Below, piece by piece: positions 1-32,797 of a stretch of 32,797 nucleotides of DNA. The notes beneath the pieces are model-generated. The model saw nothing but the letters and a program-made list of their open reading frames with translations, was not told the origin of the DNA and did not search any database. Source of the stretch: Candidatus Thorarchaeota archaeon (GTDB lineage Archaea; Asgardarchaeota; Thorarchaeia; Thorarchaeales; Thorarchaeaceae). The first letter of the stretch is position 1. Every line of letters starts with the position of its first letter. Made by a program: the position numbers and the translations under genes. The stretch spans positions 1 to 32,797 of the forward strand of contig JARGGA010000005.1 in the NCBI GenBank assembly GCA_029210805.1, in the 5' to 3' direction.

Positions 1-2
1 TC

Positions 3-1313
3 TGGGAGCACTTCACTCTGGTGTCCAAGATTGTGCAACTTACAATGAACGGTAACGACTGGCACAGAATCCTCCTTTCAGACCTCCATCATCAAGTGTC
101 TCTGAAACAAGTTGTTTTCTCAGGAGATAAGATGCTTGATGCAATATCCTCAACTCTGGTTGTTGCTGAATTGCCTGTTGCAAAGCATTCGGGGAAGGTG
201 GACATAACTGTCTTCATTCGAAGAGAGATTGCAGAGCAAGTTTTGTGGACGCCAGTGATGGTCCTAGAGGTCAAGACTAAGACCGCTTTTGATTTCAATC
301 TGTTCGGTTTAAAGCTTAAACGGAAACGAAAGAAAACAATCACACCTGCATTTTACGCATGGAAACGTGCCATGAGTGATGATGAATGGGATAGCCTCGT
401 TGGCTCAGGTCCTGACTGGGACGCTCTCGACCAGTTTTTGGACTATGAGAATGCAATACTCACCGAGTATGGACAGGTGGCCGCTCACGACCCAACTCCT
501 CCTACATCTCTCTGGAAGGGAGTCATTGTTCTGGATACAGACCAGAGTCCAATTGAGGTCTATCCAGCTTTTCAATACCTCCTTGAAGACCTAATGACAG
601 GGTTCGTTCAACAACTTGTTTTGCAGGATAACGCTCTCGCGGTTAAACCAGAACCGATAGATACTATATATGATGCTCCAAGAGTTGCGTTACTTGCTAC
701 ACCCTCTAGCGGTCCGACTGCTCTCCTTGATGAGATGGTCAATCCAGATAAATTACCAATGGAAGACCCTTTCAGTGACAGAGAAACAGATGAAAGGACT
801 CTTTCACTCTACGTTTCCATCCCGTCTCCAACTTCCTCAGGAGTGACTACAACGAAACTCTCACGAAACTGGCATCTCCTCCATCATATCCAAGAGAGCA
901 TTGAGGCTTCATCACCAACCATAAAGGAGATTGTTTGGTTAGATCTAATGGGGGACTACAAATCTGATAACCTCGTCAGAAAGAGATTCGGGCTCGATTC
1001 TCTGTTGCATGAGAAAAGAATTCCTAAGAAGCAGCATCATCAACTCACTGCCACTCTTCGATCCATCAAATTCCATGACCTAAGCATCAATATCGGTGAA
1101 CTCCTTACAGAGGGAGAAGAAGCGTTTGATAAACTATCTAGGCACATTACCGCCGCCCTTTCAGAAGCACAGAATTCGGAACGGATTATACTTCTTGATG
1201 GGAGGGCAGACGTTCGAAGATGTTTCCGGGTCATCAACAAGATTTGCTCCGCTCCCTTGAACAACGATTGCTTGACACCCTTCCGCGGTCGAAGACCAAT
1301 ATTATCTGGATAG
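3..1313 (+). CDS. Giant RecB/Cas4-like nuclease family protein, 5' fragment before a frameshift
   Basis: This reading frame is open from the window edge, so the true start lies upstream; the GTG at 21 is only the first start-like codon. It is a paralog of the intact minus-strand giant protein at 7860-12770. Counting from the GTG, the nuclease motifs line up: H15 in a G-x3-H context, E50, D61 in GKVDIT, and E83-x-K85 in LEVKTK, as in PD-(D/E)XK enzymes of the RecB/Cas4 type. The later QxxxY motif of that family, seen in the paralog, is not clear here. Next come WLDL and IILLDG strands that match FLWLDL and VIVVSG in the paralog. After about residue 397 the frame loses homology, and the matching sequence continues in the frame of the next entry. 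That implies one missing base, or two extra, between 1199 and 1217. Whether this is a pseudogene, a sequence error or recoding cannot be decided here. Confidence 0.7.
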   Translation, partial: WEHFTLVSKIVQLTMNGNDWHRILLSDLHHQVSLKQVVFSGDKMLDAISSTLVVAELPVAKHSGKVDITVFIRREIAEQVLWTPVMVLEVKTKTAFDFNLFGLKLKRKRKKTITPAFYAWKRAMSDDEWDSLVGSGPDWDALDQFLDYENAILTEYGQVAAHDPTPPTSLWKGVIVLDTDQSPIEVYPAFQYLLEDLMTGFVQQLVLQDNALAVKPEPIDTIYDAPRVALLATPSSGPTALLDEMVNPDKLPMEDPFSDRETDERTLSLYVSIPSPTSSGVTTTKLSRNWHLLHHIQESIEASSPTIKEIVWLDLMGDYKSDNLVRKRFGLDSLLHEKRIPKKQHHQLTATLRSIKFHDLSINIGELLTEGEEAFDKLSRHITAALSEAQNSERIILLDGRADVRRCFRVINKICSAPLNNDCLTPFRGRRPILSG

Positions 1314-3580
1314 ACAATGGCACTCATCACACACGGATGAATATTCACTACCAGCGGAAGTGCATTGCCCCTCTCAGGTATGACTCTCCACGCAGAACAC
1401 ATCTGGATGAGAGTATCTACAATATCCCAACAACTCCTTGGGGCTTTGGGTGGATGGCTCCTCAGCAAGAGGATATTCGAATCATTGTACAAGACACTCC
1501 AACTGGGGCAAACCCTTGGAGTACAATAATACACGTTCCCCACCTTGTGGGGTTTGCAGAGAAGTTCAGAGGACTTGCCAAGCGGGATGGAAACGTTGCT
1601 CCTGAGGAGGTGTTTCATCATGTCACTAATGTTCATCCTATGCATGGGAGAGGAGTGACACTTTCCAGCATTCAAGCATCTGTTGGTGATTTATCAAAGG
1701 TACAGTTTCCCAAAATTCTTGATGATGCATTGACCCTTGTACCCAGTACTCTCAGACGTAGAGAGCCTGTATCTGCTAAGAAGGAGAAAGAAGAAGAGCG
1801 TCTCTCCCAGAATTTACCTTGGCAATCGACCTTTCACACGGTTGGCACTGCAGGGGGCTCAACAATGGATGAAAGAACAGGTCTCGCGTTAACGAAACCG
1901 CCACCAACCCCGCGTAGAGGAACCCCAAAATACATTGATGCTTACACATATGATTTCAAAACGCCTAAGAAGAGGATCATTACCAGACGCTGGTTCTATG
2001 AACAGACTCCAACACAAATCATTGAGAGTGATGATGAGTACTATGATTCTACTCAACCTCTAGGAATTGAGGATGTGTGGATTGGAGAGATTGACACCTT
2101 AGAAACACGTGAACGTGAGCTAAGACGGCTCCACTATGCGGCAAAGCACCTAATTGAGCAATCGTCGCTATCTAATGATCTGAAATTTTGCTGTAAGAAA
2201 ATAGAACGATACTGTGCAATCCAATTTGGATTCATGAAAGAGAACCCCTCTCTAAAAACCTCCGAGTTCTTCCTTGATGCACTTAGAAGAGTCAAAGGAA
2301 TCATCCTCGAAGACTCTAGTAGACTGGAAATCTGGAACGTTCTCCTACCACATAGAGAGAACACAGTAACTCTCTTGAATACTGAAAAAAGAGATGCACT
2401 GGAAGAGGTCATAGAGCAAATACCTGATGTTTTGCAAATCTATGGTAATAACCTATTCCTTGCAGTTCTGAGTACACTGAGCAATAGGAACCCCTCTCTA
2501 GCAGAATATCTATGGACTCCCATATCTGAGTGGATATTCTACCAGCTGGGTATAAGGATACAATATGATACAACAAAGTCGGTCTATAGCTTTCAAGCAA
2601 TTCTCTCCAATCACAGGTCACGCACTAAGACACTATCGCAGACCGATCTCCCCAAGAGAGCGGCAGGTGAAGAGGAGATTGGTGCTATATTCTGGAAAGA
2701 GTCTGAGACTGGTTTCGATGCTATGCTACTTATCCCTCATGATGGTAGATATCTAACAGGGATTATTGAAAGGCTCAGAGAAAGATGGATTCCCCCGAAA
2801 TGGTATGCGTGTAAAACTACTGCTCAACACCTGAAAGAATTTGCAGAAGAATCGTTGGCATCCACTGATAAAACTCCGATTGTAATATCAATCGTCCAAA
2901 ACACTCAGGTTCTCTGGGTTCCGGTGATGGATGAATATGATGATGATTTTCGATGGGGTTCATTCACCATAGCCCATGGCAAACCAGGTACACGACGCGA
3001 TAGTATTCCATGGCTTAAACTAGAAACCACAATCTCCCTATCACCACCCAATAGTATACCAGCAATTCCCGATTCAATTGATGATACTCTTAGGAAACTG
3101 GCACGGGTCAAGCATCGAGCAGTTCCAGTAAAATTGATGGTGAGTGTTAACAAACATCGTCAGGTCTATGAAGTTAATCTGGAAGGCGAATCATTTGAAG
3201 AGCAGTTTGAATTCTCAAGGACAAGTGAACTTGTTCGGTTCCTCCGCTCGCCAATCCACCAAGGCGAAGGATATCGTTCGAAAGGACATACTCTCACTTG
3301 GGACCACAGAAATGATATTATCTATAATGAAGATTCCATTTCGTTCCTCATACCTCTTATTCACCGGAGCCGATTTTATCCAGCCGAGTATCAATACCCA
3401 AAGACATGCAAGGCCCTACTGGCTACTAAGCAAGGCACCGAGGTTTCCATAATCACAAGAATAAACGAGAGTGGATTTGGAATCCTTTTTGAGGACCTTC
3501 CACCAAATTCCTCACTAAGTCTATTGGAGGAGGCTACATTCTCCAAGTCTACACTAATGCTCTTAACAGAGTGCGAATAA
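1220..3580 (+). CDS. Giant RecB/Cas4-like nuclease family protein, 3' part after the frameshift
   Basis: This is the downstream part of the gene that starts upstream of the window; the ATG at 1220 is probably not a real start. Its first residues continue the alignment with the giant paralog exactly where the previous frame stops: SKMFPGHQQDLL aligns with LKNATPETHRNQL, and IIWIDNG with VLWFDSP. Further matches run along the protein, for example EDIRIIVQDT with DDIRLIVTHT, and ELVRFLRSPI with DLLRLLRWPM near the end. No known domain is recognised in this part. It ends about 330 residues earlier than the paralog. There is no signal peptide or membrane segment. The following small gene has its own TATA-like sequence, so it is probably not simply the missing C-terminus. 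Confidence 0.65.
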   Translation: MFPGHQQDLLRSLEQRLLDTLPRSKTNIIWIDNGTHHTRMNIHYQRKCIAPLRYDSPRRTHLDESIYNIPTTPWGFGWMAPQQEDIRIIVQDTPTGANPWSTIIHVPHLVGFAEKFRGLAKRDGNVAPEEVFHHVTNVHPMHGRGVTLSSIQASVGDLSKVQFPKILDDALTLVPSTLRRREPVSAKKEKEEERLSQNLPWQSTFHTVGTAGGSTMDERTGLALTKPPPTPRRGTPKYIDAYTYDFKTPKKRIITRRWFYEQTPTQIIESDDEYYDSTQPLGIEDVWIGEIDTLETRERELRRLHYAAKHLIEQSSLSNDLKFCCKKIERYCAIQFGFMKENPSLKTSEFFLDALRRVKGIILEDSSRLEIWNVLLPHRENTVTLLNTEKRDALEEVIEQIPDVLQIYGNNLFLAVLSTLSNRNPSLAEYLWTPISEWIFYQLGIRIQYDTTKSVYSFQAILSNHRSRTKTLSQTDLPKRAAGEEEIGAIFWKESETGFDAMLLIPHDGRYLTGIIERLRERWIPPKWYACKTTAQHLKEFAEESLASTDKTPIVISIVQNTQVLWVPVMDEYDDDFRWGSFTIAHGKPGTRRDSIPWLKLETTISLSPPNSIPAIPDSIDDTLRKLARVKHRAVPVKLMVSVNKHRQVYEVNLEGESFEEQFEFSRTSELVRFLRSPIHQGEGYRSKGHTLTWDHRNDIIYNEDSISFLIPLIHRSRFYPAEYQYPKTCKALLATKQGTEVSIITRINESGFGILFEDLPPNSSLSLLEEATFSKSTLMLLTECE

Positions 3581-3613
3581 TTGTTTGATTATTATAACGG
3601 TATCAGGCATCCT

Positions 3614-4099
3614 ATGATTCTGAATGTAACTGATATTCAGGATATCAGATTCCTCGGACTTTCTGAGGATTTTAGACTCGGCCAAGCATTTCAAAAATGT
3701 AGGGAGGAATCTTACTTTGAGGAAGAGATTGAATCGCAAGTTTCTTTGAAGGACGCTGGGGAAGATGCTCCTGCTGTGGTAAAACAGATGAAGGTTGATA
3801 TTTCTATGACCGAACATGGTCAAACCTTCAGTTACAAGGGGCTGGAGCTCAGCGGCAAAAGGATTGTTGTATCATTAGAGTCGAATATGGGAGATTTCGC
3901 AGAACTATATGTTGTTCATGACGTTTACAAATATCTACAAGATTCTCAATATGCAGGAGGAGTATACACCGAGCGTGTTGATACTGAAGTGAATGACAAT
4001 CTCGCACCATATGACCTTGAGGAAGAAGAGCTTAAAGCAATTAGAGAGAAGGTCAAACGGGCCCTAGGAGAAGAAGGAATCAGATTCATTGAGGAGTAG
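3614..4099 (+). CDS. Hypothetical acidic protein, 161 aa
   Basis: I do not recognise this gene. The frame is open from a TTG at 3581, but the ATG at 3614 is preferred: an ATTATTATAA sequence lies about 24 bases upstream, the spacing expected for a leaderless archaeal transcript. The product is soluble, mixed alpha/beta in appearance, with an acidic helical C-terminus (DLEEEELKAIREKVK). It follows the giant-protein fragment by 33 bases and precedes the replication genes. A distant relation to the acidic C-terminal tail of the giant paralog was considered, but I could not align the two convincingly. The sequence looks coding and has no frame damage. Confidence 0.6.
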   Translation: MILNVTDIQDIRFLGLSEDFRLGQAFQKCREESYFEEEIESQVSLKDAGEDAPAVVKQMKVDISMTEHGQTFSYKGLELSGKRIVVSLESNMGDFAELYVVHDVYKYLQDSQYAGGVYTERVDTEVNDNLAPYDLEEEELKAIREKVKRALGEEGIRFIEE

Positions 4100-4194
4100 C
4101 TTTTCCCCCGTGGATAGTATTGTTCACAGTACAACAGGGATTTTGAGCTGTGGGGTTACCAGACCGATTGAACTGACAGTCTAACATGCCACTT

Positions 4195-4215
4195 GTATAA
4201 GGGATAATATTATAC
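4195..4215. promoter_or_regulatory. Inverted repeat over the probable pcn promoter
   Basis: GTATAA (4195-4200) and TTATAC (4210-4215) are perfect inverted arms separated by nine AT-rich bases. ATAATATTAT (4204-4213) is itself a palindrome. This is the most TATA-like stretch upstream of pcn, so it may combine the promoter with an operator. No start site is visible; if transcription begins about 25 bases on, the pcn leader is roughly 150 bases long. Confidence 0.35.
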
Positions 4216-4291
4216 ATATATTCCGTACACGTCCAACATCAGAACATGGGAGATTATATCACAAGTAGAAGTATAATCTATAAGGAATTTC

Positions 4292-4310
4292 GCTCTCTGA
4301 AAAAGAGAGC
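4292..4310 (+). other. Perfect hairpin in the pcn leader
   Basis: GCTCTCT and AGAGAGC form a perfect 7-bp stem closed by a GAAAA loop. It lies 76 bases before the pcn start codon, well upstream of the ribosome binding site at 4375-4380, so it does not mask it. It has no T-run after it and is unlikely to be a terminator for the upstream gene. A role in mRNA stability or regulation is possible but unproven. Confidence 0.4.
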
Positions 4311-4386
4311 AAGCTTCTTAGGCTCATCTACCGGAAAGCATTAATCAAGCACTTGCAGGATGAGAATGTAGTTCGGAGGATATGTA

Positions 4387-5154
4387 ATGTTTCATGCGAC
4401 CTTGGATAGTACCAAAACCTGGAAACAGATTATTGATGCACTGGCAACTTTGCTAACTGATGCTCATTTCATTATATCAGATACTGGCATAGTGTTGAAT
4501 CAGCTTGACTCTTCAAAAGCAGCAATGGTGAATCTAAAACTTCCCAAAGGTGTATTCCAAGAGTTCGTGTCGGAAGGTGAGCATGATGTCTGTCTGGGCA
4601 TAGATGATCTTGTCAAGGTAAGTAAGAGAATGGCAGGCGATGACCATTTAGAGTTCAACTTGAACACAACAGATCAGCGTTTTGAGATTAAGATGATTGG
4701 TCAGGCAGAAAGACGATTCAGTCTTCAGCTACTTACTCCACCAGAAGCAAGGAGTAAAGAACCAGACCTTAAGACGCATGACACTAAAGCTGAGATGTTT
4801 GCTGATTCGTTCAAGCAAGCTGTGAAAGACATTGGTGTTGTTTCAAATCATATCAGAATATCCTCTAATTCTAATTCAATTGCGTTTCAAGGAGAAGGAG
4901 ATACAGGCGAAGCAGAGGTATCTCTCAAGAAAGGAGACGATGAATCAGCGCTCTTTGATCTGAAGGTTATAAATGACTCTCGCGCAAGATACTCATTGAG
5001 TTACTTGGCTGAAATTGCCAAGGCAATGGCTGGAGATAGTGTAGTACTTAGTTTCAGCACTGATAGACCCATCATTGTCGAGTTTGCAATCGCAGAAAGT
5101 GGTCGTATCAGTTTCATACTAGCTCCCATTGTCGAACAGAGATGGGAGAAATAA
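4387..5154 (+). CDS. pcn: DNA polymerase sliding clamp (PCNA)
   Basis: This encodes archaeal PCNA, 255 residues, the usual length. PCNA forms a trimeric ring that tethers DNA polymerase, ligase and flap nuclease to DNA. The two-domain clamp fold is recognisable: the N-terminal half has ATLDSTKTWKQIIDAL and a conserved-looking loop at LDSSKAAMVNLKL; the C-terminal half carries YSLSYLAEIAKAM, DRPIIVEFAI and the terminal SGRISFILAPIVE. The start is set by a strong GGAGGA Shine-Dalgarno at 4375-4380, six bases before the ATG. It heads a run with priS 23 bases downstream and then a GINS subunit, a common archaeal replication grouping. The upstream leader contains a promoter-overlapping inverted repeat and a hairpin. 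Confidence 0.97.
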   Translation: MFHATLDSTKTWKQIIDALATLLTDAHFIISDTGIVLNQLDSSKAAMVNLKLPKGVFQEFVSEGEHDVCLGIDDLVKVSKRMAGDDHLEFNLNTTDQRFEIKMIGQAERRFSLQLLTPPEARSKEPDLKTHDTKAEMFADSFKQAVKDIGVVSNHIRISSNSNSIAFQGEGDTGEAEVSLKKGDDESALFDLKVINDSRARYSLSYLAEIAKAMAGDSVVLSFSTDRPIIVEFAIAESGRISFILAPIVEQRWEK

Positions 5155-5177
5155 TAGATATTCATTGAGTGCGAAGA

Positions 5178-6569
5178 ATGGCCCCGGATAAAAAAGCGCG
5201 CACCCGAAAGTTGCTACAGCTGATGTTTCAGGAGTATTACCGAACAAATCATGATAAGATTGACATACCTGATAAAATTCAGAACCGTGAGTTTGGTCTG
5301 GAAAACTGGGATTTCTCATGGGTGTGCAAGAAACGTATAGAGACTCTAGATGATGGAACAGACGTTCAAAGAGGCTGTGGAAAAAACGGAAGGTCGTTCT
5401 CAAATCTTCACATTTGCCCTCATTGCGGTGCCCAGGGGTTACAGACAACAAGATGGTCGCGTCACATTGGTTTTCGATCGCGAGATAATCTATTGGGTGA
5501 ATTGGCTAGATCCGTGCCTCACAGTGTATATCATTCGGCTGCATTTTATAGAGTGCCGGTAGCTCGTTCAATGATAGAAAAGGAGTGGAATGGTGCTGAA
5601 CTCGTGTTTGATATCGATGCTGACCATCTGGACATACCCTGTGCAAACAAACATGACGCTTGGCAATGCGGAAATACTGAATGTAACCAGGCAGGAAAAG
5701 GAAAAGCACCAGAAAATTGTCCGAGTTGTAATGGCGTATCGTTTAGAAGTCTCAAATGGATTTGTGATGATTGTCTGAATGCGGCAAGAGAGAACACAAT
5801 AAAACTGTACGACAAGTTTCTTGTGAAACACTTCGGGATTGATCCTGAATATATTCAGTTGAATTATAGTGGCCACCGGGGATACCATATACGAGTACGA
5901 GACCCAAGTGTCTTCGATTTGAGCTCAAATGGTAGAATGGAAATTGCTCACTACTTGACAGGTATGGGACTGAATAGCACAATCTCATCAGACGGTCTTC
6001 TTAGAATTGTTCCTACTGGTGAACTAAGAAACTGGCAACTTCCTGCGATTGCCAGAAAGCTTGCAGATGCCATGATTGAGTTCATTGATTCTATTGAATT
6101 GTATAAAGGAGATGAGCCATGGCTTAAGCGAATTTCAGTTCATAAGCAAGATGCAATTGAGGGACTGAGGAAAAATCCACCTATCCTTAGTGCAAAAGTA
6201 AAAGGGGTGGGTCCAAAATACTGGCAAGAGATAGCGAATAAAGCTGCAATGTTATACAGTGTAGATATTGATCAACCTGTTACAACTGATATTCATAGGG
6301 TGATTAGATTGATTGGAAGCTTAAATGGTAAGACTGGATTTACAGTCAATGAAATTACGCGTGAGGCACTTTCCAATTTTGATCCTTTCGGTGATGCTGT
6401 TGTTTTTGACGAAGGTTCTCTGAAGGTAACAATTCCTCAGAGAAGTATTGATGTCCCAGAGTTCAGAATTGCAGATTCTACTTATGGGCCATTCAATGAT
6501 ACCGTTGTGGATCTACCTAAGGCGGCAGCAGTCTTTCTATTATGTAAGGGGATGGCAAATGTTGAGTGA
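5178..6569 (+). CDS. priS: DNA primase small (catalytic) subunit PriS
   Basis: The product is the catalytic subunit of the archaeal/eukaryotic-type primase, which makes primers at replication forks with PriL. The ATG at 5178 gives 463 residues; a GTG nine bases earlier is less likely. Catalytic motifs are present: D145-x-D147 in LVFDIDAD, SGHRGYH at 231-237, and late in the protein DIHRVIRLIGSLNGKTG, which resembles the third conserved block. The usual zinc region follows the DxD (C155, H159, C164, C169, C181, C184, C196, C199 are candidates). An unusual extra cysteine-rich insert sits near the N-terminus (C50, C67, C80, C83 in a CxnC...HICPHC arrangement), where most archaeal PriS have only a short link; it may bind a second zinc. 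The stop overlaps the GINS start by 11 bases, suggesting translational coupling. PriL is not in the window. Confidence 0.95.
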   Translation: MAPDKKARTRKLLQLMFQEYYRTNHDKIDIPDKIQNREFGLENWDFSWVCKKRIETLDDGTDVQRGCGKNGRSFSNLHICPHCGAQGLQTTRWSRHIGFRSRDNLLGELARSVPHSVYHSAAFYRVPVARSMIEKEWNGAELVFDIDADHLDIPCANKHDAWQCGNTECNQAGKGKAPENCPSCNGVSFRSLKWICDDCLNAARENTIKLYDKFLVKHFGIDPEYIQLNYSGHRGYHIRVRDPSVFDLSSNGRMEIAHYLTGMGLNSTISSDGLLRIVPTGELRNWQLPAIARKLADAMIEFIDSIELYKGDEPWLKRISVHKQDAIEGLRKNPPILSAKVKGVGPKYWQEIANKAAMLYSVDIDQPVTTDIHRVIRLIGSLNGKTGFTVNEITREALSNFDPFGDAVVFDEGSLKVTIPQRSIDVPEFRIADSTYGPFNDTVVDLPKAAAVFLLCKGMANVE

Positions 6570-7182
6570 TATTTCATATGACACGATTAGCAAAGCATGG
6601 GAAAACGAGAAGGATAGTAAAAATCTCCAAGATTTCGAAGACCTTCGCCTAAGTAAAATGGTATCCTATCTATCGTCAATTCGACAGCAATTGGCTGAAA
6701 TGCCATCGGATAACGCCATTCAGGTAGATTTGCTAACTCAAGAAGGGCTCAACATAGAGTATATGCTTCGCGACCTCCTAATGCTCAGACGCACTAAAAT
6801 AATGAACTTGGTTCTACAAAATGAAACACCTAAGGCATCAATGACTTTGGCCGAGGAAGAGTTCCACAATCGTATGCAAAGGGGAATTTCAAGTCATACT
6901 GAATTCATTGATGAAGTGATTGCAGGGTCTCCTGTACCAACAATGAAACGAACAGGTAAATCAGAGAAGCCATCTCGGCCAGAAAAAGAAGTCGAGGATG
7001 ATTCTGAAGAGATGGAATATGTGATGGTGAGATTTTTGAGAGCCGTTGAAGAATCTTTCATGGGATTGGATGAAACAGTGTACGGCCCCTTTCAGGAAGA
7101 AGATGTTGCAACGATTCCTACTGCAAACGCTAAGGTATGGCTGAGAGATGGAACAGTTGCACGAGTAGCTCCTACAAAATAA
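6559..7182 (+). CDS. GINS complex subunit (Gins51/Gins15-like)
   Basis: This 207-residue protein is a GINS-family subunit, part of the CMG-like replicative helicase with MCM and Cdc45/GAN. The best evidence is the C-terminal B-domain signature: VRFLRAVEESFMGLDE, then VYGPFQEEDVATIPTANA and a short strand with RDGTVA. The N-terminal half is helical and contains the typical MLRDLLMLRRTKI helix. The alpha-domain-first order with a C-terminal B domain is that of Gins51 (Sld5/Psf1-like). A low-complexity acidic linker (about residues 135-155) joins the halves. The ATG at 6559 is chosen because AAGGGG at 6546-6551 lies seven bases upstream and because it overlaps the end of priS, as in other archaeal priS-GINS pairs. 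Confidence 0.85.
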   Translation: MLSDISYDTISKAWENEKDSKNLQDFEDLRLSKMVSYLSSIRQQLAEMPSDNAIQVDLLTQEGLNIEYMLRDLLMLRRTKIMNLVLQNETPKASMTLAEEEFHNRMQRGISSHTEFIDEVIAGSPVPTMKRTGKSEKPSRPEKEVEDDSEEMEYVMVRFLRAVEESFMGLDETVYGPFQEEDVATIPTANAKVWLRDGTVARVAPTK

Positions 7183-7195
7183 GAGGTTGAATAGA

Positions 7196-7480
7196 ATGGA
7201 TGAGCATATTCAATCGCGTGTGAGTACCATACGAAGCTTAGTTCAAAGGGATAGCAGAAACTCCGAAGAATCGTTTGAAAAGCTCCTTGTGGCACTTGCA
7301 GGTGTTTTTCGTTTGTTGGATGGAAAACAGTCAACGTTGGTTGCTCTACAGGGTTCATCAACAGAAGTTCAGGGGTATATACTAAAACTACTTGGGCAGA
7401 TAAGACAGCAGATAAACGATAGCTATGATTGCCTGATTGAAGAATTAGATAAACTTGCAGAGCGGATGGAGAAGATTTAA
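7196..7480 (+). CDS. Small helical protein, 94 aa, unknown
   Basis: I do not recognise this protein. It is predicted to be almost entirely helical and amphipathic, with heptad-like stretches (IQSRVSTIRSLVQ, ILKLLGQIRQQI, CLIEELDKLAERMEKI), so it may form a coiled coil or helical bundle. The ATG at 7196 is preferred over the TTG at 7187 because GAGGT at 7183-7187 stands eight bases before it. It begins 13 bases after the GINS gene, so it is probably in the replication operon. A role as an accessory replication factor is only a guess from context. Confidence 0.65.
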   Translation: MDEHIQSRVSTIRSLVQRDSRNSEESFEKLLVALAGVFRLLDGKQSTLVALQGSSTEVQGYILKLLGQIRQQINDSYDCLIEELDKLAERMEKI

Positions 7481-7509
7481 GATTCCAAGAAATAGAAAGC
7501 TCTAAGTGG

Positions 7510-7722
7510 ATGCTATCTAACCTGATTCGTATGACAGCGGAACGAGAGTGGATTCTCTACATTGCAGGAATTGTATCTGTTGCAATCGCTCTTGTTAGTA
7601 ATTTTATGTATCCCCTTAACGAAATGGGAATATTGTATATCTTAGCCTTCGATGCTACTATAATTTTTGGAGTTTTTTGCATTCTGCTACTCATTCAGAA
7701 GAGAGCTCTTGAAGACTGGTAG
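7510..7722 (+). CDS. Small membrane protein, 70 aa, two membrane segments
   Basis: This is an unrecognised small protein with two hydrophobic segments, roughly residues 14-33 (WILYIAGIVSVAIALVSNFM) and 40-62 (GILYILAFDATIIFGVF and on), with a basic start and a charged end (QKRALEDW). It lies 29 bases after the helical gene on the same strand and may be the last gene of the pcn transcript. No Shine-Dalgarno is clear. Beyond it the strand switches, with 137 AT-rich bases before the convergent giant gene. Confidence 0.55.
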   Translation: MLSNLIRMTAEREWILYIAGIVSVAIALVSNFMYPLNEMGILYILAFDATIIFGVFCILLLIQKRALEDW

Positions 7723-7859
7723 CATAATGTCTGCTTCTGCATAACTTAATTTCTAAATAATTGTAAGAGTTCTCAGAAACATAGTATCTTCAAAAATATT
7801 CATAGAAACTGACTAGCACAAGAAGGAGCAAATTCGCATGACTCACCTCAAGATAGGGC

Positions 7860-10800
7860 TTATGACTCTCCGAGCTCCTCAATGACTTCTTCGAGTTCGC
7901 TTTCCAATACTTCATCCAGATTTGCGATGCGCTCTTTCATCTCTTTTACTTCTGCTTCAATCAGATTTCTAATCTCCTCAATGGAGTATACCGATATACT
8001 CTCTACAGCATCATATAGAAAGACTCCATCAGCTACCTTTTCTCCCTGTTCATCCCTTACTATCCACTTTAAACAATCGTATTCCTCATACACCCTCAAC
8101 TGCAAGGGTCCAGTTCCGTCCTCATCTTGTGGATCATCGCACGAATTAGATAGGCCGAAGGAATCAAGTGCTTCCTTGAATTGTCTGTTAGCATCTTCTT
8201 CATTAATGATATTGAAACACGAACTCCACTCATGACTAAACAAATCACTGAATCCCTCTTCGACCTTCTCTCTTGTATCGGTCTTATCAATATCAAAAGA
8301 TTCCCTTCTTATCTCTAGACTCCTTATGTCACTATCTAGACTGAGTATGACAGAATATTGTGAGTCTGTATATTCAATTGTTACTTCGCAGGGCGGACTG
8401 GTCACTCCAAATCCGTCAGCCTCGAGAATTTTAGTCAGTCTTTTCTCAGCTTCTTGTAGGTTATTGATCTCATCAAGAGTGATTCCAACGCGCTCCAGAA
8501 TAAGGGTCAGAATTCGTCCTTTCTCCTCTTTCAGGTCATTGGTAAAATCAAATTCATAGGTGGTGTAGAATGGATGAAAGGGTTTCCCTGTTGCAGTTGA
8601 GATAGCATACCATCCAACCTCTCTCTTACCACTTGTAATAGATACAACCCATTCTTCCTCCTCAGCTCGAAGATAGGACCCTGGTGGGACCGAAGAGAGA
8701 ACATGGTCAAACTCTCTAAGAAGGAGTCTGATCCATTTCTCCTCTTGAAAGACCATGCACTCAGGAGTATCTGCTTTGTGACTGAACGATACCTCAAGTT
8801 TGTAGAGTTTTCCACTCCATATGCATCTTGGTGCAAGAAGGCCATGTATCTCTCTTCCTGTCTTGTACCCATCTAGCTGTCGCTCCAATCTCTTTGGAGC
8901 GTCTGCTGGGAGTTTGATATACCAACACGCACCATGTTCGTCCTCTTTCCCAAGGGCAATCGGACAAACAGACTCATCATGCTCAATCTCTACTGTGAGT
9001 TCCTCAGCATCCTCGAAGAATTGAGAAACCCTACTAGGGAGTTCCTCTGGAGTTGCCCTGGTTGCGCTAAAGATGATATATGGTCTGAGAAAGTCAAGAT
9101 TTGAGTACTTAATATCATCAAATACATTCCATGTCACATACTCGCCTGCATCTGTGTACATTGGCCCCGCATGAATCATAGGCCACCTGAGGAGTCTTAG
9201 CAGGTCTGGAACTGACTCATGTTCAACCTCCTGAAGTATGTCACCATCTTTGTCAACAAAGGCCACCCTGCAGACATCTTCTTCTCTCTCTAGCAGCACA
9301 CTAATGGAGATTGGAGAGGTTACTGAATTTAGGTAGCGCCTCAGAGCATCTGAAACACGTTGATAGAATTCCTCTGGGAGTCTGAAGTCTAATGGAGGTT
9401 CAGTAATGGATTGGGCTTCAGTTAGTTTGATGCCTTGTAGTTGACTGACTGAGGAATATCCTTTGCGTATCACTTCAAGCAGTCCTCCAAACTCTCTGTC
9501 ATCGTTATCAGGGTCTATGAACCATACCTCAAGTCCCTGTTCGGTTTCCCTACATGCAATAATGACTTGCTTGTATCCAAGAATATCATCTAATGTCTGT
9601 TGTACGAGAATCTCTTGTTTGGTTTCAGCCCAATATTCATCTTCTTTAGAAGGTCTGTTCGAAAAACAGCCCACCAACATCCTTGAACTTTTCTTTGGAT
9701 CTTGAAGGACCGTCCACCGATGAGTGCCAGTTTCTCCCGATTGGAACTCGATGCCTAGCACCCATTCAGATTCAAGTTTTTCTTCAATGACAGAGGCGTC
9801 TGAGATCAGTTCAGGAGCTTCACTTCTCTGTCTTGGTCTAGTCTGTAGTTTCAATGGCGAACGATAGAGACGTTGTGAATTGATCCTTCCAAGTGTCATG
9901 GCAACGTAAGCCTTACCGGACCTAATGTCTGGCTGTCGAAATCGTAAGAGGGCGAGTGTACTGGGTCCTATACTTGGAGGATTATCAGTGGTTTCCACAG
10001 AAACGATAACGTCCTCTGGACTACCCTTGAACTCCTGTATCAGTTCATCATACTGCTCTTCAAGGGTCTTACTTAGTTCGCCCAGAAACTTGTTCTTAGG
10101 ATTGAGCCTAACAATATATGGGATGAGTGTGAGAGCCAGAAGTTTCATCCTCTCACGAAGGTCTTTTTCAGGAAAGGCATTCTTTTCAGTCCTCTCTCTG
10201 TATACTAGACCACTTCCCTGATTCTTGAAGCGTTTTGACCATCCCTGTAGTGATGGAATAGACTCGAATCTTATGTCTACTTTCTCACGAGTATGTGTGA
10301 CAATCAATCGAATATCATCATATATTGGAGTATCACCAATACTTGGCAATGTCCATTTCTCAGGTTCAACTGCACTCCTTGGAGGGGAAGGTAGATTCCA
10401 GACTACCTCAGTCGTGTACTCTGCTAGTGACGAGGAAGAGTAGTATGGTAGTAAAGCTCTGGTCGCATACGGTATCGATTTCTCAGCAGAGGGAACTGGT
10501 GAGTCAAACCACAGGACAGTGGTATCATCTTCATCAGGAAGACTTGCCAGTAGTCTATCCAGAATAATCTGGAGTTGGTTTCTATGGGTTTCTGGAGTGG
10601 CATTCTTGAGTACGTCAATTCCGGATACAACGATAACTAATGGCCTGTCAGGCTCTTTCTCGATATCAAAGGTTGGTTCAAGACCATCATCATATAGATG
10701 GGAGAGAATGCTATTGAGATGAGCCTTGACCTCTATCTGTTCAAAGAAGTTACGAATGTGATCATAGTGTGCCTTTACCTCTTCTTCTGGAGTGCACCTC

Positions 10801-12770
10801 CTAGGCCTTAGACGCAATCGAGCCTCTGCCAGTTTTGGTTCAACGAACTGGTCTGCAAGATCAAGCCACAGAAACCTCGCATTGGGGATATTCATCTTCA
10901 TCTGATACAGTATCTGCAGTCCATGATAGTTTCGTGCGTTGTAGGCAGCTGAGGTTCCAGCAGATGTAGGGGACTCTCCTGTGAGATAGAGGATAAACCG
11001 CCTATCAGACTCCTCGTTCTGGTGAAAGGGATTGTAAGGTGGGCTCCAGGGTGATTCAACTCTCTTGCTTTGAGATTTCCTTAGAACTCTCTGTTTGTGA
11101 ATAACAAGAACAACTTTACAATCGGAATCATTTGATGGAGTGATGATGGTTCTTTTTACATTCCCCTTGATTTTCTTGAGAAACTCATATGCCTTGATAA
11201 CAAGTCCCTCAATGATTCGTCTAATCTGATTGATGTCTGTGATTGCCTCGATCATTATCGTGGCCCTGAATACATGGGCGGTTTCTTCTCCCGTGACCTC
11301 CTGAAATCTCTGAGCCAGTGCCTCTGCATAGATTGCGACCTGTGTTCGAGCGTTCTTATAGGGAGTAGAATCGACTATCGATTTCCATTCTTTCTCTTCC
11401 AGCGACCTATCCTGAAGAGGAAACTCAGCTATAACACGTTGAGGAATTCCATCTGTTCCTCTTGATTCTGATGCCTTTTGTATAGCATCAAGATACCACT
11501 TGTGTCCCATTCGTGTCTTGATCTCACAAGCTAATGCAGGTCGATAGAGTGCCTTTTTTCCATCCGTTGTCACAACTCTCTCCAGAAGTGTGATGTCCAC
11601 CTTCCCTCTTCCTGAGTCTGTATCCAGTGGTACTTCAGAAACAATGAGATATTCAGAGGATCTTGTGTATTCATGTCCCTGAAAGATGGCATCCCTCAAA
11701 TCCCAAGGGGTTGGAAAGAGATTCTCTATCCTCCGATGCATGATTGATCCTTTTAATTGACCTCTTTTGATTGCTTGCTCTCTTATGTATTCAACATCTT
11801 TCACTGTAATACATGGCTCGATAACACCAGGCGATCTGTAGAAGCCCGTCTGTTTGAGTCGTTTTATTTCCCGCAACACTGGAGAATCTCCATACAACTG
11901 AAGGAATTCATCATATTGAACATCAGTAAAGTCTATAGAAACCTCTCCCTGATCATATTCAAGAGTGCTAGTGACGCTCCTATCCACCCTCATGGTAGGT
12001 TGATATCCAGCATCTGTGATCAGATCTTTTACTTTGCCAAGGGCTTCAATTATTCCATTCCTGAACCCAAGTCTTCCGCAGTTGTACTCTGAATAGATGT
12101 GTTCCAGATAGGGTCTTGTCAGAAGCAGTAGGAGATTACTATAACGAGAAGTTTCCCTTTCTGGCACATCATGAATTGTACAAAATGTTGCAAGATACTC
12201 ATTGTGGCTTCTTGCTGCATCTCCAAAGTCCAATGAAGGAAGGTCTGGATGGGAGAGAATCACTCTAGGACCAAAGGATGTCCCCTCATATCCTGCTACA
12301 CGGAACTTCCTCCTCTTTACACCATCTCTCCGAGTTCTTGTTCCAAATTTGATCGACTTAGGGAGTGGAAAGTCCATCTCAGAAAACTCTCTCAGGTTGG
12401 CACCACAGATATTCTGTCGTGCATTATGAGGTCCTACTGTACCATCCGAGTTCCTTTGCCTCTGAACTTCTGTAAATCCAAACTCAGCCGCTTTTTCATT
12501 CAGCATCTTGAGATTGTTATCTCTGATCTGCGGCTCAGCCTTTAGAATATAGGAGTAATCAGGGTTTCCTCGTTCTTTAGTGAGGAGATATACCTGACGG
12601 GCAATCTTCCAGATTTCATCCGAGCTTCTGTAGTGTTTCGATGTTGTCTTGTTCTTGATTGCCCTCTGTAGTTGCACTGTTGAAGAGAGACCTGTCTGCA
12701 TTGCGATAGAGATTACTCTCTCTGGATGTATGGGGAGTGGTCGTGCAGGTCGTCCTCTTCGTCTTGGCAT
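7860..12770 (-). CDS. Giant protein with RecB/Cas4-like PD-(D/E)XK nuclease domain, 1636 aa
   Basis: This intact gene encodes a protein of unknown role. Residues 1-340 begin very basic (MPRRRGRPAR) and have no clear known fold. At 340-490 is a RecB/Cas4-type nuclease signature in order: G341-x3-H345, E379, D392 in GKVDIT, E416-x-K418 in CEIKTR, and Q477-x3-Y481 in QVAIY. These are the metal-binding and catalytic residues of that family. From about 590 to 760 there is an alternating strand-helix region: LYLTGESPTSAGTS, FLWLDL, VIVVSGIDV, TVLWFDS. It resembles a RecA/KaiC-like core but lacks the Walker A lysine. The remaining 850 residues are unrecognised and end in an acidic coiled-coil-like tail. 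No signal peptide or membrane segment is seen. The ATG at 12770 follows a TATA-like GTTAAATA by about 27 bases. A frameshifted paralog lies at the window start. Nuclease activity is inferred from motifs only. Confidence 0.85.
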   Translation of the reverse strand: MPRRRGRPARPLPIHPERVISIAMQTGLSSTVQLQRAIKNKTTSKHYRSSDEIWKIARQVYLLTKERGNPDYSYILKAEPQIRDNNLKMLNEKAAEFGFTEVQRQRNSDGTVGPHNARQNICGANLREFSEMDFPLPKSIKFGTRTRRDGVKRRKFRVAGYEGTSFGPRVILSHPDLPSLDFGDAARSHNEYLATFCTIHDVPERETSRYSNLLLLLTRPYLEHIYSEYNCGRLGFRNGIIEALGKVKDLITDAGYQPTMRVDRSVTSTLEYDQGEVSIDFTDVQYDEFLQLYGDSPVLREIKRLKQTGFYRSPGVIEPCITVKDVEYIREQAIKRGQLKGSIMHRRIENLFPTPWDLRDAIFQGHEYTRSSEYLIVSEVPLDTDSGRGKVDITLLERVVTTDGKKALYRPALACEIKTRMGHKWYLDAIQKASESRGTDGIPQRVIAEFPLQDRSLEEKEWKSIVDSTPYKNARTQVAIYAEALAQRFQEVTGEETAHVFRATIMIEAITDINQIRRIIEGLVIKAYEFLKKIKGNVKRTIITPSNDSDCKVVLVIHKQRVLRKSQSKRVESPWSPPYNPFHQNEESDRRFILYLTGESPTSAGTSAAYNARNYHGLQILYQMKMNIPNARFLWLDLADQFVEPKLAEARLRLRPRRCTPEEEVKAHYDHIRNFFEQIEVKAHLNSILSHLYDDGLEPTFDIEKEPDRPLVIVVSGIDVLKNATPETHRNQLQIILDRLLASLPDEDDTTVLWFDSPVPSAEKSIPYATRALLPYYSSSSLAEYTTEVVWNLPSPPRSAVEPEKWTLPSIGDTPIYDDIRLIVTHTREKVDIRFESIPSLQGWSKRFKNQGSGLVYRERTEKNAFPEKDLRERMKLLALTLIPYIVRLNPKNKFLGELSKTLEEQYDELIQEFKGSPEDVIVSVETTDNPPSIGPSTLALLRFRQPDIRSGKAYVAMTLGRINSQRLYRSPLKLQTRPRQRSEAPELISDASVIEEKLESEWVLGIEFQSGETGTHRWTVLQDPKKSSRMLVGCFSNRPSKEDEYWAETKQEILVQQTLDDILGYKQVIIACRETEQGLEVWFIDPDNDDREFGGLLEVIRKGYSSVSQLQGIKLTEAQSITEPPLDFRLPEEFYQRVSDALRRYLNSVTSPISISVLLEREEDVCRVAFVDKDGDILQEVEHESVPDLLRLLRWPMIHAGPMYTDAGEYVTWNVFDDIKYSNLDFLRPYIIFSATRATPEELPSRVSQFFEDAEELTVEIEHDESVCPIALGKEDEHGACWYIKLPADAPKRLERQLDGYKTGREIHGLLAPRCIWSGKLYKLEVSFSHKADTPECMVFQEEKWIRLLLREFDHVLSSVPPGSYLRAEEEEWVVSITSGKREVGWYAISTATGKPFHPFYTTYEFDFTNDLKEEKGRILTLILERVGITLDEINNLQEAEKRLTKILEADGFGVTSPPCEVTIEYTDSQYSVILSLDSDIRSLEIRRESFDIDKTDTREKVEEGFSDLFSHEWSSCFNIINEEDANRQFKEALDSFGLSNSCDDPQDEDGTGPLQLRVYEEYDCLKWIVRDEQGEKVADGVFLYDAVESISVYSIEEIRNLIEAEVKEMKERIANLDEVLESELEEVIEELGES

Positions 12771-12793
12771 CTCATTCTTCTATATCCTTTTTT

Positions 12794-12803
12794 GCTATTT
12801 AAC
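12794..12803 (-). promoter_or_regulatory. TATA-like box of the giant gene
   Basis: On the minus strand this reads GTTAAATAGC. It ends about 24 bases before the ATG at 12770, so transcription would begin at or next to the start codon (leaderless). No Shine-Dalgarno is visible before that ATG, which fits. Confidence 0.4.
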
Positions 12804-12886
12804 TTCAATAGGTGAGAGTATTTATATTGTATTTATTTCTTTAAAATCGTATATGAGTGTTGAAATTTAGTGTTCTAAATATTAAA

Positions 12887-12900
12887 TAATTAGCTAATTA
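12887..12900. repeat. 14-bp perfect palindrome in the divergent promoter region
   Basis: TAATTAGCTAATTA is a perfect palindrome placed between the minus-strand giant gene and the plus-strand TnpB region. It lies 14 bases before the first plus-strand TATA box. It could be a dimeric repressor site, but it sits in very AT-rich DNA, where chance palindromes are common. Confidence 0.3.
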
Positions 12901-12913
12901 ATAACTCTCATAA

Positions 12914-12926
12914 CTTTATATATTCA
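12914..12926 (+). promoter_or_regulatory. First of two identical TATA boxes
   Basis: CTTTATATATTCA is repeated exactly at 13011-13023, in both cases preceded by AA. An ATG follows 24 bases after the TATA core, as at the second copy, so this copy could drive a separate short leaderless transcript covering 12939-13008. Confidence 0.5.
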
Positions 12927-12938
12927 TTGACTGTATCA

Positions 12939-13008
12939 ATGTACGAGGTTAAATTCCTCTTCCTGAACAAGAAGAGGAGTGAACTCAACTGACCAGAAAC
13001 TGGGTCAG
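12939..13008 (+). ncRNA. Possible short structured transcript with a 17-codon ORF
   Basis: Between two identical TATA boxes are two strong hairpins. The first pairs TCCTCTTC (12955-12962) with GAAGAGGA (12971-12978). The second pairs CTGACCAG (12989-12996) with CTGGGTCAG (13000-13008), with one bulged base and an AAA loop. The same stretch can be read as a leaderless mini-ORF from the ATG at 12939 to the TGA at 12990-12992 (MYEVKFLFLNKKRSELN). It might be a small RNA or leader linked to the TnpB gene, an element end, or a leader peptide. I cannot tell which. Confidence 0.3.
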
Positions 13009-13010
13009 AA

Positions 13011-13023
13011 CTTTATATATTCA
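13011..13023 (+). promoter_or_regulatory. TATA box of the TnpB-like gene
   Basis: This is the second exact copy of CTTTATATATTCA. The ATG of the TnpB-like gene lies 26 bases from the TATA core, which predicts a leaderless mRNA. No Shine-Dalgarno precedes that ATG, in agreement. Confidence 0.55.
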
Positions 13024-13037
13024 GAAGGCGAAATTCA

Positions 13038-14729
13038 ATGGCTCGTTCCAAAGGTGTAATAATCTCTGTCAAGGTTCCTATCAAATGGGAAGTAATGACA
13101 GAGAGGACTAGGCAGAGGCTTAGACAGACCGTTGGAAGGGACACTAGGGTGATTCGTGCATTTCTTGGAATAATAGAACAACATGAAGACGAGTTGCTAA
13201 CGGGAAAGAACAGACAAAGAATTAGCGACGGCAAGCTGGACCAGCATACCATGACCGCGCTTAGGATGAATCCGGGTTATGAACAGAGAACGAACGTTCC
13301 ACATGACTTCAAGGTCCGATTTCCCCGAATCTCACAGAATGAATTGATTGAATGTCGACAAACCGCAGTTGCACTCTATGAGAGTTATCTCAAACTAAAT
13401 GCAAAAAATGGAGTGCGTGCTTCAAGACCTACTTCGATTAATGCGACTAGAAGAATACCACGCTGGGTCTTTTCTCGAAGGTTCAGTCTGATAGAAAAGA
13501 AAACCTCTGTCACTCGATGGTGGCTTGATATCAGGGATGCTCTTGACTCTGTGAGAGAGGGAAGAATCCATCATGATAGACTGAGTATTCCTCTCAAGGT
13601 GTCTCCATTTCACCTCAACCAGATAAGACGAGGTGAAGTAAAGGCACTACAGATCTTCACTGACAGGAATCGAAAATGGTGGGTGAGTCTTGCGGTGCGA
13701 ATAGACATCGACGAACTTCAAGAGAATGGCCTTCCAGCAGCTATCCTTGGTGTTGATCTTGGAGTTGAGAAAGCTGTTTGTTCTACCCTCCTTACTCCTG
13801 AAAAAGTACGGGAAACAAGATACTTCGTACAAAAAGAAAAGGTCAAAATTATCAAGAAGTATGATTGCATTGTTGCAGACCTACAGAGAAATATGCACAC
13901 TCGACAGAATGAAGGACTACCTAATGATAGAGTTGCTGAGAAACTCCGTCGTTTACGCTCAAAGAGAGAGAATGTATCTCGGGAATATGACCGAGTCCTT
14001 GTTCGTCAACTTCTCGACTATATCTCAGAACTGTCCAAGAAATACACACTCTATGTAGCCATTGGTCGTCTGAAGAATATTCGAGTTCGTGCAAAGCGAG
14101 GAAACTACCAAGGACGAAGGTTCAGGGGCATGATACACTCATGGGCCTTTGCAAGGATAACTGACAGTCTGAAACACGGGCTGGCTCAGCTAGGATGGAA
14201 TGTTGATGGAAAGGATGCTCGTTTTAGAGATGTCCCTGAGGCTTGGACCTCCATCATGTGCTGGAAGTGTGGAAGCAAGGGTACGAGACCCAAGCAGAAC
14301 TACTTCCACTGTCCATCCTGCGGTCATAAGACCAATGCTGATAGGAACGGTAGTATTAACATCGCTGCACGACTCCTTACGCTCACAAAGTCACTGCACT
14401 CTGTGAGAGGACTAGGCAAGTGGGATAGTGCGATTGTCAAGGCAAAATCACGAAGCTCACGACTGAAAGCCCAACCGAGAATCTCGAAGAGATTGTCAAG
14501 AGGGAAGTCCTTACTCTCCAAACAAGAACCAACATCAGGTTCTGGAGAGTCCGCGGCCGTTCACTATGTCCAGTCGGACCTTGTTAGTATCAGTGATGGT
14601 GCTGGGAAGGGTGATAATGACCCTGCTGTGGAAAAAACTGTGGAAACGCTCACTGTCGCTGGAAGTGATGAATCAGCACAAAGACAGGAGAAAGAGGCCA
14701 GGTCTGTAGGAGGGATTCCATCTCAATGA
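13038..14729 (+). CDS. tnpB: TnpB-like RNA-guided nuclease (IS200/IS605-type accessory protein)
   Basis: The 563-residue protein has the RuvC/zinc-ribbon core of TnpB, the ancestor of Cas12. RuvC-I is LGVDLG with D240. The zinc ribbon is C408, C411, C425, C428. RuvC-III is NADRNGSINIAAR with D435. At the usual RuvC-II glutamate position the sequence is VAIGRLKNI, with G343. A glutamate at E401 in VPEAWTS lies where one TnpB/Fanzor group has its relocated catalytic acid, so the enzyme is more likely rearranged than dead. About 110 residues after the RuvC core are polar and low in complexity; in TnpB genes such DNA often also encodes the guide RNA scaffold. No TnpA is nearby, so this is a solo tnpB or a remnant of an IS605-type element. 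Known family role: RNA-guided cutting of the empty donor site to keep the transposon. Confidence 0.85.
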   Translation: MARSKGVIISVKVPIKWEVMTERTRQRLRQTVGRDTRVIRAFLGIIEQHEDELLTGKNRQRISDGKLDQHTMTALRMNPGYEQRTNVPHDFKVRFPRISQNELIECRQTAVALYESYLKLNAKNGVRASRPTSINATRRIPRWVFSRRFSLIEKKTSVTRWWLDIRDALDSVREGRIHHDRLSIPLKVSPFHLNQIRRGEVKALQIFTDRNRKWWVSLAVRIDIDELQENGLPAAILGVDLGVEKAVCSTLLTPEKVRETRYFVQKEKVKIIKKYDCIVADLQRNMHTRQNEGLPNDRVAEKLRRLRSKRENVSREYDRVLVRQLLDYISELSKKYTLYVAIGRLKNIRVRAKRGNYQGRRFRGMIHSWAFARITDSLKHGLAQLGWNVDGKDARFRDVPEAWTSIMCWKCGSKGTRPKQNYFHCPSCGHKTNADRNGSINIAARLLTLTKSLHSVRGLGKWDSAIVKAKSRSSRLKAQPRISKRLSRGKSLLSKQEPTSGSGESAAVHYVQSDLVSISDGAGKGDNDPAVEKTVETLTVAGSDESAQRQEKEARSVGGIPSQ

Positions 14730-14735
14730 TGACAG

Positions 14736-14775
14736 ACAATGCTCTTGCTCATTGTAAATTCTTCGTGAATTTGCA
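14736..14775 (+). other. Overlapping hairpins just after the TnpB-like gene
   Basis: ACAATG (14736-14741) pairs with CATTGT (14750-14755). TGTAAATTC (14753-14761) pairs with GAATTTGCA (14767-14775), 9 bp with one G-T pair and a TTCGT loop. The two share 14753-14755 and so are mutually exclusive at that point. They may belong to the element's right end or to its guide RNA, or act in 3' end formation. Position just past the stop fits the first two. Confidence 0.4.
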
Positions 14776-14803
14776 AAGTGGTGACACTGGCAGGAGAAGG
14801 GCG

Positions 14804-14830
14804 GAACACAGAAGTTTCTTGTTGGTGTTC
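14804..14830. repeat. Inverted repeat downstream of TnpB
   Basis: GAACAC (14804-14809) and GTGTTC (14825-14830) are perfect arms, with AAG and CTT pairing further inside. It lies about 75 bases after the TnpB stop and before the hdr promoter. It could mark the right boundary of a former IS605-type element. No matching left copy was found. Confidence 0.3.
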
Positions 14831-14866
14831 ACTCACATCAAATGCAAGAAATAGGTTATCTGCAAA

Positions 14867-14879
14867 CTTTTAATATAGG
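14867..14879 (+). promoter_or_regulatory. TATA-like box of the hdr cluster
   Basis: CTTTTAATATAGG is the best TATA-like sequence before hdrC. Transcription starting about 25 bases on would leave a leader of roughly 45 bases, with GGTGG at 14926-14930 nine bases before the ATG as a possible ribosome binding site. Confidence 0.4.
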
Positions 14880-14939
14880 CTTCATTTGTGCTGTGGCATC
14901 TAGCCCCTTCGCCAGTCATCGTATTGGTGGTTATTAATC

Positions 14940-15482
14940 ATGACCGAAGCAGATGGAAAGGACGGCCCTCCGGCTGTATTGGTAGACCCAATAGACATGT
15001 CAAAACTCGATCCCAAATTTGGAGCCGTGATAAAGAGCATGCCTAATGGTGATGAGTTAACTGCATGTTTTGCGTGTTCTACATGTACTGCAGCATGTCC
15101 TATCGCGAATGTTTGGCAATACAAGCCGCATCAGCTTATTCGAATGATAATCTTAGGAATGTGTGAAGAGGTGTTATCCTCTGACGAAATATGGCTATGC
15201 TTGACTTGCTTCCAATGTCAAGAGCGATGTCCTCAGAAAGTAAGGGTCACTGACATCTTCTTTGACTGTAAGAATTTGGCTGCAGAAGAAGGAAAGATAC
15301 CCGAGAATATTGTTGGCCTTGCAAAAACGCTGATGGAAAAGGGTCAACTCTATGAAGTAACCGCAGACTGGGAAAGAGAGGATATGGATTTAGAACCTGC
15401 TGTCCCTGGTCTTTCAACAGATGAGTTTAGGGCAATAATCAAAGATACCCGATCTGGTAAGATTGTTGGAGGAAAGGAATAG
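14940..15482 (+). CDS. hdrC: Heterodisulfide reductase-like subunit C (HdrC)
   Basis: The 180-residue protein has the two [4Fe-4S] motifs of HdrC: CFACSTCTAACP near residues 43-54 and CLTCFQCQERCP near residues 83-94. HdrC passes electrons between the flavin subunit HdrA and the catalytic subunit HdrB. The protein is soluble and lacks the membrane cytochrome found in HdrDE-type systems. It begins the cluster, followed one base later by hdrB and then two hdrA-type genes, the set expected of a cytoplasmic HdrABC. In non-methanogens the disulfide substrate is generally unknown, so CoM-S-S-CoB should not be assumed. Confidence 0.93.
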   Translation: MTEADGKDGPPAVLVDPIDMSKLDPKFGAVIKSMPNGDELTACFACSTCTAACPIANVWQYKPHQLIRMIILGMCEEVLSSDEIWLCLTCFQCQERCPQKVRVTDIFFDCKNLAAEEGKIPENIVGLAKTLMEKGQLYEVTADWEREDMDLEPAVPGLSTDEFRAIIKDTRSGKIVGGKE

Positions 15483-15483
15483 A

Positions 15484-16350
15484 ATGCCGTCATACAATCT
15501 CTATATGGGTTGCAGTGTACCTGCTAATTACCCAAACTATGAAGCTGCAATGATCAAGGTAGGTAACGCCTTTGGGATGGAACTCAACTATATGGAAGGC
15601 GTATCTTGTTGTGGCAGTCCAAACCTTAGAGCATTTGATTATATGGGATGGTTGATTGTTAATGCAAGAACCCTAGCTATTGGAGAGAAAAATGGTCATG
15701 ATATTCTTACACCCTGCAATGGTTGCTTTGGGTCATTGAAGGATGTGTATCATTTTCTCAAGCATAATAAGTCATACAGAGAAGAAGTCAATAAGGTGCT
15801 AAAGAAGGAGGGTCTGGAATTCAAAGGTACCTCCAAACCACGACATTTTGTGGAGGCGCTCTATTCTGATATTGGTATTGAGCAAATACAAAAGAAAATC
15901 ACCAAACCCTTAGACGGCGTGGGAATAGCCATTCATTATGGATGCCATGTTCTCCGACCTGAGGACGTTACTGAGTTTTCTCCTGAGATACTTGATGAAC
16001 TTGTGAGAGTAACAGGCGCCACAGTCATTGACTATCCATTATGGAAGCAGTGTTGTGGAGCAACTGTATTGCCGGTTGATGAGGATTTAGCAATCAGATT
16101 AGCACGTGACAAGCTGAAGTCCATGACTGAAGCTGGTGCAGTGTTTGCCACTGTAGTTTGTCCAGCATGTGGAAATCAATTGGATTTGCAACAGTTGGGA
16201 CTCAAAGACTCATATGGAGAAGAATACAATCTTCCAGTTTTATTGTATCCCCAAATACTAGGTCTTGCCATGGGAATGGATGATGATGAAGTTGGACTCT
16301 CAATGAACCGTGTAGCTGCGGATGAGATCATGAACCATTTGACGGAATGA
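15484..16350 (+). CDS. hdrB: Heterodisulfide reductase-like subunit B (HdrB)
   Basis: This is the 288-residue HdrB, the subunit that carries the non-cubane Fe-S clusters used for disulfide reduction. Two CCG-type motifs are clear: the first set includes SCCGSPN and CNGCF in the N-terminal half, the second YGCHVLRP, KQCCGATVLP and VVCPACGNQLD. The order and length match methanogen HdrB. The ATG at 15484 is preferred over the frame's TTG at 15463: it follows GGAGGAAAGG by five bases and lies one base past the hdrC stop. All the conserved cysteines appear intact, so catalysis is plausible, but the thiol substrate is not evident from sequence. Confidence 0.95.
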   Translation: MPSYNLYMGCSVPANYPNYEAAMIKVGNAFGMELNYMEGVSCCGSPNLRAFDYMGWLIVNARTLAIGEKNGHDILTPCNGCFGSLKDVYHFLKHNKSYREEVNKVLKKEGLEFKGTSKPRHFVEALYSDIGIEQIQKKITKPLDGVGIAIHYGCHVLRPEDVTEFSPEILDELVRVTGATVIDYPLWKQCCGATVLPVDEDLAIRLARDKLKSMTEAGAVFATVVCPACGNQLDLQQLGLKDSYGEEYNLPVLLYPQILGLAMGMDDDEVGLSMNRVAADEIMNHLTE

Positions 16351-16363
16351 GGTATGATATCTG

Positions 16364-17614
16364 ATGTCGAATCCGGTCCTCATCATAGGCGCTGGAGTGG
16401 CAGGTCTCACCGCTGCGGTGGAACTTGCAGACTCAGGAGTTCCCACTATCGTTGTAGAAAGACTTCCGACGATTGGAGGAAATGCATTGGATCTTTACAA
16501 GGCATTTCCAACTGATGATTGCTTCTATTGTTTCGAAGGCAATCGTTGGCGTCCAGGTATCAGAAAATGTTTCTACAGAAGTGCACTCACTGACCAGCCA
16601 AATATAGACCTCAAAATCAACTCATATGTTGAGAATATTGCAGGAGAAGCAGGAAAGTTCGATGTTACAATACACATTGAACCAGAATATGTCGAAGCCA
16701 AGAAGTGCATCATGTGTGGACTCTGTATGGAACACTCAGACGCATTTTCACTGGTATCCCCTCAGTGTCAGCCACAGGCAGTGACTTATGATGCATCTAA
16801 AGCAAATGAAGGCGATAAGAAAGCTGCCGAGGAGTGTCCAACTAAGGCAATCAATCTGGATGCTGAAGCTCGAGATGAAACAGTGAAGGTTTCAGACATT
16901 GTTATCGCAACTGGTTATCACGAGATGAAGCCAGTCAATATTGATGAATATGCATATGGAAAGTATCCGAATGTAGTAACTCAACTCGAACTGGCTCAAA
17001 TATTGGATCCAAATGGTGCTACAGGGGGTAAGCTCCTTCGCCCATCAGATGGAAAGCCTACAACACGAGTAATGATGGTACAATGTGTTGGAAGTAGAGA
17101 TGAGAATTACTATCCATTCTGTTCCAAGATATGTTGTGTATTTGCCCTCAAACATGCAAACATTATTGCCGAGGAGCGTGATGCGAGTAATATTAGTGTC
17201 GTCTACATGGATATCAGAACCTATGACTCACACGAACGCTACTACCGAGAGGCCAGACAAAATGGCGTTGAATTCGTTCGTGGAAGAGTGGCAAGGATTG
17301 AACCACGAGATGATGACACACTTGATATCATCGTGTACGATTCGCTATTAGACAAATACCTCAAGTTTCCAGTAGACCTTTTTGTATTGTCATCAGCTCT
17401 AGAACCTCCTGAAGGTGGAGAGAAGATAATCGAATCACTTGGGCTAAAAGTTGCAAGCGGCTTCATTGCCCCTGCAGACCTTGTTTCAGAAAATGAAGTT
17501 GTAGCCGGAAACCATGTCTATGCGTGTGGAGCTGCTTTGGGACCAGCTGAGGTTCCCGAAAGTGTTACACAAGCAAGAGCAGTGGTTTCAAAGATTCTCC
17601 AAGGGAGGAAGTGA
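16364..17614 (+). CDS. Short HdrA-like FAD/Fe-S protein
   Basis: The 416-residue product is an HdrA-type flavoprotein without the N- and C-terminal additions of the next gene. It begins with a dinucleotide fold (VLIIGAGVAGLTAAVEL, FAD binding) and has the HdrA-style cysteine insert after it (DDCFYC and a later KCF). A ferredoxin-like segment, CIMCGLC with a distant EECP, and the VMMVQCVGSRDENYYPFCSK block shared with HdrA follow. A GAGGT at 16349-16353 precedes the ATG by ten bases. It is followed four bases later by the longer hdrA, and the two are clear paralogs (compare VMMVQCVGSR and VVMVQCVGSR). A second HdrA in one cluster suggests two flavin sites, as in bifurcating Hdr complexes with paired HdrA subunits. 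Confidence 0.88.
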   Translation: MSNPVLIIGAGVAGLTAAVELADSGVPTIVVERLPTIGGNALDLYKAFPTDDCFYCFEGNRWRPGIRKCFYRSALTDQPNIDLKINSYVENIAGEAGKFDVTIHIEPEYVEAKKCIMCGLCMEHSDAFSLVSPQCQPQAVTYDASKANEGDKKAAEECPTKAINLDAEARDETVKVSDIVIATGYHEMKPVNIDEYAYGKYPNVVTQLELAQILDPNGATGGKLLRPSDGKPTTRVMMVQCVGSRDENYYPFCSKICCVFALKHANIIAEERDASNISVVYMDIRTYDSHERYYREARQNGVEFVRGRVARIEPRDDDTLDIIVYDSLLDKYLKFPVDLFVLSSALEPPEGGEKIIESLGLKVASGFIAPADLVSENEVVAGNHVYACGAALGPAEVPESVTQARAVVSKILQGRK

Positions 17615-17618
17615 TTAA

Positions 17619-19784
17619 ATGGCAGATATTGAAAAATCACCAGTTCTCTTATGCACATGTGGCAAACAACTTAATCTAGATTACGAATTTCTCTCATCCG
17701 AGTTAGGGAAAGTCGCAATGGCATCTTCCGTCACAGTTCAAGATACATGTTGTCAAGATGACGGACTGGAGAAGATTGCAGAACTCCTGAGTAAGAGTAA
17801 TGGTCGTCTTGTTCTTGGTGCTTGTACAAATCAGAAAATTCAGCCAAGAATTGACCAATACATGAAACAAAAGGGTATAGATCCCTCTAGAATTCGGTAT
17901 ATCAACATCCGTGAACACTCTGCGTGGGTGCATCCGGACAAGCAAGAAGCGTCCGAAAAGTCCCTTGATATGCTCCGTGGCGGGCTTGCTTCGGCAGGCA
18001 TCTCAAATCCGCTGACAGTTGAAGAAAAAGAAGTAGCAAAACATGTGACTGTTGTAGGTGGCGGAATAGCTGGAATAGAAACTGCATTGAGTTTGGATAA
18101 CCTAGGCTACAGTGTAACCCTCATAGAACTCGAAGAAAAACTGGGTGGTCATGTTGTAAATCTCCCAGTGATTGCACCGACTGGCAGGTCAGGTATTGAA
18201 GTATTGAAAGGCAGACTTGAAGCACTTGAGAAGAGTAAGAATATCACAGTCATGACTCAGACTCAAGTCAAGTATTTCCAGGGTGAAATGGGCAACTTCA
18301 CTGTAAACTACGTGACTAATGATGAAAATGAGGGCGAGTTACGGACATCTGCTGTTGTGATGGCTACTGGATTTAAAGAATTCAAACCATTCGCAATGGA
18401 AGAATATCGCTATGGAAAGAATCCTGATGTCTTGACACAATATGAGCTCTCCACCATGCTTTCTGGAGGGGCTCTCAAGAGACCCTATAATGATGGGGAT
18501 GTAAAAGAGGTCGTAATGGTTCAATGTGTGGGAAGCAGGTCTGAGGATTACAAGAGAGACTGTAGCAAGCTTTGTTGTACATTTGCAATAGATAATGCAC
18601 TCGAACTTCTTGAAAGGGACCCAAGTATCAATGTGAGAATCGTCTACATGGATATTCGAGTACCCTTTGAGAATGAGATGATCTACAAAGAGTCACGTGA
18701 AAAAGGTGTAGATTACATCCGTGGACGCATTAGTATGGTCTGGGAAAAGGATGGACAGACCTATGTCAAAATCTATGATTCTCTCTTGAATCAGTACTTT
18801 GAAGTCGCTGCAGATCTGGTCGTTCTTTCTGCAGCAATTCTTCCCTCTGATGGACTATCAGAACTATCGGAAACTCTAGGGTATGCTCTGCAAGAGGATG
18901 GTCATATCAAAGAACTCTATGGAAAACTTCGAAGAAATGAAACTCGTCGACGTGGTGTTGTTGCGGTTGGCGCTGTAACTAGACCACAATTCGTCTTCGA
19001 AGCAGTAACTGATGCTCAAGCTGCAGCCTTGGTATTACACAATGAGCTGCAAGGAGGCAAAATCCAGTCAATTGCCCGTGGTGCTGTTCTGAACGTAGAT
19101 GACTGTGTTGGTTGTAGTCTGTGTGCACAACAATGTCCACGTGGAGTGCCCCTCATGATTGAGCAGACAGAGGAAGAGGAGCTAGATGAAGACCAGAAAT
19201 TTATCTTCAAAGCAGCCATTGACACTCTAAATTGTCATGCTTGTGGTGTATGTCAGAGCCTGTGTCCCTCTGGTGCAACACAATTGAACTTCTTGAGCAA
19301 CGACCAACTTTGGTCTGAAATTGAAGCAACATTGGAAAAGGCTGAAGGAACCAAACCAACGACTCTGTGTTTCTACTGCGAAGAATGCGCAGTTTCCACC
19401 ATAGATATTGCAGGGGCTCGGAAAATGGAATACCCTGCAAGCACACGGTTGATTCCAGTCCCCTGTGCAGGGCGTGTTAGCATAATTGATATTCTGAAAG
19501 CATTTGAAAATGGTGCAGGATCTGTCATGATTGCTGCTTGTGAGAAGGATAGGTGCCATGTTGGTGGAACGGGTAATGAAATAGCACAGGTGCAGGTGGA
19601 TGTTGCCCGAGATATCCTGAATGCCATTGGATGGAAGGGTGAAAGAGTCGATATGTTCAGGATGTTTAGTGCAGAACCTGAACGCTTTACCAATGCGATT
19701 AATGAGATGGTAAAACGGGCTGTTGAATTTGGTCCAACGCCGGTGCATCAAGGAACCGCTGGATTGTGGGAGGCAGAGAAATGA
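17619..19784 (+). CDS. hdrA: HdrA-MvhD fusion, flavin-bifurcating subunit
   Basis: The 721-residue protein is HdrA fused to an MvhD-like domain. An N-terminal Cys region (LLCTCGKQL, DTCCQD, GACTNQ) is followed by a FAD fold at about 145-175 (VTVVGGGIAGIETAL), the VMVQCVGSRSEDY block with CSKLCC, and two [4Fe-4S] motifs, CVGCSLCAQQCP and CHACGVCQSLCP. The last 130 residues resemble MvhD: CFYCEECA, VPCAGRVS, ACEKDRCHVGGTGN, then an amphipathic helix. MvhD normally links hydrogenase or formate dehydrogenase to HdrA, so the fusion suggests that electrons enter through another partner. The ATG is four bases after the previous stop. No hydrogenase genes lie in the window; the acyl-CoA dehydrogenase downstream is a possible but unproven electron donor. 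Confidence 0.93.
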   Translation: MADIEKSPVLLCTCGKQLNLDYEFLSSELGKVAMASSVTVQDTCCQDDGLEKIAELLSKSNGRLVLGACTNQKIQPRIDQYMKQKGIDPSRIRYINIREHSAWVHPDKQEASEKSLDMLRGGLASAGISNPLTVEEKEVAKHVTVVGGGIAGIETALSLDNLGYSVTLIELEEKLGGHVVNLPVIAPTGRSGIEVLKGRLEALEKSKNITVMTQTQVKYFQGEMGNFTVNYVTNDENEGELRTSAVVMATGFKEFKPFAMEEYRYGKNPDVLTQYELSTMLSGGALKRPYNDGDVKEVVMVQCVGSRSEDYKRDCSKLCCTFAIDNALELLERDPSINVRIVYMDIRVPFENEMIYKESREKGVDYIRGRISMVWEKDGQTYVKIYDSLLNQYFEVAADLVVLSAAILPSDGLSELSETLGYALQEDGHIKELYGKLRRNETRRRGVVAVGAVTRPQFVFEAVTDAQAAALVLHNELQGGKIQSIARGAVLNVDDCVGCSLCAQQCPRGVPLMIEQTEEEELDEDQKFIFKAAIDTLNCHACGVCQSLCPSGATQLNFLSNDQLWSEIEATLEKAEGTKPTTLCFYCEECAVSTIDIAGARKMEYPASTRLIPVPCAGRVSIIDILKAFENGAGSVMIAACEKDRCHVGGTGNEIAQVQVDVARDILNAIGWKGERVDMFRMFSAEPERFTNAINEMVKRAVEFGPTPVHQGTAGLWEAEK

Positions 19785-19849
19785 GTGGCGATATAGTTGC
19801 AAAGGCGAGTGAAGTAAGTGTCTGCGATTCCAACCCTGGTGTTCTATGA
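19781..19849 (+). pseudogene. Truncated gene after hdrA (22 codons)
   Basis: An ATG overlaps the hdrA stop in an ATGA arrangement, typical of the next gene in a coupled operon. The frame reads MSGDIVAKASEVSVCDSNPG and stops after 22 codons. A second ATGA overlap at 19846 opens another frame of 48 codons that runs into the tRNA-like element and stops at 19992. The simplest reading is that a former operon gene was cut off, with unrelated DNA joined near 19850. A chance ORF cannot be excluded, since I have no homolog to compare. Confidence 0.3.
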
Positions 19850-19970
19850 TGTTAAACGGATTGGAAGAACTGATAATAGAAACACTGCTAGAACACGTAA
19901 AACAGGTCTTTGGTTGCCCCTTGCTTTGGCACATTCAAGGTGATAGTCCGATAGAACATAAAAAAGGACA

Positions 19971-20014
19971 TGGCCTCGGGGGCGAGATTTGAGCTCGCGT
20001 GAGGTACTGCCTCA
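19971..20014 (-). tRNA. tRNA-Ser-like 3' half (variable arm, T arm, acceptor strand, CCA)
   Basis: On the minus strand, in order: a type-II variable-arm hairpin TGAGG-CAGTA-CCTCA, then C, then a T arm GCGAG-CTCAAAT-CTCGC with a 7-base loop, then CCCCGAG, discriminator G, CCA and soon a run of six T (plus 19960-19965). Long variable arm plus G73 is the pattern of tRNA-Ser. A matching 5' acceptor strand (CTCGGGG) is absent on either side, and the bases upstream do not fold into D or anticodon arms. It could be the 3' half of a split tRNA, a degraded tRNA, or an attachment-site remnant left by integration. The unusual C at position 54 of the T loop favours a decayed copy. Confidence 0.45.
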
Positions 20015-20070
20015 ACTTGGTCATAAGATGAGTGCCATAGACCTCTGGGCGTCCAGTCTTCGCTTTTTTC

Positions 20071-21642
20071 TCAGTCCGAATCGTCCTTAATAATCTGTTT
20101 CAGGATTTTTGAAATTGCATCCCATTCTAGATTTGTTTTCTTCATGAGCGTGTGTACGGCCTTGTGACAAGATTGGCATAGCGCTACCCATTCATCAGGA
20201 TTCAGTGATTCTAGGTTCTCTTTGGTCCATAGAAGGCTACGATGGTGAGGTTTTCCATCCTTCTTATGGATGAGTTCCTTTTCGAAATCACATATATTAC
20301 AGCTGGTACCAAAGATGCTCTCTCGCAATTCATCAATACTTAGACCATCAAATTCCCTAGGCTCCCACCCCATCTTCCGGAGAACTCTACGAATTGGATG
20401 GTGGGTTTTGAATCCGAAATATTGTCCAATTTCATTCAAAGACATCTTCTCATCATAATATAATCTGAATACCACATCGGGGTCCAATTCTCTCTTGGGG
20501 TCCCAACCTTCTTCTTTGAAGATACGACCAATTGTTCTTGGTGAGCAATCTAATTGTTCAGAGATCTCTTCCATTGTCCACTTTTCATCAAAGAATAAAC
20601 TGTATACCTCTTCGCGGTTTATTCCCTTCCCTTTGGGGCGAGTTTCCCACCCCTCTTGTCTGAAAATGCGTCGTAGTGAATTCCCATTCTTCAATCCTAA
20701 ATGGTCTGCTACTTCTTGTAGCGTGAGTTCTTTATCAAAATATAATCTATATACTTCCTCAGAATCGATTTCCTTTTGAGGAACTGAATGGGGACGAGAA
20801 GTCCACATCTCTTCAATAAATATGCGACGAATTGGAGCTATCGAGCACCCAATAAGGTCAGCTATCTTTTGCATTGATAAATTCTCATCGAAATAGAGAT
20901 TGTACACTTCCTCTCTATCTATTTCCTGTTTTAGAGAGCGGACTTCCCAATCTTGGTTCTTGAAAGCTTGTCGTATAGAGAAACTAGATTTGAAACCAAA
21001 GTGATTAGCAATTTCATTCATTGACTTTCCTTCTTCATAATATAATCTGTGTGCATCCTGTAGTGGTACATCTTTGATATCCGAGCGGAACTGCCAACCA
21101 TTTACTTTGAACAGTCGGTTAATTGGGCTTCTAGAGATTCCCAGTTTTTTTGCAATTTCATATGATGATAGACGCTCATCAAAATATAATCTATGAATCT
21201 CTTCTGAATCCAGCTCTATTTTTGGGTGAGAACTCGGTCTTGCTTCCCAACCGTTGATTTTGAAAATGCGCCGAATTGGATTCTTTGTTCTAAAACCAAA
21301 ATGCGCAGCTATCGCTTTCATTGATTTGTTCTTGTCAAAGTATAGACTTCGTACTTCTTGAGTGTCAATCTCCTTTGCTGCTGTTCGAGTGTTCGTGGTT
21401 TCAACATCTATCTCTTGTTCAAACACCTTGTATTTTTCGAATCTCCAACCATGTTCATCAAACAATTCTTGGATTCGTTCTTTATCTGCGAACTTCTTAG
21501 CAATATCCCCCAGAAACAAAGATTCCTTATCGTAGATACTATCTCCTTTCTCCTTTTCCGAGCTTGACCACCGATACCACCTACCCACACGCAAACCGAT
21601 TCCCAAGTGGCGTAGCCCCACATTGTAGTGGGGGCAAGTCAT
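20071..21642 (-). CDS. Tandem helix-turn-helix repeat protein with C-terminal HNH nuclease
   Basis: The 523-residue protein has seven clear repeats of about 50 residues (91-140, 141-190, 191-239, 240-289, 290-338, 340-384, 385-432) and a weaker one at about 36-73. The shared pattern is EEVYRLYFDE, then a helix-turn-helix (LSMxEIAxHFG, xxPIRRIFK), then GWExR. Residues 433-500 hold an HNH-type domain: C448 and C451, H459 in LIHKKDGKPHHR, H466-H467, C489 and C492 followed by H493 and H497. The likely role is a site-specific DNA endonuclease, possibly a homing enzyme, with an unusually long array of DNA-binding modules. It lies 57 bases upstream, on the same strand, of the tRNA-Ser-like half, which suggests a mobile element associated with a tRNA. 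The start is uncertain: a CCCCAC/GTGGGG hairpin lies within the first codons. Confidence 0.8.
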   Translation of the reverse strand: MTCPHYNVGLRHLGIGLRVGRWYRWSSSEKEKGDSIYDKESLFLGDIAKKFADKERIQELFDEHGWRFEKYKVFEQEIDVETTNTRTAAKEIDTQEVRSLYFDKNKSMKAIAAHFGFRTKNPIRRIFKINGWEARPSSHPKIELDSEEIHRLYFDERLSSYEIAKKLGISRSPINRLFKVNGWQFRSDIKDVPLQDAHRLYYEEGKSMNEIANHFGFKSSFSIRQAFKNQDWEVRSLKQEIDREEVYNLYFDENLSMQKIADLIGCSIAPIRRIFIEEMWTSRPHSVPQKEIDSEEVYRLYFDKELTLQEVADHLGLKNGNSLRRIFRQEGWETRPKGKGINREEVYSLFFDEKWTMEEISEQLDCSPRTIGRIFKEEGWDPKRELDPDVVFRLYYDEKMSLNEIGQYFGFKTHHPIRRVLRKMGWEPREFDGLSIDELRESIFGTSCNICDFEKELIHKKDGKPHHRSLLWTKENLESLNPDEWVALCQSCHKAVHTLMKKTNLEWDAISKILKQIIKDDSD

Positions 21643-22442
21643 TTTCCCACTATAAGAATTCTTGGTTTGAAGTGGGTAGCTTTACTAATCAAATCTATTC
21701 CTTGTTTTCAACAACTCGTTACGAGAATCTTGAAATCTGAAAGAAGCGCAAGTCACAATAGCTCAATGTCCTATTCCACTCATCCACCTATTCTCTTGAA
21801 GCATGACCTGACAACAACACTGAGTATACCTCTTGAAAGGCTCATCTCATCCTGAAGTCCTGTGGGAGTCGTAGAGCATATCCTCAGTGTGGGCAGCGTC
21901 TGATGCAATCACACTCCTCTTTCTCAACTTAAACTTCTAAGATGTGCATTGACGAAAGAATAGGTGGCAGATTCGTGGGAATCGTGGTAGGAGGGGGGAG
22001 TTTGTGTAATGAGGGCATGTTACAAAACTAGCCCACGTATCCGCCAAGTATTCATGTACGGACCTTCTATTTAACATCATTCCTCAAGAATCTTCAAGAA
22101 CATAACCATGTCCGGTTTCTCTAGCGATTTCATTTTCTTTCAGACAATCTGCTCTTTTCGTGCTTCCCCATATGGCTCTCGAAGATTCAATAGGATAACC
22201 GTCTTCGTCATATGTATCAGCCACAACTATCTTGAAAAATAGATGAGCAATCTAACTACATTGCCAGAAAAGCAAAAGAAGATGCAAAGGTCTCGTCGAG
22301 GAAAAGAAAATAATCCCTTTTCCTGACAGATTATGTCATTCTCAGACAGGTTTATTATTATCTAATCGACGACTACCTCATTGTGGTCAAAGTGAAGAGT
22401 GCACATGTCCCAATCTCATTGATGATGAAAGGAGGCAGCTAA
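21643..22442. other. 800-base gap, mostly non-coding
   Basis: No intact gene is supported here. The stretch holds a short coding-like remnant on the minus strand (22084-22224), some scattered open frames of under 30 codons, and a CCCAC/GTGGG pair (21646-21650 and 21672-21676) close to the HNH gene start. TTTATTATTA near 22350 may be the TATA box of the Fe-S/HTH gene. I see no CRISPR, tRNA or recognisable RNA. Together with the truncated gene and the tRNA fragment on the other side of the HNH gene, it looks like a region of insertion and decay. Confidence 0.4.
22084..22224 (-). pseudogene. Coding-like remnant, 46 codons
   Basis: From a GTG at 22224 (open back to 22251) this frame reads as a polar, protein-like sequence containing DTYDEDGYPIESSRAIWG and ARETGHGYVLEDS before a stop. 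Amino-acid composition is like that of a real protein, unlike the surrounding DNA. There is no ATG and no ribosome binding site. It may be the 3' end of a decayed gene or a very small real gene; I do not recognise it. Confidence 0.25.
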
Positions 22443-24713
22443 ATGACTAGCAGACCCAAGACATCGATTTCCTTTGTTTTCGGAAAGAGACAACGTATGA
22501 TGGATATGATGTTGGTACTTGGTGGACTCAAAGAGGAAGCTGCTGTTCCCCTTAGCAAAGTAAATGAAGAAATTTCGAAATTAAAACAGGAGATTGAACC
22601 CCTCACAGCAGAGATTCTTGAATTTCCAGAGAGATACTTCCAAGCATTCTTTGATACTGCAAAGAAAGCAGGTCTTGGAAATTCACTCTCCGATAGAGGT
22701 GTTCTTACTGAATCTATAGGAAACCTTGAGTCTGCACTTTCGAATGGAGATTCATCAGCGTTAACGGGCCTACTTGAAGTTCTGAAGACTCGCCTTGATT
22801 CTATGTCAGAGAAAGAAGATGCTTCCCAAGATAGTTCAGTGGGAGATGTATCTGCAATTCTAAAACCAGTAGTGGGCCTAATTTCTAATATTCAAGCAAG
22901 TATAAACAGCTTTGAGGAGAAGGCAAAAGCAGACGAAGAAGAAGCAATGAAAGAATTAGAGTCACTAACAGATTCCTTTGCCTCATTGACTTTGGACCTA
23001 AATTCAGACCCAGATGCCTCATTGGCAGAACTACAGAAGTTGGGAACCAACACCCGATATGGTCCATTTCTTCGAATAGCAGCACAGCTAAAAAGAGGAA
23101 AAAGGGATGGGAGAATAGATGATGCCCGTTTCGGGGACTTGATTCGTACAAATCTTCTTCTGGAACTTCGTCGTGGTATCATCATGTTTGTGCTGGGAAA
23201 AATGGGATCTAAAACAGCTGTGCAATTAGGTGAATCTATGGGAATATCTCCTAAGGATGTACAGAATGCCATTGTTAGCATGATTGGCAGAGGCGAAGTG
23301 GAGATGGTCGGACTTGATGGCGATGCTCCTGTCTTTGCGCAAGTTCTTACCAAAACACCAGACACAACACTTGTTGTGAAACGTATCGTTCAGCAGCTTC
23401 GGGGTATCGTAAAGACCCTAGATGAGTCCAGTAAATCGACCGTCCAAGAACCTCTGGAGCAACTTGAGGGTGTTCTTGAGCGACTTCAGTTATTGGGAGC
23501 ATATGATGAACCTGCTCTCTCTGAGCCAATAACAAATCTCCGAGAAGTTGTCGAAAAGGCTACAGAAGCGGCTATAGGTTCAGGATCTTCTGAAGACTCG
23601 AAGGAACTTCGTCTTCTGGTATCAGCAGGTCTTGAAGCCTTTACAAGATTCAGATTGAAAATCACACTTGAGAAAGGACCCAACTTGGTTTCTGGTCTCA
23701 ATGTCTACGGAGAGCAGCTCGATCCAGAGAAATACAAACAGATTATGGACAATTATCTAGATAGCGAGCTTGAGAGAGGCACACTGCTCATTCTAATCAG
23801 GGAAATTGGAGCAATGACTGCAAAGGATCTTGCTGAAAAGTCTAGGATTCCGCAAGATAGGATTTTACAACACCTGCTACGGATGAAGCGCGATGAATTG
23901 CTGACAATTGCTGGCGAAGACCATGGGTATGTTCTATATGATGTTCCTAGAACACTGAATGAAGCGGAAATTGCAATTCAGACTGCCTGCAATCTGGCAT
24001 CTTTGACTGCCCAAGCCAAGACCGAGCTTCAAGAAATTCTCTCCGATCTTAGGCCTGATACAATTGGCAGACTTACAGGCGCCCTTGAAATCTTCTCTAG
24101 GTCACGTGATAAGATGGAAACAATCACGATAGATGGAACAGTAGTTGGTAATGACATTCTATCTAGCGTGGAAGAAACAATCAAGTCATCAGTTTCAATG
24201 GGCTATCGTACTCGAGCGCGACTCCCAAGCACACGACCCAAAGTCACTATCGATGACCTGCTGGATGTTGATGTCCCATCAGTACTGGAGGAATATCGAG
24301 GTATGATGGGATATGCTCCACTCCTTGGATTTGGTACGATTGAATGGGATTACGCAAAGTGTGTTGGGTGCAAGTCATGTGAAATTGCATGTCCGGAGGA
24401 TGCTATCGAGCTTAAACCGGTTATCGACATACCCAAGTTCTTTGAATTGACAAACGAGGAGATTGAAAAACAACTTGTGAACAAAGGAATGTTCTACAAG
24501 ACTGTAAGGTCTCTTGCCACAACCAAACCAACTTCTCAAATCAAACTTGGTGAAGAAAAACCAGGGTTTGGAACAGTTGAAGTCGATCTCTGGCTCTGTG
24601 TTGGATGCAGAACTTGTGTAAGACGTTGTCCAGGAACAGAGGGAGGCGCATTGGAACTGGACCTCAAGTGGAACCTTCCGGAAGTTGTCAGGCATCTCGT
24701 TTCGCCGAACTAA
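22443..24713 (+). CDS. Fe-S protein with two helix-turn-helix-like segments and a C-terminal 2x[4Fe-4S] ferredoxin, 756 aa
   Basis: This is not a family I can name. The first 240 residues are helical with coiled-coil character. Residues 240-300 and 441-500 look like two copies of a winged-helix domain: each has ELRRGIIMFVLGKMG or ELERGTLLILIREIG, then KTAVQLGES or MTAKDLAEK, and a recognition-like helix. The C-terminal part has two full cluster motifs: C640, C643, C646 with C650, and C719, C722, C725 with C729. It could be a redox-responsive regulator, or an electron carrier with an enlarged scaffold. Its place 89 bases before an acyl-CoA dehydrogenase and downstream of the hdr cluster supports a part in that electron pathway. 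GGAGG at 22431-22435 lies seven bases before the ATG. Confidence 0.75.
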   Translation: MTSRPKTSISFVFGKRQRMMDMMLVLGGLKEEAAVPLSKVNEEISKLKQEIEPLTAEILEFPERYFQAFFDTAKKAGLGNSLSDRGVLTESIGNLESALSNGDSSALTGLLEVLKTRLDSMSEKEDASQDSSVGDVSAILKPVVGLISNIQASINSFEEKAKADEEEAMKELESLTDSFASLTLDLNSDPDASLAELQKLGTNTRYGPFLRIAAQLKRGKRDGRIDDARFGDLIRTNLLLELRRGIIMFVLGKMGSKTAVQLGESMGISPKDVQNAIVSMIGRGEVEMVGLDGDAPVFAQVLTKTPDTTLVVKRIVQQLRGIVKTLDESSKSTVQEPLEQLEGVLERLQLLGAYDEPALSEPITNLREVVEKATEAAIGSGSSEDSKELRLLVSAGLEAFTRFRLKITLEKGPNLVSGLNVYGEQLDPEKYKQIMDNYLDSELERGTLLILIREIGAMTAKDLAEKSRIPQDRILQHLLRMKRDELLTIAGEDHGYVLYDVPRTLNEAEIAIQTACNLASLTAQAKTELQEILSDLRPDTIGRLTGALEIFSRSRDKMETITIDGTVVGNDILSSVEETIKSSVSMGYRTRARLPSTRPKVTIDDLLDVDVPSVLEEYRGMMGYAPLLGFGTIEWDYAKCVGCKSCEIACPEDAIELKPVIDIPKFFELTNEEIEKQLVNKGMFYKTVRSLATTKPTSQIKLGEEKPGFGTVEVDLWLCVGCRTCVRRCPGTEGGALELDLKWNLPEVVRHLVSPN

Positions 24714-24802
24714 CACCTTCAAATGAACTCGCCATTTCAAAAGGGACATATACGGATGTAGATAGTTCTAGGTATTGGAACAAAGGTTGGGTGCTGTAAG
24801 AT

Positions 24803-26002
24803 ATGATTGACTTCTCTCTAACAGATGAACAAAAGAATCTACAGAAAAAAGCGCGTGATTTCGCGCAAGAATACATGCTTCCGTACGCTTCATATTATGA
24901 CAAAACTGGTGAATTTCCAACACCAATAGTCAAGAAAGCGTGGGAAGCTGGATTGATGAATCTGGGAATACCTAAGGAATATGGTGGACCTGGTCTTGGG
25001 TTAGTTGACGCATGTATAGCAGTAGAAGAGTTTGCTGCTGGTTGTGCAGGGATGACTACGAGTATCTTTGCCAATCAGCTTGGTCCAGAGCCAGTTTTGA
25101 TTGCAGGTTCTCATGAGCAAAAGGAGAAGTACTTGCGACCGCTGACGAAAGAACCCAAGCTTGTTTCTTTTGCGTGTTCTGAGCCCGGAATGGGTAGTGA
25201 TGTTGCAGGTATCAAGACTACAGCACGAAAGGAAGGGGATTCATACATTCTCAATGGTGCCAAATTTTGGATAACAAATGCGCCTCATGCCGATTATTTC
25301 ACAGTCTTCGCAAGTCTTGATCCAAGCAAGCGGCACAAAGCGCTCTGTGCATTCATTGTAGATGCAGACACTCCGGGAGTAAAGACTGGAAAACCAGTGG
25401 AGAAAATGGGACATAGAGCCTCTGCCACTTCCTCAGTAATGTTCAGAGATGCAAAGGTACCAGGAGAGAATCTTCTCGCGGGTGAGGGACAAGGCTTTCG
25501 AATTGCCATGCAGACTTTTGCAATGACGCGACCAGCAATTGCTGCCTTTGCAACAGGCCTTGCAAGAGCATCAATGGAATTTGCTAGAGCATATACTGAC
25601 AAGAGGGAGGTCTTCAGTAGCAAACTTAGGGAATTTGAAGTGATTCAGTTCAAACTGGCAGAGATGTATATGAAAGTAGAAACATCTCGTCTTTTGTACC
25701 TCAAAGCGGCATGGGCGGCAGATAATACACCTGACGCCACAATTCCAGCTAGCGTGGCTAAAGCATATGCCACTGATGCAGCTATGTGGTGTGCAAGTGA
25801 AGCGGTCCAGATACATGGAGGGTATGGATACATTGACCAGTATCCTGTTGAGAAGCTGTTCAGAGATGCAAAACTATACCAAATCTATGAAGGCACAAGC
25901 GAAGTGCAGCGTTTGATACTTGGCAGGTTTGTGCTTGATGGCTACCAACCTGCAATGGAAAATCTACCCAAATGGACTGGACAAAAAGCACCTGACTTCT
26001 AA
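24803..26002 (+). CDS. Acyl-CoA dehydrogenase
   Basis: This 399-residue flavoenzyme oxidises acyl-CoA to trans-2-enoyl-CoA in fatty-acid or amino-acid breakdown. Family blocks are plain: FSLTDEQKNLQKKARDFA at the start, SFACSEPGMGSDVAGIKTTA (FAD contact), KFWITNAPHADYF, and EAVQIHGGYGYIDQYPVEK. E363 in IYEGTSEVQRLILGR occupies the catalytic base position of the medium- and short-chain enzymes. Chain length preference cannot be read from the sequence. It follows the Fe-S/HTH gene by 89 bases. No ETF genes are present in the window, so the electron acceptor is unknown; the neighbouring Fe-S protein is one candidate. It converges on the SPOUT gene with a 54-base gap. Confidence 0.96.
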   Translation: MIDFSLTDEQKNLQKKARDFAQEYMLPYASYYDKTGEFPTPIVKKAWEAGLMNLGIPKEYGGPGLGLVDACIAVEEFAAGCAGMTTSIFANQLGPEPVLIAGSHEQKEKYLRPLTKEPKLVSFACSEPGMGSDVAGIKTTARKEGDSYILNGAKFWITNAPHADYFTVFASLDPSKRHKALCAFIVDADTPGVKTGKPVEKMGHRASATSSVMFRDAKVPGENLLAGEGQGFRIAMQTFAMTRPAIAAFATGLARASMEFARAYTDKREVFSSKLREFEVIQFKLAEMYMKVETSRLLYLKAAWAADNTPDATIPASVAKAYATDAAMWCASEAVQIHGGYGYIDQYPVEKLFRDAKLYQIYEGTSEVQRLILGRFVLDGYQPAMENLPKWTGQKAPDF

Positions 26003-26056
26003 GAGAATTATTGTCTTTGGAGCGGATGGTATTTCTAAACATCCGTTCCTTCTTTC

Positions 26057-26911
26057 TCACTTAAAATATCCAGGTTTTGTTACGTCTGGACCAAATGAAC
26101 TGTTGAACATTGCAAGACTTGCCCACACTGCCTCTTCAACTCTTACAGTTTCGGTTCCCTGATCGTCTATTGTATTTACCCAATAGTCAATGAATTCTTT
26201 CAGGGTATCTTTCTCCTTTGGGAATAACTCTCTAATGCCTCGACGAGGACCACCAATAATTGCAATCACATCACGCGTATTACCAACTACTGACTTGATT
26301 TCTGATTCAATACTGCTGTAAGGTACACCAGTCCTTGAAAGGGCAATTCGCGTCTTCGAGCTGGAGTTTTCGAGATGTTTTATCAGGCTATCGGTGACTT
26401 TGACGTCAAAGCCAAAGTAACGTTCTGTAGAGCTCCTCTCAACCACAGATAGCTGAATCGCACTATCTACCCAACGAAGTTTGAACAAGGTGGGATCACG
26501 ATTACTGATTGATTCATCACAGTCTATCAATTCATTTAGACCAATATCCACTTTTCCAGGGCCTGCTTGTATTCCCCATCTAAAATCTCCATTAGATACC
26601 GATTTCATTGATTGTGCAATAGGGTGGCTCTGCATTCGCAAGGGAGGAAGAATCCCAGCATACTTCAATGAAGGGGCCATAGGAAATGCGGTACGCCTGA
26701 GATATTGAGGTGTGTCCATGTACCTCAAGAGCTTCTCAAGTAGATTCAGGTCTCTTCGGATTTTTCCTTCGGAATTTGTTTGATAAATTACTACACTGTC
26801 TACTTTGAATACGGCAATTGCCCGTGCAATCTGACCAATTTTGATAGTTTTTTGTCGAAGGTCAGCGCAGTCAGAGAGAGAAGTGTCGGAAAGTGCAATT
26901 TCGAGTGGCAT
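26057..26911 (-). CDS. SPOUT-family RNA methyltransferase (COG2106/DUF171)
   Basis: The 284-residue protein matches the archaeal/eukaryotic SPOUT group related to human SPOUT1, annotated as a putative RNA uridine-N3 methyltransferase. Diagnostic is the block LLRYMDTPQYLRRTAFP, then LKYAGILPPL and SHP. The trefoil-knot part at the C-terminus includes VIAIIGGPRRGIRELFP, a glycine-rich loop of the SAM-binding type. A small beta-rich insert lies in the middle. RNA substrate is not proven. It begins ten bases after the archaease stop on the same strand, so the two are probably co-transcribed, a link between tRNA/rRNA processing factors. Confidence 0.88.
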   Translation of the reverse strand: MPLEIALSDTSLSDCADLRQKTIKIGQIARAIAVFKVDSVVIYQTNSEGKIRRDLNLLEKLLRYMDTPQYLRRTAFPMAPSLKYAGILPPLRMQSHPIAQSMKSVSNGDFRWGIQAGPGKVDIGLNELIDCDESISNRDPTLFKLRWVDSAIQLSVVERSSTERYFGFDVKVTDSLIKHLENSSSKTRIALSRTGVPYSSIESEIKSVVGNTRDVIAIIGGPRRGIRELFPKEKDTLKEFIDYWVNTIDDQGTETVRVEEAVWASLAMFNSSFGPDVTKPGYFK

Positions 26912-26921
26912 TTTTTATTCC

Positions 26922-27356
26922 TCAGAGGTCTAAAGTAAACCAGATTCGCGTAATCTCTGATTCGGTTTCGATTCTGATGTCAGCATATGTCATTGCTTTT
27001 ACTTCAGTCCGTGTTTCGTGCTTCTCAAAGTCTATCGCTTCGCCCCAAGCTAGTCCTTCCAAGGTGTAGGTGTTATCAATTTTGGCTAGTGAAGTGATTT
27101 CAAACTTTGAGTAGAACTTATACTCGATATCAATTAATGCGATAACTTGACCAACCCACTCTACGAGAAGCTCGTTGAGATCGTACCCAGTAACACAAAT
27201 TTTGGTGGATTCAGTAGGGGAAACGGTCGAAGTATTCATGATGACCTCATGGGTTGCAAGGGCAGCCTCTGCAAAGGCAGTTTCAAGAGTAGGTGCCCAG
27301 CACTCTACAGTAATGTCTGCAGTGTGCTCATGAAATTTGAATCCTCTCTCGGTCAT
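26922..27356 (-). CDS. Archaease, RtcB RNA ligase cofactor
   Basis: Archaease (144 residues) helps the RtcB ligase form its guanylated intermediate, so that it can join tRNA exons after intron removal. The family start FKFHEHTADITVECWAPTLETAFAEAA is present, with the D in HTADI and a second acidic pair near the end (YADIRIE) that fit the metal-binding sites. The ATG at 27356 gives the expected family length; the frame continues upstream by 17 codons to 27407 with no conserved sequence. It is the first gene of a pair with the SPOUT gene, and starts 91 bases from, and divergent to, the two-intron tRNA-Ser gene. Confidence 0.93.
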   Translation of the reverse strand: MTERGFKFHEHTADITVECWAPTLETAFAEAALATHEVIMNTSTVSPTESTKICVTGYDLNELLVEWVGQVIALIDIEYKFYSKFEITSLAKIDNTYTLEGLAWGEAIDFEKHETRTEVKAMTYADIRIETESEITRIWFTLDL

Positions 27357-27422
27357 CTGATTCACATCAAAGTGCCACCACGACAAGAAGCTTAAAAGGC
27401 ATTTCAAATGGACTGAAGAAAC

Positions 27423-27439
27423 AGGTCAAATAATGACCT
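27423..27439. promoter_or_regulatory. Inverted repeat before tRNA-Ser
   Basis: AGGTCA (27423-27428) and TGACCT (27434-27439) are perfect arms around AATAA, ending seven bases before the tRNA. The centre is AT-rich but too close to the tRNA 5' end to be a normal TATA box. It may be a regulator site between archaease and the tRNA, or a hairpin at the 5' end of the precursor. Confidence 0.3.
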
Positions 27440-27446
27440 ACAAAAA

Positions 27447-27594
27447 GCCGAGGTAGCCAAGCCCGGATTACGGCGCCGGTCTTGAAAATCGGAGTGTTCT
27501 ACACTCCTAGACCAGGTCAACCGGTATCTTCGGATGCATGAGTTCAAGGGCTTTGACATTTCGTCAAGTCGAACACATCTCATCCTCGGCGCCA
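27447..27594 (+). tRNA. tRNA-Ser(UGA) with two introns
   Basis: Acceptor GCCGAGG pairs perfectly with CCTCGGC, followed by discriminator G and CCA (27592-27594). The D arm is GCC/GGC with a GG-containing loop. The anticodon stem is CCGGT/ACCGG and the loop CTTGAAA has anticodon TGA. Intron 1 (27487-27518, 32 bases) is at the usual 37/38 site, with a CTTG/CAGG central helix between three-base bulges. Exon 2 supplies the long variable arm TATC-TTCG-GATG typical of serine. Intron 2 (27548-27576, 29 bases) interrupts the T loop between bases 58 and 59: GTTC/GAAC forms the central helix between AAG and ACA bulges, and removal restores ATGAG-TTCAAAT-CTCAT. The mature tRNA is 84 bases plus CCA. Both introns fit the bulge-helix-bulge rule of archaeal tRNA splicing. 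Confidence 0.92.
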
Positions 27595-27614
27595 TTCTCA
27601 TTCTATTTATCAGA

Positions 27615-28184
27615 TTATACTTCATTATATCTGAAACAGTCAACTGTGTGGTCGTTTACCATTCCAGTTGCCTTCATATGTGCGTAGACAATGGTTGATC
27701 CAACAAATTTGAAACCTCTTCGTTTCAAATCTTTGCTAATCTTGTCAGATAGTTCTGTGGTTGCAGGAATCTCCTTAGTAGACTTCCATTTGTTCACAAT
27801 AGGCTTTCCATCAACAAATCCCCAGATATAATTGTTAAAGGATTCAAATTCTTTCTGCACTTCAAGAAACGCTTTAGCATTTGTAATCGCAGATTCAATT
27901 TTGCTCCGATTCCTAACAATTCCACTGTTTGTCATCAGCTTCTCAATTTTCTTTGCATCATACTTTGCAATTTTCTTTGCATCAAAATTGTCAAAAGCTA
28001 GTCTATAGTTTTCGTGTTTCCTCAGAATCGTGATCCAACTCAACCCAGCCTGAAATCCTTCGAGCAAAAGGAACTCAAATAGCATCCTGTCATCATGAAC
28101 AGGAACTCCCCATTCCTCGTCATGATATTTTACGTAAAGTGGATTGTCCAGAGGTACCCAACTACAACGCTTTTTCTCTACCAT
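27615..28184 (-). CDS. tag: DNA-3-methyladenine glycosylase I (Tag)
   Basis: This base-excision repair enzyme removes 3-methyladenine from alkylated DNA. The 189-residue product has the family start CSWVPLDNPLYVKYHDEEWG, and LEGFQAGLSWITILRKHENY with the likely catalytic E42. The zinc site that locks the ends together in Tag is complete: C7, H21, H179, C183. The ATG at 28184 is preferred over a TTG 12 bases upstream. Tag is mainly a bacterial family, so this copy may have come by transfer, although its base use is like its neighbours. It ends 21 bases after the tRNA-Ser and faces it. Confidence 0.95.
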   Translation of the reverse strand: MVEKKRCSWVPLDNPLYVKYHDEEWGVPVHDDRMLFEFLLLEGFQAGLSWITILRKHENYRLAFDNFDAKKIAKYDAKKIEKLMTNSGIVRNRSKIESAITNAKAFLEVQKEFESFNNYIWGFVDGKPIVNKWKSTKEIPATTELSDKISKDLKRRGFKFVGSTIVYAHMKATGMVNDHTVDCFRYNEV

Positions 28185-28255
28185 TTTCTCTACCAAAAAC
28201 GATGGTTTATCCTAGAGAATATAAACAATTTCCAATTCCTACTAACCTAATCACA

Positions 28256-29215
28256 TCAAGTGAAGATTGATTTTGGAAGAACTGCTCTCACTCCAGGAGT
28301 GATATCAACAAGCTGACTGATTCTCATGTCAACAGCACAGCTACAAAGGGCATATGCTTCCTCACGGGTTAGTCCTTTTTCAGCAACCAACCACTCAATC
28401 ATATCCCTTAGAGCAATTCTTGCTGCATCCTCAGCCGTTTCACCCCAAGCAGTGGTCATGAAATGCTCATCCGTTTCATATTGGGGACGTTCTATTTTCT
28501 TGGTCTTATTGACTACAAGCCTTATTGTAACATCTGCATCAATTTCTACTGCTGTACCACAGACCTCGCCGTCACCTTGAACTGCATGAACATCACCAAC
28601 ACCAAATAGAGCTCCTTCAACAAAGACTGGTAGATAGACAATGGTACCAGCAGTGCAGGCACGTGAATCCATGTTGCCACCATATTCTCTTGGAATAAGA
28701 GTGCCCTGAGAACCTTCAGCTGGTGCAACAATCAGAGTGCCCGGAAAAGGATCTATAGGAATCTTCACTTTTTCACTAAAAACAGCCTTTCCATCTTCTA
28801 TTGGGATTATTCTAGTCCAAGGTTCAGGAAATTCAGAAGCAAGATACCCAAAGTTTGGGATTATACAACAAGATCCTTGTTTTGCAACATCAATGTCCAG
28901 AATGTGGACTTCTAAGGTATCTCCGGGTTCTGCGCCTTCAACATACACTGGACCTGTTGCAGGATTTATTCGTTCCATATCGAAGTTGATTGGTAAATCC
29001 GTAGATTTCTGAATTGTCTGATTGAAAGCATCCCGGCATTCAAAAACAACTGTTTCTCCTGTTTGTATTCTCAAAACCGGAGGGTTGCTACTATCAGCTT
29101 TGAAGACTACATCCTTCATACTCACTCGGTGATACTTCCCATCGTTCATTTTCATCACTAATGACGAAGAATATGCTGGAATTAAGTATTCCCAGAAACC
29201 TGCTTCCAAACTCAT
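28256..29215 (-). CDS. Acetamidase/formamidase family protein
   Basis: This 319-residue protein belongs to the FmdA/AmdA amidohydrolase family, which splits formamide or acetamide to ammonia and the acid. Family blocks seen are PATGPVYVEGAEPGDTLEVHI, the GGNMDSRACTAGTIVYLPV stretch and GALFGVGDVHAVQGDGEVCG. The metal or active-site residues sit in the latter two. The start is uncertain: ATG 29215 is used, but the first 20 residues are not conserved, and the ATG at 29155 would give 299 residues. No Shine-Dalgarno is seen at either. An inverted repeat at 29230-29247 lies just before the gene. Substrate is unknown. Confidence 0.9.
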   Translation of the reverse strand: MSLEAGFWEYLIPAYSSSLVMKMNDGKYHRVSMKDVVFKADSSNPPVLRIQTGETVVFECRDAFNQTIQKSTDLPINFDMERINPATGPVYVEGAEPGDTLEVHILDIDVAKQGSCCIIPNFGYLASEFPEPWTRIIPIEDGKAVFSEKVKIPIDPFPGTLIVAPAEGSQGTLIPREYGGNMDSRACTAGTIVYLPVFVEGALFGVGDVHAVQGDGEVCGTAVEIDADVTIRLVVNKTKKIERPQYETDEHFMTTAWGETAEDAARIALRDMIEWLVAEKGLTREEAYALCSCAVDMRISQLVDITPGVRAVLPKSIFT

Positions 29216-29229
29216 CTTCGACAAGAAAT

Positions 29230-29247
29230 TTGGAACACATGTTCCAA
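29230..29247. promoter_or_regulatory. Inverted repeat upstream of the amidase gene
   Basis: TTGGAAC (29230-29236) and GTTCCAA (29241-29247) are perfect 7-bp arms with four bases between. The site lies 15 bases upstream of the amidase ATG and just after the ferredoxin stop. It may be an operator or a terminator-like hairpin. There is no T-run. Confidence 0.4.
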
Positions 29248-29259
29248 GTATCGATTATT

Positions 29260-29478
29260 CTAGGTGACAGTTATCGACATAAACGGACAACGGTCCACAC
29301 ACTCGCCGCAGCCATTGCATAGTTCTGGATCTCTCAGGTGTGCGTGTCCATCGTCATAGCTGAAGGAGAGAGCGTCACATGCTCCAATGCATGGATGACC
29401 AGTGCAAAGAGTGCAATCGTCTATGTTGATTTCAATCGTTAATCCAAGTGATTCGTTAGTCCACTCCATGATAATCAT
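29260..29478 (-). CDS. Small 2x[4Fe-4S] ferredoxin-like protein
   Basis: The 72-residue product has one variant cluster motif, CTLCTGHPCIGAC, and one full motif, CNGCGECVDRCP. The first has a spacing unlike a plain ferredoxin (CxxC then a longer gap to C). It would serve in electron transfer. The start is not certain. The ATG at 29478 follows the elp3 stop by 16 bases; a TTG at 29544 would overlap elp3 by 50 bases. The gene is probably co-transcribed with elp3, which needs an electron source to activate its radical-SAM cluster; a role as that donor is an inference from position. Confidence 0.75.
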   Translation of the reverse strand: MIIMEWTNESLGLTIEINIDDCTLCTGHPCIGACDALSFSYDDGHAHLRDPELCNGCGECVDRCPFMSITVT

Positions 29479-29494
29479 CAAAAAAGACACTAAT

Positions 29495-31102
29495 TCATCT
29501 ATTGAGGGTTTTTGCGAGGTAAGGTCCTCTATCTGAGAATCCAAGATTTCGGTAGTACTGTTTCACACCAATTCCACTATTGACAAGGATTTGCTCAACA
29601 TCGTATTCATCTCGCCCAATGTCTTGGGCAGCTTGAATCATCTTTTCACCTAGACCGAGATGTTGCCACGAGTCCAAATCATGTTCGCCAATATCTACAA
29701 CTGGACCATATACTCTCAGTTCTCGAATCAGCGCACATGGTTTTTCAGTTATTTCCGGTCGGTATGCATCTTGGCTTGGAAGTCTTAGCCGGAGAAATCC
29801 AAAGATGATGTCAAGTCTAGGTATCTCAAATGATAGGAAGATCTCTTTCCCGCCGGCTGCATCGTATTCACGGCGCACTAGTTCAATTTCATCGGAATTG
29901 ACGTCCAAACCAGATCGCATTTGATAATGGCCAATTTCCCGATACCTGATAGTAGGGTTTCGCAGGTTTCGGGATATCATCTGGCGATGTACAAGCTCCC
30001 TCAAGTTGCCCTTGTCAAGCCCAGCTTCTATTTGATGTAGGGGAATGTCTCTCTGCATTCTCTGAATCCGTACATATTCCGGCATCTGGCTAACTACTGT
30101 AGAAACCAAGTCCACTATTTGATCACTGTTGAAGGGAATGTATTCTCCCTTTTTCCACCACTCATAGATCTTGGTATTTTTCACAATGATTGTTGGATAA
30201 ATCTTCAGCATATCTGGCTGAAATCTTGAATCTGAGAAGAGTTTCTTGAAGTCTTGGAGGTCGCTTTCGGGTGTGCTTCCAGGCAGACCAGGCATCATAT
30301 GGTAACATATTTTCAGACCTGAATCACGTAGCAATTGGGTTGCCCTAGCAGTCGTTTCCACTCCATGACCTCTTTCAACTCGTTCAAGAATCTCATCTGA
30401 AAGGGTCTGTACTCCAAGTTCGACCCTTGTTGCACCCATTCTAAGCATATCATCAACTGTGTCCTTGTTGATCCAATCGGGACGTGTTTCAAAAGTGAGT
30501 CCAACATTCCTTACTTCTGCGTTTTCATTGTTCTGCATCGATTGTTCCAGTGTTGGACTGGCAAATCCATTCATTGCATCTAAGCAGTTCTTCACAAAAC
30601 CCTCTCTGTAATCAGATTCCTTTGAACACCAATCACCGCCCATAACAATCAGCTCAACCTTGTTGATACTATGGCCGATTGTCTTTAGCTGATTCAGTCG
30701 AGTTTCCACCTGTCTGTATGGATTGAATTCATTCTGAATGCCTCTCATTGTTGCAGGTTCATGTCCAGTATAGCTCTGCGGCACGCCTAGGTCCGGCCCA
30801 CCGGGACAATACGCACATTTACCATGAGGGCAGGCATGAGGTTCAGTCATCACAGCGACTACAGCAACCCCGGATACTGTTCTTACGGGTCTTTTTTGTA
30901 AGAGCGGAATAAGGATATCAGCTTCTTCAGGAATGGACGCCTGTAGAACATCAGCATTTGAGGGAATTGTAGAACGTTGATACTTTCCACAGATTTTATT
31001 CTTGATTCGATTCACTACTCTCTTATCGACAGGGACATCACTCTGTAGTATCGCATCAATGATTTCTCTGTAAAGAGCATAATCCATGTCTTTGTCCGGC
31101 AT
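29495..31102 (-). CDS. elp3: Elp3, tRNA wobble-uridine carboxymethyl synthase
   Basis: This radical-SAM and acetyltransferase enzyme forms cm5-type modifications on U34 of tRNA. The 535-residue length is normal. The cluster motif CPHGKCAYC (C91, C96, C99) binds the radical-SAM [4Fe-4S]. Then come VELIVMGGDW, GLTFETRPDW, RVELGVQTL and GLPGSTPESDLQDFK. The C-terminal GNAT domain spans about 410-535, with LRVYGPVVDIGEHDLDSW and QHLGLGEKMIQAA for acetyl-CoA binding. The ATG at 31102 is preceded at about 28 bases by TATTAAT, suggesting a leaderless transcript, and an inverted repeat overlaps that box. Confidence 0.96.
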   Translation of the reverse strand: MPDKDMDYALYREIIDAILQSDVPVDKRVVNRIKNKICGKYQRSTIPSNADVLQASIPEEADILIPLLQKRPVRTVSGVAVVAVMTEPHACPHGKCAYCPGGPDLGVPQSYTGHEPATMRGIQNEFNPYRQVETRLNQLKTIGHSINKVELIVMGGDWCSKESDYREGFVKNCLDAMNGFASPTLEQSMQNNENAEVRNVGLTFETRPDWINKDTVDDMLRMGATRVELGVQTLSDEILERVERGHGVETTARATQLLRDSGLKICYHMMPGLPGSTPESDLQDFKKLFSDSRFQPDMLKIYPTIIVKNTKIYEWWKKGEYIPFNSDQIVDLVSTVVSQMPEYVRIQRMQRDIPLHQIEAGLDKGNLRELVHRQMISRNLRNPTIRYREIGHYQMRSGLDVNSDEIELVRREYDAAGGKEIFLSFEIPRLDIIFGFLRLRLPSQDAYRPEITEKPCALIRELRVYGPVVDIGEHDLDSWQHLGLGEKMIQAAQDIGRDEYDVEQILVNSGIGVKQYYRNLGFSDRGPYLAKTLNR

Positions 31103-31132
31103 TGCATCTGAATAGGATGAGGTTGTTGATTA

Positions 31133-31146
31133 ATACCATGTGGTAT
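31133..31146. promoter_or_regulatory. Inverted repeat at the elp3 promoter
   Basis: ATACCA and TGGTAT are perfect arms separated by TG. They adjoin a TATTAAT sequence on the minus strand that is placed as the TATA box for elp3. A repressor bound here would block the promoter. There is no further evidence for regulation. Confidence 0.35.
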
Positions 31147-31246
31147 GCATGATTTCACTTGGAAAGAATAGACGTGTCTACAAGTTCGGATTCTGGTTCA
31201 AGTAATCTGCTTGCTGAACTCTGAGTTATCCCTTTAGTCACTGTTT

Positions 31247-31645
31247 CTACCCCCATTCGTTTACAAAATATTGCAAAGTAGTAACTACAGTCGATGTCCA
31301 TCTTGTAATGTCAACTTCATCAGAATCTGCAAGTTCTCGAACCATGACACTGAAGGGATGTACATTTTTTGTAGTGAGGGTCTTTGCAATCAAATGCATG
31401 ATGTACCGCCGCTTTTCATCAAGTGAGGCAGCATAAATCATCACAAGGCGATCTATTGCTTCTTGAGTGCCCAATTCTGCTATTGTCTTTACACCCAGAA
31501 ACCATTCTTCGGAGTTATTCGATTTGATGAGAGTCTCACAGTAATCAATAACTCCAGCATCCCGTCTGCGAGCGAGTTCCATCAGTCCAGGGGCCCTAAG
31601 AATAAGATGTACATCTTTATCATGTACAAGTTCCCACAGCTGCAT
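31247..31645 (-). CDS. HEAT-like helical repeat protein, 132 aa
   Basis: The protein seems to be made of helix pairs, for example WFLGVKTIAELGTQEAIDRL followed by a second amphipathic pair, as in HEAT or armadillo repeats. Such proteins bind other proteins; no enzyme motif is seen. The frame is open back to 31807, but I place the start at the ATG at 31645. The upstream part is rich in proline, histidine and arginine, read from unusually GC-rich DNA, and does not look like part of the fold. It precedes elp3 by 144 bases on the same strand. Confidence 0.6.
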   Translation of the reverse strand: MQLWELVHDKDVHLILRAPGLMELARRRDAGVIDYCETLIKSNNSEEWFLGVKTIAELGTQEAIDRLVMIYAASLDEKRRYIMHLIAKTLTTKNVHPFSVMVRELADSDEVDITRWTSTVVTTLQYFVNEWG

Positions 31646-31683
31646 CCGATCAGTGTCAGCATGGAGCGGAGTATGCTCTGGCC

Positions 31684-31722
31684 GGGAGGGAGGGTGACAG
31701 ACCAGACGCAGCCGGGGAGGGG
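31684..31722 (+). other. G-run cluster in a GC-rich island
   Basis: Five G-runs occur on the plus strand: GGG at 31684-31686, 31688-31690 and 31692-31694, and GGGG at 31714-31717 and 31719-31722. With one long loop they could form a quadruplex. The surrounding 80 bases are far richer in GC than neighbouring DNA. It lies between the helical-repeat gene start and the 5S gene. An RNA gene or a transferred piece is possible, but nothing recognisable folds from it. Confidence 0.25.
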
Positions 31723-31820
31723 AGTCATGGATTGATGTTTCGTCAGTGACTAATAAGGTCACCATAGAAATTCTAAGGATAGGCATGAAAATTGAAGCAT
31801 TTGGCATAGGTCAGAGGACA

Positions 31821-31830
31821 ATCTTTAAAT
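31821..31830 (+). promoter_or_regulatory. TATA-like box of 5S rRNA
   Basis: ATCTTTAAAT lies about 30 bases upstream of the 5S 5' end, close to the archaeal spacing for a TATA box. Confidence 0.45.
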
Positions 31831-31856
31831 CATGATTGACTCCCGAAAGTTCTTGA

Positions 31857-31970
31857 TGGCGGCCATAGGTTCCAGGATTTACCTGATCTCGGCTGAACTC
31901 AGAAGTCAAGTCTGGAATCGTTGACGGAAATGTGCGCTGCGCGAGCGCGTGACAAGCCGTTAAGCTGCCA
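31857..31970 (+). rRNA. rrf: 5S ribosomal RNA
   Basis: Helix I pairs TGGCGGC (31857-31863) with GCTGCCA (31964-31970). The archaeal start GGCGGCCATAG is followed by the conserved loop CCTGATCTCGGCTGAACTC and AGAAGTCAAG. Helix II pairs GTTCCAG with CTGGAAT. Helices IV and V are in ACGG, a GTGCGC/GCGCGT arm and CCGT. The ends may extend by a few bases, as usual lengths are near 120. A pyrimidine-rich tract follows and probably ends transcription. The gene stands alone, away from 16S and 23S. Confidence 0.9.
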
Positions 31971-32063
31971 CTTTCTTCTTCTTTCATTATCGATTGTCAA
32001 ATCTTTGATTTGAAGAGAGTAAACTCCTACCTTCTCATAGTCTGATAGCGATTGTGGAATCAA

Positions 32064-32513
32064 TTATGGAGTAGTAAGCCATTTGTCATGTTCTTCTGTT
32101 TTCGAGGGAGATATAGCTGCTAACAGAATAACACCAGTTATGAAGAGTATAGGAATTGGAACAGTGATTATAAGATATGTTACTGGATAGAAGTATGTTA
32201 TTGTGAAAACGTAAAACAAAATTGAAACAACGAGTATATGCAACTCTGCCAATAATGCAACAAGTAATGCCTTTCTAATTGTTGTTTTTGCTTCATAGTA
32301 TCTATACACCTGAATAATGAAAACAATCCGCATAATGACGTAGACGAAGTTGAAGGTAGCAATAGTACTGCCACCGTTGACATGTGTAATCCAAAAAACG
32401 GCCTGAATGACCATATTTGTTGTGCCTTCTATGTAGTCGAACTCTACACCAACTAGCATCGGAAAAATGAGCGCGACAATGGCTACTATCAATGTCATCA
32501 CATAAGATTTCAT
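32064..32513 (-). CDS. Membrane protein, four predicted segments, 149 aa
   Basis: I do not recognise the family. Hydrophobic stretches occur near residues 6-24, 52-68, 85-105 and 113-136, which suggests four membrane passes, with a charged C-terminal tail (SPSKTEEHDKW). The ATG at 32513 is chosen over the TTG at 32522. No Shine-Dalgarno is clear. It diverges from the rnhB gene and stands alone on the minus strand. No channel or enzyme motif can be seen. Confidence 0.6.
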   Translation of the reverse strand: MKSYVMTLIVAIVALIFPMLVGVEFDYIEGTTNMVIQAVFWITHVNGGSTIATFNFVYVIMRIVFIIQVYRYYEAKTTIRKALLVALLAELHILVVSILFYVFTITYFYPVTYLIITVPIPILFITGVILLAAISPSKTEEHDKWLTTP

Positions 32514-32665
32514 TCCATTCAACTTCCCACCTCAGTTCATCTCGTAGTTGTAGCCTCATGAAAAAATACTGTGTCAGTTTCTTTGTCGACGCATTCCGCA
32601 ATCGTCTCTTTCCATTCCAGACCACTCCGAGACTGTAAAATAGCTTCTCATGGTAAATGAAATGT

Positions 32666-32797
32666 ATGAGTCCACGAACAGAGCAATGGAGAATTGCTGG
32701 TATTGATGAGGCAGGACGTGGACCAATGTTTGGTCCCATGGTTGTGTGTGGAGTTTTGGTAGATTTGGACTCGTTAGAATTCCTCAGAAAATCGGGT
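32666..32797 (+). CDS. rnhB: Ribonuclease HII, 5' part
   Basis: The gene is cut by the window end; 44 codons are visible. The residues IAGIDEAGRGPMFGPMVVCG are the first conserved block of RNase HII, including D and E of the DEAGRG active site. The enzyme cleaves RNA in RNA-DNA hybrids and at single ribonucleotides in DNA. GTAAAATAG about 30 bases upstream is a possible TATA box. Confidence 0.93.
   Translation, partial: MSPRTEQWRIAGIDEAGRGPMFGPMVVCGVLVDLDSLEFLRKSG

Follow-up and report, generated by a model that had tools for sequence, protein, structure and literature searches.

A two-gene mobile element of Thorarchaeota pairs TnpB with a giant protein carrying predicted Cas1-like and RecB-family domains

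We found that a giant gene of Candidatus Thorarchaeota archaeon forms a mobile element together with a tnpB gene read in the opposite direction. The reading we favor, with a probability of about 0.6, is that this element belongs to a family of two-gene, head-to-head transposons of Thorarchaeota and a few Heimdallarchaeota, in which the giant protein probably acts as the integrase and TnpB serves in retention as an RNA-guided nuclease. The window, i.e. the whole stretch of DNA analyzed (32,797 nt), is a contig (C492) of a 4.0 Mb genome in 699 contigs. An initial annotation of this DNA had read the giant protein as a RecB-type nuclease of an expanded, multi-copy and mobile family, all of which stood, whereas its Cas4-like label was too specific and its suggestion of defense found no support; it did not include the Cas1-like domain, the RecA-like domain, the constant pairing with TnpB or the omega-RNA. 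The parts of the element are:

7751-14858: the entire mobile element (~7.1 kb), whose right border is well defined and whose left border is placed to within about 30 bp; absent from locus L160 of genome G001
7736-7750: left copy of the direct repeat, imperfect, TCTGCATAACTTAAT; a probable decayed target-site duplication, from the comparison with the L160 empty site
7863-12770 (-): giant gene, 1636 aa; stop codon at 7860-7862
12771-13037: spacer of 267 bp between the divergent start codons of the giant gene and tnpB
13038-14729 (+): predicted TnpB, type I (PF07282, E 5e-12)
14687-14858 (+): omega-RNA-like segment overlapping the tnpB 3' end; its scaffold ends ...AAATAGGTTA at the element border
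14859-14878 (+): TCTGCAAACTTTTAATATAG, which holds the right repeat copy as well as the predicted guide; the first bases of the genomic flank, also present at the L160 empty site

The element is mobile

At locus L160 of G001, a genome of the same genus, homologues of window positions 6376-7722 and 14860-16979 adjoin. Hence, the element is missing there. In the window, the repeat that borders it is direct but imperfect and about 15 bp long (7736-7750 and 14859-14874), and only two genes lie between its borders. Two genomes that share a genus, with loci L087 and L094, provide reciprocal empty sites: each lacks the element of the other, and the direct repeats at these verified sites measure 13 bp (GGTTCCGTAACTG) and 9 bp (GGTTTTGGC). 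The family is multi-copy, and with empty sites for three elements (window, L087 and L094), the earlier suggestion that it is expanding or mobile was borne out.

Insertion is biased toward tRNA sequence but is not exclusive to it: a match to tRNA sequence lies within 60 bp in 9 of 31 right flanks, compared with 41 of 2000 random windows. Joining the flanks to rebuild interrupted tRNAs gave one clean case (L044) and one uninformative case (L118); hence, the bias rests on flank similarity.

The giant gene is a multi-copy family of Asgard genomes

The giant open reading frame (7860-12770, -) is intact, with no internal stop codons in its 1636 aa. As the initial annotation had said, it falls in no named family: searches of Pfam, PHROG and PADLOC with the window protein gave no convincing family match. 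Relatives, each a single gene for a protein of about 1400 to 1950 aa, are present in 34 of the 227 Asgard genomes searched, which come from the window's own taxonomic family plus two genomes of one other (Heimdallarchaeal) family. By title, the giant-family loci in the named collection are 18 from Thorarchaeota, one from Lokiarchaeota and one from Heimdallarchaeota. Matches occur at up to 13 places per genome, many of them fragments, and none was found in viral contigs.

This patchy spread, together with the nuclease and Cas1-like domains described below, would also fit a defense or CRISPR-derived immune module that sits in a mobile context by chance. Against this, there were zero matches to defense models, no other recurrent defense genes among the clustered neighbors, and no CRISPR array or Cas2 was seen, while many copies per genome are decayed and the empty sites are precise. 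We consider such a module very improbable, and nothing found supports the defense role first proposed.

The giant protein carries a RecB-family nuclease domain

Four parts of the giant protein could be told apart:

12078-12743 (-): predicted Cas1-like integrase domain, residues 10-231 (from L120 against TIGR00287, VIA against 9p11 and residue alignment)
11271-11813 (-): predicted RecB-family PD-(D/E)XK nuclease domain, residues 320-500 (from invariant motif residues and the order of secondary structure)
10173-11009 (-): predicted RecA/RAD51-like domain, residues 588-866 (from VIA)
7863-9773 (-): repeated beta-beta-beta-alpha units, residues 1000-1636 (from the structure model)

The RecB-type motifs noted earlier (H345, E379, D392, E416-x-K418 and Q477-x3-Y481) are at exactly these positions and are near-invariant in relatives. 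Across 23 aligned sequences, down to 21% identity to the window protein, there is no variation at H345, E379, D392, K418, Q477 or Y481. Across 81 non-redundant giant proteins, with gaps left out, the counts are 73/73 for H, 71/73 for E379, 73/73 for D, 72/72 for E or D at position 416, 72/72 for K, 71/71 for Q and 71/71 for Y.

The structure model of residues 1-1000 (mean pLDDT 78, pTM 0.79) places H345 in a helix (323-349), E379, D392 and E416/K418 in three strands (374-384, 387-400 and 407-420) and Q477/Y481 in a second helix (472-493). Judged from this secondary structure, the residues follow the expected helix-strand-strand-strand-helix order, so the model gives no ground to reject the proposed site. 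Residues 320-500 are assigned, from motifs and model, as a putative RecB-family PD-(D/E)XK nuclease with H, E, D, E/D-x-K and Q-x3-Y on an alpha-beta-beta-beta-alpha core. No conserved Cys for an Fe-S cluster was found in the invariant or near-invariant columns of the nuclease region in 32 sequences. Hence, the domain is not Cas4 proper, and Cas4-like was too specific a name.

A RecA-like part and C-terminal repeats follow the nuclease

In the predicted model, residues 588-866 have a RecA/RAD51-like fold (VIA Z ~12, rmsd 3.9), and the Walker A lysine is absent from this domain. Foldseek with the 1-1000 model returned RecA-like matches (best E 1.3e-3), as did a viral structure library apart from its first match, which is unnamed. 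The model of residues 1000-1636 matched only small, weak actin/RNase H-like fragments (Z <=5.8), and the number of beta-beta-beta-alpha repeats in the C-terminal third differs among members (proteins of ~1400 to 1950 aa).

In one lineage, a RAD51-like ATPase gene lies directly downstream of the giant gene, overlapping or abutting it (L091:2261-3238(-), L106:5831-6868(+) and L108:1689-2621(-)); no TnpB was seen at L091 and L106.

A nuclease and a RecA-like fold in one protein, as well as this separate RAD51-like gene, could be taken to mean that the element spreads by homing: TnpB would cut, the giant protein would steer gene conversion through RecB-like resection and RecA-like pairing, and the Cas1-like domain would bind branched DNA without integrating. 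However, the insertions, with their direct repeats, lie at numerous unrelated sites, a pattern that gene conversion by itself does not produce, and the RecA-like domain is without its Walker A lysine. Hence, we judge homing of this kind to be quite unlikely.

The N-terminal domain is Cas1-like

Among 37 members scanned, the giant protein of locus L120 matched TIGR00287 (cas1) with E 3.7e-7, under the curated cut-off for a full Cas1, and it also matched TIGR03641 (E 4.5e-3) and PF01867 (E 9e-4); the window giant protein itself had zero matches to Cas1 models. The L120 genome is from the second (Heimdallarchaeal) family, and its gene was recovered with E 9e-94 by a profile built without it and also has the invariant residues. 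No sensible match came from PDB sequence-profile searches, whether the query was the N-terminal domain or residues 1-870.

By structure, residues 10-231 of the predicted model resemble the Cas1 of entry 9p11 (VIA Z 11.6, 174 residues, rmsd 4.1), the sole entry that is not RecA-like among the 50 VIA matches listed. Since helical folds can score by chance, the likeness to Cas1 was also checked by sequence. In a profile-profile alignment with 25 Asgard Cas1 proteins, E79, R104, N116, H174, D181 and D184 align on the conserved Cas1 E, R, N, H, D and E. The hhalign score against the Asgard Cas1 alignment (E 0.003-0.009 as a single pair) was equaled in 11 of 150 block shuffles and hence is not significant by itself, so the comparison served as an alignment and not as proof.

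Cas1 enzymes are the integrases by which spacers enter CRISPR arrays. The catalytic residues of E. coli Cas1 are E141, H208, D218 and D221 (PMC9939771). Their counterparts E79, H174, D181 and D184 are each kept in at least 71 of 73 members, and in the predicted model the catalytic Glu, His and two Asp/Glu stand in Cas1 order inside the helical domain. The Cas1 N-terminal beta domain is absent: the model is helical from residue 16, and the L120 match begins at model position 102. Hence, this is a Cas1-like domain and not a whole Cas1 protein. By profile and residues, we place residues 10-231 in the Cas1 integrase superfamily as a predicted Cas1-like integrase domain; both active sites of the giant protein, this one and that of the nuclease, are conserved.

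The Cas1-like domain is the best candidate for the integrase because its active site is strictly kept, because the sizes of the repeats (9 and 13 bp) are more in keeping with staggered joining of the Cas1 type than with a serine recombinase, and because no other candidate is seen in most elements. Several points weigh against this assignment: the repeats vary in length (9, 13 and ~15 bp, longer at some tRNA sites), the true transposase could be the IS607-like serine recombinase that some type II elements carry, the N-terminal beta domain of Cas1 is not present, and an automated search did not find clear terminal inverted repeats. In L087, terminal inverted repeats are visible by eye.

TnpB is the constant partner of the giant gene

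Clustering of the flanking genes of 61 giant loci gave one overwhelming neighbor, TnpB, at 51 of them, and in 49 loci the two genes stand head-to-head with a spacing of 73-315 bp. Hence, the neighboring TnpB gene named by the initial annotation is indeed there (13038-14729, +), but it is not merely adjacent; it is the other half of the giant gene's unit.

Two types of TnpB occur among the giant loci. Type II has the canonical Asp-Glu-Asp, while in type I, that of the window, Gly takes the place of the usual RuvC-II Glu, and a Glu lies six residues ahead of the first CxxC. The window's type I protein has candidate RuvC catalytic residues D240, E401 (rearranged) and D435 and a CxxC...CxxC zinc finger, by which we classify it as a putative TnpB. 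A rearranged RuvC glutamate occurs in TnpB related to Fanzor and is known from IS607-type elements (PMC10711439), and the published expression for such proteins fits 29 type I proteins once its first spacing is slightly widened. The type of TnpB switches at least six times across well-supported branches of the giant-protein tree, and the window giant protein sits among carriers of type II yet is partnered with type I. This exchange of TnpB modules with the layout kept argues for a working partnership between the giant protein and TnpB.

At seven loci, mostly with type II TnpB, an IS607-like TnpA (Resolvase E 4e-24 plus a MerR HTH) lies at the 3' side of the giant gene; examples in type II elements are L040:7902-8516(-), L087:742-1272(+), L098:4807-5424(+) and L123:14321-15010(-). 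These recombinases, and the occurrence of rearranged-glutamate TnpB in IS607-type elements (PMC10711439), would suit a giant protein that is a passenger or helper of an IS607-like TnpA/TnpB transposon whose insertion is the work of a serine recombinase, acting in cis where a type II element has its own and otherwise in trans. Most loci are without a nearby TnpA, however, and the window element has neither a serine recombinase nor a Y1 transposase; in addition, the verified empty sites have direct repeats of 9-13 bp, which are not expected from IS607-type recombination, and the Cas1-like site is strictly conserved. We hold a passenger role to be unlikely.

In one clade, the 3' end of the giant gene faces a further, convergent gene for a conserved acidic protein of 193-226 aa with no Pfam match (L049:13521-14195(-), L111:7395-8021(+) and L055:14233-14853(-)).

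A predicted structured RNA marks the right border

The 3' end of type I tnpB overlaps a conserved segment of about 170 nt. RNAalifold on 19 sequences gave 21 pairs, of which 13 have both partners changed in one or more of the sequences, and the covariance model R1 matches window positions 14688-14836. The segment terminates in GTTCACTCAC...AGGTYA, after which the sequence differs at each locus; in the window, the scaffold ends at 14858, the border of the element. Hence, a predicted structured RNA lies at the border next to locus-specific flanks, and we classify 14687-14858 from its sequence as omega-RNA-like, with a predicted, locus-specific guide after it. An Rfam search around TnpB gave no match.

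In the window's genome, the covariance model found 27 omega-RNA copies with E of at most 0.01; of 119 Asgard genomes, 22 have copies, and these genomes all belong to the window's family. Many copies are solo, with no more of TnpB than its 3' end: about ten of them, on G000 contigs C29, C244, C324, C410, C562, C583, C228 and others, consist of the last ~110 TnpB codons, the omega-RNA and a new flank. They are more numerous than full elements and resemble non-autonomous remnants that still bear a guide. Some genomes, G011 among them, carry omega-RNA copies and no giant gene.

A proposed route of insertion and retention

A role in retention or homing has been proposed for TnpB in general. For the two-gene transposon with the giant protein as probable integrase, we infer the inserting enzyme, the order of the steps and every enzymatic activity as follows. 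The RecB-like nuclease would process the ends of the element, and the Cas1-like domain would join them to a target, often in or beside a tRNA gene, leaving a short duplication, while the RecA-like part and the C-terminal repeats may hold DNA or partners. The genomic flank just outside the element would then serve as the guide of the omega-RNA; with it, TnpB would cut copies of the site that are without the element, and repair from the filled copy would keep or spread it.

The two halves might instead work as one machine, in which TnpB and the omega-RNA mark or open the target, where insertion or copying of the element is carried out by the giant Cas1/RecB-like protein; this we regard as possible but doubtful.

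Relation to known systems

Casposons encode Cas1 and PolB and sometimes Cas4-like nucleases (PMC9939771, PMC6452270). The Asgard elements share with them a Cas1-like likely integrase, a RecB/Cas4-type nuclease nearby, direct repeats at the borders and a preference for tRNA genes, which besides EF-2 genes are the insertion sites of casposons. They differ in that PolB is absent, TnpB and omega-RNA are constant, and the Cas1-like domain is fused within a protein of 1400-1950 aa and is without the N-terminal beta domain. Casposons have terminal inverted repeats and target duplications of 14-15 bp; the direct repeats here are 9, 13 and ~15 bp (the last imperfect, in the window). The window element was rejected as a casposon, as no family B DNA polymerase gene is among the two genes between its borders.

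With IS607/IS605 elements (PMC10711439), the Asgard elements share TnpB with omega-RNA at the right border and, in some type II elements, an IS607-like TnpA. Unlike those, they have an inverted giant Cas1/RecB-like gene next to tnpB, are mostly without TnpA and have direct repeats at the borders; the window element, in which TnpA is absent, was rejected as an IS607/IS605 transposon. The residue pattern of type I TnpB is that of the Fanzor-like, rearranged-glutamate TnpB (PMC10711439), but type I is archaeal here and its partner is the giant protein rather than an IS607 TnpA.

Aloposons (PMC8813620) are also Asgard mobile elements with giant proteins and tRNA sites. They have tandem genes for 3000-6000 aa and a MinD/ParA-like gene, with no TnpB mentioned, whereas the elements here have a single gene for 1400-1950 aa paired with TnpB; hence, this identity was rejected.

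As cited in PMC8730458, Makarova reported in 2020 diverged homologues of Cas1 from Asgard archaea that may belong to novel mobile elements; from that citation, they share with the giant family an Asgard host, a diverged Cas1 and a mobile context, and the giant family may be among them. Among the papers searched, which did not include the 2020 report, none was found to describe an Asgard element with both TnpB and Cas1 or a casposon. In another Asgard family, proteins of 1336-1363 aa combine a DEAD-type helicase with a C-terminal Cas1 (PF01867 E ~1e-9) beside RAMP-like genes (L156:9035-13126(-) and L157:8766-12776(-)). These fusions were rejected as relatives of the giant family since their architecture differs, and they are probably the Asgard CRISPR-derived systems mentioned in PMC8730458.

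The giant protein and TnpB would bring relatives of both halves of CRISPR-Cas into one transposon. Casposons that encode Cas1 are the presumed source of CRISPR adaptation, and TnpB elements that of the type V effectors. With a predicted Cas1-like integrase domain fused to a RecB-family nuclease and accompanied by TnpB and a guide RNA, the element indicates that both modules can coexist in one transposon, offers a system for testing cooperation of Cas1-like proteins with TnpB, and adds a new integrase architecture. It also offers an explanation for the large number of orphan copies of TnpB and omega-RNA in genomes of Thorarchaeota. If TnpB and the giant protein did insert the element jointly, it would mirror, in a living system, the merger of a casposon with a TnpB element that presumably gave rise to type V CRISPR-Cas.

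A second copy and other genes of the window

The window holds another member of the family:

3-4099 (+): second family member, damaged, of another subfamily; 5' part cut by the contig start

The damaged copy reported by the initial annotation is thus real. It begins mid-protein because the contig starts there, and it has a frameshift at about 1220-1310 and an early in-frame TAA at 3578; since the window is a contig of a metagenome-assembled genome, these defects may be assembly errors. Its nearest nucleotide relatives are L104 and L101. The replication genes reported between both copies were found as well, namely PCNA, primase and GINS. Elsewhere, 20071-21642 (-) encodes a protein of 523 aa with about eight tandem helix-turn-helix units and an HNH-like Cys/His end.

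Follow-up and report, generated by a model that had tools for sequence, protein, structure and literature searches.

A Thorarchaeota tRNA-Ser(UGA) gene with predicted introns in the anticodon and T loops, and recurrence of the T-loop intron among Asgard archaea

The window analyzed here is the whole stretch of 32,797 nucleotides that makes up contig C492 (JARGGA010000005.1) of a Candidatus Thorarchaeota archaeon, whose assembly is a MAG of 4.03 Mb in 699 contigs (93% complete, 5% contamination). On its forward strand, it carries a tRNA-Ser(UGA) gene predicted to be interrupted twice. Exon 1 (27447-27486) covers positions 1-37, with the anticodon TGA at 27483-27485, and is followed by intron 1 (27487-27518, 32 nt) at the canonical site 37/38. 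Exon 2 (27519-27547) comprises positions 38 to 58 and holds the long variable arm and the 5' half of the T arm. Intron 2 (27548-27576, 29 nt) lies at the T-loop site 58/59; it contains an inner hairpin in 27549-27570 and a GAAC at 27571-27574 that pairs with G53UUC56. Exon 3 (27577-27594) supplies positions 59-76, including the discriminator G and an encoded CCA. Upstream on the same strand, GAAGCTTAAAAGG at 27387-27399 is a likely BRE/TATA promoter, a function deduced from conservation, as GAAGCTTAAAAG is present upstream of the gene in all 30 family orthologues compared. A small hairpin, AGGTCA-AATAA-TGACCT, was also observed in the 5' leader just before the tRNA (27423-27439, forward strand), with no evident counterpart in the orthologue leaders shown.

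Splicing out both introns gives an 87-nt tRNA-Ser(UGA) with encoded CCA, and ARAGORN identified this product, GCCGAGGTAGCCAAGCCCGGATTACGGCGCCGGTCTTGAAAACCGGTATCTTCGGATGCATGAGTTCAAATCTCATCCTCGGCGCCA, as tRNA-Ser(tga). The spliced sequence presents the cloverleaf, the anticodon UGA, the long variable arm TATCTTCGGATGC and the CCA expected for this isoacceptor. When the T-loop intron alone was removed, ARAGORN with option -i recovered the 32-nt intron 1 at the same place. The program reported no tRNA in the unspliced gene, nor after removal of intron 1 alone. Across the whole window, ARAGORN and Rfam reported no tRNA, and Rfam at a permissive threshold gave no match on the gene itself. The boundaries proposed in an earlier note on this DNA, namely removal of 27487-27518 and 27548-27576, are thus correct to the base according to ARAGORN and the orthologues, and its remark that standard finders often miss such genes is borne out, the intact gene escaping both ARAGORN and Rfam. 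A strict tRNA parse (7-bp acceptor stem and CCA, 5-bp T stem and TTCR, 5-bp anticodon stem, U33) matched once in the window, at this gene, and never in 300 dinucleotide shuffles, which together with the orthologues rules out a chance resemblance to a tRNA.

The orthologue set was obtained by a DNA search of 149 relatives followed by a parse of the loci. The 36 family tRNA-Ser(UGA) genes comprise 8 with neither intron (L047, L048, L051, L053, L059, L155, L157, L158), 15 in which the 37/38 intron stands alone, 8 that have the 58/59 intron but not the other one (L039, L040, L044, L045, L054, L055, L057, L163) and 5 with both (the window gene, L032, L036, L037, L038). Intron 1 is therefore missing at site 37/38 from the 8 intron-free genes and from the 8 with the T-loop intron only. 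As intron states differ inside single genera, both introns come and go; as orthologues without introns show uninterrupted sequence at these places, both junctions are fixed.

Around the gene, RNA methyltransferase, archease and tRNA-Ser(UGA) follow one another in this order across the family, the archease (PF01951; 26922-27407, reverse strand) being the divergent neighbour of the tRNA. The tRNA-Ser(UGA) gene shares 89% identity with its counterpart in G045 (genus g6), which has both introns; the gene of the same-genus genome G002 is devoid of intron 2, and its intron 1 is a different one. These data could mean that the tRNA segment, or the contig as a whole, comes from another Thorarchaeota genus, which we consider rather unlikely and which would bear on the history of the gene, not on its identity. 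The neighbouring archease, indeed, is closest to that of G002 (73%, versus 62% for G045), so the contig is not simply misbinned. A transfer or conversion of a short tRNA segment is possible.

On the other side of the tRNA, two genes, one for a tag glycosylase and one of the FmdA/AmdA family (27615-29224, reverse strand), stand between the tRNA and Elp3; tRNA-Ser(UGA) and Elp3 are close neighbours in several relatives. The tag gene shares 88% identity with one next to tRNA-Ser in G026, its protein shares 81% with a protein of Candidatus Thorarchaeota E44_bin77, and its best matches outside Thorarchaeota are mostly bacterial. That the 3' end of the tRNA serves as the attachment site of a mobile element was considered and rejected, the window containing no second copy of this 3' end.

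Placing the second intron between bases 58 and 59, as first proposed, agrees with the pattern at base 59 in the orthologues. The base following position 58 varies (G, A, T or C) and the base preceding T60 is almost always A; intron-free T loops read TTCAAAT or TTCGAAT, likewise with A before T60. A junction one base further on (59/60, intron 27549-27577, T loop TTCAAGT) would correspond to a T-loop site listed for archaeal introns and permuted tRNAs (PMC4090602, PMC3218864), but it would make base 59 variable where the orthologues, with and without introns, have an almost invariant A before T60. It appears less consistent with the orthologues than 58/59, which moreover cuts both bulges after their second base, and we regard it as very improbable. 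The 58/59 junction is used below. Also, in family f21, tRNA-Ser(CGA) carries a 31-nt insertion at 58/59 (L161, L162).

Both introns had been credited with bulge-helix-bulge (BHB) features. This character is supported, with the reservation that the motif of intron 2 is a relaxed BHB and not a strict one, because its 3' bulge is about 5 nt. Intron 1 folds with a central helix CUUG:CAGG and a 3-nt 3' bulge UCA, cut between UC and A. It fits the description of an archaeal BHB tRNA intron, which calls for site 37/38, about 4 bp of central helix and bulges of 3 nt, in a relaxed form, since its 5' side opens into an internal loop. Intron 2 has a 4-bp central helix, G53UUC56:GAAC, and a 5' bulge of 3 nt. 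G53UUC56 pairs at 4 of 4 positions in all f1 genes examined, with GAAC, GAAU, GAGC or GGAC as intron partner, and in all family genes examined the paired G53UUC56 lies next to a covarying hairpin and, at the 5' site, to a bulge of 3 nt. An unconstrained fold of the whole precursor gave no clean cloverleaf with two BHBs.

The pairing in intron 2 is conserved and shows compensatory changes. In 13 sequences aligned by MAFFT alone, 8 of the 9 intron-helix pairs change on both sides; over the whole structure, 10 pairs do so, with 36 double-change cells versus 11.8 in shuffles. With 46 genes, 198 double-change cells were counted versus 58.3 in shuffles, in an alignment that was fitted to the model and so leans towards the structure. 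In these comparisons, the helix of the T-loop intron covaries strongly.

The type of splicing endonuclease, proposed as a check by the earlier note, was read from the encoded proteins: a two-subunit EndA is predicted, its alpha subunit bearing a crenarchaea-type loop lysine. EndA genes (PF01974) are present in 45 of the 45 genomes searched, with two in G000. The alpha subunit (L173:681-1325) is closest to A. pernix EndA 3p1z, which it resembles along its length, and the catalytic Y, H and K are conserved in it. Its loop GIRKPKS aligns with DVEKPRG of A. pernix (K44) and GISKPKS of S. tokodaii; a crenarchaea-type specificity loop occurs in all 13 Asgard alpha subunits aligned and is missing from M. 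jannaschii. The beta paralogue (L174:1740-2384) is devoid of the catalytic histidine. The alpha and beta paralogues and the K44-equivalent lysine are those expected of an (alpha-beta)2 EndA with the crenarchaea-specific loop. RtcB is encoded in the host genome; archeases assist the RtcB ligase. In A. pernix EndA, the loop lysine is needed for broad specificity (PMC6379350).

We consider it very probable that this locus is a functional, single-copy Thorarchaeota tRNA-Ser(UGA) gene, whose two BHB-type introns would be spliced by EndA, RtcB and archease. A heterotetrameric (alpha-beta)2 EndA, made tolerant of relaxed BHB motifs by its crenarchaea-type loop, would cleave the pre-tRNA at both 37/38 and 58/59, and RtcB with archease would join the exons. 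From sequence, we infer expression and splicing of the tRNA, the order of the cuts, and the activity and assembly of EndA. A second intact tRNA-Ser(UGA) gene, which the note had named as a finding that would speak against its reading, was sought in the 93%-complete host assembly and not found; the lack of another Ser-UGA gene is likely but not certain because the genome is incomplete. That the 58/59 insertion marks a dead pseudogene while another gene serves UCA codons is hardly credible: redundant eukaryotic tRNA copies with T-loop insertions are often taken for pseudogenes (PMC4090602), but here the exons form an intact tRNA with full stems, the intron helix is under pairing selection, the promoter is conserved and this is the sole Ser-UGA gene found in the genome.

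Two covariance models, R1 and R2, both match intron 2 at 27538-27583, and R1 finds further T-loop introns. After removal of the T-loop intron, ARAGORN reported a tRNA in 31 of the 36 R1 cases inspected. The tRNA types concerned include Ser, Leu, Lys, Thr, Val, Ala, Pro, Tyr and Arg, some isotype calls by ARAGORN -i being uncertain. One R1 match, L233, proved on inspection to be no tRNA and was put down to chance. The host genome itself has a second T-loop intron, in tRNA-Pro(CGG) (C650:6912-6958, L217), and its tRNA-Ser(GGA) gene (L153) shows, by inspection, inserted sequence in both the anticodon loop and the T stem. As a separate observation, at least 9 intron-free tRNA genes were reported by ARAGORN on one strand of contig C338 of G000 (L175:380-1450), which also carries ORFs resembling IS607/TnpB, IS200 and a CCA-adding enzyme. 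The cluster contrasts with the intron-rich tRNAs elsewhere and is possibly a contamination or a mobile element.

A covariance search allowing non-canonical introns, as suggested beforehand, revealed recurrent 58/59 introns in Asgard genomes. R2 matched 105 of 227 Asgard genomes, including 39 of the 47 in the host family, versus 4 of 398 Thermoproteota genomes, a contrast that concerns this intron shape and not T-loop introns overall, because R2 was trained on Asgard sequences, its E-values are rough and the number of candidates scored differed among searches. The 4 Thermoproteota matches look like true T-loop introns, and none of 36 other non-Asgard genomes was matched by R2. The description of 58/59 as a rare site known mainly from Thermoproteales is thus misleading, given the Asgard host and these counts with an Asgard-trained model. 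The T-loop introns of the Ser-UGA and Ser-CGA genes in G031 share 93% identity, introns of different tRNAs averaging 47-51%; this likeness suggests copying between tRNA genes. Such copying is reported for Thermoproteales in PMC4090602, which cites Fujishima 2010. It may be that a 58/59 intron of one shape (about 29-31 nt, with GAAC facing G53UUC56) has spread through Asgard tRNA genes, being repeatedly gained and lost and at times copied within a genome, in parallel with an EndA that has the broad-specificity loop, and that Asgard tRNA inventories miss such genes; we give this proposal even chances.

Asgard tRNA genes with T-arm introns, and with more than one intron, have been published before. 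An intron in the T arm is reported for a tRNA-Sec of Lokiarchaeota (PMC5330540), an Asgard tRNA as here, though of another isoacceptor. In Atabeyarchaeia and Freyarchaeia, 92-95% of tRNA genes have at least one intron (PMC11291895); non-canonical and multiple introns occur there as in our host, in other Asgard lineages. The multiple-intron tRNA genes of Thermoproteales similarly combine canonical and non-canonical BHB introns in one gene, T-arm sites included. The present gene differs by its Asgard host and by its site, 58/59 being missing from the archaeal T-arm sites reviewed (53/54, 56/57, 59/60), a list that ends in "etc." (PMC4090602). Thermofilum pendens has permuted tRNAs with a join at 59/60 (PMC3218864). 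They share BHB processing in the T loop, but their gene order is permuted, there is no intron and the site lies one base away. We found no description of T-loop introns in Thorarchaeota in the literature searched, of which coverage was incomplete.

As T-arm, non-canonical and multiple tRNA introns were already published for Asgard archaea, the gene is a sound example of an ordinary mechanism; and as 58/59 introns recur in many Asgard tRNA genes, it is a good example of a known phenomenon and not an oddity. The added interest lies in the recurrence of site 58/59 among Asgard archaea. Essential tRNA genes in these genomes can escape ordinary tRNA searches. Also, orthologues with neither, either or both introns constitute a dense natural series for tracing intron gain, loss and copying, and the association of intron load with the specificity loop of EndA is extended to the archaea thought closest to eukaryotes.

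Elsewhere in the window, a 5S rRNA gene was detected at 31855-31973 on the forward strand (Rfam RF00001, 55 bits). A 756-aa ORF on the same strand (22443-24713) has a 4Fe-4S ferredoxin domain at its C terminus and weakly matches TrmB/MarR-like winged helices. On the reverse strand, a 1636-aa ORF (7860-12770) is without any Pfam match, and a 523-aa ORF (20071-21642) is built of helix-turn-helix repeats, which match sigma-70 region 4 as well as other HTH families.
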